64,000 nucleotides of DNA, from assembly GCF_029360805.1 (NCBI RefSeq), contig NZ_JARKNC010000010.1, positions 547,287 through 611,286 of the forward strand, in the 5' to 3' direction. Origin of the DNA: Daejeonella sp. JGW-45. Its GTDB lineage: Bacteria; Bacteroidota; Bacteroidia; Sphingobacteriales; Sphingobacteriaceae. The position numbers were made by a program, and so were the translations under genes. Of the stretch, positions 1 through 64,000 are shown piece after piece (positions within the stretch are counted from its first letter, which is position 1; every line of letters starts with the position of its first letter). The notes beneath the pieces are model-generated. The model did no database searches, was not told the origin of the DNA, and was given only the letters and a program-made list of their open reading frames with translations.

Positions 1-317
1 CCCTCAATGGCTAATTTAATAATATTCTCCGGATCAAAATAAAGCGGGTTTGCAGCAAACGCAGATCCTGCTGTATGCTCAATCCCCTGGTCAATTGGAA
101 GTATGGAAAAGTATCCCGTATTAGCGAGTCTGCCATGATTATATAATGCTGCTAAACTCCGAAGAACCTGGTTATTTCTATTGCTTAACGAAAACACTTT
201 ATCTACAAAATCCGGTGATGGAATATGAAGCAGATCTTTCGAAAGTGTCCTGCTTTTGTAATTCAGTAGATACTCTGCGTCACTACCGATCAATTTTTGT
301 ATATCCTGATAATTCAT
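1..317 (-). CDS. fbaB: Class I fructose-bisphosphate aldolase, N-terminal part (cut by window edge)
   Basis: Partial gene. The start codon is at 315-317 and the reading frame stays open to base 1, giving about 105 N-terminal residues. The stretch with LPIDQGIEHTAG followed by NPLYFDPENI is characteristic of the DhnA/FbaB-type class I aldolase, which cleaves fructose 1,6-bisphosphate to two trioses in the cytoplasm through a lysine Schiff base. The catalytic lysine lies beyond the window. A PfkB-type sugar kinase at 17527-18477 would supply or use related sugar phosphates, so a shared glycolytic accessory role is possible, but the two genes are far apart. The family assignment rests on the conserved N-terminal motif and is firm; everything after residue 105 is unseen. 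Confidence 0.85.
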   Translation of the reverse strand, partial: MNYQDIQKLIGSDAEYLLNYKSRTLSKDLLHIPSPDFVDKVFSLSNRNNQVLRSLAALYNHGRLANTGYFSILPIDQGIEHTAGSAFAANPLYFDPENIIKLAIE

Positions 318-417
318 AAAAAACCGTTTTAATTAAAAAGCTTAATTATCTATATCATCAATAAGAAGGCCATTGTTCATTCCATCAATCCTATTACTCC
401 GGACATATCTAGTACAC

Positions 418-711
418 TCACATAAAGCAATCCACATAATCTAGGGCCATGTGTATAACTAAACCAGCAGCAATTAATCGCAGCCGGGGAAAGGATAATA
501 ATCCTATATAAATCCCCACAGCCAGGTAAGAGTGTAAAGGATGAAATCCAATACTGCATCGGTTTGAATCATATATAGGATTGGCCAATAAATGATCCAG
601 ATCAACTATCATTGTTGCTATCATTATCAGCCATGCTTTCCAAAGCATCTTTCTATAAAACATGCCTGCAATTAGTGCAGGAACCAGAAAATGGAGTACA
701 ATTTGAAACAT
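418..711 (-). CDS. DUF6122-like small membrane protein
   Basis: This 97-residue protein has three to four hydrophobic segments. Its conserved polar residues are a VDLDHLLA motif near residue 38 and a GFHPLHSY motif near residue 60. These Asp/His clusters resemble small membrane proteins of the DUF6122 kind and, more distantly, the YdjM group of membrane-bound metal-dependent hydrolase-like proteins. The activity is unknown. It ends the leftward metal-resistance block, 21 bp downstream of the copper ATPase, so it is probably co-transcribed with it. The His/Asp pattern suggests metal binding, but that is inference. Confidence 0.6.
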   Translation of the reverse strand: MFQIVLHFLVPALIAGMFYRKMLWKAWLIMIATMIVDLDHLLANPIYDSNRCSIGFHPLHSYLAVGIYIGLLSFPRLRLIAAGLVIHMALDYVDCFM

Positions 712-732
712 ATCTATAAAGTCATAAAATCA

Positions 733-2787
733 CTACGGTTTCACTTTTAACATACTTGCATTAATCGCTACAACAATGGTGCTAACGGTCATAAGCACTG
801 CCCCGGCTGCCGGACTTAATAATACTCCCTGATTATACAGGACACCGGCGGCCAGAGGCAATGCGATAACATTATACCCGGTTGCCCAAACCAGATTTTG
901 AATCATTTTACGATAAGTGGCCTTACCAAATAAAATCAGGTTGACCACATCCTTTGGATTACTATTAACCAAAATAATTCCGGCTGTTTCAGCGGCAATA
1001 TCGCTGCCGCTGCCTACGGCAATACCCACATCGGCAATGGCTAAAGCAGGCGCGTCATTTACCCCATCACCTGTCATAGCTACAAACTCCCCTTTACTTT
1101 GCAGTTCCTTTATTTTTTCGAGTTTCTGGTGAGGTAATACCTGAGCCATAAAGCTATCCATTCCCAGTATTTCGCTAACGATTTTGGCGACTTTATCGTT
1201 GTCACCCGTAAGGAGAATAGATTTGATATTGTTCTGCTTTAGTGTTTTGATAGCTTCTTCAGATTCAGGCCGTATCTCGTCTGATAACGCGATATATCCC
1301 GCCCATTCATCATTGATCAGTACAAATACAACCGTTTCTGTATCGTTCGCTGCGAAACCATCGGGTATAGTAATGTTATTTTCTTTTAAGTAACCCGGAC
1401 TTACGACCAGGATCTTTTTGCCCTCTACCGTAGCCTCAACACCTTTACCAGTGATAGCATTAAAGTTTTCTGTTGCAGGAATAGTGATAGATAAGTCTTT
1501 TACCTTTTGCAGGATGCCTGTAGCTATAGGATGTTCTGATTTTTGCTCTAGAGCAGAAGCTAAACGAATGATCTCGTTTTCAGCAAGCCCTTTTTGAAGG
1601 GGGACTATTTTTGAGACTTGGAATTTACCTACCGTAAGTGTCCCCGTTTTATCAAAAACGATGGTTGTGATTTTCCTTGAATTCTCAAAAGCTGTTCTGT
1701 TTTTAATCAGCAACCCATTTTTTGCAGATAAGGCAGTTGATTTCGCAACGACCAACGGCACTGCCAATCCCAAGGCATGCGGGCAACAAATCACGATTAC
1801 CGTTACCATCCTTTCCATAGCAAATGCCAGAGTTTGTCCGGTTAAATACCAGTATAAAAATGTAGCTATACCCGAAACCAGAGCAATTACAGTTAGCCAT
1901 CTTGCCGCCTTATCTGCCAGGAGCTGTGTGTTAGATTTAGACTTTTGCGCATCATCCACCAGCTTGATTACCTGCGAGAGATAAGAATCTTTTGCAGCAT
2001 GCGACACGGTAACTTTTATAGAGCCATTGCCATTAATAGCGCCTGCAATTACTTTATCCCCTTTACTCTTTTGCACAGGCTTTGACTCACCTGTTAACAT
2101 GGACTCATTAAGGTAACTTTCGCCTTCCAATACTACTCCATCTGCTGCAACTTTTTCGCCGGGTTTAACCAGAATAATGTCATTCTCTTTTAATGTATCG
2201 GTCTTGACATCATGCACCATATCGGGCATCACCATGTGCGCATCAGAAGGCATTAATTGAACCAATAACTCCAGCTCTTTAGATGCCCCGGCAACAGATT
2301 TCATTTCAATCCAATGCCCCAAAAGCATGATGAGGATCAGGGTTGACAACTCCCAGAAGAAATCCATACCCTGTAAGCCAAATACTACAGCTACACTATA
2401 AACATATGCCACTGTTATAGCGAAGCCAATCAAAAACATCATGCCTGGATTTTTGGTCTTTACCTCATCTACTAATCCTTTTAAAAATGGCCATCCACCA
2501 TAAAAAAACACAATCGATGATAAGGCAAATAAGATATAGGATGAACCTGTGAACTGCCAGTCTACACCAATGAACTGCTGTATCAGTTGCGATAAAAGCA
2601 TAACGGGAATAGTGAGTGCCAACACAACGTAGAACCGCTTCTTGAAATCAGCGATCATAGCCTGGTGATTATGTCCTTCGTGCCCCCTTGCAGGATTTGA
2701 ACCACGTGGCATCTGGCTATGATCCATTTTGGAATGGTTTGGTTCTACCTTTTTTTTAATAGCTTCCGAATGTGGATGGTTTTCCAT
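733..2787 (-). CDS. copB: P1B-3-type copper-translocating P-type ATPase (CopB-like)
   Basis: This 684-residue protein is expected to pump copper (or silver) out across the inner membrane using ATP. The N-terminus (about 1-45) is rich in His and Met (DHSQM, GHEGHNHQ), a metal-binding tail in place of a folded HMA domain. The TGES actuator motif is near 232, the CPH ion-binding motif near 335, the phosphorylated DKTGTLT near 379, an SEHP nucleotide-binding motif near 415 and GDGVNDAP near 573. CPH rather than CPC places it in subgroup P1B-3. Length is normal for CopB. It follows a multicopper oxidase gene by 54 bp, which fits a copper detoxification operon in which one enzyme exports and the other oxidises Cu(I). 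Confidence 0.93.
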   Translation of the reverse strand: MENHPHSEAIKKKVEPNHSKMDHSQMPRGSNPARGHEGHNHQAMIADFKKRFYVVLALTIPVMLLSQLIQQFIGVDWQFTGSSYILFALSSIVFFYGGWPFLKGLVDEVKTKNPGMMFLIGFAITVAYVYSVAVVFGLQGMDFFWELSTLILIMLLGHWIEMKSVAGASKELELLVQLMPSDAHMVMPDMVHDVKTDTLKENDIILVKPGEKVAADGVVLEGESYLNESMLTGESKPVQKSKGDKVIAGAINGNGSIKVTVSHAAKDSYLSQVIKLVDDAQKSKSNTQLLADKAARWLTVIALVSGIATFLYWYLTGQTLAFAMERMVTVIVICCPHALGLAVPLVVAKSTALSAKNGLLIKNRTAFENSRKITTIVFDKTGTLTVGKFQVSKIVPLQKGLAENEIIRLASALEQKSEHPIATGILQKVKDLSITIPATENFNAITGKGVEATVEGKKILVVSPGYLKENNITIPDGFAANDTETVVFVLINDEWAGYIALSDEIRPESEEAIKTLKQNNIKSILLTGDNDKVAKIVSEILGMDSFMAQVLPHQKLEKIKELQSKGEFVAMTGDGVNDAPALAIADVGIAVGSGSDIAAETAGIILVNSNPKDVVNLILFGKATYRKMIQNLVWATGYNVIALPLAAGVLYNQGVLLSPAAGAVLMTVSTIVVAINASMLKVKP

Positions 2788-2841
2788 TAGTTTTCTGTTT
2801 TTGAATCTGTAAAGAAGGAAGGTTGTAAACCAAAAAATCCT

Positions 2842-4332
2842 TTAAGTCAATTGATATTGTAACATCATCCCATCATCTTCGTGTTCCAAATTATGACAAT
2901 GAAAGACAAAGACACCGGTTAATGTTGAAAATGGAATGATGATTTTTACTATTTCACCGGGCATCACTAAAACAGTATCCTTCCAGCCACTTTCAGAAGG
3001 AATGAGCTGTCCCCGGCCACCGCTTCTTTCCCATACCTGGAAATGTACACCGTGCAGATGCATAGGATGAGGTTCATCACCCTGCGAATTATCAAATACC
3101 CATATCTCCGTTGTATTGGCAGCAACTAATTCATCAATCCTGTTCTTCTCATAGGTTTTTCCATTGATACGATGCATACCAGTCATATTCATACCTCCGC
3201 TCATTTGCATGGCGTTTATAATAAAGTTTCTCGTTTTTGAAGATGATGAAGGAGCAACAGTATTAAAAGAGGAAAGTGAAGCTGGTGCTGTAAAGCTGTC
3301 ACTTACCGTTTGGGTTATTTTAAATTTCAGAATTTTGAATCCTTGTTTACCTTGTGCACTTCCAGCGTTATTGAACACTTTGCTTTCTAAAAACACTTCC
3401 GTACCTGCAGTCAGCCCGGCAAAGTTTACCAGTACATCTAAGCGTTCTCCCGGAGCCAGTAAAATGTTCTTCACGTTGGAAGGATTTTTTAATAAGCCAC
3501 CATCATTACCAATTATAATTAAATCAGCATTATTACTTAAAGCAAGATTATAGATTCGGGCATTGGAACCATTTAACATCCGGAGCCTGTAAAACCGTGT
3601 GGTTACTTCGGCAAAAGGAGACACCTCTCCATTTACAGTGATTGTTTCACCCATATAACCAGACATTACCTCTCCCATAGAAGGGCTATAAGTAATCCCC
3701 GATGATGAAAAGCGTTTATCCTGTATTACCAAAGGGATCTCATAAATCCCTGAGGGCAAATTTAAAGCTGCTTCTTCTGCATCATTAATTAAAAACAAAC
3801 CGGCCAGGCCCTGAAACGCCTGCCTGGCAGTAGCTCTGTCAGGATGTGGGTGGTACCAGCTCAATCCAGCCCGTTGATTAACGTTGAACTGATAATTAAA
3901 ACTATTCCCTGGATTTACGACATCTTCCGGATGTCCATCCATTTTAGCCGGGATTTTTAAACCATGCCAATGAATATTACTTTTTTCTGAAAGATTATTC
4001 TGAAAATTTATACTGGCATTTACGTTGCTGTTAACACGAATAGTCGGACCCAATAGACCCTTTGCCTGGTAACCCAATACCTGGATATTATTGCCGTTAA
4101 TAGTTGCCGTCGTTGCCTGTGCGGTTAAAGTTGCATTACCTGTTACGGTGGTGGGAATGGGGAGCAGCCTGTTGAAATTTCCTTCCTTTACAGATACAGG
4201 CTGGCCTCCCATATTCATCTTATCCATCATGTGTCCTTTGCCGCATGCGGCTAAAAAACTGACCACAGAACTACCTGCAAATATACTGCTTGCTCCCAGA
4301 CCTGATTTTTTTATAAATTTTCTGCGTTTCAT
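2842..4332 (-). CDS. Periplasmic multicopper oxidase (CueO/CotA-like, three-domain)
   Basis: This 496-residue laccase-like enzyme probably oxidises Cu(I) to the less toxic Cu(II) with reduction of oxygen. The N-terminus has RRKFIKKSG followed by a hydrophobic stretch and AACG, which looks like a Tat leader that could also be lipid-modified at Cys. The four copper-ligand motifs are all present: HWHG near 121, HPHP near 161, HPMHLHG near 422 and HCHNLEHEDDG near 477. A short Met/His patch (GHMMDKMNMGG) follows the leader. It lies directly upstream of the copper ATPase in the same direction. The single-peptide length suggests an ordinary family member, unlike the much longer oxidase at 5077-7968. 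Confidence 0.92.
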   Translation of the reverse strand: MKRRKFIKKSGLGASSIFAGSSVVSFLAACGKGHMMDKMNMGGQPVSVKEGNFNRLLPIPTTVTGNATLTAQATTATINGNNIQVLGYQAKGLLGPTIRVNSNVNASINFQNNLSEKSNIHWHGLKIPAKMDGHPEDVVNPGNSFNYQFNVNQRAGLSWYHPHPDRATARQAFQGLAGLFLINDAEEAALNLPSGIYEIPLVIQDKRFSSSGITYSPSMGEVMSGYMGETITVNGEVSPFAEVTTRFYRLRMLNGSNARIYNLALSNNADLIIIGNDGGLLKNPSNVKNILLAPGERLDVLVNFAGLTAGTEVFLESKVFNNAGSAQGKQGFKILKFKITQTVSDSFTAPASLSSFNTVAPSSSSKTRNFIINAMQMSGGMNMTGMHRINGKTYEKNRIDELVAANTTEIWVFDNSQGDEPHPMHLHGVHFQVWERSGGRGQLIPSESGWKDTVLVMPGEIVKIIIPFSTLTGVFVFHCHNLEHEDDGMMLQYQLT

Positions 4333-4366
4333 AATTATTTATTTGATTTTATGAAAGGAGATGGAT

Positions 4367-4465
4367 CTATTCATCCAGTTTTTCCTCCATCTGCTTAATT
4401 TCAGTTTTCTCCTTTTGAATATCCCGGAGATAAGCCCGAATAACAGAAAAATATTGGCTATCCAT
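4367..4465 (-). other. Possible very short ORF or gene remnant upstream of the oxidase gene
   Basis: A 32-codon frame starting at 4465 encodes a charged, helix-like tail (IQKEKTEIKQMEEKLDE near its end). The same frame is open a few codons upstream without another start. It ends 34 bp before the oxidase start. It may be a small real gene or the decayed end of a lost gene. No family was recognised. Confidence 0.25.
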
Positions 4466-4521
4466 GCCAATGAAAATCCCTTGCAAATCTGCCTATAATA
4501 AGGTAAGCCTCTTAGAGCCCA

Positions 4522-5046
4522 TCATATCAATGACCCGACTGCGATGACTACAGTCGGGTTAGTTCTAACAATTAACTTCACCGTGTTAGAACACAATTTA
4601 GGATACTTTCGTGACGAACTATGGCTGACCATGATCTTCCATTTTCCGTCAATCTTTTTGAGTGTGGAAGTGGCTACCCCTTTTCGTTTTATTTCTGAAT
4701 TATCTTTAGCTAATACAATCGTGTAATTATACGTTTCAGTAGAAAAAGCATAGTTTCCGTCCACTTGTACATCTGCTTTGTAATCACTAAAAGTAAAAGA
4801 CTTGAATACCTTTAACTCAGGACCAAGGTGATGTTCCAGGTAATGGATGTAGGTGCCTTCGATACCACCGGATTCATAAATTTTAGAATCTGCTGTAAAA
4901 AGCAATTCTGTACCTGTAGCATCTAATTTCTGAATAGCATCATGATAATTTCTAAGGACTGTCTTTACTGCTTCGGCCTCATTAGTTTGTGTAAATGATG
5001 TCACATATAAAAACAGCATACTGGCTATTAACGTCATTTTTTTCAT
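4522..5046 (-). CDS. Secreted NTF2/SnoaL-like (DUF4440-type) protein with an odd C-terminal tail
   Basis: This 174-residue protein begins with a signal peptide (MKKMTLIASMLFLYVTSFTQ). It then has a helix with NEAEAVKTVLRNYHDAI and alternating strands that end in KIDGKWKIMVSHSSSRK, the pattern of NTF2-fold DUF4440 proteins. Such proteins often accompany metal resistance genes in Bacteroidota; the substrate is unknown. The family normally ends right after the SSSRK-type strand. Here about 24 more residues follow, and the extra codons run through a 9-bp inverted repeat at 4533-4559 that looks like a transcription terminator. I infer that the original stop was lost by a small indel or substitution, so the last part is probably not native. 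It is 30 bp downstream of the fused oxidase gene. Confidence 0.75.
   Translation of the reverse strand: MKKMTLIASMLFLYVTSFTQTNEAEAVKTVLRNYHDAIQKLDATGTELLFTADSKIYESGGIEGTYIHYLEHHLGPELKVFKSFTFSDYKADVQVDGNYAFSTETYNYTIVLAKDNSEIKRKGVATSTLKKIDGKWKIMVSHSSSRKYPKLCSNTVKLIVRTNPTVVIAVGSLI
4533..4559 (-). terminator. Hairpin at the 3' end of the SnoaL-like gene
   Basis: ACCCGACTG and CAGTCGGGT form a perfect 9-bp stem around a 9-base loop. There is no clear T-tract, so termination strength is uncertain. It lies inside the extended reading frame of the gene at 4522-5046. Confidence 0.5.
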
Positions 5047-5076
5047 TTTTATTTACGTTTAAGAATGTTTAAATAA

Positions 5077-7968
5077 TTAGTAAGTAAGGGTTAGTCCACC
5101 CCCAAATCCCATGTCGCTGTCGTAGTGAGTTGATAAATTGAAGTATTTGGTTACGATGTATCTTAGTCCGGTGGTATATTCTTTATCCGTATTACCAGAT
5201 ATGTTCAACCTTAACCTTGGCGCTACCGGAATATCCTCTCGCGATAATTGAAAACGAAGTTTGCCTTTACTGTCAATTCTTTGTTCGGCAATAAATAACA
5301 TGGGAAGTGTGTATTGTATACCGGCTACAAAAGCTTTTCTGTTCGTTTGATTACTAATCTGACCAAACATGTTTTTTTCACCTTCGTTTCTTACTGCGTT
5401 ACGATGATAATCGAACCCAATAAAAGGAAATAGCCACTGGTTCCTTCCTAAGTACCGTCCAAAATTAGTTTCGCTCTCGTTACCATGCATTGCTTTCAAA
5501 CCGAGTCGCCATTCGGTAGAAAGCTTAAAACGAGTACTCGCCATCATAAATTCTCCGTCACTGCCATTACTTTCTATCCCGACTGAGCCCATTTTGTGAA
5601 ATTTTCTGTCTTCGGAGTTCAATCCCCTCTTGGCAACTTTAGGATTGGTAATATCAGTCTTATCAACCAGCTCATTATCGTAAGAAAAAACCTTTCCCAT
5701 ACCGCTCATCATGTGGTATAAAATATGGCAATGAAAGAACCAGTCACCACCCCGTTCATTTGCGTTAAATTCTATGGTGTCTCTTTCCATGGGCATAATG
5801 TCAATGATATTTTTCATTATGGCGTTTTCACCTTGTCCATTTAGCAACCTGAAGTCGTGACCATGCAAGTGCATGGGATGGCGCATCATACTATTGTTGA
5901 ACAAAATTATTCTTACGTTTTCACCTTTTCTTATAAGTATTTTATCACTTTCCGAAACTACTCTGTTATCAATGCTCCAGACATAACGGTTCATATTACC
6001 CGTCAGGTCAAATTTTATTTCTCTCCATGGACCCTTAGGTAAAGTGGTTTTTTCAGGTGCCCGCAACATCTCGTAATTAAGTGAGACCATTTCGGAGTTG
6101 TTTTTAGCCATTTCCATACCAGCCATATTGGAGCTGGCAGGGTCCATGCGATTATCTACTGCGACTTCACCGTTTTCTGTAATAGGAGTAGTTTGTTTCT
6201 TACCCGCATTTCTTTTATCCATCCTTTCTACTTTTGATGCACTGCGGATTTCCTCACCTGTAATCTCCGGATACATCACCGTGTTCATATCCATGATCTG
6301 GTTTTTCATCGCCATTCCATCCATCTCAACCAGGTTACCATTCATATCCATCATATCGTTCATCATCCTCATACCTAAAAAATATTTAGGTCGGTTCCAT
6401 CTTACAGCAGGCACTTTCGGGCCGCTCCCGAGCCACAGAGAAGTAAATTTTGTACGATCTTCCGGTGTTGCCAAAAATTCGTAACTCTTGTTTTCAGGAA
6501 TAGTTACAACAACATCATAGGTTTCTGATACAGCTATTATCAACCTGTCAACTTCTACCGGTTCAACATCATTGCCATCGGTTGCTACTACAGTAATTTT
6601 GCCACCAGAGTAGCTAAGCCAGAAATAATCGGAAGCTCCACCGTTTGCTATCCTCAACCTTACTTTATCACCAGCTTTAAATTGTGGCTGATAGCTCTGA
6701 TTTCTACCGTTAATTAGAAGACTATCATAATAAATGTCCGTTAAATCCATCGCATTCATCCGCTTCCATTCGTTCTTCACCTTTGTTTTAAACCAGCCCA
6801 ATTTTATTGCTTCTGAATAGGTTTGCTCAGCACCTTTTTGCACAGCAAACCAATCGGTAGCAGCATGTAAGCTGCGGTGAGCTTCATCTGGTTTCATATC
6901 CAGCCATTCACTAATAATTACCGGGATAGTTGGAATATTCCATTCCTCCCTTTTGTTCATGATAAAAGACCCGTACATACCCAGTTGCTCCTGCAGGCCG
7001 CTATGGCTATGATACCAGTGTGTACCATGCTGTATAATAGGGAACTTATAAACGTAAGTAGCGCCGGGTTTGATCGGCATTTGTGTAAGGAAAGGAACCC
7101 CATCCATTTTGTTGGGTAAAAACAGCCCGTGCCAGTGCAGGGAGGTTTCTTCTTTCAATCTATTATGTACATATATTAAAGCAGTGTCTCCTTCGGTGAA
7201 GGTAAGTGTAGGCATTGGAATTTGTCCGTTCACGGCAATAGCCCTTTTGGATTTGCCTGAAAAATTCACCATGGTATCGGCAATATATAGATCATATCTC
7301 ACGGTTCGTGGCGGAGTAGAGTTTAAAATGGTTTTGATGGGCCCAAGATTAGCTTTAGCTATTTGCATAGCGTCCATATCTTCCATCACTTCCGTTTTGT
7401 CTTTAGCGGGCATGACCATGTTTTGATGTTCGCCAGAGGGGTCTGAAACCCGTTTGGTTTCGGCTGGGACGGCTTCCTTTTTGGCAGGCATGGTCATCCC
7501 ATCCATATTACCCGTTTTCGCTGGAGGAGCTTTTTTTACCGGGGCAGGTGTCGAAGGCTTGGTGGGCTTGGATTTCTGAACAACCAGTTTCATTCCACAC
7601 TTGGGACAATTCCCCGGTTTATTTGAGGTAACCTCCGGGTGCATAGGGCAGGTATAGACTACCGCCGATGCAGGGGGGGCAGGCTTTTTTGCAGGAGCTG
7701 TCGAAGTGCCCTGGCTTGACGGTTTTGGCGCTGGGGCTTTTTTAACCGGTGCAGGTGTTGAGGGCTTAGTGGCTTTTGTTTTCTGAACCACCAGTTTCAT
7801 CCCACATTTAGGGCAATTCCCGGGTTTGCCGGATTTTACCTCCGGATGCATTGGACATGTATAAACAGTCTGCATGGAGGCGAATACGGAATGTGAATGC
7901 GCCGGATGCTCCGCATACAGCACTTGCTGGAACCAAAGCATGATGAGCAGTAATAGTAGCTTATTCAT
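5077..7968 (-). CDS. Multicopper oxidase fused to two heavy-metal-binding repeats and a C-terminal CopB-like barrel domain
   Basis: From the ATG at 7968 the protein has 963 residues; an in-frame ATG at 7992 is possible but overlaps the upstream gene. A signal peptide is followed by two nearly identical metal-binding domains with CPMHPEV and NCPKCGMKLV, joined by Pro/Ala/Lys-rich linkers. A laccase part comes next, with HWHG, HWYHSH, HPMHLHGHDF and HCHILYHMMSGM copper motifs and Met-rich insertions. The last roughly 180 residues have alternating amphipathic strands ending in GFGGGLTLTY and resemble copper-resistance protein B, an outer-membrane barrel. The chain could capture, oxidise and hold copper at the outer membrane. 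CopA-type oxidase and CopB are normally separate proteins. The stop of the upstream haem-binding gene is 7 bp away, so they are an operon. Confidence 0.88.
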   Translation of the reverse strand: MNKLLLLLIMLWFQQVLYAEHPAHSHSVFASMQTVYTCPMHPEVKSGKPGNCPKCGMKLVVQKTKATKPSTPAPVKKAPAPKPSSQGTSTAPAKKPAPPASAVVYTCPMHPEVTSNKPGNCPKCGMKLVVQKSKPTKPSTPAPVKKAPPAKTGNMDGMTMPAKKEAVPAETKRVSDPSGEHQNMVMPAKDKTEVMEDMDAMQIAKANLGPIKTILNSTPPRTVRYDLYIADTMVNFSGKSKRAIAVNGQIPMPTLTFTEGDTALIYVHNRLKEETSLHWHGLFLPNKMDGVPFLTQMPIKPGATYVYKFPIIQHGTHWYHSHSGLQEQLGMYGSFIMNKREEWNIPTIPVIISEWLDMKPDEAHRSLHAATDWFAVQKGAEQTYSEAIKLGWFKTKVKNEWKRMNAMDLTDIYYDSLLINGRNQSYQPQFKAGDKVRLRIANGGASDYFWLSYSGGKITVVATDGNDVEPVEVDRLIIAVSETYDVVVTIPENKSYEFLATPEDRTKFTSLWLGSGPKVPAVRWNRPKYFLGMRMMNDMMDMNGNLVEMDGMAMKNQIMDMNTVMYPEITGEEIRSASKVERMDKRNAGKKQTTPITENGEVAVDNRMDPASSNMAGMEMAKNNSEMVSLNYEMLRAPEKTTLPKGPWREIKFDLTGNMNRYVWSIDNRVVSESDKILIRKGENVRIILFNNSMMRHPMHLHGHDFRLLNGQGENAIMKNIIDIMPMERDTIEFNANERGGDWFFHCHILYHMMSGMGKVFSYDNELVDKTDITNPKVAKRGLNSEDRKFHKMGSVGIESNGSDGEFMMASTRFKLSTEWRLGLKAMHGNESETNFGRYLGRNQWLFPFIGFDYHRNAVRNEGEKNMFGQISNQTNRKAFVAGIQYTLPMLFIAEQRIDSKGKLRFQLSREDIPVAPRLRLNISGNTDKEYTTGLRYIVTKYFNLSTHYDSDMGFGGGLTLTY

Positions 7969-7975
7969 AATTATT

Positions 7976-8434
7976 TTATTTAGAAATTTCATTCCTGGCT
8001 ATTTCTATCCAGTCAATTAATAATTTTTGATCAGTCTTTGAAAGAATGCTTCCCTTGTGCATATAGGTATAAGAAGGCAGGGGCATGCTTTCGTCTTCAA
8101 TAGATCCTTTTATGACTTTTAATTTACTGAGCTGCCTGCGTTTGGAATAGTTCCCAAACTCGTCAAAATTCAGTTCCGCTTTTCCTTCTTCTATATGCCA
8201 TGCCATCCACCATGCTCCGGGCTGCAGTGTAGCATACCACGGATAACGGGTATTGTTACTATGGCAATCATGGCAGGAGTTTTGCAAAATAGCTTGTACA
8301 TTTTCGGGCACATTGATTACGCTGGCTATGCCCCCGCTTGAAGCCTGCACGCTTTGATTGCGTGCAGGCTGAACAAACTGAATAGCAACCAGAATAACCA
8401 ATAAGACAATTAGTCCTATTTTTATTCTGCTCAT
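7976..8434 (-). CDS. Membrane-anchored haem-binding domain protein (CxxCH)
   Basis: This 152-residue protein has one N-terminal membrane helix (about 5-22), then a NSCHDCHSNNTRYPWY motif near residue 52. That motif attaches one c-type haem. A WMAWHIEEGK segment and a C-terminal WIEIARNE helix follow. This matches the small 'haem-binding domain' family common in Bacteroidota. It probably acts as a periplasmic electron carrier. Between a DUF3347 lipoprotein (5 bp upstream) and the fused copper oxidase, it may shuttle electrons for copper oxidation, which is inference. Confidence 0.85.
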   Translation of the reverse strand: MSRIKIGLIVLLVILVAIQFVQPARNQSVQASSGGIASVINVPENVQAILQNSCHDCHSNNTRYPWYATLQPGAWWMAWHIEEGKAELNFDEFGNYSKRRQLSKLKVIKGSIEDESMPLPSYTYMHKGSILSKTDQKLLIDWIEIARNEISK

Positions 8435-8439
8435 CGAAT

Positions 8440-9006
8440 TTAATTAAGCTCTTCTTTTACCGAACCACAGGTTGACATAGCCAGTCCCAAATAAGGATTC
8501 TTCACCTCTTTAGTTTCGCTCAGCCAATTTGCGCCTTTATTGTTGTTATACATTGGGCAGTTGGTATAATACAGTTTTTGTCCTGCACCAGTCGCTTTAA
8601 CCAACTCATACACCTCGTCGCTTAAGGTTTCAAAATGCTCACGCTGATGAACCAAATTACCTGCATTGGCAGCAATATGTTCGGCATGCTCTATGGCATC
8701 GGCTTCCACATCAGTATACACTTGGCTCTGTTCAGCATTTAATACTGTTTTATCCATATCCTTAAAGGCCTTAGCTACCTCAGTTGCAGCTGCAGCAGCT
8801 TCTTTATCATTGTCATTTGTAAGCGCATTTTTGAGTTTAAGGTAGCCAGTCAATATTTCGCTGGCGGGCATTTTATTTTCGGTTGTTTCCTTATCCATAG
8901 TCCTCACTGATGCGGTGCTGTCAGAAACTTCTTTATTAGATCCATTATTGTTGCAGGCAACTAAAAGAATTGATGCCAGTGTTAAGCTTAAGATGATTGT
9001 TTTCAT
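8440..9006 (-). CDS. DUF3347 lipoprotein, probable copper-binding
   Basis: This 188-residue lipoprotein has the lipobox LVAC at about 15-18. After a polar linker comes a helical DUF3347 domain. Near the C-terminus it has the conserved TNCPMYNNN segment, WLSETKEVKNPYLG and STCGSV, so two Cys, Met and several His (HAEHIAAN, HQREHF) could hold metal. DUF3347 proteins accompany copper efflux genes in Bacteroidota and are often found at the end of CusB-type adaptors. It shares the domain with the next gene (9153-9623), from which it is separated by 146 bp and a strong hairpin. Confidence 0.85.
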   Translation of the reverse strand: MKTIILSLTLASILLVACNNNGSNKEVSDSTASVRTMDKETTENKMPASEILTGYLKLKNALTNDNDKEAAAAATEVAKAFKDMDKTVLNAEQSQVYTDVEADAIEHAEHIAANAGNLVHQREHFETLSDEVYELVKATGAGQKLYYTNCPMYNNNKGANWLSETKEVKNPYLGLAMSTCGSVKEELN

Positions 9007-9107
9007 GTTTTTGGTTTTTAATTATTTTTAACGGCGGTATTTTTTATAAAAACCAACCGCAATATTTTAATAAGTATCGAATGATGTAATAAGTTAGAAT
9101 TCCATAG

Positions 9108-9141
9108 TAAGGCCATAGGATACAATGTACCCATGGCCTTA
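9108..9141 (-). terminator. Strong hairpin between the two DUF3347 genes
   Basis: TAAGGCCAT and ATGGCCTTA form a perfect 9-bp stem, and the loop can pair further (GGGTAC with GTATCC). It lies just past the stop of the gene at 9153-9623. No T-tract follows, so it may be a processing or attenuation structure rather than a full terminator. Confidence 0.55.
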
Positions 9142-9152
9142 TTTGATTAGAA

Positions 9153-9623
9153 TTATTTAAGGGTTTCTACAACTTTACCGCAGGTAAGCATAGCGCTGCC
9201 GTAATAAGGGTTCTTAATCGCAGGCTCTTTACTAAGCCAGCTGGCTTTCTTCATCGGGCAATACGCCTTATAAATATCACCGTGACCAAGTTTTGTAACT
9301 TTGGCTAAGGCGGCCATATTTTCAGAGAAAGCCGAGAAAAGTTCTCTTTGCTTTTTCAGATCTTTAGCGTTTGCGATAGCAGCAGCATCCTTGACCAACA
9401 GTGCCCGGTTGTCATCTGGGAGGTTTTTTGCATCAACAGAAGCAGCTGTTTTGACAAATTCAGCAGCATGAGTTGCAGCTAGGTCAGCTTTGCTGGCTAC
9501 TAAAGCATCTTTGATTGCATAATAGTGGGTAAGCAGGTCGCCGTGAAGGGTCGGTCTATCTAGCGCATAGGATTGCACCAGTCCGGTTGCAATGAATGCA
9601 ACTATAAAAAATATCTTTTTCAT
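9153..9623 (-). CDS. Secreted DUF3347 protein, second copy
   Basis: This 156-residue protein has a cleavable leader (FIVAFIATGLVQSYA) instead of a lipobox. The DUF3347 domain contains THYYAIKDALVASK, then YCPMKKASWLSKE and SAMLTCGKVVETL near the end, matching the Cys-Met and Cys-Gly positions of the copy at 8440-9006. It is therefore a paralogue that is soluble in the periplasm, while the other copy is membrane-anchored. A copper-chaperone role is inferred from context and the conserved Cys/Met residues. Confidence 0.83.
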   Translation of the reverse strand: MKKIFFIVAFIATGLVQSYALDRPTLHGDLLTHYYAIKDALVASKADLAATHAAEFVKTAASVDAKNLPDDNRALLVKDAAAIANAKDLKKQRELFSAFSENMAALAKVTKLGHGDIYKAYCPMKKASWLSKEPAIKNPYYGSAMLTCGKVVETLK

Positions 9624-9706
9624 TTTGAAATGATTTTAATGTTTAAAGCAAATAATTACTTGCATGGCTCAAATAATGACCATGGGTATCAAACTTTAAA
9701 CAAAAA

Positions 9707-10231
9707 TCAAATCAGGAAACTCTGGATAGCTATACGGGTATCCGCTATGGGCGGATGGTGATTTCGTACAAAATATTTATTGCTGGGTAAGTGAAGATCA
9801 GATTCCAGCACATCTCTATTAAAGGTGGTTATAAACCCTAACGTAACGAACAGGGGCTCTAAATTGTAATTAAAAAATTGCGGCGCACGTTTCTCACCTT
9901 TTTCAAATTTAGCTACTTCATCCTTACAGCAATTGTCCTCGGGGTTTTCCTGGGGATTGCTAACTTGTTTATGGTGATTAGCCTCTTCCTGGTGGTGGTC
10001 AGACGGCTTCTGGTGAGGGCTTACTGGAGTCTGATGATGATCAGCAGAAGCGGCATGCACATGAGATTTGCCATGCTCATGGCTTTTTTGTTGATGACCG
10101 GTCGGTTCTTTATGGTGATCGGCGTTCAAGGTCGTATTTAACCCTACAGAACAAGCGAACCCTACAATCGTACTCAGGGAGAATACGAATAGCAAAAAGG
10201 CTGCTTTAAACTGTATGGATGAAATTCTCAT
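9707..10231 (-). CDS. His-rich secreted protein (HYC_CC_PP-like)
   Basis: This 174-residue protein has a leader (about 8-26), then about 70 residues dense in His (ADHHKE, GHQQKSHEHGKSHVH, SDHHQEEANHHK), a Cys-Cys pair (NCCKDEVAKFEKGE) and a C-terminus with NHHPPI. This arrangement resembles the small HYC_CC_PP family found beside metal efflux genes in Bacteroidota, although the expected HYC triplet is not obvious here. It probably binds copper or zinc in the periplasm. It is the first gene of the leftward block, preceded by a TATCTTTG promoter element. Confidence 0.65.
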   Translation of the reverse strand: MRISSIQFKAAFLLFVFSLSTIVGFACSVGLNTTLNADHHKEPTGHQQKSHEHGKSHVHAASADHHQTPVSPHQKPSDHHQEEANHHKQVSNPQENPEDNCCKDEVAKFEKGEKRAPQFFNYNLEPLFVTLGFITTFNRDVLESDLHLPSNKYFVRNHHPPIADTRIAIQSFLI

Positions 10232-10265
10232 TAAAACAATATGTTGTTAAGTTGAATTAGTGCAA

Positions 10266-10273
10266 CAAAGATA
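10266..10273 (-). promoter_or_regulatory. Candidate -7 promoter element for the leftward metal block
   Basis: On the minus strand the sequence is TATCTTTG, an exact match to the Bacteroidota TAnnTTTG -7 motif, 35 bases before the start at 10231. No convincing -33 TTTG at the usual spacing was found. Confidence 0.5.
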
Positions 10274-10349
10274 ACTATCAAATGGTTTACTTTATTATAT
10301 AATAGATCGGAAAGTTTATATAATTATAATGTACTTCAGAATTACAATA

Positions 10350-11576
10350 TTAAAAGTATGTAGATACACCAAACTGAAAACCTGCCAGTTTAGCTGCTGG
10401 ATTGCCCAGAAGATCGGTTTGCCAATTATACCGGTAGTTTAACCTGATAACGGTTTGGGGCGTAGGCCTGAAACTGACAGCCGGAATTATCGAGTAAATA
10501 TGATCCGAAATATTACCGCTCGTTGAACTAAAATTCCCTTTGTTCCAATCTACGTATTCCATTCTGATGGCCGCGTTCAAAACAGCCCGTTCAAAGCCGA
10601 ATAATGGCTTCTTTATCAAGGGTTGCACAATATCAATAAAGCCTCCTTGTTGTTTACCTCCAAACTGCTCGGTATAAGTTGCAGGCACATCGACATTTAC
10701 CCAGGCCCACTCGGCATTAACGAACGTATTCAGTTTGGGTATAATGGTATTGAAATCAATTGCGAAGACATTCAAACGTCTTTTTTCGTCAAGAACAAGT
10801 CCATCATCCTGAAATTTATTATAAATACCTCCCATATAAGATAATCCAAGTTCACCAATCTTGCTGTTTCGTAAGGCTACTTTCCCGGTTAATAAAGGCG
10901 CTCCGTTGAAGCTTTCCTCGAAGCGATCCCGGTTAGCTTTAGAAGCCGGTAAAAAAGTCCTGTTCTCGGAGTTAGCGATAATGGTCTCGTCAAAGCCATT
11001 AGTTAAATATGCCTCATAAGCGTATACCCAGTTCTTAAGATACTTTTTCCCGAAGACCCCGAACCCTACATTGCTCCATGTTGCAGGAAGCATTTGTGTG
11101 GCAGATATAGGTCTATCAACAAACTCCCATTTGGGGCCGTCATGGTTTTGGTTGAATGCACCAATAGGATTCATGACGATTCCACCCCTTAAATTCAGTA
11201 AGGGATTAAATTCAAAATCTATAGAAGCGAACTCAATGTTGATCTCCTTTGTACCGTCTTCAAACTCCAGTTCTGATAGAAACTTAATTCGTTTTGCAAT
11301 ACCCGAGGATACAAATAGAGTAAGCCTTCGCATTTGAAACTGGTGGCCTTCCGTTACACCATCCGAACCTAAATACTGGTAGTTTGCCTCTGCGTATCCT
11401 CCAAGTGCGACCGGGAGCTTTGCAACCTGAAGGAAAGGACGGTCATAGACTGCGTCCATATTTAATTTGATACGTGCAGAGTCTCTATCAGGAACCCGCA
11501 GTAAGTCGGGATCAATTTGAGCGAAGCCTTGTTTAGCAAGAAGTACTATTAAAAATAAGGTAAGGAGTTTCTTCAT
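10350..11576 (-). CDS. Outer-membrane porin (OprO/OprP-like)
   Basis: This 408-residue protein has a signal peptide ending in GFAQ, followed by alternating amphipathic strands with aromatic ends, and it closes with an aromatic residue (FGVSTYF), as outer-membrane barrels do. Segments such as GGYAEANYQYLGSDG, FLSELEFEDGTKE and MNPIGAFNQNHDGP match the phosphate-selective porin O/P family in Bacteroidota. Substrate is unknown. It overlaps the upstream Rieske gene by 4 bp (ATGA), so translation is coupled. Together with the di-haem cytochrome it may serve metal or redox traffic across the outer membrane. Confidence 0.8.
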   Translation of the reverse strand: MKKLLTLFLIVLLAKQGFAQIDPDLLRVPDRDSARIKLNMDAVYDRPFLQVAKLPVALGGYAEANYQYLGSDGVTEGHQFQMRRLTLFVSSGIAKRIKFLSELEFEDGTKEINIEFASIDFEFNPLLNLRGGIVMNPIGAFNQNHDGPKWEFVDRPISATQMLPATWSNVGFGVFGKKYLKNWVYAYEAYLTNGFDETIIANSENRTFLPASKANRDRFEESFNGAPLLTGKVALRNSKIGELGLSYMGGIYNKFQDDGLVLDEKRRLNVFAIDFNTIIPKLNTFVNAEWAWVNVDVPATYTEQFGGKQQGGFIDIVQPLIKKPLFGFERAVLNAAIRMEYVDWNKGNFSSTSGNISDHIYSIIPAVSFRPTPQTVIRLNYRYNWQTDLLGNPAAKLAGFQFGVSTYF

Positions 11577-12022
11577 GATTGCTTTCTCATATCTATGAAT
11601 ATATCGTTACTAGACACCAGGACTGGAAATGTCCTGAGATTATCGTCAGCAGGCCCGTTTGTAACCTGGCCTTTATTATTAAACTCGCTTCCATGAGCCG
11701 GACACTGAAGGAAATCTCCGGATGCCTGTAGTTCTGTTCCCTGGTGAGTACACCTCATCCACAGCGCGGTATAATCCTGTTCGCTAAAACGGTAAACACA
11801 TATTGGATATTTAAAGGCCTCATTTCTTATGATGAGGAACGACAGGTAGGCTTTGCTTCCCTTCCCTGTGATTTTAAACTCAGATTTGTTTAATCTTAGT
11901 CCGTCTTTTTCAACAGTTCCGGTTAGGTATCTGGTGCTGGTGCATGAGCTAAGCAACGCTGGCATAACTGCTATAGACAAACAGGCAGTACAGCCTTTAG
12001 CGATAAAATTTCTTCTGTCCAT
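11573..12022 (-). CDS. Rieske [2Fe-2S] protein with Tat leader
   Basis: From the ATG at 12022 the protein is 149 residues. A TTG start at 12037 would overlap the previous gene and is less likely, since the ATG follows the upstream stop by one base. DRRNFIAKG is a Tat-type leader with a nearby LSSC that could be a lipobox. The cluster ligands are in CTHQG (near 107) and CPAHGSEF (near 125), giving the Cys-His/Cys-His pair of Rieske centres. It probably carries electrons in the periplasm between the di-haem cytochrome and another partner. Confidence in the fold is high, in the partner low. Confidence 0.9.
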   Translation of the reverse strand: MDRRNFIAKGCTACLSIAVMPALLSSCTSTRYLTGTVEKDGLRLNKSEFKITGKGSKAYLSFLIIRNEAFKYPICVYRFSEQDYTALWMRCTHQGTELQASGDFLQCPAHGSEFNNKGQVTNGPADDNLRTFPVLVSSNDIFIDMRKQS

Positions 12023-12023
12023 T

Positions 12024-13223
12024 TTATAATGATTCAAGGAACTTAATCAGTTTAGCTTTATCGTTGGATGGGAGCTGCTGGAATTTATTCTTGCTTTGTT
12101 CAGCTTCACCACCATGCAACAAGATAGCCTGGTCGATAGTTTTTGCTCTCCCATCGTGTAAAAGATGATACCCACCTCCCTGAGAATTCTTGGATAAACC
12201 TAAACCCCATAAAGCAGGTGTCCGCCATTCGGGTGTCATTGCTGTACCTTCGGTATATTTATCATCAAGTGCTTGACCCATGTCATGAAGGAGGAAATCC
12301 GTGTATGGTGCGAAGGTCTTGTTAGCCAGGGCAGCTATATTGGACGGCCCTGTTTGTAACTGCGGAGTATGGCATTTTCCACAGGAAATATTCAGAAACA
12401 GCTGTTTACCAGCAATCACGTCGGCATTATTCTGATTTCGTTGTATAGGTGCTTTTAATGTTTTGAGATAAAATACTACATCCAAAACTTTCTGATTTGA
12501 AATTTCAGGGTCTATCTCCTGATTGTCGTAGGTATTATAATGTTCGTAAGTAGAGTTAACTCCCATGTCCTGGTTGTAAGCATTGGCGGTCTGCTGTAAG
12601 AGATCGTAGACCGAAGCCTTCTTCCCAAACCGGCCGATGTATTTCCCATTGCGAACGATTGTCCCTGGTCTTAATTCGGAATATTGAGTGATGTTTATCC
12701 AATTAGGTCTTCCTGAAATACCGTCTCCATCAGCATCATTTGCGTCTGCCAATGCCGTAATAGACGCATCTGATATGGCTTCGAAAAACCCAAGCCCCGT
12801 ATTTGCCGGCGGAGTAAAGTTCGAAAATGTTGCCCCGACGGGTATTTTCTCCGGTTGAAAACCCGGTATCGCTCGGTTTTGCAATTGTGGCCCGCCGATT
12901 AGCAAAAACTTATTACCCAATGTATCACTTTGCCCAAAGCGGGTTAGCGTGGTAAAAGGGTGGCCTTTGCCATCCCCGGCATGACAGCTTCCGCAGGAGT
13001 TGGCTACAAACATTGGCCCTAATCCATTAGCCGATGAAAACACATCGCCATTAAAAGCCACATCGCCATTCAGGAAAAGACGATTTTGCTCAGGTGTTAA
13101 TCCCTCGATAGGGCCGTCAAGGATCTCATCATCAGCCGGAGCGTTCGGAATAATCTTTTCACAGGAAGTACCTATGGCTATTAGGCACCCGATAATTATT
13201 AAAATCTTAAACTTATTCTTCAT
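12024..13223 (-). CDS. Di-haem cytochrome c oxidoreductase (DUF1111/DHOR type), lipoprotein
   Basis: This 399-residue protein has a leader with an IGTSC lipobox. It has two CxxCH haem sites, NSCGSCHAGDG near 78 and SCGKCHTP near 282. GLGFFEAISD, DADGDGISGRPN and WRTPALWGLG match di-haem oxidoreductases of the DUF1111 (thiol oxidoreductase-like) group. It would act in the periplasm on the outer face of the inner membrane. It is first in an operon with a Rieske protein and porin, under a promoter next to a palindrome that I assign to the divergent DtxR-like regulator, so iron or manganese control is likely. Confidence 0.9.
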   Translation of the reverse strand: MKNKFKILIIIGCLIAIGTSCEKIIPNAPADDEILDGPIEGLTPEQNRLFLNGDVAFNGDVFSSANGLGPMFVANSCGSCHAGDGKGHPFTTLTRFGQSDTLGNKFLLIGGPQLQNRAIPGFQPEKIPVGATFSNFTPPANTGLGFFEAISDASITALADANDADGDGISGRPNWINITQYSELRPGTIVRNGKYIGRFGKKASVYDLLQQTANAYNQDMGVNSTYEHYNTYDNQEIDPEISNQKVLDVVFYLKTLKAPIQRNQNNADVIAGKQLFLNISCGKCHTPQLQTGPSNIAALANKTFAPYTDFLLHDMGQALDDKYTEGTAMTPEWRTPALWGLGLSKNSQGGGYHLLHDGRAKTIDQAILLHGGEAEQSKNKFQQLPSNDKAKLIKFLESL

Positions 13224-13243
13224 TGAATGATTGCTTAGACAAA

Positions 13244-13251
13244 CAAAGATA
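13244..13251 (-). promoter_or_regulatory. -7 promoter element of the di-haem cytochrome operon
   Basis: Minus-strand TATCTTTG fits TAnnTTTG, 20 bases before the start at 13223. A TTTG lies 15 bases upstream of it, at the edge of the palindrome at 13268-13305. Confidence 0.55.
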
Positions 13252-13267
13252 TAATTATTTGATTTGC

Positions 13268-13305
13268 AAAACTATTATTTTAGGCTTATCTAAAATAATA
13301 GTTTT
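13268..13305. promoter_or_regulatory. Perfect palindromic operator between divergent genes (DtxR/MntR-type)
   Basis: AAAACTATTATTTTAG and CTAAAATAATAGTTTT are exact reverse complements separated by six bases (GCTTAT). The core TTTTAGGCTTATCTAAAA resembles metalloregulator boxes of the DtxR family, with TTAGG and CTAA half sites. It sits between the di-haem cytochrome operon and the DtxR-like gene, so binding would control both. Confidence 0.75.
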
Positions 13306-13342
13306 ATGACCCTTTTTCTTATTTTGCATAAAATCTAAATTG

Positions 13343-14011
13343 ATGCATACTTTTACTGAGGAAAACTATCTTAAAGCCATCTACAAGTTAGAGGAACAGA
13401 CAGGGGAGACTGTTATAAATTCAGACCTGGCAAAGGCGTTATCTATACATTCAGCGACTGTGACGGACATGCTGAAAAAGATGTCTCAAAAAAAGTTGAT
13501 TACCTACGAAAAGTCAAAAGGCTTTGAACTTACTGATAAGGGTAAGAAGCTAGCTATCGGCATTATCCGAAGACATCGGTTATGGGAGGTTTTTCTAGTC
13601 GAGAATCTAGCCTTTGGATGGGATGAGGTACATGATATGGCTGAACAATTGGAACACATACAAAGCGAAGATCTAATAAACCGTCTTGACCGGTATTTAG
13701 GGCATCCAAAAGCCGATCCTCATGGTGATCCTATCCCCAATGAAAAAGGTGTATTTGCAAAGTCAAAAGCTACTCTCTTATCAACATTAAATACGGGAAC
13801 AAGCTGTGTATTTTCTGGTGTAACTGATCATTCAGCAACTTTCCTCTCTTACCTGGATAAAGTAAAGCTTAGTCTGGGTGATACTATAAAGATCATTGAA
13901 ATAGAAGAATACGACAAGAGTTTTATTTTGGGATTAGAAGGCCGCAAAAGCATCACAATAAGCAGTAAAATTGCTAATAGTATACTGGTTGTTGCAGAAC
14001 CTTCAAAATAA
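13343..14011 (+). CDS. DtxR/MntR-family metal-dependent transcriptional regulator
   Basis: From the ATG at 13343 the protein has 222 residues; a TTG three bases earlier is unlikely. The N-terminal winged helix contains TEENYLKAIYKLEEQTGE and SIHSATVTDMLKKMSQK. The dimerisation region has IIRRHRLWEVFLVE, GHPKADPHGDPIP and conserved Glu/His metal ligands. About 70 C-terminal residues form an SH3-like (FeoA-type) domain. Family members repress genes when Fe(II) or Mn(II) is bound. It is transcribed divergently from the di-haem/Rieske/porin operon, with the palindrome at 13268-13305 between them, so self-control plus control of that operon is the simplest reading. Confidence 0.92.
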   Translation: MHTFTEENYLKAIYKLEEQTGETVINSDLAKALSIHSATVTDMLKKMSQKKLITYEKSKGFELTDKGKKLAIGIIRRHRLWEVFLVENLAFGWDEVHDMAEQLEHIQSEDLINRLDRYLGHPKADPHGDPIPNEKGVFAKSKATLLSTLNTGTSCVFSGVTDHSATFLSYLDKVKLSLGDTIKIIEIEEYDKSFILGLEGRKSITISSKIANSILVVAEPSK

Positions 14012-14027
14012 AAGGTAATAGAAGTTC

Positions 14028-14160
14028 TTAGTGTTCATCGCCCCAAACCTTTTCAGGATCATTCGAATTAGCGGCAGCACTATTCCTTCCCGAACTTAGA
14101 TAATATCCTGTTATACCAAGCGTTACCGCGATTCCAAAAATAAGATACCTCCCAGGTAAA
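14028..14160 (-). other. Displaced C-terminal coding segment of the APC permease
   Basis: In the frame shifted by one base from the annotated permease, codons continue as PGRYLIFGIAVTLGITGYYL, a plausible last membrane helix, and end with EKVWGDEH and a stop at 14028-14030. The annotated frame instead gives an unhelical tail. The run of three A (plus strand) at 14158-14160 is the likely site of a one-base insertion. Confidence 0.75.
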
Positions 14161-15351
14161 CTGGGTAGCTAAAAGGCCCGAAACAATTACCCCGAATGCA
14201 GGAAGAACTGGAAATTTATCTATCCTTAATGGAACTGAAAAAGGTCTTTTAAGTGTTGGATGCTTATAACGCAAGACAATAACCGCAAGGTTAACGAATG
14301 CAAAAACGAGCATCGCCCCCAGGGATGATACCGAAGCTACCAACTTTATCTGTCCAAAAGGGATAAAAAGTCCAACAATTGCCGCCAGCACTAAGGCTGC
14401 TACCCATGGTGCCTGCTGCTTATTTAGTTTAGAGAGCATTGCGGGCATGTCGCCTTTGCTTGCCATGCCGTACATCATTCTGCTTACCGATAAGGAAGCG
14501 CTTAAAGAAACATTAGCGGTAGCTAATAAAGCTGCAACACCAATTACAGGCCCCATCCAACTATAACGATTTGAGCCAGCCAGGGCAAGAGGAGAGCCGG
14601 AACTTGCTAGTGCTTCTGGTGTTGCCAGCGCAAGAGCAGAAAATACGATCAGAAGATAAATTACTGTAGTGAAAACAAGACTGAAAATAAAAGCAAGAGG
14701 AATATTCCTTCCCGGATTTTTTGCTTCCTCGGCAAGGGTTGCCATATGTTCATAGCCGGTATATACATAAAAGACGATTGCTACAGAAGTAAATATTTCT
14801 GAGCCTAAGCTAAATTTATGCTGAAATACATTCCCGAAGTTTGGAGAAGTTATTCCGGCCACAACAAGCATAACTAATCCTAATATCTGTGCAGAGGTGA
14901 AAGTTATATTTACTACAGAAGATTTTTTTATACCGGACAGATTAAACAGGGTAATTACAGCTAAAAGAGCGTAGGCGATAAGCATTTCTGGAATGTCAAT
15001 AAACCCGCTAAAGTATCCTGCAAAAGCCAAAAGAACTGTGGCAAAAGTGGCCGTTCCGTGTATGGTGATAAAATAACCCGTAATAAATGGAATAACTTTT
15101 TTCTTGGGGAAGGCGTTACTCAAAAAAACATATTCTGCACCAGCTTTAGGGAAAGTAGAAGAAAGTTCTGCATAGGATAAAGCTGAAAAGGTGGCAGCTA
15201 TCGTAGCTAAAACAAAGGCGATCCACATATTATACCCTGCTTCACCAGCCACTACACCAATTATAGCGTAAATACCTGCACCAACAATAGTTCCGACCCC
15301 ATAAAATGTTAATGGGATTAACCCTAATGCCTTCTTAAGCTTTTCAGCCAT
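14080..15351 (-). CDS. APC-superfamily amino acid permease, frameshifted near its 3' end
   Basis: This 423-residue frame shows eleven to twelve membrane helices and the APC start pattern GLIPLTFYGVGTIVGAGIYA. It also has FVLATIAATFSALSYAEL, GYEHMATLAEEAKNPGRNIP and RMMYGMASKGDMP, which match the cationic/neutral amino acid permease group. Substrate cannot be read from sequence. The final roughly 30 residues (WEVSYFWNRGNAWYNRI) look wrong for a membrane helix, and the proper helix is present one frame over (see 14028-14160). So the gene probably suffered a single-base insertion or contains a sequencing error, and the native product would end at 14028. It stands alone between a regulator and a divergent ferritin-like pair. 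Confidence 0.88.
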   Translation of the reverse strand: MAEKLKKALGLIPLTFYGVGTIVGAGIYAIIGVVAGEAGYNMWIAFVLATIAATFSALSYAELSSTFPKAGAEYVFLSNAFPKKKVIPFITGYFITIHGTATFATVLLAFAGYFSGFIDIPEMLIAYALLAVITLFNLSGIKKSSVVNITFTSAQILGLVMLVVAGITSPNFGNVFQHKFSLGSEIFTSVAIVFYVYTGYEHMATLAEEAKNPGRNIPLAFIFSLVFTTVIYLLIVFSALALATPEALASSGSPLALAGSNRYSWMGPVIGVAALLATANVSLSASLSVSRMMYGMASKGDMPAMLSKLNKQQAPWVAALVLAAIVGLFIPFGQIKLVASVSSLGAMLVFAFVNLAVIVLRYKHPTLKRPFSVPLRIDKFPVLPAFGVIVSGLLATQFTWEVSYFWNRGNAWYNRILSKFGKE

Positions 15352-15561
15352 CTGATAATTGGACTTAAATGTGTTCTGGAATACTGTTTGAGCTAAAGTG
15401 TTAATACATCAAGATTGACTTTTTGTTCTCAACAGATCAAAAACAGTTTGGAATAAGAGTTGTTCCTGAAGTGCAACACCAATAAACTATTTTCTATTTC
15501 TTGATGCGTGTATTCTGGCTGCGCTAGTATCAGACAATTCATATCAACAGTCATTATAAAT

Positions 15562-15822
15562 ATGAGAGAGACTTTGTATTTCTACTTCGCAATTTGTATT
15601 GCCGCTTTAGTTTTGAAATACCTAAGTGTTTTGGCATCAAAAATTATTAATCATGGCCATTCGCTTGATCATGAACAGCAACATGATTTGGGCAATTACA
15701 TAAAAATACTAATTTTGATCTTGTTAGGATTAGGTATCTGGTACCTGGCTAATTCAGGACTAAATATTAAAGAGGCCTCAGCAGTTTGGGCATATTATTC
15801 AGTTAATTTTTCAAAAATGTAA
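15562..15822 (+). CDS. Small two-helix membrane protein upstream of the EncFtn gene
   Basis: This 86-residue protein starts at the ATG at 15562; a longer GTG-started frame from 15508 has an unconvincing N-terminus. It has a hydrophobic segment at about 5-25, a His-rich loop (NHGHSLDHEQQHD) and a second hydrophobic segment near 47-62. No family was recognised. It ends 4 bp before the ferritin-like gene, so the two are very likely co-transcribed. The His cluster between two helices could bind metal and deliver it to the ferritin, which is speculation. Confidence 0.65.
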   Translation: MRETLYFYFAICIAALVLKYLSVLASKIINHGHSLDHEQQHDLGNYIKILILILLGLGIWYLANSGLNIKEASAVWAYYSVNFSKM

Positions 15823-15826
15823 ACCT

Positions 15827-16141
15827 ATGGGATTTGACCAATACCACGAACCCCCCAATGAACTATCTGATGAAACCAGAACGTTCGCAAGAATGATGTT
15901 ATCTTTAATTGAAGAGGCAGAAGCAATTGATTGGTACGAACAGCGTATATCTGTTGAAAAGGATAAGCAGGCTAAAGCAATAATGCAGAATGCTCAGCAG
16001 GAAGAGTTTAAGCACTTCGGCATGGATCTGGAATTCCTATTGCGCAAAAAACCTGAATGGCGCGCGGTCATGCAATCCATACTATTTACGAAGGGTGACA
16101 TTGTAAAACTGGGTAAAAAGGGTGAAGAAAAAATTGAATGA
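15827..16141 (+). CDS. Encapsulated-ferritin-like protein (EncFtn family)
   Basis: This 104-residue protein matches the two-helix EncFtn ferroxidase type. A first helix carries EEAEAIDWYEQR (residues 29-40) and a second carries EEFKHFGMDLEFLLRKK (59-75). In the well-studied Rhodospirillum protein the iron site uses E32, E62 and H65 with a nearby W38. The equivalents here would be E30, E60, H63 and W36, at identical spacing. Such proteins form annular decamers that oxidise Fe(II) and normally sit inside an encapsulin shell. No encapsulin gene is nearby, and the C-terminus (KKGEEKIE) lacks an obvious encapsulin-targeting peptide. The immediate upstream partner is a small membrane protein instead. 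Confidence 0.85.
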   Translation: MGFDQYHEPPNELSDETRTFARMMLSLIEEAEAIDWYEQRISVEKDKQAKAIMQNAQQEEFKHFGMDLEFLLRKKPEWRAVMQSILFTKGDIVKLGKKGEEKIE

Positions 16142-16152
16142 TTGCTAAGGGA

Positions 16153-16941
16153 CTATGCCTCATTCTTAGAATCGGTATGATCTACCCCCTTTAAAAGATC
16201 AGAAGTATCCACCCCTTCGCCATTGATAAATAAAAGGGTGTTACCTTCGATATTATTGATCACATCAGCGAATAAATCCATTGGCAAAGCGGGACAACCC
16301 TGACTTCTTCCAAGCCTACCGGTTCGGTTTATAAAGTCCTGACTAACGTAGTCTGCTCCGTGTACCACTATTGCTCTTTCTCTCGCCATACCATTTAAGT
16401 CGGCGTCCAGGCCATCCAATTTTAATGACCTTCCATGCTTTCCGGTATATACTTCAGCGGTGCTATAAAATCCGACGCTGCTTTGAAATGAATTTATCAC
16501 ATTGGAAAACTTTTTTGCAACAGCTTCCCCACTTCCTTGTCCGTGGGCGACAAATGTGTTAAATAAAACTTTCTGGGCTTTCAAATCAATAACCCATAAT
16601 CTTTTTTCAGTGCTGGGTTTAGAAAAATCTACAACTGAGAGTATCTCTTTTGTTCCGGGAAGCACATTTAAATCTTTTAAGTTATGGTATCCTGTCATCC
16701 CTTTAAGGAACACCTGATAATCCAGGCCTGAGGCAGCCAAACCTGACCTATTATAGACAGATAAGACATATTCGTTGAAAATTTCCCTTGGTGATATAGT
16801 TGCACTATCAACGGACTTGACTATGACTTTTTTACCTGCAGCACTACCACTCTCTTTACTAACGGTGTTTTTAAAACTCAAGGTTACAAGTGTAAGTAAT
16901 ACAATTACTATCAAGCTGCTCAATTTCCATCCTTTTCTCAT
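16153..16941 (-). CDS. Murein L,D-transpeptidase catalytic-domain protein (YkuD_2 type)
   Basis: This 262-residue exported protein has an N-terminal membrane segment (about 7-24). The catalytic region runs from LWVIDLKAQKVLFNTF through HGQGSGE to AIVVHGADYVS and GRLGRSQGCPALP. It contains the conserved His and the SxGC nucleophile typical of the YkuD_2 group. Members are predicted to act on peptidoglycan cross-links in the periplasm. It converges on the EncFtn gene, whose stop is 11 bp away, and has no operon partner. Confidence 0.88.
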   Translation of the reverse strand: MRKGWKLSSLIVIVLLTLVTLSFKNTVSKESGSAAGKKVIVKSVDSATISPREIFNEYVLSVYNRSGLAASGLDYQVFLKGMTGYHNLKDLNVLPGTKEILSVVDFSKPSTEKRLWVIDLKAQKVLFNTFVAHGQGSGEAVAKKFSNVINSFQSSVGFYSTAEVYTGKHGRSLKLDGLDADLNGMARERAIVVHGADYVSQDFINRTGRLGRSQGCPALPMDLFADVINNIEGNTLLFINGEGVDTSDLLKGVDHTDSKNEA

Positions 16942-17097
16942 AGTTTTCTTGTTTTTTTAACAATCATATAACGAATTTTCAGCCCTGAACTTATTGTTTA
17001 CTGCCTGATATTACTTTTTGCCGACAATTTTCGAGGATGCTTAATCGTCAGGAATTCCATCGTTAACTATTATTTATTACAAAGATAAGTCAGTACC

Positions 17098-17520
17098 CTA
17101 TGCAATGGAATTGCATTTATTACATAATCCTTTGATGATTAAGTCGACTTCCTCGGCCCTGAAGCTCTCCGGCAGCTTCATTGTTGGAATCGTTGTAGCA
17201 GGCAGACAAAACGTTTCTCTACACGAACTACAGTAAAAATGTGGATGAAGATCCTGATGCGCTTGCGAATCACACTCTTCTGCACACATGGCATATTTCG
17301 GAACTCCGGTGCCATCTTCGATCGAATGTACCAAGCCCTTTTCCTGGAATGTCTTCAGAGTTCGGTATACACTAACTCGATCAATGGGAGTTAATTCTCT
17401 TTCTATATCACTTAAACTTGTTGCAGCTTGCTGATCCAGCATAAAGTTTAGCACCAACATTCGGTTTGGTGTTGGATTAATCTCTTTTGAGATTAGGATG
17501 TTTTCAACTTCTGCTTTCAT
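17098..17520 (-). CDS. Fur-family transcriptional regulator
   Basis: This 140-residue protein has the Fur-type winged helix (TPNRMLVLNFMLDQ, DRVSVYRTLKTFQEKGLVH) in the first 70 residues. A metal-binding C-terminal part follows, with HPHFYCSSC near 94 and GLCNKCNS near the end, so two CxxC pairs hold structural zinc, while the HPHF histidines may sense metal. Whether it is Fur, Zur or PerR cannot be decided. It follows the PfkB kinase gene by 6 bp and is probably co-transcribed, an unusual pairing. Confidence 0.9.
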   Translation of the reverse strand: MKAEVENILISKEINPTPNRMLVLNFMLDQQAATSLSDIERELTPIDRVSVYRTLKTFQEKGLVHSIEDGTGVPKYAMCAEECDSQAHQDLHPHFYCSSCRETFCLPATTIPTMKLPESFRAEEVDLIIKGLCNKCNSIA

Positions 17521-17526
17521 TTTCGA

Positions 17527-18477
17527 TTAGGAAATTGCTTTTTGAGTTTTCCTGGTTAGCCATTTATAAAGCTTTTCTGCATCATCCATCTTAAAGAGTT
17601 CAGTTCCTGGATTCATTGTAGCAGCGGTTCCACAGGCTATGCCCATACGGACCATTTCTTGCAGACTCTTACCATTCGATAAGGAGTGTACCATACCTGC
17701 TACCATACTATCTCCAGCCCCGACTGTACTTAATTTTCTGACGGTGGGAGCTTGTACCTGTTCTGCGATGGTATTTGTCACAAGATATGCACCCTGGGCT
17801 CCCATCGAAACCACGATGACTTCACACTTGCCCTTGCCAATCAATGCTCTTGCAGACTCATCAATTAAGGTATCATCCAATGTTTCTTTCTCCGAAATCA
17901 GACTAAGCTCTCTTAAATTTGGCTTAAGAAGATAGGCACCTTCTTCAGCCACTTGGCTGAGCGCTTCCCCCGAGGTGTCAGCAATAAAACGATTGCCTGT
18001 TTTTTTTGCAATTCTGGAAATTTTAGCATAGAAATCAGAATTGATGCCTGGAGGAAGACTCCCGCTGGCAACGATATAGTCCATTTTGCCGGATAATTTT
18101 TCTATCGCTGTAAGAATAAGTTGGGTCTCTTGAGGAGATATCTTTGTTCCGGGCATTCCGAAGCGAAATTGCTGGTTAGATGATGACTCCACAACAATAA
18201 AATTCTGCCGGGTTTCACTCCTGGTGTCAATCGGTTCGTAAGAAATTTTCTCCTCGTTCAAAAGACTAATCAGGAGATCTCCTGTAAACCCACCCTTAGG
18301 AAATAATGCAGTTGAAGCACTTCCCAAGCGCTTAAGTCCTCTGGAAACATTAATACCTCCGCCACCAGGTTCATATTTTGGTTGGGCGCATTGAAGCTTT
18401 TGCTCAGGTATTAGTTTCTCGATATTGGTGCTGCAATCAACAGCGGGATTAATGGTTATGGTGAGGATTTTTGACAT
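17527..18477 (-). CDS. PfkB-family hexose kinase (1-phosphofructokinase/6-phosphofructokinase-2 type)
   Basis: This 316-residue ribokinase-fold kinase has TITINPAVDCST at the start, GGGGINVSRGLKRLG near 38, VASGSLPPGI near 135 and the catalytic/anion-hole motif TVGAGDSMVAG near 252. These are signatures of the 1-phosphofructokinase/Pfk-2 branch, which phosphorylates fructose phosphates with ATP in the cytoplasm. It is followed by a Fur-family regulator in the same operon. Together with the class I aldolase at the left edge it suggests a small glycolytic accessory set carried by this island. Confidence 0.9.
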   Translation of the reverse strand: MSKILTITINPAVDCSTNIEKLIPEQKLQCAQPKYEPGGGGINVSRGLKRLGSASTALFPKGGFTGDLLISLLNEEKISYEPIDTRSETRQNFIVVESSSNQQFRFGMPGTKISPQETQLILTAIEKLSGKMDYIVASGSLPPGINSDFYAKISRIAKKTGNRFIADTSGEALSQVAEEGAYLLKPNLRELSLISEKETLDDTLIDESARALIGKGKCEVIVVSMGAQGAYLVTNTIAEQVQAPTVRKLSTVGAGDSMVAGMVHSLSNGKSLQEMVRMGIACGTAATMNPGTELFKMDDAEKLYKWLTRKTQKAIS

Positions 18478-18614
18478 TTTCTTTTTTTTAACTCAATATT
18501 ATAGTCAACAGGAAACTAAATATACTGTTTAATGGTAGTCCTTCTTTTTATGCTACTATGCAGGCCGTAAATATTTCTTAAATAAAAAAAACTGATATAC
18601 TAATTGATTGTTCA

Positions 18615-18622
18615 TATCTTTG
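18615..18622 (+). promoter_or_regulatory. -7 promoter element of the rightward efflux operon
   Basis: TATCTTTG matches TAnnTTTG and lies 15 bases before the GTG at 18638. That placement excludes the upstream TTG codons as starts. Confidence 0.55.
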
Positions 18623-18637
18623 ACGAAATTATCAAAA

Positions 18638-18961
18638 GTGAAATTCTGGAGTCGGATCGTATGTACAATCGTAATGCTGGTGAGCCTTGTGCCCTGCGCA
18701 GATGCTGTTTCATACAAACAAACTTCCATAATTAAAACTGAGTACACAGAAACTTCTACTCCGAAAAATCACAATGAGCGTGGTTTGGATGCCTGTTCTC
18801 CGTTTTGTGTTTGCGCCTGCTGCAACGCTCCATCAGTTATGAAAAATGTAATATTTTCCATAGATATTCCCTTACAAATAAGCTTAGAGTACCCTAACAA
18901 TGCATTAGGAAAAGCAACTTCCACCTCTGTTGCAGTTTGGCAGCCGCCTAGATTAGGTTAA
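18638..18961 (+). CDS. DUF6660-like small secreted protein
   Basis: The GTG at 18638 gives 107 residues (KFWSRIVCTIVMLVSLVPCADA leader split over residues 2-23). The middle carries a Cys cluster, DACSPFCVCACC, and the C-terminus is VWQPPRLG. These are the marks of DUF6660 proteins, which precede CusA-type efflux operons in Bacteroidota. The Cys knot probably binds metal in the periplasm. The promoter element at 18615-18622 supports this start. It is followed after 93 bp by the CusA-TolC gene. Confidence 0.75.
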   Translation: MKFWSRIVCTIVMLVSLVPCADAVSYKQTSIIKTEYTETSTPKNHNERGLDACSPFCVCACCNAPSVMKNVIFSIDIPLQISLEYPNNALGKATSTSVAVWQPPRLG

Positions 18962-19054
18962 TAAAAATTATTGAATTATTGTGTTCTGATCAATCCTCTT
19001 GGAATGATTTGATCGCATATTTATTTTTTTTAATTACAACCTAATTTAAATTCA

Positions 19055-22000
19055 ATGCTGAAAAAAATCATTCAGTTTTCTATACAAAACAAGCTGGTTA
19101 TAGGCTTGTTCACATTTGCGCTGATTGCTTGGGGAGTATACTCCTTAAGACAGTTACCGATAGACGCCGTACCTGATATAACGAATAACCAGGTACAGGT
19201 TATTACATTGAGTCCTTCTCTGGCCACCCAGGAAGTGGAGCGTTTAATATCTTATCCGGTAGAGCAAACCATGTCTACCATACCAGAAATTGAGCAGGTT
19301 CGTTCTCTTTCGCGGTTTGGCCTTTCTGTAGTTACTATCGTATTTAATGATGATGTAGATATTTATTGGGCCCGGCAACAGGTTAATGAAAAATTGGCCG
19401 AAGCAAAGAACAATATACCAGGGGATCTGGGCAACCCCGAAATATCGCCAATATCTACCGGATTGGGTGAGATATACCAGTATGTAATTCATGCAAAACC
19501 TGGCTTTGAAAAGAAATTTGACGCCCGTGAATTACGAAGTATACAGGACTGGATCGTACGTAAACAGCTTTTAGGCACACCCGGCATTGCAGAAGTGAAT
19601 AGCTTTGGCGGTTTGTTAAAGCAATACGAGATTGCTTTAGATCCTGATAAACTGAGAAGTTTTAATTTAAGTATCAGTGATGTTTTTAATTCTCTGGAAC
19701 AGAATAACCAAAATACAGGAGGCGCTTATATCGATAAAAAGCCCAATGCTTACTTTATACGAAGCGAGGGATTAGTTGGCGGTCTTGATGATATCAATAA
19801 GATCGTTGTTAAGAACAATACTAACGGCATTCCTGTATTAATCCGGGATATTGCTACCGTTCAGATTGGTAACTCTATCCGTTACGGTGCCCTTACACGT
19901 GCTACTGCAAAAAGCCAGGGAGAAGCTGTTGGAGGCATCGTAATGATGCTGAAAGGTGCTAACGCCAATAATGTAGTTAAGCAGGTGAAGGCAAAAATAG
20001 AACGCATTACGCAAACACTGCCGGAAGGAGTAACTATTGAGCCCTTTCTTGACCGGAGTGCTTTAGTGGATAGGGCAATGGGAACTGTTGCGACAAACCT
20101 GATTGAGGGCGCTTTGATCGTTATTTTCGTATTGGTATTGTTCCTGGGCAATTTCAGGGCGGGACTGGTCGTGGCCTCAGTAATCCCACTGGCCATGCTT
20201 TTCGCGATTTCTCTGATGAACTTGTTTGGAGTATCAGGCAACCTGATGAGCCTTGGAGCAATAGACTTTGGTTTAATTGTCGATGGTGCAGTTATTATTG
20301 TGGAAGCGACAATGCATCAGCTTGCCGGCAATAAAACTGGCAAGGCCTACACTCAATCCGAAATGGATGAACAGGTGGAAAAATCCTCAGTGCGAATGAT
20401 GAGTGCTGCAGCGTTTGGCCAGATCATTATTTTAATTGTTTACCTGCCAATCCTTGCTCTGGTCGGTATTGAAGGGAAAATGTTCGGCCCGATGGCGCAA
20501 ACAGTATCCTTTGCTATCCTGGGTGCGTTTATCCTTTCCCTGACTTACGTTCCTATGGTATCGTCGCTGTTTCTTAGTAAAAACATCTCTCATAAAAAGA
20601 ATTTCTCTGATCGGATGATGGATTTCTTTCAAAGGAAATATAGTCCAATGATACATGCTGCATTACGTAAACGTAAGCTCGTTATTATCTCATCCGTAGC
20701 ATTGCTGGCAGTTAGTATTTTCGTATTTACCCGCATGGGAGGCGAATTTATCCCCACATTGGAAGAAGGCGATTTTGCAGTCGAAACAAGATTGCTCACC
20801 GGCAGTTCTCTTAGCCAATCTATTGATAAGATAAATCAGGCATCTAAAATCTTAGTAGAACGATTTCCGGAAGTGAAGGAGGTAATTGGAAAAATAGGCG
20901 CTGCCGAGATCCCCACAGACCCAATGCCAATGGAGGCCACGGATCTGACGGTAATACTAAAAGATAAGAAAGACTGGACAACGACACATGACCGTGAAGA
21001 GCTGGCAGAATTAATGGGCGAAGCCCTGGAAGATGTACCAGGTGTTAGTTTTGGGTTTTCGCAACCCATCCAATTACGTTCTAACGAGCTTATATCAGGT
21101 GTAAGACAGGATATAGGTATTAAAATCTTTGGGGACGATCTTAATCAATTAACTGATCTCTCTCAAAAAATAGGAAAAATTGTTTCAACAGTTGATGGGG
21201 CACGAGACTTATATCTGGAACAGGCTACAGGCCTGCCCCAAATCGTGGTAAGAATCAATCGTGACCGGATTGCCCAATACGGATTAAGTGTAGAGACTGT
21301 TAATCAGGCATTAAATACCGCATTTGCAGGACAGTCGGCGGGTTTGGTTTATGAAGGTGAGCAACGATACGATATGGTAGTACGTTTGTCACTTCAGAAC
21401 CGTCAGGATATTGATGATGTAAAAAATGTGTATGTAACTGCTCCAAACGGCAACCAGGTTCCGCTTGATCAGCTTGCTGAAGTTGAGTTCGTGATTGGTC
21501 CTAACCAGATCCAGCGGGAAGATACTCAACGCCGTATTATCGTAGGATTAAATGTTCGCGGACGTGATATTGCCAGTGTAGTAGAAGAAATCGAACTAAA
21601 GATCAATCAGCAGATCAAACTACCGACAGGATATTTTATAACCTACGGCGGACAGTTTGAGAATTTGAAGCAAGCAACTCAGCGATTATCTATAGCGGTA
21701 CCGGTTGCTTTGCTGTTAATTCTATTGCTTTTATATTTCTCTTTTGGCTCTGTTAAGCAATCCATCCTCATCTTTTCAGCGATTCCAATGGCAGCAATTG
21801 GAGGAATTTTCGCCCTTCTGTTAAGGGGAATGCCATTCAGTATTTCAGCGGGTGTTGGCTTCATTGCCCTTTTCGGTGTAGCCGTTTTAAACGGAATCGT
21901 GCTAATAACTGAATTTAACAGGCTCAAAAAACTCAATAAGTACGGATTAGATGAAATTGTGCTTAAAGGTACAGCTATCCGCTTGAGACCGGTGTTAATG

Positions 22001-23440
22001 ACCGCTACCGTTGCATCCTTAGGATTTCTGCCTATGGCTCTTTCTTCAGCAGCTGGCGCGGAAGTTCAAAAGCCCCTGGCTACAGTCGTTATTGGCGGCT
22101 TGATAACATCAACTATTTTAACCTTAATTGTTTTACCCGTGTTATATACATATTTCGAAAGTTTCAAAAGCAAAAGGAACAGAGCTATTCCTACTGCTAC
22201 AATTGCCCTCTTCATTGCAGGGCTCACGTTATTTGCTCCGGCAGTTAAAGCCCAAGTGCCTGTATCAGGCACGCCAATAACCATGCAACAGGCTATACAA
22301 ACAGCTCTGAACAACAATCAGGCAGTAAAGTCTTCCGGCTTTCAAATCAGTCAGCAGCAGGCATTAAGAGGTAGTTCAAGAGACTTAGGTAAAACAAATT
22401 TTGAAGTTCAATACGGGCAGATCAATGGAATAAAAAGAGATAATAACTTTAGTGCTTCTCAAAGTATTCCAAATCCAGGGCTTTTTAAGAGCCAGCGTAG
22501 TCTCTACGATGCACAGATCCGAGGTGCAGAGATTGGCTTGTCGATAACTCAGAATGAGTTAAGCTATCAGGTCAAAAGTAACTACACCCAGCTAGCGTAT
22601 TTTATTGCTCTTCAACAGTTGTATCTCAGCCAGGACACCGTTTACAATAGCTTCTTGAAAGCTGCGGCTCTTCGATACGAGACCGGGGAAACCAACCTGC
22701 TTGAAAAAACTTCAGCAGAGACACAGTATAATGAAGTGCGTAATCAAATGAGCAAAAATCAATCTGATATTTTAGCCTATACCTCCGAACTACAGAGGCT
22801 GCTTAACTCACGGGAGAACATCGAGATCACAAAAGAACAGTTTGTCCCGGTTAATTGGAATAATGTAATACTTGACAGTATGATTGCAAGAAACCCTCTT
22901 CTTGCATCGTACAGGCAACAGATTGAAATTGCAGATAAATCTATCGGTCTTGAAAAAGCACGCTTGGGCCCGGATTTTTCCGTAGGATACTTTAATCAGT
23001 CCATCATAGGTAATCAGAATGTTAACGGGCAGGATGTGTATTTCAACGGTGGCAAGCGATTCCAGGGTATACAGGCAGGTATTTCTATCCCAATCTTTTC
23101 CAAACCTTTTTCCGCACGCATTAAGGCTGCACAAATAGGAAAGCAGGTTGCTGAAAGTGAATTTAGCCTTTTTCAAACTAATCTCCAGGGGCAGTACAAC
23201 AAAGCATATCAGGAACTGCTAAAAAACTCCCGCAGTATTGAATATTATAAATCAAGTGCACTGCCAAATGCTAACCTTATTCTAAAGCAGTCTCAGATAG
23301 CCTTTCAAAATGGGGAGATTGGCTATGTGGAATATTTACAGGGATTACGAACCTATTCAGAAATTCGGTTCAATTATCTCCAGGCTATCAATCAATACAA
23401 TCAATCAGTTTATACACTTCAATACCTTATGGGTTTATAA
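19055..23440 (+). CDS. CusA/CzcA-family RND metal efflux pump fused to a TolC-like outer-membrane domain
   Basis: This 1461-residue protein joins two efflux components. Residues 1 to about 1040 are a heavy-metal RND pump: QLPIDAVPDITNNQVQV at the N-terminus, two sets of membrane helices, LGAIDFGLIVDGAVIIVE (proton-relay Asp/Glu, near 405) and Met-rich PMPMEATDL near 627. After a hydrophobic linker ending near KAQ (about 1065) comes a TolC-family domain with ITMQQAIQTALNNNQAV, long coiled-coil helices and a final VYTLQYLMGL. It would export Cu(I)/Ag(I) or divalent metals from periplasm to outside using proton flow. The same fusion is known in Bacteroidota. Its adaptor follows after 11 bp. Confidence 0.95.
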   Translation: MLKKIIQFSIQNKLVIGLFTFALIAWGVYSLRQLPIDAVPDITNNQVQVITLSPSLATQEVERLISYPVEQTMSTIPEIEQVRSLSRFGLSVVTIVFNDDVDIYWARQQVNEKLAEAKNNIPGDLGNPEISPISTGLGEIYQYVIHAKPGFEKKFDARELRSIQDWIVRKQLLGTPGIAEVNSFGGLLKQYEIALDPDKLRSFNLSISDVFNSLEQNNQNTGGAYIDKKPNAYFIRSEGLVGGLDDINKIVVKNNTNGIPVLIRDIATVQIGNSIRYGALTRATAKSQGEAVGGIVMMLKGANANNVVKQVKAKIERITQTLPEGVTIEPFLDRSALVDRAMGTVATNLIEGALIVIFVLVLFLGNFRAGLVVASVIPLAMLFAISLMNLFGVSGNLMSLGAIDFGLIVDGAVIIVEATMHQLAGNKTGKAYTQSEMDEQVEKSSVRMMSAAAFGQIIILIVYLPILALVGIEGKMFGPMAQTVSFAILGAFILSLTYVPMVSSLFLSKNISHKKNFSDRMMDFFQRKYSPMIHAALRKRKLVIISSVALLAVSIFVFTRMGGEFIPTLEEGDFAVETRLLTGSSLSQSIDKINQASKILVERFPEVKEVIGKIGAAEIPTDPMPMEATDLTVILKDKKDWTTTHDREELAELMGEALEDVPGVSFGFSQPIQLRSNELISGVRQDIGIKIFGDDLNQLTDLSQKIGKIVSTVDGARDLYLEQATGLPQIVVRINRDRIAQYGLSVETVNQALNTAFAGQSAGLVYEGEQRYDMVVRLSLQNRQDIDDVKNVYVTAPNGNQVPLDQLAEVEFVIGPNQIQREDTQRRIIVGLNVRGRDIASVVEEIELKINQQIKLPTGYFITYGGQFENLKQATQRLSIAVPVALLLILLLLYFSFGSVKQSILIFSAIPMAAIGGIFALLLRGMPFSISAGVGFIALFGVAVLNGIVLITEFNRLKKLNKYGLDEIVLKGTAIRLRPVLMTATVASLGFLPMALSSAAGAEVQKPLATVVIGGLITSTILTLIVLPVLYTYFESFKSKRNRAIPTATIALFIAGLTLFAPAVKAQVPVSGTPITMQQAIQTALNNNQAVKSSGFQISQQQALRGSSRDLGKTNFEVQYGQINGIKRDNNFSASQSIPNPGLFKSQRSLYDAQIRGAEIGLSITQNELSYQVKSNYTQLAYFIALQQLYLSQDTVYNSFLKAAALRYETGETNLLEKTSAETQYNEVRNQMSKNQSDILAYTSELQRLLNSRENIEITKEQFVPVNWNNVILDSMIARNPLLASYRQQIEIADKSIGLEKARLGPDFSVGYFNQSIIGNQNVNGQDVYFNGGKRFQGIQAGISIPIFSKPFSARIKAAQIGKQVAESEFSLFQTNLQGQYNKAYQELLKNSRSIEYYKSSALPNANLILKQSQIAFQNGEIGYVEYLQGLRTYSEIRFNYLQAINQYNQSVYTLQYLMGL

Positions 23441-23451
23441 TTCAATAGAAG

Positions 23452-24687
23452 ATGAAAAGTAAAATTCAAATAATCAAGCAGATCTGCTTCCTTACTATAA
23501 TAACTGTTTTTTTTGCCTCTTGTGGTAGTAAAGAAACCTCGGTTGAACAAACTCAAGAGGACAGCACTCATAATGAAAGTGAAACCTCTGTAGAGATTAC
23601 GGAGGCTCAATATAAGACAGTGGGCTTTACGTTAGGCTCACCGGAAATGAGATCCTTAAGCGGTGTATTAAAAGTTAACGGATTTATTGATGTACCGCCC
23701 CAAAATCTTGTAAGCGTTACAAGCCAAATGGGAGGTATTATAAAATCCACCCCTCTTTTGCAGGGAAGTAACGTAAACAAGGGACAGGTAATTGCTGTTT
23801 TAGAAAACCAGGAATTCGTTCAGCTTCAGCAGGACTATCTGGAAAGCAGAAGTCAGTTAGAACTCACCAATTCTGAATATAAACGACAGCAAACTCTGGC
23901 GCAACAGAACGTAAATTCTCAAAAAACGCTACAACAGGCAAAAGCCAACTATCAAAGCGCTTTGGCCAGAGAAAATGCGCTGAAACAACGATTGCGTCTA
24001 ATTAATATTAACCCCGGAAGCTTATCCGCAGGAAATATCCGCAGTCAGGTAAGTATTTATGCGCCAATTAGCGGCTATGTGACCGAAGTGAATGTCAATA
24101 TTGGGAAATTTGTTAATCCAAACGACATCATGTTTGAGATCGTGAATAGTTCGAACCTGCATGTAGAGTTAAATGTATTTGAAAAAGATGCTGTAAAAGT
24201 GAAAGCAGGACAGCAGGTACGATTTACCATGACGAATGATACAACCGAGTTGCGTGCGGTAGTTCAGTTGGTGGGCGGTGAAATTAATCCTGATAAAACT
24301 GTAACAGTCCATGCTATTGCCAAAGGAAGTAAAGGTTTTATTCCGGGAACATATCTCAAAGCGTTTATTGAAACTGCAAGTAGCGTAGTTTTGACTTTGC
24401 CACAAGCTGCGGTTGTCGATTTCGAAGGGAAGAAGTACATTTTTGTAGCTTCTCAAGCTGCAACCGAAGTGGCACCCAAGCACATTGAAAAGGAAAACGA
24501 GACAGAAACTGAGAAAGAAAAGGCGGGAGAATCATTTCATTTTGAAATGATGGAAATAACTACTGGTATAAGTGACGGTGGGTACATCGAGGTGCAGATT
24601 CCTGGAAATCCTGATTTAACAGGAAAAGTAGTTTTGAAGGGATCTTATGATCTTCTTTCAAAAATGAAAAATAGTGAAGAGGAATAA
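23452..24687 (+). CDS. Efflux RND periplasmic adaptor (CusB/CzcB family)
   Basis: This 411-residue lipoprotein has the lipobox FASC near residues 21-24. Barrel-sandwich halves (LVSVTSQMGGIIKSTPLLQG and SIYAPISGYVTEVNVNIG) flank a coiled-coil hairpin at about 115-190, followed by a beta-barrel (LHVELNVFEKDAVKVKAGQQ) and a membrane-proximal domain. A charged insertion (EKENETETEKEKAG) near 345 interrupts the last domain. It bridges the RND pump and the TolC part of the preceding gene. No CusF-like or DUF3347 tail is fused at its C-terminus. Confidence 0.92.
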   Translation: MKSKIQIIKQICFLTIITVFFASCGSKETSVEQTQEDSTHNESETSVEITEAQYKTVGFTLGSPEMRSLSGVLKVNGFIDVPPQNLVSVTSQMGGIIKSTPLLQGSNVNKGQVIAVLENQEFVQLQQDYLESRSQLELTNSEYKRQQTLAQQNVNSQKTLQQAKANYQSALARENALKQRLRLININPGSLSAGNIRSQVSIYAPISGYVTEVNVNIGKFVNPNDIMFEIVNSSNLHVELNVFEKDAVKVKAGQQVRFTMTNDTTELRAVVQLVGGEINPDKTVTVHAIAKGSKGFIPGTYLKAFIETASSVVLTLPQAAVVDFEGKKYIFVASQAATEVAPKHIEKENETETEKEKAGESFHFEMMEITTGISDGGYIEVQIPGNPDLTGKVVLKGSYDLLSKMKNSEEE

Positions 24688-24707
24688 GGGCATTAACAAT
24701 CTTTAAC

Positions 24708-26837
24708 ATGGAAAAAAATAATCGCAGAGGCAAGGTTCAAAAAACCAGAACAACACCCCGGAAAACTGAAGCTGTTAATGATCAGAAAGAAAAACCGTTA
24801 CAAAACCCGGTCTCTAAAGAAACTCCCGGGAAGAAAGAAATAAACGGATCTAAATCCCAAATGGCTAAACACGACCAAGCAGAAGATGCGGGACATAAGG
24901 ACGGCGGTGTATTTGGTAAAAATACCGAACTGATATTCGCCCTTCTTTGCGGTGTAGCATTAGGTACAGGCTTTGGTTTATCCTATATAAATACAATACC
25001 AACCTGGACCAGCTTGTCACTTTATATAGTCGCCTATTTCTTTGGAGGGTACTTTACGGCAAAAGAAGCAGTTCAAACAATCCTTAAAGGGGGATTTGAA
25101 ATTGATTTTTTAATGCTGGTTGCTGCAATTGGAGCTGCAATTCTCGGTGAATGGGCCGAAGGCGCTTTACTGCTGTTCCTGTTTAGCTTAGGCCATGCTT
25201 TGGAGCATTATGCCATGGGCAAAGCCCGTAAGTCGATTGCGGCACTTACCAATCTTGCCCCACCCACCGCCCTTGTAGTAAGGGATGGCAAAGAGGAAGA
25301 AATCCATATTGAAAAATTAGTGTTGGGGGATATCATAATAATAAAGCCTAATAGTAAAATACCAGCGGATGGAGTCGTGATTAAAGGAGAGGGCAGTGTA
25401 AACCAGGCACCCATTACCGGAGAAAGTGTCCCCGTTGACAAATCGCCCGTACCCGATCCCGCCAAAGATTATACGAGCGAGAAAAGCATTAAACCGCAGT
25501 TTAGGGTTTTTGCGGGTACAATTAATGGGGCATCTGTATTAGAGGTGAAAGTAATTAAAGAAGCCAAAGATTCAACCATTTCAAGATTAGTGAAAATGGT
25601 AAATGAAGCCGAGAAGCAAAAATCTCCAACACAATTATTTACCGATAAATTTGAAAAATACTTTGTACCTGTAGTATTGATATTGGTTTCAGCCCTGTGT
25701 TTTGCGTTCCTGGTAATTGATGAACCTTTCAGTAAAAGCTTTTACAGGGCAATGTCTGTACTGGTTGCCGCTAGTCCTTGTGCATTGGCAATTTCAACAC
25801 CAAGCGCTGTACTTAGCGGCGTTGCCAGAGCCGCGCGTGGCGGTGTGTTGATTAAAGGAGGTAGACCTTTGGAGGATCTGGGATCTTTAAATGCTATTGC
25901 TTTTGACAAGACCGGTACTATAACAGAAGGCAAACCCCAGCTTACTAATGCGATTCCGCTAAATGATATTTCTGAAGAAGAGCTCCTTACCGTTGCAGTA
26001 GCCGTTGAAAAGTTAAGTGATCACCCGCTGGCCGAGGCTATTGTTAAGGGTGCAATGGAAAAATTAAAAAAGCAAAAAATTCCGGAAGCTCATAACGTTA
26101 AGGGGATTATTGGCAGGGGTGTCCAGGCTGAAATTGGCGGAAAAAAGATTTACATCGGGAATAAGGCTTTATTTAACAAAGCCGGTATTCCTCAAGATAT
26201 TTTAAAACAGGTCGAAGACCTTGAAAAAGGTGGCCACACCTCTATGCTGGTTAAGCGGGACAAGGATTTTATTGGGATATTGTCCCTAATGGATGTGCCC
26301 CGGAAAGACGCAAAGCGTGTGCTTTCTGAATTGACTGATCTGGGTATCAAAAAGATGATCATGCTTACTGGAGATAATCAGCAGGTTGCCGAGGCCGTGG
26401 CAAAGCAAATTGGTATCACCGAAGCTTGGGGAGACCTCATGCCCGAAGACAAGGTGAAGGCAGTACAAAAGCTGGACAAATCCGAAAAGATGGTTGCTAT
26501 GGTTGGTGATGGGGTTAATGATGCCCCGGCTATGGCAAAAAGTACGGTTGGTATTGCTATGGGTGCTGCAGGCTCAGATGTTGCGCTGGAAACCGCAGAT
26601 ATAGCCCTATTGGGTGACAGGCTTGAAAGCCTGCCGTTTGCGATCGGTTTGAGCAGAAAAGCTAAAGGCATAATCAAACAAAACTTGTGGATCAGTCTTG
26701 GCGTCGTTGGTGCTTTAATCCCCCTTACCATTTTAGGTATTGCTTCCATAGGACCGGCAGTTATTGCACATGAAGGGTCAACATTGATCGTTGTATTTAA
26801 TGCTCTTCGACTATTGGCCTATAAAAATGATGCATGA
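24708..26837 (+). CDS. P1B-4-type heavy-metal P-type ATPase
   Basis: This 709-residue transporter has a Lys/Glu-rich unstructured N-terminus of about 65 residues and no HMA domain. TGES is near 238, the ion-site SPCALAIS near 356, DKTGTIT near 400, SDHPLAEA near 436 and GDGVNDAP near 600. HEGST followed by NALRLL lies in the last helix. SPC together with HEGST defines subgroup P1B-4, whose members move Co(II), Zn(II), Cd(II) or Fe(II) out of the cytoplasm. It therefore differs in likely substrate from the CPH-type copper ATPase at 733-2787. The gene follows the adaptor by 20 bp in the same operon. Confidence 0.93.
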   Translation: MEKNNRRGKVQKTRTTPRKTEAVNDQKEKPLQNPVSKETPGKKEINGSKSQMAKHDQAEDAGHKDGGVFGKNTELIFALLCGVALGTGFGLSYINTIPTWTSLSLYIVAYFFGGYFTAKEAVQTILKGGFEIDFLMLVAAIGAAILGEWAEGALLLFLFSLGHALEHYAMGKARKSIAALTNLAPPTALVVRDGKEEEIHIEKLVLGDIIIIKPNSKIPADGVVIKGEGSVNQAPITGESVPVDKSPVPDPAKDYTSEKSIKPQFRVFAGTINGASVLEVKVIKEAKDSTISRLVKMVNEAEKQKSPTQLFTDKFEKYFVPVVLILVSALCFAFLVIDEPFSKSFYRAMSVLVAASPCALAISTPSAVLSGVARAARGGVLIKGGRPLEDLGSLNAIAFDKTGTITEGKPQLTNAIPLNDISEEELLTVAVAVEKLSDHPLAEAIVKGAMEKLKKQKIPEAHNVKGIIGRGVQAEIGGKKIYIGNKALFNKAGIPQDILKQVEDLEKGGHTSMLVKRDKDFIGILSLMDVPRKDAKRVLSELTDLGIKKMIMLTGDNQQVAEAVAKQIGITEAWGDLMPEDKVKAVQKLDKSEKMVAMVGDGVNDAPAMAKSTVGIAMGAAGSDVALETADIALLGDRLESLPFAIGLSRKAKGIIKQNLWISLGVVGALIPLTILGIASIGPAVIAHEGSTLIVVFNALRLLAYKNDA

Positions 26838-26857
26838 TAAATTAATCTAAGAAACGG

Positions 26858-27205
26858 ATGTTACAGCTATTAGAATTCACATCTGATAATATTATTGCAA
26901 CAAAGGCTGATAATCAGTTGAAGGCAGGGGATTATGAAAAGCTCCATCCAATTGTTCATAATATATTGACTAACGGAAAAAAGGTGCGATGGTATCTGGA
27001 GGTTGCAAGTTTTGAGCAATGGTCTGATGAACAGTTTTTGCAATGCATAAGTCATGCGGATGATTTTGAGAAAATTTGTTGCGTGGGTGCAAACGAAGAT
27101 GATAAGCGGATTATTTCACTGCTCCAGCCATTTAAAAACGCGCAGGTACGCTTTTACACTATAGAAAATAAAAAAGCCGCAGAAACATGGATAAAGGAAA
27201 ATTAA
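26858..27205 (+). CDS. SpoIIAA-like (STAS-related) cytosolic protein
   Basis: This 115-residue protein fits the SpoIIAA-like fold of DUF3478/PF11964: YEKLHPIVHNIL, VRWYLEVASFEQW, FEKICCVG and VRFYTIENKKAAETWI follow the usual strand-helix order. The function of this family is unsettled; members bind lipids or nucleotides in some cases. It starts 20 bp after the ATPase and its 3' end overlaps the next gene by 19 bp, so it belongs to the efflux operon. Confidence 0.8.
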   Translation: MLQLLEFTSDNIIATKADNQLKAGDYEKLHPIVHNILTNGKKVRWYLEVASFEQWSDEQFLQCISHADDFEKICCVGANEDDKRIISLLQPFKNAQVRFYTIENKKAAETWIKEN

Positions 27206-27876
27206 AATACTTCCAGCGACTGGATGCTCATCACAAATTATACATCTCAGCAGGCATGGCTTTAATCATTTTCCTGCTGAGTTATGGAAAATTTTCTTCC
27301 TCTGTACATTACATGATCACTTGGCTGGCATATGCATTAAGTAGTATAATTTTGGCTTGGATCACTATATTAACCTCGCATCCAGCCGAGGTGAAGCATG
27401 AAGCACATGACCAAGATTCCAGTCGTACCTTGGTATTTCTCTTTGCTGTTGCCGCTGCATTTGCCAGTCTTTTTGCCATTCTGATACTTTTACAAGGTAG
27501 TGGAGACAGTTCCAAGCCAGATCTTGCTTATCAGATCATCATTCCTTTTGCGTGTGTCATGAGCTCCTGGTGGTTGGTTCATACCATATTTACATTAAGG
27601 TATGCCCATTTTTACTATTGTGACATGGACAACGACAAAAAAGGAGAAAATGTGAAACCTGAAGGTTTAATATTTCCTGGCGAGAAAGAGCCTGATTATC
27701 TAGATTTTACCTATTTCTCTTTTGTTATTGGAATGACATTTCAGGTTTCTGATATACAGATTACGTCCCGTAGGATTAGAAGGTTGGTCTGGATGCATGG
27801 TGTATTATCGTTTGCGTTTAACACAATAATTGTGGCGCTCACCATTAATATTGTTTCAGGGCTCATTCAAAAATAA
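27187..27876 (+). CDS. DUF1345 family inner-membrane protein
   Basis: This 229-residue protein has five or more hydrophobic segments. The DUF1345 pattern includes SWWLVHTIFTLRYAHFYY near 125 and PDYLDFTYFSFVIGMTFQVSD near 175, with a late MHGVLSFAFNTIIVALTINI helix. The role is unknown; the family frequently occurs in Bacteroidota stress and metal islands. It overlaps the SpoIIAA-like gene and probably ends the operon. Confidence 0.88.
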   Translation: MDKGKLKYFQRLDAHHKLYISAGMALIIFLLSYGKFSSSVHYMITWLAYALSSIILAWITILTSHPAEVKHEAHDQDSSRTLVFLFAVAAAFASLFAILILLQGSGDSSKPDLAYQIIIPFACVMSSWWLVHTIFTLRYAHFYYCDMDNDKKGENVKPEGLIFPGEKEPDYLDFTYFSFVIGMTFQVSDIQITSRRIRRLVWMHGVLSFAFNTIIVALTINIVSGLIQK

Positions 27877-27926
27877 GCAGACAAATCAAAACTGCTTTAA
27901 TCATCTTGAGGACTAAAAATTAATTT

Positions 27927-28103
27927 ATGGAATGGACTTTAGAAAATTTTCCTGTTGGGATGAATGAATTGGATCCTAAAGTGCGGGAAAAAGCGATTGA
28001 AATTGCAAATCAATTGAAAAAAGAAGGGCGGATTAACGAATTAACAGTAGTGGACGAGGCTATTCAACAGGCTCAGGAATGGTTTTTAAATATGGAAGGG
28101 TAA
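27927..28103 (+). CDS. Small conserved-looking cytosolic protein (58 residues)
   Basis: The frame encodes EWTLENFPVGMNELDPKVRE, a helix KAIEIANQLKKEG, and a closing helix AIQQAQEWFLNME. It resembles short bacterial proteins built on the theme 'P-x-S/G-M-x-x-L-x-x-x-V-R-x-K-A-I-x-I-A-N', whose function is unknown to me. It lies 50 bp after the DUF1345 gene in the same direction and may be the last gene of that operon. Confidence 0.6.
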   Translation: MEWTLENFPVGMNELDPKVREKAIEIANQLKKEGRINELTVVDEAIQQAQEWFLNMEG

Positions 28104-28203
28104 TGATTAAGAAAGGCATCGTCAGAAGGCCTGTGAAAATTGCCGATTCCAGGAAACCCAGGAAAAAAGTCAAAGCAATAGTTATAAGCCTAAAACGTAC
28201 CTT

Positions 28204-28287
28204 ATGGTTATATATTGGATACTTGCACTATTGGCTTTGCTCGCGATCTATTTAAAACTAAAGCACTTTTATGCTACACACTGGTAA
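28204..28287 (+). CDS. Possible very short single-helix membrane peptide
   Basis: An ATG at 28204 opens 27 codons with a hydrophobic helix (YWILALLALLAIYLKL) and a polar end (HFYATHW). The same frame is open upstream to 28111 with CENCRFQETQEK but has no start codon there, so this may be the end of a longer, partly decayed gene. A second frame from 28103 gives a basic 50-residue peptide. Neither is certain. Confidence 0.25.
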   Translation: MVIYWILALLALLAIYLKLKHFYATHW

Positions 28288-28432
28288 CTGTATTCTTAGA
28301 ATATCGAGCTTACGCTTCGGGTTGTTCAAAAACTAATGTTAAAGCCTGCTATTTTCTAGTGGTCATTGCTTACAAATCTTTAAATATTCAAAAAAACTAC
28401 GCTTTTTTAGCGGCTAACTGTTTCTATTAAAT

Positions 28433-29044
28433 TTATGGAGTACAGCAGGGATTTGAGCCTTGCATTGGAGGGCATTTAACCGTTCCGTAGCTGCAATAAA
28501 CACAGCAATCGCCTTTCAAAGGTCTTAATAAAGTTTTACACTTTGCGCATTCATAATAGTAGGCACAGGCATCGGTAGGCATGATCTCGTCTTTTTTATG
28601 ACCACAATTTGGGCAGGTGATAGTTGATCTCAGCTCGATGAGCTTATCTTCATTATCGCCGGTATTGCAGCAGGAATGAAGTTTGTTACGCTGGTAATTC
28701 CAGACGGTAGCTACCAACAGGCCGATCAGGCCTGCATAAAGAAAGTAAATCCACTGATCCCTGTTATCGAGATGGTATCCATATATAATTAAAATCCCGC
28801 TAATGATAGCGGCAATTAAAGGATACATACAACGGTGCCTCCGGTATGATATGTAAAGTCCGATTATGGAAATAAGCACCATCCCCTGGAAGATCCACAT
28901 AGTCCATCCGCCAAACACCTCAAAACTACCTAAACCAAGTGCAGTAGCAGCAAATGCAATAATTGGAAAACAGCAGGGTGATAATAATACTGTAAGAAGA
29001 ACTCCTGAGGTTCCAATTTTGTCTAAATTATTTATTAATCTCAT
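28433..29044 (-). CDS. MerC-domain membrane protein with C-terminal GDCCVYCSYG zinc-ribbon tail
   Basis: From the ATG at 29044 the protein has 203 residues; an ATG at 29062 is also possible. The N-terminal half has four helices, with LLSPCCFPIIAFAATALGLG near the first as in the mercury importer MerC. The second half is soluble and Cys-rich: ITCPNCGHKK, CAYYYECAKC, and GDCCVYCSYGTVKCPP, a tail normally found as a separate small protein. So it looks like a fusion of a MerC-type transporter and a metal-binding ribbon. No mercuric reductase or MerR is in the window, so the metal need not be mercury. It is transcribed toward the efflux operon. Confidence 0.85.
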   Translation of the reverse strand: MRLINNLDKIGTSGVLLTVLLSPCCFPIIAFAATALGLGSFEVFGGWTMWIFQGMVLISIIGLYISYRRHRCMYPLIAAIISGILIIYGYHLDNRDQWIYFLYAGLIGLLVATVWNYQRNKLHSCCNTGDNEDKLIELRSTITCPNCGHKKDEIMPTDACAYYYECAKCKTLLRPLKGDCCVYCSYGTVKCPPMQGSNPCCTP

Positions 29045-29085
29045 GTTGGTCGAATATACCATAAACCAATGCTATCAAAGGATAT

Positions 29086-29327
29086 TTAGAAATTTGAGAA
29101 TAGAATGCCTGCCATAGCTCCAACAACACTTGCTATCAGAGCAACTACCAATCTCCATTTCTAAAGTCTGGCCAGCTCAAGCTCAATTTACTCAGCCTGT
29201 CCTGATCATCGCGCTTAACTGAAACGTTATCGTATAACAACTCCAAAGCCAGTGGTTTAGCAGTAGATCGTAGTAGCGCATAATACGCTGATGGGTCCTT
29301 TAAGTCAATTGAGGAGTAAAATATTAA
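29086..29327 (-). pseudogene. Decayed ORF upstream of the merC-like gene
   Basis: On the minus strand an open frame without a start (29145-29327) encodes coding-like sequence, for example DLKDPSAYYALLRSTAKPLA and DDQDRLSKLSLSWPDFRNGD. In another frame (29086 to about 29160) a membrane-helix end LVVALIASVVGAMAGILFSN follows and stops. The two pieces look like one gene broken by a frameshift and a missing 5' end. The family was not recognised. Confidence 0.4.
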
Positions 29328-29345
29328 TCATTGAGACAAAGTTAG

Positions 29346-29460
29346 GCTAAATCAGAAATACGAGTTCGCTTCGCCAAAGTAGTATCAAAAAAATGGGTAT
29401 CCACTATCGTGGAGCCTCCGCATTTTTTTGATCTCCACTTTGCACTTTATTTCTGATTTA
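29346..29460. repeat. Large imperfect inverted repeat (hairpin element)
   Basis: Outer arms TAAATCAGAAATA (29348-29360) and TATTTCTGATTTA (29448-29460) are exact complements. Inner arms ATCAAAAAAATG (29384-29395) and CATTTTTTTGAT (29421-29432) are also exact, around a CCAC-TATC-GTGG tip. The whole can fold into a hairpin of about 115 bases. It ends 47 bp before the RadC-like gene. It may be a MITE-like relic or a recombination/attachment site. The 29,063-29,507 gap otherwise holds only the decayed ORF. Confidence 0.6.
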
Positions 29461-29507
29461 ACCATCGGCAGCACCATAATTAATTCATTCACTTAATCAA
29501 AGTAATT

Positions 29508-29990
29508 ATGGAAAAGCTTCAAACCGAGCAGAAAGCGAACTCAACAACATTCCAGGTATCAGAAATCAATGTGTCTTACCGACCTAAAGTTAAAGCTTCA
29601 GAAAGACCCAAAGTATCAACATCAAAGGAAGTTTATGACATACTGTTTAATAACTGGGATCTTGATAAAATGGAACTTTTAGAACAGTTTAAAATTCTAC
29701 TATTAACCAGAGCCAACCGAGTGATAGGGATATATGAAGTTTCATCTGGTGGGATGGCAGGAACCGTAGCGGATCCTAAGTTAATTTTCTCAACCGCATT
29801 AAAGGCCTGTGCGAGTGCTATAATCCTAAGCCATAATCATCCCTCAGGAAATTTAAAACCAAGTCAGTCAGATATCGCATTGACTAACAAATTAATAGCT
29901 GCCGGAAGTCTTTTGGATATAGCCGTTCTGGACCATGTAATATTGAGTTCCGAAGGTTATTATTCATTTGAAGATGAAGGTATTATTTAA
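29508..29990 (+). CDS. radC: RadC-like JAB/MPN-domain protein
   Basis: This 160-residue protein contains the JAB1/MPN metalloprotease-like core with LLTRANRVIGIYEVSSGG, then SHNHPSGNLKPSQSDIALT near 103-120 and a late ILDHVILSSEGYYSFEDEG-type segment. The HxHPSG and Asp ligands for zinc are intact. It lacks the N-terminal helix-hairpin-helix of chromosomal RadC. This short form is typical of Bacteroidota mobile elements, where its role is unknown despite the 'DNA repair' label. It stands alone after the inverted repeat. Confidence 0.9.
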   Translation: MEKLQTEQKANSTTFQVSEINVSYRPKVKASERPKVSTSKEVYDILFNNWDLDKMELLEQFKILLLTRANRVIGIYEVSSGGMAGTVADPKLIFSTALKACASAIILSHNHPSGNLKPSQSDIALTNKLIAAGSLLDIAVLDHVILSSEGYYSFEDEGII

Positions 29991-30106
29991 GGGGGAAACC
30001 CCTTTTATAACCTTAAATTAGCCACCTTATTTGAGGATTCTTAGGTATGAAATTTTGCTGGGGAAAAAGTTATACACGATTCACATTCCATATCTACCCT
30101 TTTACG

Positions 30107-30499
30107 CTACCAGCTTTCTATTTTCAATCCGTCAATTTCATTAAAATGCTTGTCTTTTGTTACAAGCGTTAACTTGTGCTGTTGAGCTATGGCAGCGATC
30201 CACATGTCATTTTCAGGGATAGGTTTACCCTTTTTAAGCAATCCTGTTTTGATTAAGGCATACCAGTTGGCCGTTTCATTATCTGCAGGCAAGACCCTGC
30301 ATTGTTTTAGAAAAACATTGATCTGCTTAGCATGTTTTGAAGGATTGGAAGACCGGTAGGCGCCAAGATACAGCTCGCCTAAAACCGCAAAAGGTATATC
30401 AATTGACGGCAGTGTTTCAAGGGAGGCGATTACAGATGGGTTGCCTCTGAACAGCGCAATGATAACATTGGTATCTAATAGAGTGTTACTTCCAGTCAT
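30107..30499 (-). CDS. VapC-like PIN-domain toxin
   Basis: From the ATG at 30499 the protein has 130 residues; a GTG at 30517 is also in frame. The PIN-domain acidic residues are visible: LLDTNVIIALF at the start, FAVLGELYLGAY near 43-54, and PENDMWIAAIAQQH then LVTKDKHFNEID near 100-120. Such toxins cleave specific RNAs, often initiator tRNA. Its start overlaps the 3' end of the antitoxin frame by 14 bp. All four expected acidic positions are present, so it is probably active. Confidence 0.9.
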   Translation of the reverse strand: MTGSNTLLDTNVIIALFRGNPSVIASLETLPSIDIPFAVLGELYLGAYRSSNPSKHAKQINVFLKQCRVLPADNETANWYALIKTGLLKKGKPIPENDMWIAAIAQQHKLTLVTKDKHFNEIDGLKIESW

Positions 30500-30719
30500 C
30501 CGGGTGAATAATTTCACATGATTCTTCTATGATCTTTTCAATTTCGTCTGCTTCATTCTTAGACCAGATGCCCGAAAAATTCCTGATGCCAGGTACCTTC
30601 TTCCCATTTTTGTTTTTCTCTGATTTCTTCAAAAGATCTTCCAAAGCAGTTAGAACCTTCTCACTCTTTACCTTGAGCACTTCTTCTATTACATGTAATT
30701 TTCTTACTTCTGAACGCAT
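30486..30719 (-). CDS. Antitoxin partner of the VapC-like toxin
   Basis: This 77-residue Lys/Glu-rich protein has an N-terminal helix (EVRKLHVIEEVLKVKSEKVL) followed by a flexible Gly/Lys linker and NFSGIWSKNEADEIEKIIEE at the end. The C-terminal part with 'FxGxW...A.EIEKII' is the usual toxin-wrapping tail of VapB-like antitoxins in this phylum. It lies directly upstream of and overlaps the toxin gene, the normal order. Confidence 0.8.
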   Translation of the reverse strand: MRSEVRKLHVIEEVLKVKSEKVLTALEDLLKKSEKNKNGKKVPGIRNFSGIWSKNEADEIEKIIEESCEIIHPDDWK

Positions 30720-30767
30720 AATCCTAGTTTAGCAATTATCGTGTGCGAATTGTCTCTATTGTAAATT

Positions 30768-30827
30768 CCTTCTTTTATCTTTCTTAATGGAGTTGCTATA
30801 GCCTGGGCAATCTTGGCTTTCTGATAG
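30768..30827 (-). repeat. Copy A of a sequence shared upstream of both toxin-antitoxin pairs
   Basis: About 57 bases align with 31487-31546 with roughly 70 percent identity by eye. On the minus strand copy A encodes KAKIAQAIATPLRKIKEG and copy B encodes KAKANEAVTTPLRKVKEG with a stop. They look like the decayed end of the same gene present twice. Confidence 0.55.
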
Positions 30828-30987
30828 ATAATAATACCGGCAATTTGAATACACCTCAACAGGTACATCTTTATCAGGATAATAGTAGACCCTCTTTCAA
30901 GGGTTACAGTTACATGGCCTTTTTGGGCAGTTCCGCTTTTGAATACTATACATTACATAGCTTTACTCACATACCCGCCAAACAACA

Positions 30988-31254
30988 CTATTGGTAATGT
31001 CCTTTTAGCGAATAGACGTAGATGATTTCCCCGGTAACCTCGTAAACTATCCTGTGTTCTTGATTTATACGTCTTGACCACATTCCAGTTAGCTGGTGTT
31101 TTAAAGCTTCGGGTTTGCCGGTTCCCTCAAAAGGATGCTCAGTAAGTTCATTTAATAAGACAAGCATCTTTTTTAAAAGGGCCTTATTACCAGACTTTTT
31201 ATGATATTCAATATCTTTCTTTGCTTGTTCTGAAAAGTCTAAATGCAGGCTCAT
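30988..31254 (-). CDS. Txe/YoeB-family toxin
   Basis: This 88-residue protein fits the RelE-fold YoeB family: FSEQAKKDIEYHKKSGNKAL at the start, LTEHPFEGTGKPEALKHQL in the middle, GMWSRRINQEHRIVYEV, and the catalytic C-terminal YSLKGHY. These enzymes cleave mRNA on the ribosome. The family's catalytic Glu, Arg, His and Tyr positions appear conserved. Its start overlaps the antitoxin stop by one base. Confidence 0.93.
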   Translation of the reverse strand: MSLHLDFSEQAKKDIEYHKKSGNKALLKKMLVLLNELTEHPFEGTGKPEALKHQLTGMWSRRINQEHRIVYEVTGEIIYVYSLKGHYQ

Positions 31255-31466
31255 TACAATCCTAACAAACTTCGCAGTTCTTCTTTCTTTACTCTGGTAA
31301 CTTTACCCTTCTTAACTTCTTCTTTGCTTCTCTCTATTTTTGCCACAAACTCCAAATCATAGGGACTTTCATTTTCTTTTCTGAAAGAAACATCTAAGGC
31401 TTTTAAGAAAGCTTTTATAGCGGTTAATTGCTTTTGGTTCTTGGGTTCGACAATCAATGTTTCCAT
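31254..31466 (-). CDS. DUF2683-type antitoxin of the YoeB-like toxin
   Basis: This 70-residue protein begins METLIVEPKNQKQLTAIKAF, which matches the short antitoxin family (DUF2683) that pairs with Txe/YoeB toxins in Bacteroidota. The Lys/Glu-rich tail (IERSKEEVKKGK) likely wraps the toxin. It is directly upstream of the toxin gene, one base overlapping. Related DNA 21 bases upstream of it also occurs upstream of the VapBC-like pair. Confidence 0.85.
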   Translation of the reverse strand: METLIVEPKNQKQLTAIKAFLKALDVSFRKENESPYDLEFVAKIERSKEEVKKGKVTRVKKEELRSLLGL

Positions 31467-31486
31467 AATAAAAATCTCTAATTTAT

Positions 31487-31546
31487 CCTTCCTTAACTTT
31501 TCTTAGTGGGGTGGTTACCGCCTCGTTAGCCTTGGCTTTAGTAGTA
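31487..31546 (-). repeat. Copy B of the sequence shared upstream of both toxin-antitoxin pairs
   Basis: See the copy at 30768-30827. Copy B ends in a stop codon after LRKVKEG, 21 bases before the DUF2683-type antitoxin start, and has an in-frame stop further upstream, so it is a remnant. Confidence 0.55.
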
Positions 31547-31676
31547 TCTCTGCGTTACTCAAGCCTTTCTCCACTATACCTTCAGCTCTACAACAAATTT
31601 ACTAATTATCCAGCAAAGATTACTCTTATCCATTTGCACTTAAATACATCTTGCACTTTGTGCTTTCTGGTTAGAT

Positions 31677-31988
31677 TTAACTAGAAAGAAGATGAGAAAT
31701 ATCCCTCGATTTGACATTTTTCTTTGCCTGTTTTAAAACAACTTTAACAATGATATCAATATCTACATCAATAATTTGGGAAAGCTTAACCAAGTCTTCT
31801 ATCACAAATTTCTCAGGAGCAGCACATTTATTAATAAAGCCATCATAACCGATACCCAATGCCGCAATTAAACCAGTGATATACATATCCGTAAGATCGT
31901 TCATACTGGTTATCGTGTTAGTCTCAAATCTTGCCTTCAAAGAGGCTATAGTGCTTTTCAGCCTTTCAGAATTAACTTTTGTTGCCAT
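31677..31988 (-). CDS. Small helical protein of unknown function, possible self-regulated DNA-binding protein
   Basis: This 103-residue protein is predicted to be mostly helical (ERLKSTIASLKARFET, VIEDLVKLSQIIDVDIDIIV, a basic tail KQAKKNVKSRD). There is no sure family match; the central part with LVKLSQIIDVDIDIIVKVVL has the rhythm of a helix-turn-helix. Its upstream region contains a 16-bp palindrome and a second copy of its half, an operator-like layout at 32042-32077, which supports a regulator role. Function otherwise unknown. Confidence 0.55.
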   Translation of the reverse strand: MATKVNSERLKSTIASLKARFETNTITSMNDLTDMYITGLIAALGIGYDGFINKCAAPEKFVIEDLVKLSQIIDVDIDIIVKVVLKQAKKNVKSRDISHLLSS

Positions 31989-32041
31989 AGAACTGATAAA
32001 ATTCTATAACTGAAGTTCAAGAACAATGATTTAATACCAAT

Positions 32042-32077
32042 TCGATAATAATTATTATCATATCGATAATAATTATT
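32042..32077. promoter_or_regulatory. Repeated palindromic operator-like sites
   Basis: TCGATAATAATTATT occurs at 32042-32056 and again at 32063-32077, a 21-base period (two helix turns). GATAATAATTATTATC at 32044-32059 is a perfect 16-bp palindrome. They lie 54-89 bases upstream of the start at 31988. Confidence 0.55.
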
Positions 32078-32280
32078 TGCAATTCAATAATTTTTAATTT
32101 ATGTTTGGTATACTTTAATTGTAAATCGGTAGAAATTAATTTTGCATTAGAAATTATCTTTAGAGATAAGCTACAGCACCGAGAGACATAAAAAGATTAG
32201 TATTTATTAAAATTTGATAATTTTGCTGTACTTCTGATGTAAAGACATTTGGGGTACGGCTTACGAGCCTCGCCTATAAA

Positions 32281-32476
32281 TCTAGTAAATTTTCCGCGAG
32301 CGTAAGCAGAGCATCCCAACCCTATTCAGTGCAATAGGGTCGGTGCTCGCTTATGTTTGACGGGGAAACCTTTCCGAAAGGGAAGGCGGCTTTACTAGAG
32401 CCTTTAGACGTTAGACATGGCGGGTTACCGGCCCTATTGTATTTTCGATAGTTCGGTATCTCTCTTTAAGAGGCTC
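32281..32476 (+). ncRNA. Candidate structured RNA upstream of the TlpA/SusC operon
   Basis: Four nested or adjacent helices can be read. An outer helix pairs TCTAGTAAA (32281-32289) with TTTACTAGA (32391-32399). Inside it, stem 1 pairs TAAGC, GAGCA and ACCCTATT with AATAGGGT, TGCTC and GCTTA (32303-32353). Stem 2 is CCTTTCC-GAAA-GGGAAGG with a GNRA loop (32369-32386). Downstream, GAGCCT (32398-32403) can pair with AGGCTC (32471-32476). There is no ORF of note. The block ends 143 bases before the TlpA-like gene start, so it may be a long leader or an independent RNA; strand is assumed from that gene. Not matched to any RNA family I know. Confidence 0.5.
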
Positions 32477-32619
32477 CATTAAAATTTGACAATGGAGAGT
32501 AAACAAGATATTCTTATTGCATTAGTGATCTGCAGCCCGGAGTAAGTTACCTATGCTCAAAATAGACGTCAGGTATTCTCCCTGAACAATTCATAAAATT
32601 TCAACTAATCGATTTAATA

Positions 32620-33999
32620 ATGAAAAAAACGATACAAATTATCGTTCTGGCTATGCTATGCTTAAGATCCAGGACAAATTTATACGCATCTATAACCGCA
32701 GTTTTTCTATTAACCTTGATAATTGCCCTCACCGCGAACGGGGTCCAAGGACAGGAAACCAGGCAGGCCGGGGGGATAACCATCGGTCAGCAGGTTCCTG
32801 ATGTGACCATTAACAACATTATTAATTATAAAACTACAAGCGCAAAGCTTTCAGATTTTAAGGGGAAGCTGCTGATACTGGATTTTTGGGCTACCTGGTG
32901 CGCACCCTGTATTGCCATGATCCCAAGGATGGATAGCCTGCAAAAACAATTTGAAGGCAAAGTGCAGTTTCTGCCGGTAACCTATCAGCCTGCCAGCGTA
33001 GTTGAACCCTTTCGGGCAAAGCTTCATGAGAAGAAATCTATAAGCTTACCTGAAGTAATAGGCGATAAAGTATTGCATGACATGTTTCCCCACAGAAGCA
33101 TACCGCATTATGTGTGGATCGATCCTGATGGAAAAGTGATTGCTATAACTGATTATGTTGAGGTTACTGCTGAAAGAATAAAAAACGTGATAGCAGGAAA
33201 TAGCCAGCAGTTAATAACCAAAGAAGAAATGCCGCGGGTGGTTTACGATCCTAAGAAACCTTTGTTTACTGAATTAAATGGTGGTAACGGCTCTTCTCTT
33301 AAATACCATCGGCTCATCAGCAATTATGCTGATGGACTATGGCCGGGATACAAATTTTCAGGCGACAGTATGGGGATGAAGATCACGGTGCGCAATGAAT
33401 CCCTATTGAGCATATATACCCTGGCATACGGGCAAGGGCAAAAATTCCTGAATAAGAATAAGGTGATTCTTGAAGTAAAGGATCCGGCATCATTTCGCAG
33501 TAATTTACGAGGGAACGACTATTTACGCTGGATGCGTGAGGGTAACGTGTTTTGCTATGAACTAATTATGCCTGAAGTGACATCGGGTAGTGCTTTTGCT
33601 GCCATGCGTGAGGATCTGAGCCTCTTTTTTACGAACTATCAGGTAGCTGTAGAGCGTAGAAACCTGCCATGCATCGTGCTGGAAGCCAGCGGTAAAAATA
33701 GTATTATCTCGAAAGGGGGCAAACCGTTAAACCAGATGAGCCGTTCGGGAGCAACCTTGCAGAATGGAAACTGGAATCATTTCATTGGCCGTCTTGATGA
33801 TTATTATTTGCAGGACAACGAACTGCCTCTACTGGATGATACAGGTATTTCCGGTTTCGTTGATTTGGAAATTAAGGCAGACATGACCGACACTGAAAGT
33901 ATCAACAGGGCACTTATTCCTTATGGGCTCAGTCTTAAGCCAGCAACCCGCATGATAGAAGTACTGGTAATTAAGGAAAAAACCGGCAAGGGCTTTTAA
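32620..33999 (+). CDS. TlpA-like thioredoxin protein with long C-terminal extension
   Basis: This 459-residue exported protein has a hydrophobic segment at about 24-42 and a TlpA/AhpC-type redoxin domain from about 52 to 190, with the active site FWATWCAPCIAM near 89-100. WCAPC is a complete CxxC. The C-terminal 250 residues (for example FSGDSMGMKITVRNESLLSI and the SINRALIPYGLSL repeat) resemble the DUF3738-like tails attached to such redoxins in Bacteroidota. It probably reduces or swaps disulphides of an exported protein. The next gene, SusC-like, starts one base after its stop, so they are one operon. Confidence 0.85.
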   Translation: MKKTIQIIVLAMLCLRSRTNLYASITAVFLLTLIIALTANGVQGQETRQAGGITIGQQVPDVTINNIINYKTTSAKLSDFKGKLLILDFWATWCAPCIAMIPRMDSLQKQFEGKVQFLPVTYQPASVVEPFRAKLHEKKSISLPEVIGDKVLHDMFPHRSIPHYVWIDPDGKVIAITDYVEVTAERIKNVIAGNSQQLITKEEMPRVVYDPKKPLFTELNGGNGSSLKYHRLISNYADGLWPGYKFSGDSMGMKITVRNESLLSIYTLAYGQGQKFLNKNKVILEVKDPASFRSNLRGNDYLRWMREGNVFCYELIMPEVTSGSAFAAMREDLSLFFTNYQVAVERRNLPCIVLEASGKNSIISKGGKPLNQMSRSGATLQNGNWNHFIGRLDDYYLQDNELPLLDDTGISGFVDLEIKADMTDTESINRALIPYGLSLKPATRMIEVLVIKEKTGKGF

Positions 34000-34000
34000 T

Positions 34001-37000
34001 ATGAGAAAGTATATGATCATAGCCTCCCTGCTTTGCATGAGCTTGCATATTCGGGGACAGCAGCTACTTACCGGTAAGGTAATTTCTGCCGCAGATGGAT
34101 ACCCGCTGATCGGAGCCAGTATTAAACTGCTTCCATCTGCTATTGTAGTAAAGACAAATGAATACGGAGTATTTAACCTAACGACATCTCCGGAGATCAC
34201 AGGAGTTGAAGTTAATTTTATTGGGTTTGAAAAGAAAATTGTTGGTATTGACAGCTTAGGTAGAGCCGGCCTGGTTATCAGGCTTAAGGAAGCCAGCCTT
34301 CTCATGCAGGAAGTGACCGTCCGTACCGGGTATCAAGATCTGGTGAAAGAACGGGTTACAGGCTCTTTTGTATTGATCAATGAAGAGCAACTGAACCGGC
34401 GGGTAAGCCCCGATATCTTAAGCAGAATAGAAGATATTGCTCCTGGGGTAATTTTTAACAGGGGGAGGAGCAGTTCTGGCGCTAATGATATCAGCATCCG
34501 TGGACAAAGTACGCTTTTTGCAAATGCAAAACCCCTGGTGGTGATCGATAATTTCCCGTATGATGGCGATCTGAATACCCTAAATCCTAATGACGTAGAA
34601 AGTATCAGCATTCTAAAGGATGCAGCGGCAGCTTCGATCTGGGGTGCAAGAGCAGGTAACGGGGTCATTGTAATCACTACGAAGAAGGGAGGTTTTAACC
34701 GGAAATTGGAATGGTCGTTTAATAATAACGTTACCGTTGGAGAGAAGCCCGACCTTTTTGAAGAACCCAGGATGAGTGTCAGTGATTACATTGAAACAGA
34801 ACGGACCTTGTTTAATCGTGGCTTTTACCTGGCATCCGAAAACTCGCTGAGTAAACCGGCTCTTTCACCGGTGGTCGAATTAATGATCGCCCGGCGGGAT
34901 GGTAAAATTGGCGATGCGGATCTGAATACCGCGTTAAATAAATTGAAAGGGTATGATCTTAGAAGTGAACTGGATCGTTATTATTATCAGCCCTCAGTTA
35001 ATGAGCAATACGCGATAAACTTACAGGGCGGCAGTAACAACCAGTCTTTTTACTTCTCAGCAGGATACGATAAACAAAGGGCAGCTCAGGCAGGGAATAA
35101 CGACAGGCGCATAACTGCCAGTTTGAAGCACCAGCTATTGTTTTTGAACCAGAAGCTGAAATGGGACGCATCACTTTATTATGTCAGCGGGCATCAGCAG
35201 CTGAACGCCCCTGGGCCGTTAACATGGTCGGCTGGACAGTCGTTGTTGTATCCTTACGCCCGTTTAACCGATGAGCAGGGAAACCCAATATCTGTAAATA
35301 AGGATTTTAGAAATGAGTACCTGCAAACCGTTAAAGCCACAGGCATACTAGACTGGGAATACCGCCCCTTACAGGAATTACATTCTTTGAATAATTCCTC
35401 CAGGACGAATGATCTCAGATGGAATGCCGGGCTTCGCTATCAGTTCAGTCCATGGTTAAATGCTTCGGTTTTATACCAGTACGGCTTAGTCAATCAGTTA
35501 CAAAACAACTTGCAATCAGAACAAAGTTATGCAGTAAGAGACCTGATCAACCAGTTTACTGAAATTCTTCCTGATGGAGCTTTAATCAGGAACCTTCCGG
35601 CCGGCGGAATACAGGATCGTAATGTATACAGCGAGATGGGCCATACATTCCGGACACAGATTGGTACCGAAAAGCAATGGCTGGACAGGCATGAGCTTAG
35701 TGCTATAGCCGGATATGAAATGAAAGATCTGAATAATCAAAGTGCCTTATCGCGCACTTATGGATATAATTCTGATTATGCAACGGGCATCCGGGTGGAT
35801 TATATTACAAGCTTTAAGCGGTTTAATTTGCCTTCCAGTACACGTACCATCCCTTATGTAGATAATGAGACAGACCGTACAGACCGCTTTATAAGTTGGT
35901 TTGCCAATGCAGCATATACCTTTGACAAGAGGTATACGCTATCCGGCAGCGCCCGGATAGATAAGAGTAATTTATTTGGAGTTTCCGCTAATCAGAGGGC
36001 GCTGCCGCTATGGTCAGCCGGCTTGAGCTGGAACGTGGAACAGGAAAGCTTTTTTCCTTTCGCGAATTTATTCTCCTCATTAAAGATTCGCGGCACATAC
36101 GGCTATAATGGTAATATAAATAAGGGCGTAACAGCATATACTACTGCTTTATTTAACAGCGGTGCTAACAGTCTGACAAGATTGCCTTATGCACAGATCA
36201 CGAATCCGCCGAATCCGGATTTGAGCTGGGAAAAAGTGAAGATCTGGAATGCAGGGCTGGATTTCAGTCTGAAAAATAATAGCATCAGCGGAACCCTGGA
36301 AGTTTATAATAAGACAGGTGAAGATCTTGTAGGAAGTGTGATTGTTCCGGCAAGTTCAGGGATCACACAGTTCAGAGGTAATACATCTTCAACCCTTACA
36401 AGAGGTTTAGATGCGCAGATCAGTGCCAATATATTTAAAGGAAAGACTTTCAGCGTACAAAGTATCTTTTTGGCAAGTTTGCTCAAGGAAAAGGTGACCG
36501 CTTACGAAGTCTTTGCGCCTTTACGTTCCTACCTGCAATCGGGGGACGGAATAACCAGCGGTAATCTTCCGTTTGAAGGGCGTCCTCTTTACGCATTGTA
36601 TAGCCTTCGGTCAGCAGGGCTTGATCCGGCCACCGGAGATCCCCGGAGCTATCTTAACGGGCAGATAAGCAAAGATTACAATGGAATTATGGCAGGATTG
36701 AAAGCTGATGATATTATTTATCATGGGTCCGCCAGACCCACCTTTTTTGGGGCATGGCGAAATCAGGTGAGCTGGAAGCGTTTAACTCTTTCTGCTAATA
36801 TCAGTTACCGGACCGGTTACTATTATCGCCGGAATTCAATCACCTATGGAAATAACATGGGCCTGGGGAGACACGGCGATTTTGCTCAACGCTGGCAAAA
36901 GCCGGGTGATGAACAGTATACACAAGTCCCATCCGTATCCTTAACTACAAATGTTAACCGGGATTTTATTTACCAGTTTTCTGAAACGCTTGTAGAACGC

Positions 37001-37210
37001 GGTGACCATATACGTCTCCAGGATATTCAGATGAATTATACCATACAAAAACGGCATTGGCCGAAGATACCTTTCCAGTCAGTTCAGCTATATATCTATG
37101 CCAATAACCTGGGATTGCTATGGAAAGTCAGCAATGCGCCGTACGACCCGGATTACCAGAATGGTACCCTTCCCAGAACCATTGCTGGGGGTTTAAGATT
37201 TACTCTTTAA
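34001..37210 (+). CDS. SusC/RagA-type TonB-linked outer-membrane transporter
   Basis: This 1069-residue protein has a signal peptide, a CarboxypepD-regulatory-like domain (LTGKVISAADGYPLIGASIKL split at about 22-42), and a plug with ISIRGQSTLFANAKPLVVID near 165 and ISILKDAAAASIWGARAGNG near 203. A long 22-strand barrel ends in TIAGGLRFTL. It imports a large ligand through TonB energy. With its SusD partner and a thioredoxin gene rather than glycoside hydrolases, the substrate may be a peptide or metal complex and not a glycan; that is inference from the neighbours. Confidence 0.95.
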   Translation: MRKYMIIASLLCMSLHIRGQQLLTGKVISAADGYPLIGASIKLLPSAIVVKTNEYGVFNLTTSPEITGVEVNFIGFEKKIVGIDSLGRAGLVIRLKEASLLMQEVTVRTGYQDLVKERVTGSFVLINEEQLNRRVSPDILSRIEDIAPGVIFNRGRSSSGANDISIRGQSTLFANAKPLVVIDNFPYDGDLNTLNPNDVESISILKDAAAASIWGARAGNGVIVITTKKGGFNRKLEWSFNNNVTVGEKPDLFEEPRMSVSDYIETERTLFNRGFYLASENSLSKPALSPVVELMIARRDGKIGDADLNTALNKLKGYDLRSELDRYYYQPSVNEQYAINLQGGSNNQSFYFSAGYDKQRAAQAGNNDRRITASLKHQLLFLNQKLKWDASLYYVSGHQQLNAPGPLTWSAGQSLLYPYARLTDEQGNPISVNKDFRNEYLQTVKATGILDWEYRPLQELHSLNNSSRTNDLRWNAGLRYQFSPWLNASVLYQYGLVNQLQNNLQSEQSYAVRDLINQFTEILPDGALIRNLPAGGIQDRNVYSEMGHTFRTQIGTEKQWLDRHELSAIAGYEMKDLNNQSALSRTYGYNSDYATGIRVDYITSFKRFNLPSSTRTIPYVDNETDRTDRFISWFANAAYTFDKRYTLSGSARIDKSNLFGVSANQRALPLWSAGLSWNVEQESFFPFANLFSSLKIRGTYGYNGNINKGVTAYTTALFNSGANSLTRLPYAQITNPPNPDLSWEKVKIWNAGLDFSLKNNSISGTLEVYNKTGEDLVGSVIVPASSGITQFRGNTSSTLTRGLDAQISANIFKGKTFSVQSIFLASLLKEKVTAYEVFAPLRSYLQSGDGITSGNLPFEGRPLYALYSLRSAGLDPATGDPRSYLNGQISKDYNGIMAGLKADDIIYHGSARPTFFGAWRNQVSWKRLTLSANISYRTGYYYRRNSITYGNNMGLGRHGDFAQRWQKPGDEQYTQVPSVSLTTNVNRDFIYQFSETLVERGDHIRLQDIQMNYTIQKRHWPKIPFQSVQLYIYANNLGLLWKVSNAPYDPDYQNGTLPRTIAGGLRFTL

Positions 37211-37306
37211 GATCAATCAAATGAACCATCATGAGCATACAACTCACAAACCATAAGGAATATGCTCAGGATAGCTTCATTGCCATTAAAAAACAATTAT
37301 ATTCTA

Positions 37307-38683
37307 ATGAAAATAAAACTCACACTTTTTTTGTTGCTAAGCATAGTGCTTGGTAGCTGCGAGAAGAATTTCCTGGACAAAAAATCAGATAAAGCGTTAT
37401 TAATTCCACGAACGCTTTCAGAAATGCAAGCCCTGCTGGATAATCACCAGGTAATGAACCGGACACCCGCGATCGGCTACTTAAGCTCAGACGATTTTAA
37501 CATTACTGATGCCGGGTACAATGCATTCGGAACTCCTGTGGAACGAAACGCCTACATTTGGGCCAAAGAAATTCAAGAAGGTACAGCGCTGCTTGACTGG
37601 AACGTACCTTATCAGCATATTTTTTACTGCAATGTTGCGCTTGAAGGACTAGCGGATCTGACAGAAGGAGAAAAAAAAGAACCTGGCTGGAATACCGCCA
37701 AAGGAACTGCGCTTTTTTTAAGGGCGTACGCCTATTTCAATCTTCTTCAGTTATTCAGTGGTCCCTATGATGCGGCTAAGGCAGGTCAGCTTCCGGGCGT
37801 TCCTATTTCCGCTTCATCAAAAATAAGACAATCGCTGGTCAGAAACTCGCAACTTGAGGGTTACGAACTTGTATTGAAAGATCTGCTGGAAGCTGTCGAT
37901 CTTTTGCCGGGAAATCAGCAGGTAAAAACCAGGCCAGACCGGGCAGCGGCGCTGGCCTTACTTGCCCGCACAGCGCTGACGATGAAAAATTATGACCAGG
38001 CCGCTAAATACGCTGCAAGTTCTCTTGGGTTAAAAAGTACCTTGAATGATTATAGTCAGTATAGCACTGCTTCACTGAAGCCTTTTCCGGTGGTACTTCC
38101 TAATAATAATGATGAAGTTCTCTTTTACGCACCGCTTCTTAATTATAGCTATCTCAATTCAGCGTTAACATTCGTTGACCCTCTGTTATACCAGACGTAT
38201 CACGCTGATGATTTAAGGAAAGGATTGTTTTTCTTAAACCGGGGCAATAACCAGTTCACTTTTAAAGGATCGTATGCTGGTCCGATTAACCCTGGTGCTG
38301 CATTTTCCGGACTGACCATTAATGAAGTTTACCTCATTTCGGCGGAGGCGAAAGTCCGTACCGGGAAAGTACTGGAAGGATTGCAGGATCTGAATAAACT
38401 CCTGGAGAAGCGCTGGAAAAAGAATACATTTAAGCCGTTCAGTGCCGGAACATCGGCTGAGGCCTTAAAAATCGTATTAGAAGAGCGACGTAAAGAACTC
38501 GTAGGGCGGGAGCTGAGATGGCAGGATTTGCGCCGGCTAAATGATGATCCGGCTTTTCAGGTAACTTTGCGAAGACAAAGTAACAATAAGGCATACCAGT
38601 TATTGCCAGGAAGTTTGCGATACACCTTTTCCATTCCGGCTGATGAAATAGAAATTTATGGTTGGGAGCAGAATGACCGATAA
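37307..38683 (+). CDS. SusD/RagB-type surface lipoprotein
   Basis: From the ATG at 37307 the protein has 458 residues with a clear lipoprotein leader ending LGSC; the ATG at 37262 would put a non-leader stretch in front. Tetratricopeptide-like helices typical of SusD are present: GTALFLRAYAYFNLLQLFSG near 142, RPDRAAALALLARTALTM near 222, and EVYLISAEAKVRTGK near 340, followed by EERRKELVGRELRWQDLRRL. It caps the SusC-like channel and binds its ligand at the cell surface. A strong terminator lies 14 bases after the stop. Confidence 0.93.
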   Translation: MKIKLTLFLLLSIVLGSCEKNFLDKKSDKALLIPRTLSEMQALLDNHQVMNRTPAIGYLSSDDFNITDAGYNAFGTPVERNAYIWAKEIQEGTALLDWNVPYQHIFYCNVALEGLADLTEGEKKEPGWNTAKGTALFLRAYAYFNLLQLFSGPYDAAKAGQLPGVPISASSKIRQSLVRNSQLEGYELVLKDLLEAVDLLPGNQQVKTRPDRAAALALLARTALTMKNYDQAAKYAASSLGLKSTLNDYSQYSTASLKPFPVVLPNNNDEVLFYAPLLNYSYLNSALTFVDPLLYQTYHADDLRKGLFFLNRGNNQFTFKGSYAGPINPGAAFSGLTINEVYLISAEAKVRTGKVLEGLQDLNKLLEKRWKKNTFKPFSAGTSAEALKIVLEERRKELVGRELRWQDLRRLNDDPAFQVTLRRQSNNKAYQLLPGSLRYTFSIPADEIEIYGWEQNDR

Positions 38684-38696
38684 GGAGCAATAATAT

Positions 38697-38720
38697 AAAA
38701 GGAGGCCGAAACCTCCTTTT
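38697..38720. terminator. Bidirectional rho-independent terminator
   Basis: AAAAGGAGG and CCTCCTTTT form a perfect 9-bp stem around CCGAAA, with A/T tracts on both sides, so it can end both the SusD operon and the opposing DUF6520 gene. Confidence 0.9.
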
Positions 38721-38728
38721 AACTCTGA

Positions 38729-39001
38729 CTACGGTATTAATCTGAACGTACCGGCTACTTTTTCATCCCTGATATAAGTTCCGCCTGAATTTGGGTCTCC
38801 ATCATAGATCTCTGTGCAAACAGCACTTGATAAATCACATTCGGAGGTGGAGCCTGACGGTAAATTATTAAGATCATAATACTGTTGTGTGGCCTGATCG
38901 AAGCCCCATTCACTTTGAACTACCGGTTTAAACGCACTACCTGTAAGGGCGAGGGTAACGCCTATTAGAAGCGCTACTACTCCAAAATTTAATTTTTTCA
39001 T
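38729..39001 (-). CDS. DUF6520-like small secreted protein
   Basis: From the ATG at 39001 the protein has 90 residues. A leader (VALLIGVTLALTGSAF) is followed by a short polar peptide with WGFDQATQQYYDLNNLP and two cysteines in SECDLSSAVCTEIYDG. This is the DUF6520 layout seen in Sphingobacteriaceae and Flavobacteria, always as small exported proteins next to MauE-like genes. The paired cysteines suit oxidation or modification by the nearby TlpA/MauE redox proteins. The role is unknown. It starts 85 bp downstream of the MauE-like gene's stop. Confidence 0.7.
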   Translation of the reverse strand: MKKLNFGVVALLIGVTLALTGSAFKPVVQSEWGFDQATQQYYDLNNLPSGSTSECDLSSAVCTEIYDGDPNSGGTYIRDEKVAGTFRLIP

Positions 39002-39086
39002 GATTTTTTTATTTAAATGTTTAACATATATAACTGAGAGCTTTATGAAATGACTGGCCTCTGGCTTCACATTTCCTGAGTTTTGG

Positions 39087-39551
39087 TCATGCTTGCTGGC
39101 TACCTCCTTTCTCACTGGTAAAAGTTTTTTCAGCAAAAGCTTTCTCCTGCTCCATAAAGAATATAGCCATTGATGTTATTGCAATAAAAAAGATATTGAA
39201 GGTTAAGTGTTGGCTCCAGCTCATTTTTTCAAGAACGCCTCCGCAGCTGCATGGAATGCGGCCGAAGATGTTACTCATAACAAGGCCGATGTATACCGTA
39301 AAGTTGAGAAGAAGGAAAGCAGAAGCATAAAGCCCAAAAAGCTTTGTTTTTGAAAAGAGTAATAAAGCGCTTGTTATGAGCTCAGCGGTTGGTACCATCC
39401 ATGCCAGGATCTTTGCTATACTGTTTGAAAATACCTGGTTGAGCATCTGGTTACGGCTGCGGTCAAAATCAAGTAGTTTGCTTAGTGAGGCATAAACCCA
39501 AAGGACAACGAGAAACGCGACTATTATAGACGTAATTGAAGTCCTTTTCAT
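39087..39551 (-). CDS. MauE/DoxX-like membrane protein
   Basis: This 154-residue protein has four membrane helices in the DoxX/MauE arrangement (WVYASLSKLLDFDRSRNQML at the start). A Cys pair, GRIPCSCGGVLEKMSW, follows the third helix. MauE-type proteins are thought to help form or shuttle disulphides of exported partners. It is upstream of the small DUF6520 protein, which has two cysteines, so it may oxidise that product. The CSCGG motif is seen directly; the role is inference. Confidence 0.8.
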   Translation of the reverse strand: MKRTSITSIIVAFLVVLWVYASLSKLLDFDRSRNQMLNQVFSNSIAKILAWMVPTAELITSALLLFSKTKLFGLYASAFLLLNFTVYIGLVMSNIFGRIPCSCGGVLEKMSWSQHLTFNIFFIAITSMAIFFMEQEKAFAEKTFTSEKGGSQQA

Positions 39552-39607
39552 GTCAGTAGATATTGATGATGTAAAGAAAAAGTACTAAAGGGAAAAAAAA
39601 CTTCCCT

Positions 39608-39823
39608 TTACTTTTTCACTCCTTTTTTCAGTAAATATTTTTGTAATGAGCGGGAATAATGGATATCATGTCCCTCCTCTCGCAGCTCGTTTATCCAGGT
39701 CGCAATTGTCCTTTCCGTACAACCGAAAAGACGTGAAGCTTGTCTTCGGGAAATGAACCTGCCTTTTTCAAGCATGTTCAGGATCCTTTGCAGGTTTTGA
39801 TGATGTGAACGAAAGGAGCTCAT
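39608..39823 (-). CDS. Small helix-turn-helix protein
   Basis: This 71-residue protein consists almost only of a winged-helix/HTH unit: FISRRQASRLFGCTERTIAT then WINELREEGHDIHYSRSLQK, an HTH_11-type pattern with the recognition helix at about 34-45. It is presumably a local transcription regulator. Its start region lies 228 bp from the divergent LanB gene, so it may control LanB or the MauE/DUF6520 pair downstream (56 bp away). A second, overlapping frame at 39768-40028 is considered spurious. Confidence 0.75.
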   Translation of the reverse strand: MSSFRSHHQNLQRILNMLEKGRFISRRQASRLFGCTERTIATWINELREEGHDIHYSRSLQKYLLKKGVKK

Positions 39824-40051
39824 ATAGATCGGTCAGTTTCATAGGTTGAGAGCCGGGAACTTTATTCCGGTAAGCAATTGCTGAAGATGATCTACCGGGC
39901 AGTTTCCGGCCCTTCCGTTCCAATAATTTCCTGATTATTTGCAGATGTACAAATTTTTTTACACCAACTGGAGATTTTGCGTGATGACCACGGGAAATTA
40001 GCGGACGAAATCTAATGCCGGAGGTCATGATGTCATTATTTTGGGATACCT

Positions 40052-42904
40052 ATGAAAGTCTATGATCTATATCCCAGGATGGTTTTACGGATACCGCGTT
40101 TCCCTGTAAATAAAGCAGCCGAACCCCTTGATGAAATGCTGAAAAACCCGGTATTCAGAGATGCACTTTTTCTTGCAAGTGATGTATTGGATGGGGAATT
40201 AAACCGCAATGATTTTCAACTTAGGAATTGCAGCAAAAAAATGAAACATACCCTAATGAAATATCACAAGCGGATATGTTACAGGCCGACCCCTTTCGGA
40301 GCTTTTGCTGGAATAGCCATTTTCCCCTGGAATGAAACAAAAGATCCTGAAATTGTCGTTAGCGAGGATGCATTTGAGACACTGGTGATTAAAAAGAGCC
40401 TAACTGACCATCATTCCGGCATCTTGTTTGAGGAAAATCACTACAGGGTAAACCCATTTCTATATCCTTATGGGACAGATTACAGAGTTCTGAAGAAGGA
40501 TGAAAAAGATAGGGGAAACACTTTTTCTATCGCAGAGATCTTTGCCTCTGATGTGATAAGGAACCTGGCAGATTGTAAACACACAATCAGCCGGGAATCA
40601 CTTTTAGATTTACTTCATAACAGCAGCATTGACAAGAATGAACTCGATTGGTATGTAAATGAATTGATCGCCTTGCAGATCATTATGCCTCATAAATATC
40701 CATGTAGATCGTTTCCATATCCGTTAATGCCGGAACATAAAGAGCTTCCCGGATCTTCCTATGATTCTTATTGCCGTGTTTCAGTTACCGGCTCCCATCC
40801 CGTTGGTTTAAACCGGCAGCTTCAGGATGCTGTACACTGCCTTGAGAAATTAAGCAGCAGGTATGAGCCTAAGGCTTTGACCCATTTTAAGGATCGGTTC
40901 AGAAAGCTGTTTGACAGGAAAGAAGTGCCCCTTCTACAAGCGCTTGACCCGGAGATGGGTGTTGATTATGCAGGTCTGAGTAATGACCTTCTGATTGAGA
41001 AACAGACTAAAATGCCGGAACGTATAACCTGGACACCCATGCATGAACTGCTGCTTAGTAAATGGACAATGCAGTCCGGTTATGGTATACCCGAAATTGA
41101 ACTGATTGATCAGGATCTTTCAAAACTGAACGTCACGCACAAAACTTATCCGCCGGGGGCCTCGGTGGTTTTCTCAGTGATTGGTGACAAGGTGTTCATA
41201 AGAGCGGCGGGTGGTGTGAGCGGGCTTAATATGATCGGACGCTTTACGGTTCTCGACCCCGGTATCCTGGATCTTGCAAAAGATATCGCGCAAATAGAAA
41301 TGAAGCATAACCCGGATGTTCTTTTTGCGGAGATCTCTCATCTTGACAGCGCTAACCTTGCAAGCGTAAAGAGCAAGGCGATGGTTTATGACTATCAGAT
41401 TCCCTTTTTTGATCATCCTGAAGTTCCTGATGATTTTGTGATAAAGCTGAACGATTTATACATTTCAATTGTCGATGATTGTTTGCATCTCAGATCTGCC
41501 AGGCTAAACAAGCGGATCATTCCCCGGTTCAGCAGTGCTTACAATTATCACAACAGTTCACTTCCCATCTTCCGGTTTCTCTGTGATCTGCAATACGAAG
41601 GAACTGATCCAATCCTGAATTTCAGTATGACTGATCTGTTTCCCGGATTACCTGCATATCCAAGGATCAGATATAAGAATATAATACTGGAAGCCGCCAC
41701 CTGGTATCTTGATGCAAAACCCCTTGTTGAATTAAAAAGTTTAGATTCGCATTCCCAGATCCGGGGATTCAGATCAATTGCTGTCGAAATAGGTCTGCCG
41801 GAAGAATTTTGCTATGTGATGCATGATCATTTACTTTATATAAAGCTTTCCTGTGAGAAGGATGTTCTTTTATTGCTGCAAGAAGTCCCCTTTTCCGGAA
41901 AGATCATACTAAAAGAATATTACAAGGATCAGGAAACTTTGGTTAATGATAAAAAGGGAAATTCCTATACTCATGAATGGATTGCCTTTATGATGAACCG
42001 GGAAAAGTCGTATTCTTCTCACATTCACCGTCCGGGATTATTACCGTGGGGTATAACGAAAAAGGATAAGCTGTTCCCTTTTGATGAATGGCTGTATTTT
42101 AAGATCTACCTGCATCCGGCAGGGTATACCGACCTTTTAGTGAATTATATACACCCTTTTGTTTCGGAAAATTTCCGACAGGGCAACATATCTTCCTGGT
42201 TTTTCATCAGTTACTGCGATCAGAATTTCCATTTAAGGGTAAGACTGAAACAAATGCCGGGAAGAGAAATTATGGTTTTGAAAACATATAAAATACTGGA
42301 ACAGAATTTTCGAGAATTGCCAAACTTGAAAAGGATTGAGCTATCAACGTATATACCAGAAATGGAAAGGTATGCTGTGATAGGAATTCAACGTGCAGAA
42401 GAGCTCTTTGAGTTAAGCAGTGAAATAGTATTATCCAGTCTTCGACAGTTCAAACTATCCCATTATTCGGTACGGGATAAGCTTTTTGTCGCAATAAAAC
42501 ACGTTTTTATGGGCTGTTTGAGTATCGGGCTCGACTATCATAAAATAGAAGAAGTTTCTAAATCAATTTCCTGTCATTTAACCAAAAGCCAAAAAGTTGA
42601 ATTTGATTTAGAATTCCGAGAACACAAAAAGGATCTATGGGCATTGATGCTCGAAACAGAAAAGGGAATTGTCGAGAAAAAGTATATGATCCGGCTCCGC
42701 ACAGTAGCAGAATCGCTTGAGCCTGATGAAAAGTTACACTTGATGACAGATCTAAACCACATGCATCTTAACAGGCATTACCTCCATGATCAGCCATTTT
42801 TTGAGGTTAAAACCTATTATTTTCTTTTTAAAATGACCAGAATGCTAATTAGCTATCAAACCCCTTTCTACGATCTGAAGAAAAAGTTCTGTTCTTTATC
42901 TTGA
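40052..42904 (+). CDS. Full-length lantibiotic dehydratase (LanB-type)
   Basis: This 950-residue protein has the two-part layout of LanB enzymes. The N-terminal glutamylation region contains RICYRPTPFGAFAGIAIFPW near 76 and PRIRYKNIILE near 540. The C-terminal SpaB_C/thiopeptide-type elimination domain carries LPWGITKKDKLFPFDEWLYF and FFISYCDQNFHLRVRLKQMP. These enzymes use glutamyl-tRNA to dehydrate Ser/Thr in a peptide. No LanC cyclase, protease or dedicated ABC transporter was found near it. Neighbours are a small HTH gene upstream and a convergent two-component system, whose regulator gene overlaps its 3' end by 56 bp. A possible substrate is the Thr-rich 47-residue peptide at 44757-44900. 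Confidence 0.92.
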   Translation: MKVYDLYPRMVLRIPRFPVNKAAEPLDEMLKNPVFRDALFLASDVLDGELNRNDFQLRNCSKKMKHTLMKYHKRICYRPTPFGAFAGIAIFPWNETKDPEIVVSEDAFETLVIKKSLTDHHSGILFEENHYRVNPFLYPYGTDYRVLKKDEKDRGNTFSIAEIFASDVIRNLADCKHTISRESLLDLLHNSSIDKNELDWYVNELIALQIIMPHKYPCRSFPYPLMPEHKELPGSSYDSYCRVSVTGSHPVGLNRQLQDAVHCLEKLSSRYEPKALTHFKDRFRKLFDRKEVPLLQALDPEMGVDYAGLSNDLLIEKQTKMPERITWTPMHELLLSKWTMQSGYGIPEIELIDQDLSKLNVTHKTYPPGASVVFSVIGDKVFIRAAGGVSGLNMIGRFTVLDPGILDLAKDIAQIEMKHNPDVLFAEISHLDSANLASVKSKAMVYDYQIPFFDHPEVPDDFVIKLNDLYISIVDDCLHLRSARLNKRIIPRFSSAYNYHNSSLPIFRFLCDLQYEGTDPILNFSMTDLFPGLPAYPRIRYKNIILEAATWYLDAKPLVELKSLDSHSQIRGFRSIAVEIGLPEEFCYVMHDHLLYIKLSCEKDVLLLLQEVPFSGKIILKEYYKDQETLVNDKKGNSYTHEWIAFMMNREKSYSSHIHRPGLLPWGITKKDKLFPFDEWLYFKIYLHPAGYTDLLVNYIHPFVSENFRQGNISSWFFISYCDQNFHLRVRLKQMPGREIMVLKTYKILEQNFRELPNLKRIELSTYIPEMERYAVIGIQRAEELFELSSEIVLSSLRQFKLSHYSVRDKLFVAIKHVFMGCLSIGLDYHKIEEVSKSISCHLTKSQKVEFDLEFREHKKDLWALMLETEKGIVEKKYMIRLRTVAESLEPDEKLHLMTDLNHMHLNRHYLHDQPFFEVKTYYFLFKMTRMLISYQTPFYDLKKKFCSLS

Positions 42905-43586
42905 GATGAAGATTTTTTCTATACATAGGTCCGACTGATAAAACCGCATCGTTTTCCATAGTTAGCTCATTATTGATCATTCGACGTATCCTGTCAAGAT
43001 TCACCACATAACTTTTATGGATCTTAAAAAAATTATTCCTGTTTAGTTTGAACTCAAATTCCTTGAGGGTCAGATAAGTGACATGCATACTCCGTTCTGT
43101 ATAGAGCTTAACATAGTTTGACAATGATTCCACATATAGTACTTCTTCGAAATAAATTTTAATCACCTCGCCCTGATTGTTGCCCCGGATGAAAAAGTAG
43201 TTTTCTTCTACTACGTGGTTATTTTGTATCAGGCCCTGTACCTTGATGACTGCCTGTAAAAACCGCGAGTAAGAAATAGGTTTAACAAGAAAATCATAGG
43301 CTCCTTTATCAAATGCTTCGAGTGCATGCTCTATATGTGAAGTAATAAATATAACAGCCGTATGGGAGTTGATGAGGCCCGCCAGTTCAAGTCCGGTAAT
43401 ACCCGGCATTTCAATATCTAAAAAAGTGATCTTTGGTTTTCCTAGTTTAGTGATTACAGAAAAGATTTCCCTTGGATTAGTGGTAGAAAAAATAAGCCTG
43501 AGATCCGGTGTTTGGTTGATATAATCTTGCAAAATTTCAATTGAATCGACTTCATCGTCTACGATATAACAATTATAGTCTGCCAT
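42849..43586 (-). CDS. LytTR-family response regulator
   Basis: This 245-residue protein has a receiver domain with acidic DDE near 10, phosphoacceptor FLDIEMPG near 57 and KPIS near 103. A LytTR DNA-binding domain follows, with VLYVESLSNYVKLYTE near 150 and FFKIHKSYVVNLDRI near 190. LytTR proteins usually bind paired direct repeats. It forms an operon with the sensor kinase (one base between kinase stop and this start). Its last 56 bp overlap the end of LanB on the other strand. Confidence 0.93.
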   Translation of the reverse strand: MADYNCYIVDDEVDSIEILQDYINQTPDLRLIFSTTNPREIFSVITKLGKPKITFLDIEMPGITGLELAGLINSHTAVIFITSHIEHALEAFDKGAYDFLVKPISYSRFLQAVIKVQGLIQNNHVVEENYFFIRGNNQGEVIKIYFEEVLYVESLSNYVKLYTERSMHVTYLTLKEFEFKLNRNNFFKIHKSYVVNLDRIRRMINNELTMENDAVLSVGPMYRKNLHLKIKNRTFSSDRRKGFDS

Positions 43587-43587
43587 A

Positions 43588-44664
43588 TTATTTGAGATTA
43601 ATTACGAGTTTGAGATTAAATATATCCTGATCAGCAAAGTATTCAAGCACATACCGGTCCGGGTAATGAAGATCCAGCCGTTTACGTGTATTAGTCAGTC
43701 CTACCCCATTTCTTGGTGTGTTATCACCCCTTATATAATTCTTCGTTCGCAACCTTAACTCTCCCTGAAAAGTTAAAATTTCGATAAGTGGAACTGTTTG
43801 AGGATTTTGCAGGTCGCCATGCTGAAAAATATTTTCAATTAAGGTGATCAAAAGCATTGGAATAATCTTTAATTCGCAGTCATCAATGGAAGTATTGAAG
43901 TTAATAGCCGGGGAATAACGCATTCCTTGAAGCTCTATGTATCTATTAATATGCTCTATTTCAGATACAAGTAAAACTTCTTCTGTAGAATTCCGGGATT
44001 TAAGGGCAGAGCGCATGAGTTCGGCCATAGCCAGTAAATATTCAGCGCTGACCGTATCCTTTTTGCGTACACGGTTATAAATTGAATTTAAAAAACTGAA
44101 GATCAAATGCGGATTGATCTGTGAGCGCAGGAAGGCCAGTTCCGAACTGGCCAGTTCCATGCGCAGGGTTGCCTTTTCCTTTTCTGCGATCAGGGTTTGT
44201 GTATTATAATCGTGAATTCGCTGGCGGTTTCTAATTAGATTCAAGGTGACACGGTACGCAGTGCTCAAACCCATAATATAGATGCATCGGTATACAATTG
44301 CTAATTGAAATAATCTTGATGAGCTATCGGTAACATTAACCGGAATCCCTGAAGAAACCAGGAGCTTGTTTATCCCTACGCTAATAAGGTAATAACAGGA
44401 AATTACCAGCAGCAAATGCAACAACGACTTCCGGTAGTCGCTAATCTGTTTAAATCGCTTATTTCCGAGTACAACGTAACAGTGGACATAGAATAGTAAA
44501 ATGTTAAGCAGATAATGAAGGAAGTAATCAGCAAAATGATTAAATCTTTCCCGTATAGCTGCCGCCAAAGTGATCTCGTAGAGTATAAAAATCGTCCAGA
44601 ATAAAATGTGGTAATGAACGACAGTAATCCTTTTCCCGGTTACATTAAATATAATATCACGCAT
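43588..44664 (-). CDS. LytS/HisKA_7TM-like sensor histidine kinase
   Basis: From the ATG at 44664 the protein has 358 residues; a TTG at 44685 is less likely. Four or five membrane helices in the first 150 residues are followed by a His_kinase domain. LRSQINPHLIFSFLNSIYNR near 190 carries the phosphorylated His, with the usual 'NPHFLFN' changed to 'NPHLIFS'. The ATP site has PMLLITLIENIFQHGDL and NGVGLTNTRKRLDLHY. It senses an unknown signal at the membrane and passes phosphate to the LytTR regulator. The 47-residue peptide gene starts 92 bp away on the opposite strand, so peptide sensing is plausible. Confidence 0.9.
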   Translation of the reverse strand: MRDIIFNVTGKRITVVHYHILFWTIFILYEITLAAAIRERFNHFADYFLHYLLNILLFYVHCYVVLGNKRFKQISDYRKSLLHLLLVISCYYLISVGINKLLVSSGIPVNVTDSSSRLFQLAIVYRCIYIMGLSTAYRVTLNLIRNRQRIHDYNTQTLIAEKEKATLRMELASSELAFLRSQINPHLIFSFLNSIYNRVRKKDTVSAEYLLAMAELMRSALKSRNSTEEVLLVSEIEHINRYIELQGMRYSPAINFNTSIDDCELKIIPMLLITLIENIFQHGDLQNPQTVPLIEILTFQGELRLRTKNYIRGDNTPRNGVGLTNTRKRLDLHYPDRYVLEYFADQDIFNLKLVINLK

Positions 44665-44756
44665 AACGCTCGCTTTATCACGCAAAAAAATGAGTTGATG
44701 TAAAAGATTCTTCTTGAATCAGTGAGAACGCTACTTTAAATAAAAATCTTATAGCT

Positions 44757-44900
44757 ATGAAGACATTGAAAGTAACAAAGTCCCTAATGAAAAAGGAAAA
44801 CTGCTTCACATTCGGTCAGGTCCGGCAGCAAAAAGCGCCAGGTATAGATCCTACAGTGATTATAACCACAACGGTTACACACATTTTCCCTCAACGTTAA
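44757..44900 (+). CDS. 47-residue Thr-rich peptide, possible RiPP precursor
   Basis: The short gene starts at ATG 44757 and ends in TAA at 44898-44900, with a rho-independent terminator 17 bases later. The N-terminus is basic and leader-like (KTLKVTKSLMKKENCFTFGQ). The C-terminal half is GIDPTVIITTTVTHIF, with five Thr in eleven positions and one Cys far upstream (residue 16). LanB-type enzymes dehydrate Thr/Ser, so this could be a substrate of the LanB at 40052-42904, though Cys-poor cores do not form normal lanthionine rings. Alternatively it is a signalling peptide for the divergent sensor kinase. No homologue is claimed. Confidence 0.5.
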   Translation: MKTLKVTKSLMKKENCFTFGQVRQQKAPGIDPTVIITTTVTHIFPQR

Positions 44901-44917
44901 GACAACGACAAAATCTT

Positions 44918-44948
44918 AAAGCTTCCAGCAGGAGGCTTTATTTTTTTG
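44918..44948 (+). terminator. Rho-independent terminator after the Thr-rich peptide gene
   Basis: AAAGCTTCC and GGAGGCTTT pair over nine positions with one mismatch, around AGCA, followed by a T-rich tract (seven T). It supports the peptide gene being a real single-gene transcript. Confidence 0.85.
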
Positions 44949-44977
44949 ATCATAAAATAGCGTGGGACATTCAGGCG

Positions 44978-45098
44978 ACCTGCTTCTGAGGTTCCGCGAG
45001 GGACCCGTTACACAAGATAAACTGAAGCCCACGCATAGCGTAGGCATACAATCTATTTCCCCTTGTGTAACTTAAAATTTCGCGGATTTCAGAAACAA
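44978..45098. repeat. Second large imperfect inverted repeat
   Basis: GTTACACAAG (45007-45016) and CTTGTGTAAC (45062-45071) are exact complements. TCCGCGA with TCGCGGA and TTCTGA with TCAGAA extend the stem outward. A GCCCACGC/GCGTAGGC hairpin caps it. The whole could fold over about 120 bases. The 44,949-45,299 gap has no ORF. It resembles the element at 29346-29460 in layout, not in sequence. Confidence 0.55.
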
Positions 45099-45299
45099 GT
45101 TAAATAGCTATAGCTACTAAATATTTTAGTTCAAATATAGCAATAATGAATAAAATGGAACAAAGGTAATACTGATATTACCTCCTTCAGTGCAAATTGG
45201 AAATGTAGACTGGACGGTTTTTATGGCTTAGTCACTTTAAGTAAGGCATTTTTGTCATGCAGCCCTGTTCTGCCACAGGTTTTCATCTAACTAACTATT

Positions 45300-45878
45300 A
45301 TGATAAAAGCGACTCTTGAATACAAATCTCTGGTATTAGATATACTGACAGCTTCTTTCATGGACAACAAGAGCGTTAATTATATTATTCCGCAAGGCGA
45401 TCAAAAGCATAAAAGAATACGTTCGCTCATGGATTATTCTTTTGAGGTATGTTCTCTATTTGGAAAAGTCTTGCTTTCCGATGATCGCAAAGCCTGTGCT
45501 CTACTGGTTTATCCCGACCAAAAACGAACAACTCTGAAGTCCATCTGGCTTGACACCAAACTCCTCTTTACCTGTATTGGAATTGCAAACCTGTTTAAGA
45601 CGATAGGTAGGGAAAGCAAGATCAGTAAGATCCAACCTAAAGAACGAATGTGCTATTTATGGTTCATAGGGGTCAATCCTATTGACCAGGGGTTGGGTAT
45701 AGGAAGTAAGTTGTTAAAGGAACTCATTATGGAATGTGAAAAGGAGGAACGACCGATTTTCCTGGAAACATCCACCATGAAGAATTTGCCTTGGTATAAA
45801 AAATTCGGCTTTGAAACTTACGCTGAACTCAAATTAACCTATACCCTTTATTTTATGAAAAGAAATTTGGACACTTAA
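45300..45878 (+). CDS. GNAT-family N-acetyltransferase
   Basis: This 192-residue protein has the acetyl-CoA-binding motif GVNPIDQGLGIGSKLLKELI near 122-141 (QGLGIG as the pyrophosphate loop). FLETSTMKNLPWYKKFGFE follows, the usual end of the GNAT fold. The substrate is unknown. It is 13 bp upstream of the LuxR-type gene in the same direction, and probably belongs to the accessory front of the conjugative element. Confidence 0.88.
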   Translation: MIKATLEYKSLVLDILTASFMDNKSVNYIIPQGDQKHKRIRSLMDYSFEVCSLFGKVLLSDDRKACALLVYPDQKRTTLKSIWLDTKLLFTCIGIANLFKTIGRESKISKIQPKERMCYLWFIGVNPIDQGLGIGSKLLKELIMECEKEERPIFLETSTMKNLPWYKKFGFETYAELKLTYTLYFMKRNLDT

Positions 45879-45891
45879 AGACTGGATATAT

Positions 45892-46812
45892 ATGCTGGTA
45901 CTTGGAACAGAGATGCATGTAGTGACTTTCATCTTCGTGCTACTAGAACTGATCATGTTCGGTTACCAGCTCTTTCATTATTTGTCCAGGCCGCAGGACA
46001 AAGCCAGATTATGGTATCTGATCTTGTTATTTCTCCTGATTGTTTATAATATCACAGGAGGACTATTTCCAGACTCGAAAATTACCTCAATTCCTATAGT
46101 TACCCAGAACATCATAGCCTATGGAAGCGGTTTTTTAATGGCTTCCTACTTTCCTTATTACTTTTATAAAGGTTTTGATTTGAAGAAACTTCGCTTTCAT
46201 GCAATTTATGGAGTTCTTTTATTTTTGATACTACCGTACCTTATTTTCTTTGTACTGGTGTATTCCATTGATAGAAATCTTGATTTTGCTATCAGGAATG
46301 GGATAATTGTTCCGTTCTTTTACTCTATTATAGTACTTTGGGCAATTTTAAGGGCTATCCGGTTAAAATATAAGGGTGACAGGAGCAGGGCAACATTCAT
46401 CGAGGTCGTCGCGGTCTACCTAGCAGTTATTCCCTGGGTGATGATGACCGTAATCGCCTATTTTAATTTAGGACAGTTGATTGAAGTCATCTGTACAAAC
46501 GGCGGCTTTGTGGTCATCACGATCATGTTCATCTCTAAATCAGTCACCCAGGCAAGACTTGAGTATCAGCAACTGATGGATATTACCATAAACGGAGTGA
46601 GGCCTTCTGCGTTCCAGGACAATTGTACAAAGTATAAGCTTACCAACCGGGAAATTGAAATTGTACAGCTGCTCAGACAGGGCAGTAAATATCAAACTAT
46701 CGGGGAAAAGCTTTTTATCTCTGAACTGACGGTAAAGAAGCACGTCCATAATGTTTTCGAAAAAATGGGTGTTAATAATAAGGTTGAATTGATCCATAAG
46801 ATGGAACAATAG
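45892..46812 (+). CDS. Membrane-bound LuxR-type transcriptional regulator
   Basis: This 306-residue protein has seven predicted membrane helices in its first 220 residues (for example LWYLILLFLLIVYNITGGLF). The C-terminal LuxR/GerE helix-turn-helix reads KLTNREIEIVQLLRQGSKYQ then FISELTVKKHVHNVFEKMGV. It looks like a one-component sensor that reads a membrane or outside signal and binds DNA directly. It lies just upstream of rteC, separated by 194 bp containing paired AAATACTCCT repeats that may be its target. Confidence 0.88.
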   Translation: MLVLGTEMHVVTFIFVLLELIMFGYQLFHYLSRPQDKARLWYLILLFLLIVYNITGGLFPDSKITSIPIVTQNIIAYGSGFLMASYFPYYFYKGFDLKKLRFHAIYGVLLFLILPYLIFFVLVYSIDRNLDFAIRNGIIVPFFYSIIVLWAILRAIRLKYKGDRSRATFIEVVAVYLAVIPWVMMTVIAYFNLGQLIEVICTNGGFVVITIMFISKSVTQARLEYQQLMDITINGVRPSAFQDNCTKYKLTNREIEIVQLLRQGSKYQTIGEKLFISELTVKKHVHNVFEKMGVNNKVELIHKMEQ

Positions 46813-46860
46813 CCCCTGCCCGTTGCATCAAACCCCTCATTACTCTTATACTTCGCGTGA

Positions 46861-46892
46861 AAATACTCCTTTTGATGTAGGTAAATACTCCT
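46861..46892. promoter_or_regulatory. Paired direct repeats upstream of rteC
   Basis: AAATACTCCT occurs at 46861-46870 and 46883-46892, a 22-base period. The second copy is followed by GTATTT, completing an AAATAC/GTATTT inverted pair. Such two-turn spacing suits a LytTR or LuxR-type activator of the gene at 47007. Confidence 0.5.
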
Positions 46893-47006
46893 ATTAGCGT
46901 ATTTATACCCACACCCTATTTACTCAATTTTGTCCTAATATCCTGTCCATTGTGAGAGTTATCGCCAGTAAACAGGCAGGCGGGATTTACTTTAATCTAC
47001 TGCTAT

Positions 47007-47888
47007 ATGTTAATCAAGTACACAGAAGAATTGTATGCTCAGATGGAAGCGCAATTGGAAAACATTAATGGATCATTGAAGGAAGCTATTCAGAATTTAA
47101 CGGAATCGCTCTTTTGTATTACAACTACTTTAAATCATTTAAAGAAGTTTATACAGGAGCACCCTTTTAAAGATCCCGAGGATGAGATTGATTTTTTTAA
47201 GAATATTAAGCCAAGATTTTACTGCTGGTATATTTATGTGATTGAGCTATATCAGATACTTTCAGCCGTACCCAGCGGTACAGATCAGATGATCAGAGAT
47301 TTTTTTATGGATGAGCTAAAGATCATTAATAGATATTTTACCATTCATCAGTTTTATTACCAGTACTTCCTACGGAGCGAGACCGCGCTGGATGACAGCT
47401 ATTTTCTGCGTGTCAACCTCGTTCCTTTTCCAACGGGCTCTGAACAGACCGCTGTTGATCCTGAGTTCTCTACTAACCAGGATTATATGTTCTCCAAATT
47501 TCGAGCTTACGAGATGCTGAGATCATTCCTGATCAGGAGGCTAAAACTTCTTTACCAAAACCCGGATAATGTTTTTATCGCCGAGTTACTTGCCGGTAAA
47601 AGAAAATGTTGGTCTGGTGACAAAGTAGAACTGATTGAAGTTGCCTATGGGATCTATTATACCCATAGACTAAATGAAGGCAAAGCAGAAATCGGGGATG
47701 TTATTGAATGGCTGGAAGATAGTCTTCAAATTGATCTAAGCCAGGCTTACCGTATGTTCCTTGATATCCGCAGGCGAAAAACACTTAGTTATACGAAATA
47801 TCTGGACGAAATGCGTGACTCAATCCACAAGCACATCGATGAAACGAACCGTTATAAACCAAAGACTCCCAAGCGACAAAATATGTAA
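47007..47888 (+). CDS. rteC: RteC-domain regulator of conjugative transfer
   Basis: This 293-residue protein matches RteC, the CTnDOT regulator that switches on excision genes. FFKNIKPRFYCWYIYVIELY near 73 is the RteC signature. FFMDELKIINRYFTIHQFYYQYFLR follows near 105 (split here for length: FFMDELKIINRYF, HQFYYQYFLR). A helical C-terminal domain has VELIEVAYGIYYTHRLNEGK. It is a DNA-binding activator with winged-helix-like parts. Its position before the toprim and mob genes matches CTnDOT-like elements. The promoter region has paired direct repeats. Confidence 0.9.
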   Translation: MLIKYTEELYAQMEAQLENINGSLKEAIQNLTESLFCITTTLNHLKKFIQEHPFKDPEDEIDFFKNIKPRFYCWYIYVIELYQILSAVPSGTDQMIRDFFMDELKIINRYFTIHQFYYQYFLRSETALDDSYFLRVNLVPFPTGSEQTAVDPEFSTNQDYMFSKFRAYEMLRSFLIRRLKLLYQNPDNVFIAELLAGKRKCWSGDKVELIEVAYGIYYTHRLNEGKAEIGDVIEWLEDSLQIDLSQAYRMFLDIRRRKTLSYTKYLDEMRDSIHKHIDETNRYKPKTPKRQNM

Positions 47889-48041
47889 TTGCTTAGCGCT
47901 GTCAATAAATCTTTACCAATATTTTGAAGTTGGTAAAGCCCCTTCTGCATCATCCACAACTTTGTTCCCAGTGACAACACGATCTTTGACATTGGGGGAC
48001 GAAACATTATCCTGCGAGAAGCGGGAAATTTTGCGAAGGTG

Positions 48042-48159
48042 AGATTATATCAATAATCTGAAAGCGCATTGGCAGGCGAGGGCCCGGTTCGTAGGAACCG
48101 ACGTGAGTAATCCCGAATATATAGAACCAGTATCCGCATAAATTTGGTGCGGATACTGG
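48042..48159 (+). promoter_or_regulatory. Series of hairpins between rteC and the toprim gene
   Basis: Three perfect stems occur: AGATTAT/ATAATCT (48042-48059), CGGTTC-GTAG-GAACCG (48085-48100), and CCAGTATCCGCA/TGCGGATACTGG (48127-48159). The last is a 12-bp stem with a 9-base loop, followed by GTTAACC. The 349-bp gap carries no ORF. They could be attenuators, or the RteC-bound inverted repeats known from CTnDOT. Confidence 0.5.
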
Positions 48160-48237
48160 GTTAACCAGGGGGCAATTTTGCCCCTTTTGTGTTTATATAC
48201 TATTCAAAATACTATCAATAAACTTAATTTATATGTT

Positions 48238-49206
48238 ATGTTCTTAAATGCAAATGAGATCCGGGAGAAAGTTTCCCTTGTGGATCTGTTAGGCCGTTTG
48301 GGCTATGCTCCGGCTTATAAATCCGGCAAAGAGCTATTCTATCTTAGTATGCTCCGGGAAGAAAAAACAGCATCGCTTTGCGTCAATGAGCAACTGGGAT
48401 TATGGTACGATCATGGCGGGCCAAACCGCTCCGGTATTAAAGGAGGGAATGTAATCGACCTCGGGCTAGCCTACTGGTTCCCTCTTTCCTTTGCAGAAGT
48501 GCTTGAAAAGATTAAGGATACCTGTTCAGTTGAAATTTCAAAAACCCCTGCTCAGAGAGATCTGACTCAAAAAAGCAGGCCCAGGATTGCCGTTAAACTC
48601 CCAAATTATAAAATTGAAGAGATAAAACCACTGGGCAGCAATCCCGCCATTACCGGTTACCTACAATATAGAGGGGTATGGGAAACTGCTACGGAACATC
48701 TGAAAGAGATTTACTATTATATAGAGGACATGAAGAAAGATCGAAAGCTTTTCTTTACAGCAGGATGGAAAAATGAGAATGGTGGGTGGGAAGTGCGAAA
48801 TAAGTATTTTAAAGGCTGCCTGGGTAAAAAGGGAATGAGCTTTATTCAGGGAGAAGATAATCGATTAGCCGTTTTTGAAGGATATTTGGATTTCCTAAGT
48901 TGGAAACATGAGCAAGCACTAAACAAGCCAACTGTTTTAATCCTTAATTCCTTGTCTTTTATCTCAGCTGCTATTGACCGTGCTTCCAAATTTGAAGTGG
49001 TGGATGTGTTTTTTGACCATGATCAATCCGGTAAGCAAGCCACGAAGCAACTGCTATCCGCCATTCCTCATGCCAAAGATCGCTCAGATCTATACAATGC
49101 ATATAATGATTACAACGAGAAACATATGGCAGATCAAGCTTCGCTATTTCGCATGAAAACCTCCAACGATGTCTTTAAAAACCTTAAAGTTGGTTTTAGC
49201 AGGTGA
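48238..49206 (+). CDS. Primase-like zinc-finger/toprim protein of the conjugative element
   Basis: From the ATG at 48238 (MFLNANEI...) the protein has 322 residues; the TTG-started extension from 48178 is rejected. The N-terminal part resembles a CHC2-type primase zinc finger but lacks an intact Cys/His set (GKELFYLSMLREEKTASLCV, YDHGGPNRSGIKGGNVIDLG). A toprim domain follows, with LAVFEGYLDFLSWKHEQ near 209 and VVDVFFDHDQSGKQATKQLL near 251-270 (Glu and DxD catalytic acids). Such proteins accompany CTn transfer modules and may prime the incoming strand. Confidence 0.82.
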   Translation: MFLNANEIREKVSLVDLLGRLGYAPAYKSGKELFYLSMLREEKTASLCVNEQLGLWYDHGGPNRSGIKGGNVIDLGLAYWFPLSFAEVLEKIKDTCSVEISKTPAQRDLTQKSRPRIAVKLPNYKIEEIKPLGSNPAITGYLQYRGVWETATEHLKEIYYYIEDMKKDRKLFFTAGWKNENGGWEVRNKYFKGCLGKKGMSFIQGEDNRLAVFEGYLDFLSWKHEQALNKPTVLILNSLSFISAAIDRASKFEVVDVFFDHDQSGKQATKQLLSAIPHAKDRSDLYNAYNDYNEKHMADQASLFRMKTSNDVFKNLKVGFSR

Positions 49207-49393
49207 TTATTTATAATCCTGTTTTATACGGAAGGGATCAGGCCTTACCAGAACAGTTAGTTTTTTATCATGCAAAGGTATCCCAATCTGCTTTTAAACC
49301 GTCAAGGGTAGATAAACCCGATGAAGAATCGGGCCCTTGACATTTTAGCAGATCGCTTCTATACCATGCATTAAAAAACTAAATTTTATTGTT

Positions 49394-49993
49394 ATGGAAA
49401 GCTTGATTTTAAACCTTCAGTCAGAAAAAGTAATAAACAATTACATAAACGAGAACCATCTTGTAAAGTATGAGAGGGGGATCTTAAACGAGATCTTAAC
49501 TGCTATTAATGAAAGCGATTCCGGACTACTTTCCTGGTTTAACGGGTTTGGTACATCGTTAAGACATATCACCATGAATCTATATGCTTACCGTAAGCAA
49601 CTGGAATTTGGCTTTACTGAAATCAGTTTTGACCAATACGGCTGGTTTTTAAGACCTGAATTTTTAGACCGCGAGGATCTGATCTTTGGAAATCCAGACC
49701 GGTATTCAGAGCACAGCATTATTCACTTAGGGAGAGGTATATACCATATATGGACATACTCTCTTAATTATAGCTACGGTATGGCAGGTGGAGGAAGTTT
49801 TATATCGGTTTATGATAAACACTTTAAGAACCGTCAGGATGCATTAACCGCTGGGCTGAATGAGCTAAAGGAAATGATGTCATCAAAAGTTGGTAATAGT
49901 GATAACTCAAATTACAATCAATCTATACTGACTGCTACACTGAAGGACATTGCAAAGTTTGAGGTTAGTATGATTCAACTTAGCCTGTTTTAA
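49394..49993 (+). CDS. Conserved-looking protein of unknown function in the conjugative element
   Basis: This 199-residue soluble protein has no recognised domain. Visible traits are an amphipathic N-terminus (NLQSEKVINNYINENHLVKY), a Trp/Tyr/Gly-rich middle (GRGIYHIWTYSLNYSYGMAG), and a hydrophobic end (ISMIQLSLF-like, SMIQLSLF). It sits between the toprim gene and the candidate oriT, a location where CTn elements often carry hypothetical proteins. It stands alone, with 187 bp before and 350 bp of AT-rich DNA after it. Confidence 0.6.
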   Translation: MESLILNLQSEKVINNYINENHLVKYERGILNEILTAINESDSGLLSWFNGFGTSLRHITMNLYAYRKQLEFGFTEISFDQYGWFLRPEFLDREDLIFGNPDRYSEHSIIHLGRGIYHIWTYSLNYSYGMAGGGSFISVYDKHFKNRQDALTAGLNELKEMMSSKVGNSDNSNYNQSILTATLKDIAKFEVSMIQLSLF

Positions 49994-50342
49994 ACAGCTT
50001 TTGTATTGTTAATTCCTGCTAATCCTTTATACAAGTTGCTGGATAGTCGTATATACGGATAGCTACCTATTTGTATAAACAACTTTTTAAATAGCCTGAT
50101 AACTGAATAACCATATATACAATTACCGGCTTATATAACTAAGCTCATAGCGATATATATAAATAGATATTTAGAGGTTAATTTATATATCTGTTTATGC
50201 CTTAATCTAAATAGCCGATCATAATCATAGCCAGGAAGTCTAATCCAAGCCATAAGAAGAGCCCCAGAAAGCTTTAGCCTTTATATACATTAGCATACCA
50301 TCTTCTTTAAACGGTATTAGCCCTAGTCTTTGTTTTTTTACC
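49994..50342. other. AT-rich non-coding stretch before the oriT candidate
   Basis: About 350 bases have no ORF. They contain scattered TATATA-type blocks (for example GTATATACGGATAG, CTTATATAAC, TATATATAAATAG). GGATAG occurs twice within 30 bases near 50041. No clear iteron array was resolved; the low stability suits a strand-opening region beside oriT. Confidence 0.35.
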
Positions 50343-50444
50343 GGCAAGTTGTGTTTTTGGGTACCCAAAAACTCACTTGCCTTTGACCAGCCTAACCCCT
50401 GAAGGGGAAAGGCTGGACAAAGGAGTGAAAAACCGCGCAACTTG
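50343..50444. other. Candidate origin of transfer (nested palindromes)
   Basis: GGCAAGT (50343) and ACTTGCC (50375-50381) enclose the 18-bp perfect palindrome TTTTTGGGTACCCAAAAA (50354-50371). Next, CTTTG, CCAGCCT, CCCCT (50381-50400) pair exactly with AGGGG, AGGCTGG, CAAAG (50403-50422), interrupted only by symmetric A/A and AA/AA bulges. CAACTTG at 50438-50444 repeats the first arm in inverse. The block lies just upstream of the MobC-type and relaxase genes, the usual place of oriT. Confidence 0.65.
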
Positions 50445-50483
50445 GTTTTTCTGCAAAGCGCCTTAAAGCCCATCCGAAGCCTA

Positions 50484-50894
50484 ATGAAGAAAGCAACTAA
50501 GAAAGTCGGCAGGCCGGAAATGGCATCCGGAAAACGAACTAAGATCATTAAAGCCAGGCTGACAGAAGACGAATTTAATCAGATCTTGATTATTGAAAAA
50601 GGCCTCGGTATCACTCGTATGGAACTCATCCGGACCAGAGTGCTTTACAATTCAAATAAGGTTTTGGTTGATGCAGGGGAGCTTTTAAAACAGCTTGATG
50701 CTATCGGCGCAGAAATGGGCAGAGGTGGAAATAACATTAATCAACTGGCCAGACATGCTAATATACTCAATAATGAAGGGTTGCTCACTGAAAGCGTAGC
50801 CAGAGAATTTAATGAACTTTTTCGATCCTACATTAATATCCAACGAGAATTGGAAAAAGGGATCCGGCAAGTTATTCGACTGATGAAATCTTAA
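50484..50894 (+). CDS. MobC-type relaxosome accessory protein
   Basis: From the ATG at 50484 the protein has 136 residues; a TTG 42 bases upstream is in frame but unlikely. A basic ribbon-helix-helix region (TKIIKARLTEDEFNQILIIE) is followed by the mobilisation motif IGAEMGRGGNNINQLARHAN near 77-96, typical of MobC/MocB-like proteins that bind oriT and assist the relaxase. It lies between the palindromic oriT candidate and the relaxase gene, whose start is 3 bp after its stop. Confidence 0.88.
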   Translation: MKKATKKVGRPEMASGKRTKIIKARLTEDEFNQILIIEKGLGITRMELIRTRVLYNSNKVLVDAGELLKQLDAIGAEMGRGGNNINQLARHANILNNEGLLTESVAREFNELFRSYINIQRELEKGIRQVIRLMKS

Positions 50895-50897
50895 TCT

Positions 50898-52124
50898 ATG
50901 ATTGTAAAAATCCTCGATAAATCCGCAGCCTTTAAAGGGGTAAGTTATAACACCAGCAAGGTCGAAAATGATAAAGGCGAACTCATGAGGGTACAAAACT
51001 TCGGGGCTCTACAAGGTTTGGATTGTTTACGGCCACAGGATTATATCAATTACCTTGAAGCTCAATCTGCCCAAAGCACCCGGACAAAGTTTCCGCAATT
51101 CCATGGTGTTATTTCGGCCAAAGGAAGATCGCACAGCAAAGAGCAGCTAACTGACATTGCAGAGCAATGGCTTAAAGGAATGGGCTACAGAAATCAGCCT
51201 TATCTGCTGATTTTCCATAAGGATACGAAGAACAACCACATACACATGGTTACCACTCGCGTGGGAAAAGATGGCAGGAAGATCTCTGATTCTTATGAAA
51301 AAATAAGAGCATACCAGGTATTAAACCGGGTATTAGGGATGGACGAAAACAAGGTTGCGATAGCAGATATTCAAAATGCTTTATTATATAGTTTTTCCAC
51401 CCGGGCGCAGTTCATGATGATTTTAGAAGCACAGGGTTATGCCCTGACTTTAACAGTAACGGATTATAAGATCAGCAAGTTTGGTAAAGAACTGTCTCAA
51501 ATGCCAATAAAAAAGATAGATGAGAAAATAGCTGACCATCAAAAAGATAAAGAGCGTATCAGCCAGCTGCGGTCGATAATTGAAAAATACAGGCTAAAAG
51601 TAAATCCAGAAATTTATACCGTAACTCATGATCTTCCCGGAGGAAAGAAAAAAACAATAACCGGCTATTCTTCTAACCTGGCTGAAATGCTTAAGGCTAA
51701 GTTCGGAGTTCAAATACTATTCCATGCGAAAGATGGTAACTCACCTTATGGATACACCATCCTTGATCATGCGCGGAAAGCTGTTTTTAAAGGTAGCGAA
51801 GTCATGTCCTTAAAAGAGTTTATTGACCCTTTACAACCCGGAATAAAACAGGAAACATACCCCGAATTTTCTGAAATAATGAAAGGGATTTCTCAAGACA
51901 ATCTGTCTTTTGGTGAGGAAACTCTTAAGGAATATTCAAGTGAAAATCAAAATCCAGATGAATCTCATGCTTTGAATGCTGAAACTTCAGCCGATCCGTA
52001 TGATACAGGAATATCAGGTGAGCTGCCTGAACTGCAAATAGATATTGCTACTGACATTGATGATGAAGCGATATACGGCCGGAATCGGCGCAAGAAAAGA
52101 AAATCAAGAACAAACACCCGATAA
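50898..52124 (+). CDS. MobP-type relaxase/mobilisation nuclease
   Basis: This 408-residue protein has the relaxase domain in its first 160 residues. SYNTSKV near 17-23 holds the candidate catalytic Tyr. HGVISAKGRSHSKEQL carries the first His, and YLLIFHKDTKNNHIHMVTTR near 109-125 has the HxDxxxxHxH metal-binding triad. Such enzymes nick oriT and attach to the 5' end. The C-terminal 200 residues are charged and unfamiliar, ending in NRRKKRKSRTNTR, a basic DNA-binding-like tail. The ParA-like traA follows after 18 bp. Confidence 0.9.
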   Translation: MIVKILDKSAAFKGVSYNTSKVENDKGELMRVQNFGALQGLDCLRPQDYINYLEAQSAQSTRTKFPQFHGVISAKGRSHSKEQLTDIAEQWLKGMGYRNQPYLLIFHKDTKNNHIHMVTTRVGKDGRKISDSYEKIRAYQVLNRVLGMDENKVAIADIQNALLYSFSTRAQFMMILEAQGYALTLTVTDYKISKFGKELSQMPIKKIDEKIADHQKDKERISQLRSIIEKYRLKVNPEIYTVTHDLPGGKKKTITGYSSNLAEMLKAKFGVQILFHAKDGNSPYGYTILDHARKAVFKGSEVMSLKEFIDPLQPGIKQETYPEFSEIMKGISQDNLSFGEETLKEYSSENQNPDESHALNAETSADPYDTGISGELPELQIDIATDIDDEAIYGRNRRKKRKSRTNTR

Positions 52125-52142
52125 CTTTATAAAATTTATGAA

Positions 52143-52778
52143 ATGGTTATACTAATAGGCAACCAAAAAGGCGGCGCAGGCAAGAGTACGCTCACCCTGC
52201 TATTTGCCAATTATTTAGCTACCATTCGCAACCGAAGGGTAACTGTACTAGACATGGATTACCAGCAGTCCATCGTTTCCAAATCTGAAAAAGCGAAGAT
52301 TTTAGAAAATGAACCGGACTATGAAGTGATCCCCTCAGATCTCAAACATTTTCCCATGCTGCTAAATGTGTTAAATAAGAATAAAGGGGAGATCGTACTC
52401 ATCGACTTGCCAGGCAAGATGGACGATGATGGCCTGATCCCCGTGTTCCTGGCCGGAGATATGATTTTATGCCCGTTTAATTATGATGAATTTTCAGTAG
52501 ACTCAACCCTGCTGTTTGCAATGGTCGCCCGGAAAATTAATAATCATGCGCCATTTATTTTTATTCCCAACCGTATCAAAAATACGGTGAAATACGAAAC
52601 CAGGCTTGAAGTGGAAAAGGTATTACAACGTTTTGGTGTAATTACGCCCGGCATTGCTGACCGCGTAGACTTCCAAAGGATCAGTACGGTACATACACCT
52701 CTTATCCTGTTACCGGTAATCCTTCCGATCCTTGATCTGGTTTATGAAGCATATCTTTTGAAGGAGGAACAGCCATGA
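52143..52778 (+). CDS. traA: ParA-like ATPase (TraA of CTn elements)
   Basis: This 211-residue protein has a deviant Walker A, IGNQKGGAGKSTLTLLFANY, at residues 4-23, VTVLDMDYQQS near 38 and EIVLIDLPGKMDDDG near 80. It has the classic ParA/MinD fold. In CTnDOT-like elements TraA is the first gene of the tra operon, with an uncertain role in transfer or partition. It overlaps the next gene by 4 bp. Confidence 0.88.
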   Translation: MVILIGNQKGGAGKSTLTLLFANYLATIRNRRVTVLDMDYQQSIVSKSEKAKILENEPDYEVIPSDLKHFPMLLNVLNKNKGEIVLIDLPGKMDDDGLIPVFLAGDMILCPFNYDEFSVDSTLLFAMVARKINNHAPFIFIPNRIKNTVKYETRLEVEKVLQRFGVITPGIADRVDFQRISTVHTPLILLPVILPILDLVYEAYLLKEEQP

Positions 52779-53134
52779 CTGGTATTAAATCCCTTGCCGA
52801 CGAACTTAGAGAAAAGATCCGATCACAGGACACAGAAAATGCGGTAACCCCGAAAGGAAACCCTCCTGAAAAATCTAAAAAGCCTTTTTCACTTAAAGCA
52901 ACCGATAAGGAAATTACATCCCTGTTTGGTGCCCTTGATGCGTACGAGCTTTGCGGCTCTGACAAAATGCTTATTCGCCTTGATACCCGGACAACCAATT
53001 TGCTAAAGCAACTAAAGCTGGCAAAAGGCATTGACATGAACAAATTCATTGCCTACAGCCTGCAAGTTTTCCTGGAGCAGCATCCCTGGCTCAGCTCTTA
53101 TATTAAAGAAACCCTTAAAAACACAGACTTATGA
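52775..53134 (+). CDS. TraB-like protein with ribbon-helix-helix features
   Basis: This 119-residue protein has a charged, disordered N-terminal half, then KMLIRLDTRTTNLLKQLKLA and IDMNKFIAYSLQVFLEQHPW, typical of DUF3408-like DNA-binding proteins next to TraA. The ATGA overlap with traA and the next gene suggests coupled translation. It may be the DNA-binding partner of the ParA-like protein. The name TraB is by position only. Confidence 0.65.
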   Translation: MTGIKSLADELREKIRSQDTENAVTPKGNPPEKSKKPFSLKATDKEITSLFGALDAYELCGSDKMLIRLDTRTTNLLKQLKLAKGIDMNKFIAYSLQVFLEQHPWLSSYIKETLKNTDL

Positions 53135-53475
53135 CATGGACAAATTTTTTATTGATCTTACTAGTGATTTATCTTACCTACTATGGGCTGAATGTAATCT
53201 TTGATCTTTTTATGACCCGCAAACAACCAGGGTCCGAAAGTGATCAGGAGGTATTGTTTTTTAATGAAGATACCAGCCCTGAACTGATTACTTATGAAGA
53301 AGAGTCGGAAGCTCCAGCACCTCCTTCGGCACCGGAAAACCCAGAGCCGGACGCTCCAAAACAGTCCAACTTTACTTCGGGTCTGCTTAGATCAACCGGA
53401 GCCGTGGGCATCAAAGAGCTATTCAATCTGGCAAAGGATGACCTCATCGAATATACCAGAGCGATCCCTTATTAA
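53131..53475 (+). CDS. Small membrane-anchored protein of the tra operon (TraD-like by position)
   Basis: This 114-residue protein has one membrane helix (FLLILLVIYLTYYGLNVIFD at 5-24), then an acidic, proline-rich linker (APAPPSAPENPEPDAPKQS) and a short helix at the end (GAVGIKELFNLAKDDLIEYT). There is no known activity. The 4-bp overlap with the upstream gene places it in the transfer operon. The Pro/Glu spacer suggests a periplasm- or cytoplasm-spanning link. Confidence 0.6.
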   Translation: MTWTNFLLILLVIYLTYYGLNVIFDLFMTRKQPGSESDQEVLFFNEDTSPELITYEEESEAPAPPSAPENPEPDAPKQSNFTSGLLRSTGAVGIKELFNLAKDDLIEYTRAIPY

Positions 53476-53529
53476 ACTTTATAGCTTATGCGCATGATTT
53501 CTTCACGTTCACCTTAATCAAATTCCAGG

Positions 53530-53853
53530 ATGAAAATCATTCCTCAATTTTTGAAGGCAGCTTTGGCTGCCTTTTTTGTTGCCTTGCCTTTTTGTTGCTT
53601 TGCTCAACAACCACCAGGTATAAATGAATTCTATCAGGTAAGCGGCGAAATGCACCGCTGGTATTTCAGTCTGTCCGATCTGGTTTTGGTGATCGGTGCG
53701 ATCAGCGGGATACTCGGAGGTCTGCGAATCTATACCAACTGGCAATCCGGCAAACATCATCACATCGATGCTCAAGTTATGGGCTGGTTCTTTTCCTGCT
53801 TGTTCTTAACGCTGATCGGTGCCTTTCTCAGAGCTCTGTTCGGGGTCAATTAA
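53530..53853 (+). CDS. DUF4134 protein (TraE-like), first copy
   Basis: This 107-residue protein has a signal segment ending in FAQQ, two membrane helices (SDLVLVIGAISGILGGLRIY and GWFFSCLFLTLIGAFLRALF), and a short polar loop with HHHID between. The layout is that of VirB2/VirB3-like pilin proteins (DUF4134) in CTn elements. It is followed 38 bp later by a second, sequence-related member, so this element carries two. Confidence 0.8.
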   Translation: MKIIPQFLKAALAAFFVALPFCCFAQQPPGINEFYQVSGEMHRWYFSLSDLVLVIGAISGILGGLRIYTNWQSGKHHHIDAQVMGWFFSCLFLTLIGAFLRALFGVN

Positions 53854-53891
53854 CTCTTCATTTAAACATTAACCTTTTAATTCTTACTCTT

Positions 53892-54206
53892 ATGACAGGT
53901 AAAACTCAAAAACTGTTATCATTTGCTGCGCTGTTTACTGTAGCAGTACAAACCGTCTTGGCTCAGGGCGGCGGCGGCACAACCGGAATCAATGCAGCAA
54001 CATCTTCGCTGACAAGTTACGTGGATCCGGTATCATCACTGACCCTTGCGATTGGGGCGGTAGTAGGAATCATAGGAGGTGTACGAGTATACATCAAATG
54101 GAATTCCGGTGATAATGACATCAACAAAGAGCTTATGGGCTGGGGAGGATCCTGCCTATTCCTGGTTTTGGTGTCTGTGGTTATTAAGGCATTTTTCGGT
54201 GTCTGA
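53892..54206 (+). CDS. traE: DUF4134 protein (TraE), second copy
   Basis: This 104-residue protein has a leader ending in LAQGGGG and two helices (VSSLTLAIGAVVGIIGGVRV and LMGWGGSCLFLVLVSVVIKA) with the loop YIKWNSGDNDINKE, the typical TraE pattern. It is likely the pilin-like or channel subunit of the transfer apparatus. The stop overlaps the next start as TGATG. It is closer to the CTnDOT TraE pattern than the copy at 53530. Confidence 0.88.
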   Translation: MTGKTQKLLSFAALFTVAVQTVLAQGGGGTTGINAATSSLTSYVDPVSSLTLAIGAVVGIIGGVRVYIKWNSGDNDINKELMGWGGSCLFLVLVSVVIKAFFGV

Positions 54207-54514
54207 TGATCCGCAAATTTTCCATATACAAGGGGCTGCAGAAACCCCTTGTATATAAAGGATTTAAAGGAAAGTTTATTGCCTGGGGTATCGGGTCGCT
54301 GGCATTAGGGTTGGTATCAGGCGGCCTGCTGGGTGCCCTGACAAATATGTATCTGGGTGGGATCGTAACCATACTGTCCATTACCGGAGGACTTTCCTAT
54401 ACCTTTTTCCAACAGAAGAATGGCCTGCATTCAAAAACTCGCCACAAAGGAGTCTTTATACATCCCATCAATTTAAAAATAAAATATGCAAACACATCAA
54501 AAGACCGCATTTAA
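54206..54514 (+). CDS. traF: TraF (DUF4133), VirB3-like
   Basis: This 102-residue protein begins with FSIYKGLQKPLVYKGFKGKF, characteristic of DUF4133. Two helices (FIAWGIGSLALGLVSGGLLG and YLGGIVTILSITGGLSYTFF) follow. It corresponds to VirB3 and probably recruits the VirB4-like ATPase. The end overlaps traG by 29 bp. Confidence 0.9.
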   Translation: MIRKFSIYKGLQKPLVYKGFKGKFIAWGIGSLALGLVSGGLLGALTNMYLGGIVTILSITGGLSYTFFQQKNGLHSKTRHKGVFIHPINLKIKYANTSKDRI

Positions 54515-56981
54515 AATGCCCTATGCCGGTATTGATCCTGATGATGGTCATGCTGTACTGTATGGGGAAAGAGGTGATTTCTCAATGATCTTTCAGATAC
54601 GTAACCCTGTTTTGCAGTACGGTGCAGATCCTGACGCTTATTCAGCTTACCATCACCTCTTGCTTAACATGATCAAAATTCTGGGTGAAGGATATATCAT
54701 CCAGAAACAGGATGTATTCTCCCGTCAAAAATATCAGCCTAAGCCTGCCACAGAATTCCTGCAACAGAAATATAATGAACATTTTGAGGGAAGGGAATAT
54801 ACCAACATTAGCACCTACCTTATTCTGACACGTCAGGTTAAAAGAGGGGCATTTTATGTGTACGATAAGAAAGTGCTGAACGATTTTCATCAGCACCGGG
54901 GCAAAATATCTGACCTTTTGAACGGCTCAGGTTTGAGCCCTCACCTTTTGAATGAAACAGAGATCAATTGCTATATCACCGCTATCCTGGGTATGGAGTT
55001 TTCATCCGGACACGCTGTCCTGGATAACATCCTTTCCGGGGATCAGCAACTAGGAATTGGTACAAGGGCAGTTCGTAGTATTAGTTTAATCAATACAGAT
55101 ACGATAGACCTGCCGGAAAAGCTCGGCACATATACTGAAAAGCATGATGGTAAGAACCTTCGTGAATTCCCGGTTGATAACCTTTCCTTCCTGCATCAGG
55201 TACCCGGTTATCAATGCATCGTTTATAATCAGGTGATTGAGATTCCCGGACAACAGCTTACACTGAATAAACTGGAATTAAAACGTAAACGGCATTCCGG
55301 TGTGCCTGATCCGGCCAACCTGATTTGTGTGGAGGATATTGATCAGCTTCTTGTTGATGTGGCCAGGGAAAATCAGCTGCTGGTAAATGCTCATTATAAT
55401 ATTATAGTTTGCGCAGAGGCTTCCAAAATTAGCAAGGCCGCCAATTTTATTGAAGCAGCACTTTTCCAGCAAGGTATTATCCCTTCACGCAATGCCTATA
55501 ATCAACTGGAGCTTTTTCGCTCTGCTCTTCCCGGCAATGCGGTAGAATTGAAAAAATACGACTGGTTTTTAACGACCTCGGACGCTGCGCTATGCTTTTT
55601 CTTCAAAGAATCCATGCTGACAGATGAGGACTCGGATTTTCTGATCCGTTTTACCGACCGCCAGGGAATCCCGGTAGGTATAGACCCGGCGGATTTACCG
55701 ATGCGTACTAACCGAATAAATAATCGCTCAAAATTTGTTCTGGGAGGCAGTGGAAGCGGAAAATCTTTTTTTATGTGTGCGCTTCTTGAACAGTATATGC
55801 TTTACAATATGGATGTGGTCATTGTCGATGTAGGCCATTCATATTCCGGTTTGTGTGCCTACTTCGGTGGTAAATATTACACTTATACCGAAAAGAACCC
55901 TATTACGATGAACCCGTTCGCTATCAGCGAAAGTGAATATAACATTGAGAAAAAAGATTTTTTAAAAACCTTGATAGGGTTGCTTCTTAAAGGAGCCGAA
56001 GGCTCGATTTCTCAGATAGAAGATACCATATTTTCCAATGTGATCTCAGCATTTTATTCTGACTACTTCATACCGGAATCTAAAAAGAAAATAGATGCTC
56101 TAAATTTTGATTCCTTTTATCATTATTCGGTAGAGAAGATTAGAGAGATCAAAGATCATGAAAAGATCAGTTTTGACCTTGATGAATACCGTTATGTTTT
56201 AAAGAAATTTTGCAGAGGCGGTGAATACGGATCGCTCTTAAATGAAACCTCTGATGCTTCCGTATTTACTGAAAGGTTTATCGTCTACGAAATAGATTCC
56301 ATCAAGGAGAATAAGGTTTTATTTCCCATAGTGACTCTGATCATTATGGATGTGGTTTTACAGAAGATGCGCCACCGCACAGGACAACGTAAAGCCCTGA
56401 TCCTTGAAGAGGCCTGGAAAGCTATTGCATCACCCTTAATGGCAGGGTACATTCTTTATTTATATAAAACCATGCGCAAATTCTGGGGGGAACCTATTGT
56501 GGTCACCCAGGAGCTTGGAGATATTTTGGGTAATGCGGTGGTCAAAGACAGTATCCTGAATAACTCTGATACCATTTGCCTGCTGGATCAAAGCAAGTTC
56601 AAGGAGAATTACGATGATATCGCAAAACTGCTTTCATTAACACCAATTGAACAGAAAAAGATCTTCACCATTAATCAACTTGACAACAAGGAAGGTCGTG
56701 GAAAATTTAAGGAAGTGTATATCCGCAGGGGATCAACCGGCGAAGTTTATGGTGTGGAAGTATCGCTATTTCAATACCTGACGTATACCACCGAAAAGCC
56801 GGAAAAAAATGCCGTTGAAACCTACATGAGGGCTTACGGATCTTACCAGGCAGGGCTGGAAGCTTTTGTTTCCGATCTGGAGCGAAGCAGCTTGAAGCTT
56901 GAAACATTTGTCCGAAAAGTTAATCTGGAAGGGATACTCCCAGTTGGTTCTTTAGAATATTTTAAACCTGATTTTATATGA
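54486..56981 (+). CDS. traG: TraG, VirB4-like conjugation ATPase
   Basis: This 831-residue protein has its Walker A, FVLGGSGSGKSFFM, near 415-428. MDVVIVDVGHSYSGL follows, and the Walker B-like RKALILEEAWKAIAS is near 634-648. The C-terminal half has the VirB4 pattern with VVTQELGDILGNAVVKDSIL. The protein powers pilus building and DNA transport in the inner membrane. It starts inside traF and its stop overlaps the next gene by 4 bp. The length is typical of the CTn TraG family. Confidence 0.95.
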   Translation: MQTHQKTAFKMPYAGIDPDDGHAVLYGERGDFSMIFQIRNPVLQYGADPDAYSAYHHLLLNMIKILGEGYIIQKQDVFSRQKYQPKPATEFLQQKYNEHFEGREYTNISTYLILTRQVKRGAFYVYDKKVLNDFHQHRGKISDLLNGSGLSPHLLNETEINCYITAILGMEFSSGHAVLDNILSGDQQLGIGTRAVRSISLINTDTIDLPEKLGTYTEKHDGKNLREFPVDNLSFLHQVPGYQCIVYNQVIEIPGQQLTLNKLELKRKRHSGVPDPANLICVEDIDQLLVDVARENQLLVNAHYNIIVCAEASKISKAANFIEAALFQQGIIPSRNAYNQLELFRSALPGNAVELKKYDWFLTTSDAALCFFFKESMLTDEDSDFLIRFTDRQGIPVGIDPADLPMRTNRINNRSKFVLGGSGSGKSFFMCALLEQYMLYNMDVVIVDVGHSYSGLCAYFGGKYYTYTEKNPITMNPFAISESEYNIEKKDFLKTLIGLLLKGAEGSISQIEDTIFSNVISAFYSDYFIPESKKKIDALNFDSFYHYSVEKIREIKDHEKISFDLDEYRYVLKKFCRGGEYGSLLNETSDASVFTERFIVYEIDSIKENKVLFPIVTLIIMDVVLQKMRHRTGQRKALILEEAWKAIASPLMAGYILYLYKTMRKFWGEPIVVTQELGDILGNAVVKDSILNNSDTICLLDQSKFKENYDDIAKLLSLTPIEQKKIFTINQLDNKEGRGKFKEVYIRRGSTGEVYGVEVSLFQYLTYTTEKPEKNAVETYMRAYGSYQAGLEAFVSDLERSSLKLETFVRKVNLEGILPVGSLEYFKPDFI

Positions 56982-57640
56982 AAAAGCTAATCTCAATTTT
57001 AGGGTTTTGCCTGCTGGTTTTGCCAGGTTTTACCCAGATCTACATCGATCCGGCGACAGCCGGTGCAACGGCAGCCCATTCAGGAATCATTAATGGCCAG
57101 CTTAATAAAACCAACGATAACCTGACCCTGATACAGCGCGGACAACTGGCGGTAACAGGGCAACTGGTAATAGTAAACGACTTGCAAAACCAGATTTATA
57201 AAGGTTTGAGTGAGGTATCGGGCGTGGTCCGATCATTACTTGCGGTAAAGGATATTACCGAAATCAGTATTGACATAGTGGAAGATGTAAACAAGGCGGT
57301 CACTATTGCCCAAAGCAATCCTGCGCTGTTGCTATTTGCGGAAGGGGGTGCCAGGGAGTTTAAAACACGGGCTACAAACCTGGCCGCAGAGGTCAGTTCA
57401 TTTGTATTACAAGGTGGTAAGAGTAACCTCATGGATTCGGGGGAAAGGGCAAAACTGTTGAACAGGATCGTTAATGAATTGATGATCTTACGGGGTGTGG
57501 CCTACGGTATGTACCGCTCCATGTACTGGGCAAAACAGCGTGGGATACTAAATTCTCTGAACCCCTATGCGGGGTATATCAATATCGATAAACAGATCGC
57601 TGATGATATTATCCGAAATGCCAAATACCTGAAGCAATGA
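56978..57640 (+). CDS. Secreted tra protein, paralogue 1 of 3
   Basis: This 220-residue protein has a leader ending in GFTQ, then a coiled-coil region and a C-terminal helical block with NPALLLFAEGGAREFKTRAT and MYRSMYWAKQRGILNSLNPY. The same block occurs in the two following genes, so it is one of three tandem copies. CTn elements usually carry one or two genes at this place (TraI-like). It is probably a periplasmic or surface part of the transfer machine. Overlaps traG and the next gene by 4 bp each. Confidence 0.75.
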   Translation: MKKLISILGFCLLVLPGFTQIYIDPATAGATAAHSGIINGQLNKTNDNLTLIQRGQLAVTGQLVIVNDLQNQIYKGLSEVSGVVRSLLAVKDITEISIDIVEDVNKAVTIAQSNPALLLFAEGGAREFKTRATNLAAEVSSFVLQGGKSNLMDSGERAKLLNRIVNELMILRGVAYGMYRSMYWAKQRGILNSLNPYAGYINIDKQIADDIIRNAKYLKQ

Positions 57641-58296
57641 AATATTTTATTCTCTTCTTGATCTTGTTGGGCATAGTGTCTGAAGGATCAGCCCAGATAA
57701 ATGTACAACTCTTGCATCAGTTAGTGGCCGAAAGCAAATCAGAGCATAGCAAGCAAGAGGAAGCTAGAAATAAACAAGCCATTACATCTGCAAATGAAGA
57801 AGTGAACCGTTCTCAAATGAGCAAGCTTAAAACCAAATACCGCGAATTGCAGAGCCGCTTCCAAACGCTCGGATTGGCAATAGATGCTACACAGATTGGA
57901 TTACAAGCTGCGCCTGTTATCACAGAAATCATCCAGCAGCAAAACCTTATTTTCCAGCAAGCAGGTAACGACCCATTATTGATATTGCTTGCCTATAACG
58001 CTGAAATGGACATGGCTGATCAGGCATATTTACTAAGTAACTACTTGTACGGACTGGCAATAAGTTTCGGTGATCTAAACCAGATGAAATCCAGCGACCG
58101 CAAAATACTGTTCAGCCATGTTTTGACAGAGTTGCGTAGGATCGCCGGGGCATCGAGAGGGCTGGCAGCAACGATGTACTACGCCAGCAGGAAAAAAGCA
58201 CTTCAATCTATAAACCCCTTTGCAGACTTTATCAATGAGGATAAACGATTAGTTGATGACATCCTGCGAAAAGTCGAGCTTCTTAAAAACCCCTGA
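57637..58296 (+). CDS. Secreted tra protein, paralogue 2 of 3
   Basis: This 219-residue protein has a leader ending in GSAQ and a Lys/Glu-rich coiled coil (SEHSKQEEARNKQAITSANE). NDPLLILLAYNAEMDMADQA and TMYYASRKKALQSINPFADF correspond to the block of paralogues 1 and 3, but with more changes. The final INEDKRLVDDILRKVELLKN matches the same end in all three. Its stop is 4 bp before the third copy. Confidence 0.72.
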   Translation: MKYFILFLILLGIVSEGSAQINVQLLHQLVAESKSEHSKQEEARNKQAITSANEEVNRSQMSKLKTKYRELQSRFQTLGLAIDATQIGLQAAPVITEIIQQQNLIFQQAGNDPLLILLAYNAEMDMADQAYLLSNYLYGLAISFGDLNQMKSSDRKILFSHVLTELRRIAGASRGLAATMYYASRKKALQSINPFADFINEDKRLVDDILRKVELLKNP

Positions 58297-58300
58297 TCTT

Positions 58301-58963
58301 ATGAAACACCTTCTTTTTTTTTTACTATGGGTTGGCTGGTTGTCTGGTTTTGCCCAGGTTGTGGTTTTTGATCCCAGGCACTTTGCAACGGTTAATGAAA
58401 ACGGAGCAGTCCGCCTAGTAGCCGAAAATACAAACAATAACTACCTGAATACGATCAATAACCGGCTGGATGATATTAACCTTAATATCACTTCCGTTGT
58501 AATGGTACAAACGCTCATCCGTAACTCTTTAACTCAAGTAAACCAGGCGCTCAAAAGCGGTTTGACAGTCATACAGATCGGGCAGATCTCCAACGAAATC
58601 ATTCAGGAAAGCAACGATATGATTGCGATTGCAAAGTCAAATCCTGTATTGCTTTTGTTTGCCGAAGATGTTGCCCGGCAGATGAAATCGCGTGGCGTTA
58701 ACCTGGTCAGCGAAGTATCCGGGTTCATCTTAAAAGAAGGTGATAATGTTCTGATGGATTTTGAAAAACGAGATGCGCTTCTCCGCAAAGTTATCCTGGA
58801 GCTAAGGGTAATGCGGGCTTTATGTTACAGTATGAGTCGATCCATGTACTGGGCAAAAGTGAATGGAGTACTGAAGACAGCCAACCCATACCGTGATTTT
58901 ATCAACCAGGACACCAGACTGGTAAATGATATCCTGTTTAAATATAACCTCCTAAAAAAATAA
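58301..58963 (+). CDS. Secreted tra protein, paralogue 3 of 3
   Basis: From the ATG at 58301 the protein has 220 residues; a longer frame from 58253 would overlap the previous gene. After a leader ending in GFAQ come ENTNNNYLNTINNRLDDINL and NPVLLLFAEDVARQMKSRGV, then SMSRSMYWAKVNGVLKTANP, very like paralogue 1. It is therefore a recent duplicate of it, with paralogue 2 more distant. The function of the triplet is unknown. Confidence 0.75.
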   Translation: MKHLLFFLLWVGWLSGFAQVVVFDPRHFATVNENGAVRLVAENTNNNYLNTINNRLDDINLNITSVVMVQTLIRNSLTQVNQALKSGLTVIQIGQISNEIIQESNDMIAIAKSNPVLLLFAEDVARQMKSRGVNLVSEVSGFILKEGDNVLMDFEKRDALLRKVILELRVMRALCYSMSRSMYWAKVNGVLKTANPYRDFINQDTRLVNDILFKYNLLKK

Positions 58964-58965
58964 CG

Positions 58966-59745
58966 ATGAAAATAATACGAATATTAATCCTGCTCCTCTT
59001 AGGCTGCAGGTTCGCTTTTGCACAAATGGTGATCAATGATGAATCTATCCGTTATCAGCAAGAGCGGATGGTGTTTAAACAGTGGGATAAGAATAAATTT
59101 ACTCCAAAACCTGGTTTTTTAAGTCTTAATCCCTTGTACTGGCTAACCTGGGCCTGGTATCCTGATTACCAGAAAAAAGATCTGCGCCCCTTGGGACCAA
59201 TAGGGCCCCAGACTCAACGTCTGATTTTTGTTGCTGCGATGCAAAACACGGAGAATACTTATAAATTACAAGCAGACACTTTGCGAAATACGGCAGTCAC
59301 CGAAGCAGTCAACTATTCCGGCATAACCTCTGCTGCCGACCCATTATGGTTGTTGTACTATCGGCATGAATTCGATCCTCTAATAAATCAACAGGATGAC
59401 GAATTACTAAACGGCCTTACCCAAAAAGAAAAGGATTATCTGAACCGTAGCGGGGTATTGAGTTGGTACCAGGAAGAAAGTCATGCCTTGAATGAACGGC
59501 TGGATGCTGCACGTAATACTACTGTAGATAGAGGATCCCGTATGTTAGCTTATCATCGCCTCCTGTCCGAATACCGCAAGCTGGCTGCAGCATGGGACAC
59601 CAAGAAGCAAAATGCAAGACTATATCTTTCTCTAGCGGAGTCAGCGGATAAAGTTAAAGGGCGGGGCGTCCCGATTGAGAAAAATACTGGGTACAGAACG
59701 GATAAACAGATCGCAGATGATGTACTGAACAAATCCAAGCTTTAA
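58966..59745 (+). CDS. Secreted tra-operon protein of unknown function
   Basis: This 259-residue protein has a leader ending in FAFAQ, then an aromatic-rich segment (SLNPLYWLTWAWYPDYQKKD) and a helical C-terminal half (YLNRSGVLSWYQEESHALNE), ending NTGYRTDKQIADDVLNKSKL. That last motif resembles the ends of the three preceding paralogues (DKQIADDI). It starts 2 bp after the previous stop. Proteins at this place in CTn operons have no known activity. Confidence 0.65.
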   Translation: MKIIRILILLLLGCRFAFAQMVINDESIRYQQERMVFKQWDKNKFTPKPGFLSLNPLYWLTWAWYPDYQKKDLRPLGPIGPQTQRLIFVAAMQNTENTYKLQADTLRNTAVTEAVNYSGITSAADPLWLLYYRHEFDPLINQQDDELLNGLTQKEKDYLNRSGVLSWYQEESHALNERLDAARNTTVDRGSRMLAYHRLLSEYRKLAAAWDTKKQNARLYLSLAESADKVKGRGVPIEKNTGYRTDKQIADDVLNKSKL

Positions 59746-59755
59746 ACGAATAGCT

Positions 59756-60898
59756 ATGACAACAATCCAAATAATAACCGGCCTCGCCGGTTTTTTTGTG
59801 CAGGGTCAGCCCGTGAATGTCCCGGACTCTTTCAAGGATACATTTAATTTTCTACAAGGGAATGGAGTATATGAGGAAGGAACAATGCACTTTTTAAAAC
59901 AGATGAAGAACACTATGTGGACGCATTACGATGCTTTCGTTGCAGATGCACAGGCACTGTCAGCAATCTTTATGCTCATTTTCTTTGCTATCAAATCGTA
60001 TGAGATGATGTCGGGCGATAAAAAGCTGGAGATTATGCCGCTCTTACGGCCTTTCGGCCTGGTAATGGTTATTCTCTGGTGGTCGACTTTTACAAGGGTG
60101 GTTGCTTTTCCGACTGATGTGATTGCCAATAAAACCGAAGCCATGTTTGACGGTAGCCAGACGGCAGTGAATGACCTTCGCCTCCAACGTGCCAAGCTCA
60201 TGGTTGAAGTGTCTGATCAGTTGCTCACTATACAGGCCCAAACGGAAACGGCCAAAAAGGAGGCAGATACCTGGTATGAAAATGCTTGGGAATCCGTCAG
60301 GTCTTCTGTAAAGGAAGGATTCTCCGAAGTTTGGAACCCGATTGTAGAGATGCGCAACCGTTTACAGGTCGGTCTGCAACTGCTTGCAACTTCCTTATTG
60401 GAAACGATTGCTTTGTGGTTCTTGCGTATATGCGTTTATGTGATCTTTATTATCCAGATCATTTTTTCAACAATATTGATCATTCTCGGGCCTTTTTCAG
60501 TAGCGGTCAGTATTCTGCCTGCTTTTCGGGATTCGTTTAGCACATGGGTGGCACGCTTTATATCTGTCAATCTGTACTCTGGCATTGCGTATTTGGTAAT
60601 GTATGTTGCATCCCTTTTTCAGCAATATGCTATGGAAGCAGAAATTACCCGTTACCAGGAACTGGTTGGTACATCAGGAGCTAGCATGGAGAAACTTAGT
60701 GTGTTTGCAGGAAATGGTGTCCTCTCTTTCGGGATTGTTATTGGAACGTTTATCATCGGGGCACTGACCATGCTTACCGTTCCCAGTATATCCACATGGA
60801 TCGTTTCCACCTCTGGTATTACCTCCGCTGCTTCTTCAATGGGTAGAGGAGCATCCAATATGTCCCGCATGATGACCCGCATGATTACTAAAGCATAA
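59756..60898 (+). CDS. traJ: TraJ, VirB6-like channel protein
   Basis: This 380-residue protein has about seven to eight membrane helices, with a long charged middle (KEADTWYENAWESVRSSVKE) between the first and second groups. IMPLLRPFGLVMVILWWSTF near 95 and FFSTIL-type helices near 240 match the Bacteroides TraJ family, the VirB6 counterpart that forms the inner-membrane channel. It ends with a Ser/Met-rich tail (GRGASNMSRMMTRMITKA). It starts 10 bp after the previous gene. Confidence 0.92.
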   Translation: MTTIQIITGLAGFFVQGQPVNVPDSFKDTFNFLQGNGVYEEGTMHFLKQMKNTMWTHYDAFVADAQALSAIFMLIFFAIKSYEMMSGDKKLEIMPLLRPFGLVMVILWWSTFTRVVAFPTDVIANKTEAMFDGSQTAVNDLRLQRAKLMVEVSDQLLTIQAQTETAKKEADTWYENAWESVRSSVKEGFSEVWNPIVEMRNRLQVGLQLLATSLLETIALWFLRICVYVIFIIQIIFSTILIILGPFSVAVSILPAFRDSFSTWVARFISVNLYSGIAYLVMYVASLFQQYAMEAEITRYQELVGTSGASMEKLSVFAGNGVLSFGIVIGTFIIGALTMLTVPSISTWIVSTSGITSAASSMGRGASNMSRMMTRMITKA

Positions 60899-60964
60899 CA
60901 CATTATTCTTTAACTCCGATTTGGCTGCTCTAACGGGTGGCCATTTATTTTAAATCCAATCTCG

Positions 60965-61585
60965 ATGATCATCAAAAATATTGAAAGTAAGGTCAGGCTG
61001 GCCACATTCCTATCTGCGGGCAGTTTCTTTACGGCTATTATTATGGTATTAATTGTCTGCTTTTTTGCCTACAAACAGGTAGCCGATGCCCGTAAAAGTG
61101 TTTACCTTCTGGATGCAAACAGCGTTCCGCTTTTGGCCAGGCAAACGGATGTACAGATGAACCGGGCGGCAGAATACCGGGCACATATTAATCTGTTTCA
61201 CACCCTCTTCTTTAATCTTACTCCCGACGATAAGTTTATTGAATATCAGATGAAGCAGGCCATGTACCTGATTGATGAAAGCGGTGCTGCCCAATATAAT
61301 AACTTAAAGGAAAAGGGATATTTTAATTCGATCCTTTCCTCAAGTGCTGTACTTACTGTCCGTACAGACTCCATTTATGTGGATGAAGCAAAAAAGCACT
61401 TCCGCTATTACGGTACGCAAAAGATAGACCGCAGAAGTTCAACCATAATACGCTCTCTAATTACCGAAGGCTACCTAAGTGATCTTAAAAAACGCTCGGA
61501 CAATAATCCGCATGCCGTACTGATTACGCGCTGGAAAACTTTGGAAAACCAAGACCTTGAAAATGTCCAGAAAAGCAATTTCTGA
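60965..61585 (+). CDS. traK: TraK, VirB8-like assembly protein
   Basis: This 206-residue protein has one N-terminal membrane helix (AGSFFTAIIMVLIVCFFAYK at about 18-37) and a periplasmic domain with VYLLDANSVPLLARQTDVQM and HINLFHTLFFNLTPDDKFIE, the conserved core of CTn TraK. It links channel and core complex. The end overlaps the next gene by 23 bp. Confidence 0.93.
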   Translation: MIIKNIESKVRLATFLSAGSFFTAIIMVLIVCFFAYKQVADARKSVYLLDANSVPLLARQTDVQMNRAAEYRAHINLFHTLFFNLTPDDKFIEYQMKQAMYLIDESGAAQYNNLKEKGYFNSILSSSAVLTVRTDSIYVDEAKKHFRYYGTQKIDRRSSTIIRSLITEGYLSDLKKRSDNNPHAVLITRWKTLENQDLENVQKSNF

Positions 61586-61988
61586 ACAGGATAACCAGGT
61601 TACTCTGTTCAGTGAACTAAGAAAAGAATTCGCAGGGTACTTTACCCTGCTTTCACAGCGACGAAACCAGTTTTTGCAAAGATATCCAAGGCAAGTTTTT
61701 ATGGGTATGCTGATCTGCCTCGTCATCTCTGTTGTGCTTGCATTTTCGGTAATGCGTCAGAAGAAGGCATCAACCCCATCAGGGATTGGGAAGGCCGGAG
61801 CCGAGATGACTTCCGGGTTGGGACAGATACTAAATACCGGCACTGCCTTGAAAGAAATACTGGAGCTGCAAAGTCAAGTTGAAATTATTCTTAAAAAAGA
61901 CAGCCTGAATCAGGCCGATAGCCTTTTGTTAAAAGCGGCATTCGAAAGGCTGGAATCCATTAACAAAAAATTAAACCCCAAGCCATGA
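61563..61988 (+). CDS. TraL-like small membrane protein
   Basis: From the ATG at 61563 the protein has 141 residues; a TTG six bases earlier is less likely. One membrane helix (VFMGMLICLVISVVLAFSVM) is followed by a helical tail (LKEILELQSQVEIILKKDSL). By position it is TraL of the CTn series. It overlaps traK by 23 bp and traM by 4 bp, so all three are translated together. Confidence 0.78.
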   Translation: MSRKAISEQDNQVTLFSELRKEFAGYFTLLSQRRNQFLQRYPRQVFMGMLICLVISVVLAFSVMRQKKASTPSGIGKAGAEMTSGLGQILNTGTALKEILELQSQVEIILKKDSLNQADSLLLKAAFERLESINKKLNPKP

Positions 61989-63205
61989 AGATAGATTTTA
62001 AAAAGCCACGGTACATTATACCGCTGATTATACTGCCTTTTGTGTGCATTTTCTTTTATGTCTATAAGAGCAGCTTTGGTAAAGAAACACCACCACAAGC
62101 AGGTAAAGACTCCCTGCAAGTAAACCTTGCCGGTGTATCTGATCAGGTCAGAAACCAGGCGCTAACAGATAAGCTGGATGCTTACCGTAATGAGTATAAA
62201 AAAGCAGATGGTTATACTGCTATCGGGCAGATCCAGGAAGAGCAGGCAAGTAATCAGGATCCAAATTCTTTATATAATGATAAAGAAAAGCGAATGCTTG
62301 ACTCTATCGAAAAAGCCATGAACCGAAAATATGGAATGGCCTCACAGGAAAGGCCAATCGGTTCCAATACTAATTTTCCAGATGCTTCCCTCCCGATCAG
62401 GAAGTTAAGATCGCCAGAACAGCAGGATAAGGCTCTCGCAGAAGCTTTGGCAAAAATGAACCAACATCCTCCGGTTACCGGTTATCGCCAGACTGCACCT
62501 GAACAAACAGATCCTATGCAGCTATTCCGACAGCAAATGGCTTTAGTTGATAGTATGGGGAAAGCCAATGACCCCGATTACAAGGAAAAGCAGCAGCAGA
62601 AGCAACAAGCCGAGCTGTTGGAAAAAGACTTGAAGAGTAAGAAAAAATTGTCTGTCAGTAAATCTGATGCTAATGCCCATGTATTTAACACCATAAGTGC
62701 CGATCAAAGCGAAACTTTTATTACTGCGATCATTGACCAGGACATTACCGGCTATGCAGGCTCACGTTTAAGGATCCGCTTATTGGAGGATATGATGGCG
62801 GGACGCTTTTTGGTTAAAAAAGGCACTTATTTGTTTGCCCAGATCTCCGGTTTTAGTGGCCAGCGGGTTAACCTTACCATTACCACGATCATGCAGGGAA
62901 AAAATATCCTGCCCGTAAAACTGGATGTTTATGACAACGATGGGCTTCCGGGCCTGTATGTCCCGGCCTCAGCTTTCAGGGAATTTACCAGGGAATTAGG
63001 CGGCAGTACCAGCCAGGGCATTACGCTTCAACAACAAGCTGAAAATAACAATCAATTGGTTATGAGTATGGTTCAGAAAATGTTTCAGTCAACAACAACC
63101 GCTGTTAGCAAACTGATTCGCCAGAATAAAGCAAAGCTCAAATATAACACGATAGTCTACCTCATAGATCCCGACGAATTGAAAGCCAATCAAAACAACT
63201 ATTAA
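61985..63205 (+). CDS. traM: TraM, VirB10-like core protein
   Basis: This 406-residue protein has a membrane helix near the start (YIIPLIILPFVCIFFYVYKS), then a long Gln/Lys-rich linker (about 60-215, KEKQQQKQQAELLEKDLKSK). A C-terminal domain has FNTISADQSETFITAIIDQD and RIRLLEDMMAGRFLVKKGTY, the Bacteroides TraM/VirB10 core. It spans the periplasm and joins the two membrane parts of the transfer apparatus. Length is normal. TraN follows 10 bp downstream. Confidence 0.95.
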   Translation: MKIDFKKPRYIIPLIILPFVCIFFYVYKSSFGKETPPQAGKDSLQVNLAGVSDQVRNQALTDKLDAYRNEYKKADGYTAIGQIQEEQASNQDPNSLYNDKEKRMLDSIEKAMNRKYGMASQERPIGSNTNFPDASLPIRKLRSPEQQDKALAEALAKMNQHPPVTGYRQTAPEQTDPMQLFRQQMALVDSMGKANDPDYKEKQQQKQQAELLEKDLKSKKKLSVSKSDANAHVFNTISADQSETFITAIIDQDITGYAGSRLRIRLLEDMMAGRFLVKKGTYLFAQISGFSGQRVNLTITTIMQGKNILPVKLDVYDNDGLPGLYVPASAFREFTRELGGSTSQGITLQQQAENNNQLVMSMVQKMFQSTTTAVSKLIRQNKAKLKYNTIVYLIDPDELKANQNNY

Positions 63206-63215
63206 ATCTTTTTTT

Positions 63216-64000
63216 ATGAAAACGATATATGTCATTTTACTGGTTGTGTTCAGCCTGTTCCAGGAAGTGTATGCACAAAGCGTACCTGGTATCTACCGAA
63301 AAGACTTGCCGGATATTTTTATTAGCGAGGGAATTTCACTTCATTTTATTTCGCCGGAACCTATTATTTATGTAGATATATCTACATCGGGGATAGCAGG
63401 CGATCTGCCAGTTAAGAACATACTTCGGATAAAAATTAAAACTGATTCCCTGAATGTTGAGGCAGGCTATATTGGCGTGGTTACCATTATAGGAGAAAGC
63501 TTTATCGCACAATATAACCTTCGGTATGCAGGTGTTCTGCATCCAGTGATTAGTTCGAAAGTGCAAATTTTACCAGAGCAAATGAGTCCATTGGACGTGC
63601 CAGGTATTAGCCTGACAGGACAGGAAATGAAAGGCTATGCTTTGGCAATATTAAAAGATCACAGCAGGTTTATTGTAAGGAAAGAAAATGCTTACGGGCT
63701 TAAAGCCACGCTGAACCATGTTTACACCATAGGCGATGATATATTCCTGGACTTAACGTATAAGAATGAGACGAACCTGGCTTACGATATCGATGAGCTG
63801 CGTTTCAAAATTGAGGATAAGAAGATTAATAAAGCTACCAACGTACAATCAATAGAAATTAAACCAGTCTGGCAGCTTTATCCCGGAACCAGCTTCAATA
63901 AAACCTTCCGAAATATTTATGTGCTTAAAAAGGTTACGTTCCCTGAAAACAAGGTGCTGAACATCGAGCTCACTGAAAAACAACTCTCCGGAAGGGTGAT
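63216..64000 (+). CDS. traN: TraN (DUF4138), VirB9-like, cut by window edge
   Basis: The gene starts at ATG 63216 and runs open to base 64000, giving about 261 residues. It has a leader ending in VYAQ, then SEGISLHFISPEPIIYVDIS near 39, VLHPVISSKVQILPEQM, and ALAILKDHSRFIVRKENAYG, the signature region of DUF4138/TraN. It corresponds to VirB9 and forms the outer part of the core complex with TraM. Its end is outside the window. Confidence 0.93.
   Translation, partial: MKTIYVILLVVFSLFQEVYAQSVPGIYRKDLPDIFISEGISLHFISPEPIIYVDISTSGIAGDLPVKNILRIKIKTDSLNVEAGYIGVVTIIGESFIAQYNLRYAGVLHPVISSKVQILPEQMSPLDVPGISLTGQEMKGYALAILKDHSRFIVRKENAYGLKATLNHVYTIGDDIFLDLTYKNETNLAYDIDELRFKIEDKKINKATNVQSIEIKPVWQLYPGTSFNKTFRNIYVLKKVTFPENKVLNIELTEKQLSGRV

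What the first reader, a model, noticed from the sequence alone, without database searches (positions are those of the whole stretch)
40052..44948. LanB dehydratase, LytS/LytTR sensor pair and a Thr-rich 47-residue peptide form a possible RiPP locus without LanC or exporter
A complete LanB (950 residues, both glutamylation and elimination domains) faces a two-component system. On the other side of that system, a 47-codon gene with five Thr in its C-terminal GIDPTVIITTTVTHIF has its own terminator. The one Cys is in the leader-like half, so normal lanthionine rings are unlikely. A dehydrated, Cys-poor product, or a peptide signal sensed by the kinase, would be unusual. That the peptide is the LanB substrate is inference.
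Basis: partly seen in the sequence, partly recalled or inferred. Interest (0 to 1): 0.8.

Follow-up and report, generated by a model that had tools for sequence, protein, structure and literature searches.

The report
Ring-free LanB peptide signalling cassette
A soil-type bacterium carries a four-gene cassette, repeated in many related species, in which an enzyme normally used to build ringed peptide antibiotics appears to remove water from threonines of a small peptide that can hardly form rings, next to a sensor pair that may detect the product.

Summary
The LanB (40052-42904) is complete, NisB-like and keeps its catalytic residues; it faces a LytTR regulator and a LytS-type kinase. The 47-codon gene (44757-44900) is a real gene with a terminator. 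The association is conserved: 76 of 80 examined LanB loci carry the kinase and regulator, and 75 of those 76 have a Lys-then-Thr-rich, mostly Cys-free peptide divergent from the kinase (the 76th is cut by a contig end). All 150 peptide-positive genomes found have a LanB. The window's genome has no LanC. A 29-bp two-block site occurs perfectly only twice in the 4.1-Mb genome, before the peptide gene and before LanB; a relative whose two genes lie on different contigs keeps a near copy at both. Best reading: LanB dehydrates the peptide's threonines, no rings are made, and the product is an autoinducer sensed by the kinase. The gene association is shown; dehydration, sensing and export are inferred. 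The shared site was found in three genomes, not system-wide. No Pfam or NCBIfam family covers the peptides, and nine searches of open-access papers found no description; the two closest subscription papers were not readable. New variant of a known kind.

The parts
40052..42904 (+). LanB dehydratase, 950 aa, glutamylation and elimination domains
   Evidence: Pfam E 2.9e-73 and 8.6e-37; NisB profile match E 4e-74; counterparts of NisB R83, R87, T89, R784, R786, E823, R826, H961 present as R74, R78, T80, R729, R731, E770, R773, H903 (NisB residue roles recalled)
42849..43586 (-). LytTR-family response regulator, 245 aa
   Evidence: Response_reg and LytTR domains; a homologue in 76 of 80 LanB loci
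43588..44685 (-). LytS-type sensor histidine kinase (likely start ATG at 44664), hydrophobic N-terminus without a recognised separate sensor domain
   Evidence: PF06580 E 3.5e-18 and no other domain; three hydrophobic segments over the cut-off, a fourth suspected by eye
44757..44900 (+). precursor peptide gene, 47 codons, Lys-rich N half and Thr-rich C half
   Evidence: family HMM, held-out E 2.2e-5; homologue 50% identical over 46 residues in L034
44677..44705 (+). two-block site ATCACGC-N10-GTTGRTGTAAAA, 51 nt upstream of the peptide gene, between it and the kinase gene
   Evidence: one of two perfect matches in the whole genome
39957..39985 (-). same two-block site, 66 nt upstream of the LanB start (reverse orientation, in the divergent LanB/HTH promoter region)
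   Evidence: second perfect match in the genome; near copies at this place in G042 and G114
44917..44947 (+). intrinsic terminator of the peptide gene
   Evidence: 10-bp stem and U7, z-score -5.3

Best explanation
A minimal RiPP cassette: precursor, LanB, kinase, regulator. LanB binds the Lys-rich leader half and, with glutamyl-tRNA, turns Thr (and some Ser) of the C-terminal half into dehydrobutyrine (dehydroalanine). With no Cys in the modified part and no cyclase, the product stays ring-free. The kinase, which has a hydrophobic N-terminus and no recognised sensory domain, responds to the mature peptide. The LytTR regulator then acts at the two-block site in front of the peptide gene (and, in this genus, LanB) and closes an autoinduction loop. 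Shown: the gene set and its conservation, intact catalytic residues, absence of a detectable LanC in this genome, co-inheritance, the shared site in three genomes. Inferred: dehydration of this peptide, its sensing, binding of the regulator to the site, and export by an unlinked transporter.
For: Kinase and regulator in 76 of 80 LanB loci, within 300 nt of LanB in 69 of the 76; no other neighbouring family of 100 aa or more is in over 19 of the 80 loci, and no exporter, protease or LanC was recognised among the frequent families except ones that sit in a few fixed chromosomal contexts. Peptide in 75 of the 76. 136 of 136 peptide-positive genomes are LanB-positive against 218 of 399 in that draw, plus 14 of 14 more. 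Peptide C halves: Thr 25%, Thr+Ser 33% against 15% Thr+Ser in N halves; no Cys in 48 of 62, Cys in the C half in 6 of 62. Mantel r between LanB and peptide distances 0.80 against a permutation maximum of 0.11; 15 of 16 same-genome comparisons follow LanB. Shared site: two perfect matches in 4.1 Mb; 23 of 29 identical, against at most 19 in 60 resampled pairs; the two best hits in G042's stretch are at the same two genes; G114 keeps it at both although they lie on different contigs. Catalytic residues and MadB/NisB fold.
Against: No chemistry measured. Kinase sensing of the peptide rests on gene order only. Six loci (L163, L166-L169, L174) have the peptide and kinase but no LanB detected in the stretch fetched, about 10 kb each side, though their genomes hold LanB elsewhere. 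The shared site was derived from the window's own two sites and is not system-wide: over 61 loci the best 29-mer identity between peptide and LanB upstreams averages 18.5 against 18.2 for mismatched pairs (maximum 22); the window and L068 reach 23, and G042's L034 is below 20 by that unguided measure. The LanB-side site sits in a divergent promoter and could serve the HTH gene instead. The peptides lack a recognised leader-cleavage site and no exporter is linked. L113's peptide is Thr-poor, and L109 has a LanB without the rest.
Confidence: 0.6

Rival explanations
1. The dehydrated peptide is an antimicrobial or other effector; the kinase senses something else (envelope state, a competitor's signal) and merely switches the cassette on.
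For: Two-component control of bacteriocin genes is common (general knowledge). Tandem arrays of 5-8 near-identical precursor copies in some genomes would suit a product made in quantity.
Against: No immunity gene or dedicated exporter was recognised among the families frequent in the loci, and the peptide gene is divergent to the kinase rather than in an operon with LanB.
Confidence: 0.23
2. The peptide is an unmodified signal for the kinase, and LanB acts on another, unlinked substrate.
For: Six peptide-kinase modules have no LanB detected nearby; in L161 and L123 the module lies beside LanB-LanC clusters.
Against: All 150 peptide-positive genomes have a LanB; the window's genome has a single LanB and no LanC found; peptide type follows LanB type within genomes.
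Confidence: 0.1
3. The peptide is dehydrated and then crosslinked or decorated by a hidden enzyme (thiol adduct, Lys or His addition, an unrecognised cyclase), so the product is not a plain dehydropeptide.
For: Dehydroamino acids react with thiols, and LanC-like enzymes add glutathione to them (PMC9993889, passages). L208 keeps a LanC-like gene next to the peptide.
Against: No further enzyme stood out among the families frequent in the loci; the L208 LanC has lost a conserved Cys and His.
Confidence: 0.06
4. The 47-codon ORF is spurious and the cassette is a degenerate lanthipeptide cluster.
For: Short ORF without any Pfam or NCBIfam match.
Against: A family member at the same place in 75 of 76 loci, with a held-out HMM hit at E 2.2e-5 for the window's; own terminator.
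Confidence: 0.01

Closest known systems
Class I lanthipeptide systems (NisA/NisB/NisC; Pedobacter lusitanus PedA15.2 and other Bacteroidota clusters)
   Same: Full-length LanB with the same catalytic residues and NisB/MadB fold; short precursor with a leader-like half.
   Different: No LanC found in the locus or the genome, modified half mostly Cys-free (6 of 62 with Cys), GG between residues 15 and 40 in only 8 of 62, no linked C39 exporter in the window; kinase and regulator present in 76 of 80 loci.
Goadsporin and thiopeptide pathways (GodF, TbtB, TbtD)
   Same: LanB-type glutamylation and elimination used without lanthionine rings (recalled); their enzymes are among the fold matches.
   Different: Those use split LanB proteins plus azole-forming enzymes (recalled); here one full-length LanB, and no such enzyme was recognised among the frequent neighbours.
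Agr, Com and Fsr peptide quorum sensing (membrane kinase plus LytTR regulator)
   Same: Membrane kinase, LytTR regulator and a small peptide gene as neighbours.
   Different: Kinase is PF06580 type; a LanB in place of an AgrB-like processing protein; Gram-negative host (family features recalled).
Nisin autoinduction (NisRK)
   Same: A LanB-modified peptide inducing its own genes through a two-component system is the model for the proposed loop (recalled).
   Different: NisK belongs to the OmpR-type family (PMC8895600, passage); nisin has rings; sensing here is untested.

Membership tests
LanB dehydratase (class I lanthipeptide dehydratase) | Both Lant_dehydr_N and Lant_dehydr_C domains in one protein | tested here: met
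   E 2.9e-73 and 8.6e-37; NisB profile match
LanB dehydratase (class I lanthipeptide dehydratase) | Catalytic residues of glutamylation and elimination | tested here: met
   R74, R78, T80, R729, R731, E770, R773, H903 align to NisB R83, R87, T89, R784, R786, E823, R826, H961 (roles recalled). Six are invariant in 18 LanBs and T80 is at least 90%; R773 is 95% of 83
LanB dehydratase (class I lanthipeptide dehydratase) | Dehydrates Ser/Thr with glutamyl-tRNA | not testable with these tools
   needs co-expression and mass spectrometry
Class I lanthipeptide | LanC cyclase | tested here: not met
   no PF05147 match in the own genome (97.6% complete); 13 of 20 relatives' genomes without one
Class I lanthipeptide | Cys in the core for lanthionine rings | tested here: not met
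   window: only Cys is residue 16; Cys in the C half in 6 of 62 family peptides
Class I lanthipeptide | FxLD or Bacteroidetes LxLxKx5L leader motif (both from PMC7268733, passage) | tested here: not met
   0 of 62 and 1 of 62 peptides
LytS/LytTR two-component system | PF06580 kinase plus Response_reg-LytTR regulator | tested here: met
Peptide quorum-sensing system | Kinase activated by the linked peptide | not testable with these tools
   only gene order and the shared site support it
Peptide quorum-sensing system | Export and maturation of the peptide | tested here: inconclusive
   no dedicated exporter recognised among frequent neighbours; two C39 ORFs elsewhere in the genome

The most novel reading that the evidence does not exclude
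A widespread peptide-pheromone system of a Gram-negative family in which a full-length LanB makes a ring-free, dehydrobutyrine-rich peptide that is sensed by a LytS/LytTR pair; in genomes such as this one, where the cassette adjoins a conjugative element (GNAT, LuxR, RteC, relaxase, TraG), it may also time transfer of that element.
Probability: 0.4. Interest if true: 0.87.

Novelty: new variant of a known kind. Interest (0 to 1): 0.78.

Why it matters
A large lanthipeptide survey started from LanC-domain proteins (PMC7268733, passage), so this LanC-less group would be missed by that route. If right, it gives a dehydration-only RiPP class made by a complete LanB and a candidate signalling peptide for Bacteroidota. 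It can be tested directly: one peptide, one enzyme, one reporter.

Tried and rejected
Searching the named genome collection with the window's LanB alone found no relative; an 18-sequence LanB alignment was too divergent for that scan; a tight six-sequence alignment gave 19 named loci. Viral contigs gave one distant LanB. Plasmids gave 50 records with LanB-like matches, the 15 listed at 23-28% identity, not examined further. Pfam and NCBIfam scans of 46 peptides gave seven families each, every one matched by a single peptide; best E 0.035 in Pfam and 0.011 in NCBIfam, to models of unrelated proteins including Shiga toxin subunits, taken as chance.

A system-wide site in front of LanB was tested and not found; the claim is limited to the window's genome, G042 and G114. 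The LanB tree places six LanC-linked LanBs apart from the kinase-linked ones under midpoint rooting, but the nearest split (six plus four second LanBs) has support of only 0.24 and the six alone do not form a split, so it is not used as proof. Kinase sensing could not be tested. Leader-LanB docking was not run: the structure tool folds one chain. Supplementary files of papers were not available.

Rows dropped: L050 (10 bases); L233, whose LanB translation held a stop, was left out of alignment A4. The 62-peptide set used one peptide per locus with hand-chosen starts, picked partly by Thr, Ser and Lys content, so its composition figures describe that set. Neighbour clustering used ORFs of 100 aa or more and printed at most 40 clusters found in five loci or more; its families were named by eye except where Pfam was run.
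Full report
What is there. The window lies in a 4.1-Mb genome in 10 contigs. Two of its same-genus relatives have contigs whose lengths (129,393 and 169,880 bases) equal those of contigs named Daejeonella, so the genus is probably Daejeonella (Sphingobacteriaceae); this is an inference. The LanB at 40052-42904 has both Pfam domains. A profile of 18 relatives matches MadB (9g04; named) at E 6e-102 and NisB (4wd9) at E 4e-74 over nearly the full length. The residues aligned to NisB R83, R87, T89, R784, R786, E823, R826 and H961 are present (their roles are recalled). All of these except T80 are found in at least 95% of 83 kinase-linked LanBs (L033 included) and in six of six LanC-linked ones. 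A predicted structure (mean pLDDT 74, pTM 0.62) has MadB, NisB and MibB as its best solved matches, with modest TM scores of 0.55-0.59 by query length. There is no sign that this LanB is dead.

The peptide gene. The 47-codon ORF has its own terminator. Its homologue in G042 is 50% identical over 46 residues and lies beside the same kinase. I fetched LanB loci taken from the listed matches to the window's LanB in 399 genomes of the family (mostly the best ones, the list being capped), with two LanC-positive genomes of the same genus as a contrast (L117, L118), and examined 80 loci including the window. Some genomes contribute two loci. Kinase and regulator are in the stretch in 76 of 80, and within 300 nt of LanB in 69 of those 76. 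Clustering of neighbouring proteins of 100 aa or more shows no other family near this: the next is a SusC-like receptor in 19 loci. A Lys-rich then Thr-rich short ORF lies divergent to the kinase in 75 of the 76; in the remaining one, L062, the contig ends inside the kinase gene. Of the 75, L102's copy lacks an ATG in frame at the usual place, L113's is Thr-poor, and L091's kinase ORF is short with the peptide 1.5 kb away.

Not chance. An HMM built from 57 peptides, with the window, L034, L035, L036 and L048 held out, scored 23,911 stop-to-stop ORFs of the 80 loci (the whole 64-kb window included). It found the window peptide at E 2.2e-5, L035 at 1e-5, L048 at 9e-5 and L034 at 9e-4; L036 failed (E 1.1). 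At E below 0.1 it returned 84 ORFs: 61 of the 62 curated peptides and 23 others, which are further copies or members in loci outside the curated set. All 84 lie divergent to and upstream of a kinase gene, and none lies in the four loci without a kinase. The curated set was itself picked partly by Thr, Ser and Lys content, so the composition figures are not independent; the held-out hits are.

Composition. In 62 peptides the C half is 25% Thr and 33% Thr plus Ser, against 15% Thr plus Ser in the N half. 48 of 62 have no Cys, and 6 of 62 have one in the C half. The last 25 residues hold a median of 6 Thr, range 3-11. None has the FxLD motif, and 1 of 62 has the LxLxKx5L motif that PMC7268733 gives for Bacteroidetes class I leaders (passages seen). 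The majority consensus of 46 is M-K, then K-L-K-x4-F-x-F, then D-P-T and a Thr-rich stretch. Some genomes carry tandem arrays with 5-8 HMM-matching copies, two of L158's incomplete (L157-L160, L171, L172).

Dependence on LanB. The peptide model hits 150 of 400 genomes drawn from the order. Of these, 136 bear handles of the LanB search, and all 136 are LanB-positive, against 218 of 399 overall; the other 14 were tested by Pfam model and all 14 have LanB. These genomes are related, so the count is not a probability. Across 66 loci, LanB and peptide distances correlate at 0.80 (maximum of 1000 permutations 0.11). Where one genome has two or three cassettes, the peptide is closer to that of its LanB's nearest foreign relative than to another peptide of the same genome in 15 of 16 comparisons. 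This shows inheritance as a unit; it does not by itself show that the peptide is the substrate.

LanC. None was found in the window's genome. Of 20 relatives with LanB, 13 have none. In the 80 loci LanC was detected in L083, L117 and L118. L118 shows an ordinary precursor set: several ORFs with leaders like LQLKKEKISNLTKEEM...GG and Cys-containing cores; L117 has a GG-type ORF without Cys. In L083 the LanC belongs to a neighbouring cluster with a C39-like transporter (by eye). L161 has an intact LanC and, beside it, a reading frame that looks like a Cys-rich ordinary precursor. Outside the family, 15 of 18 fetched LanB loci (L201-L218) have a LanC by BLAST, and L209 and L216 show GG-type, Cys-containing precursors. 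One of the 15, L208, has the cassette arrangement with a Cys-free Thr-rich peptide divergent to the kinase (HMM E 0.028, the best among L201-L220). Its LanC has Asp and Ser where the other 15 aligned LanCs have the conserved His and Cys, that is, the active-site His and a zinc Cys as recalled for NisC. That looks like cyclisation being lost. In a 395-genome draw of the class the peptide model hit seven genomes, all of this family.

Shared site. Reading the upstream regions showed the same two blocks, ATCACGC and GTTGRTGTAAAA, ten bases apart, before the peptide gene and, on the other strand, before LanB. In the window these two are the only matches with fewer than five mismatches, and 12 simulated windows gave one match in all within three mismatches. 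In the whole genome they are the only perfect matches; three others have two or three mismatches, and the reversed control pattern gave one. The two regions share 23 of 29 bases, against at most 19 in 60 resampled pairs. The pattern came from these sites, so the fair tests are elsewhere. In G042 its two best hits in 19.9 kb are upstream of the peptide and of LanB, three mismatches each. In G114, whose LanB has no kinase nearby, a kinase and regulator 67% and 75% identical to the window's, and a closely similar peptide, lie on another contig; the best hit in each stretch is upstream of LanB (two mismatches) and of the peptide (three). L035 has it only before the peptide; L048's best hit lies elsewhere and its peptide-side match has five mismatches; the other seven loci tried (L036, L037, L045-L047, L061, L068) do not show the window's form at both genes among their five best hits. 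By an unguided measure over 61 loci, own pairs average 18.5 of 29 and mismatched pairs 18.2 (maximum 22); the window and L068 reach 23, and L034 is below 20. A GTGTAA core occurs before 32 of 62 peptide genes, 46-90 nt from the start, against a shuffled mean of 2.5 (maximum 9), but before only 5 of 61 LanB genes on each strand. So the loop through LanB is supported in this genus only. The LanB-side site lies between LanB and a divergent HTH gene that is also kept in G042 and G114, so it may control either or both.

How it probably works. Established knowledge of LanB enzymes says they dehydrate Ser and Thr of a leader-bearing peptide using glutamyl-tRNA. With this precursor the product would carry several dehydrobutyrines and no ring. 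The kinase's N-terminus is hydrophobic and has no other recognised domain, as in kinases that sense small peptides in the membrane, but also as in many others. I put 0.6 on the full reading (dehydrated autoinducer) and, by judgement, more on dehydration alone. Transport is unexplained: two C39-peptidase ORFs lie on other contigs, and the window's peptide has no GG site.

Complications. Six peptide-kinase modules (L163, L166-L169, L174) have no LanB detected in the stretch fetched, about 10 kb each side, in genomes with LanB elsewhere; in L174 no regulator was found at the threshold used. They could use LanB in trans or not need it. L109 has a LanB in the kinase-linked part of the tree without kinase or peptide. 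L161 and L123 have the module beside LanB-LanC clusters.

Literature. Nine searches of an open-access library listed no paper that, from its title, opening abstract or the passages I saw, describes a LanC-less LanB with a LytS/LytTR pair and a Thr-rich peptide. I saw passages of PMC7268733, PMC10352776, PMC9993889, PMC8895600, PMC9889658, PMC12328550, PMC4384143 and PMC10609062, and listings only of the rest. The two papers most likely to touch it, on Pedobacter lusitanus lanthipeptides (Caetano 2020; Bothwell 2021, both seen here in reference lists), are not held and were not read, so priority is not certain.

Noticed in passing
window 45300-63205: Conjugative-element module beside the cassette: GNAT, LuxR-type regulator with a 7TM-like part, RteC, Toprim, relaxase, ParA-like, TraG. 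GNAT and LuxR homologues recur in L037, L088, L089 and L162, and RteC homologues in seven loci besides the window, so the cassette may ride on or next to such elements.
   Followed up: partly
L157, L158, L159, L160, L171, L172: Tandem arrays of 5-8 near-identical precursor copies between kinase and regulator genes.
   Followed up: partly
L208:4022-5233: LanC-like protein with the conserved His and a zinc-type Cys replaced (Asp, Ser), downstream of a Cys-free Thr-rich peptide: a possible decaying or repurposed cyclase.
   Followed up: partly
L161:9854-16753: Peptide-kinase-regulator module next to an intact LanC, a LanB, an ORF that looks JmjC-like by eye, and a Cys-rich ordinary precursor frame.
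   Followed up: partly
L163, L166, L167, L168, L169, L174: Peptide and kinase modules with no LanB detected in the roughly 20-kb stretch, in genomes that have LanB elsewhere.
   Followed up: partly
L060:2348-5365 and the same place in L064, L067, L076: A second, divergent LanB upstream of the kinase-linked one (about 2.3 kb in L060), with no LanC detected in the stretch; partner unknown.
   Followed up: no
window 38729-39823: HTH protein, MauE-family membrane protein and a small exported-looking protein without Pfam match, divergent from LanB; HTH and MauE homologues recur in several relatives.
   Followed up: partly
window 42849-42904: LanB and the convergent regulator gene overlap by 56 nt at their 3' ends; possible antisense coupling.
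   Followed up: no
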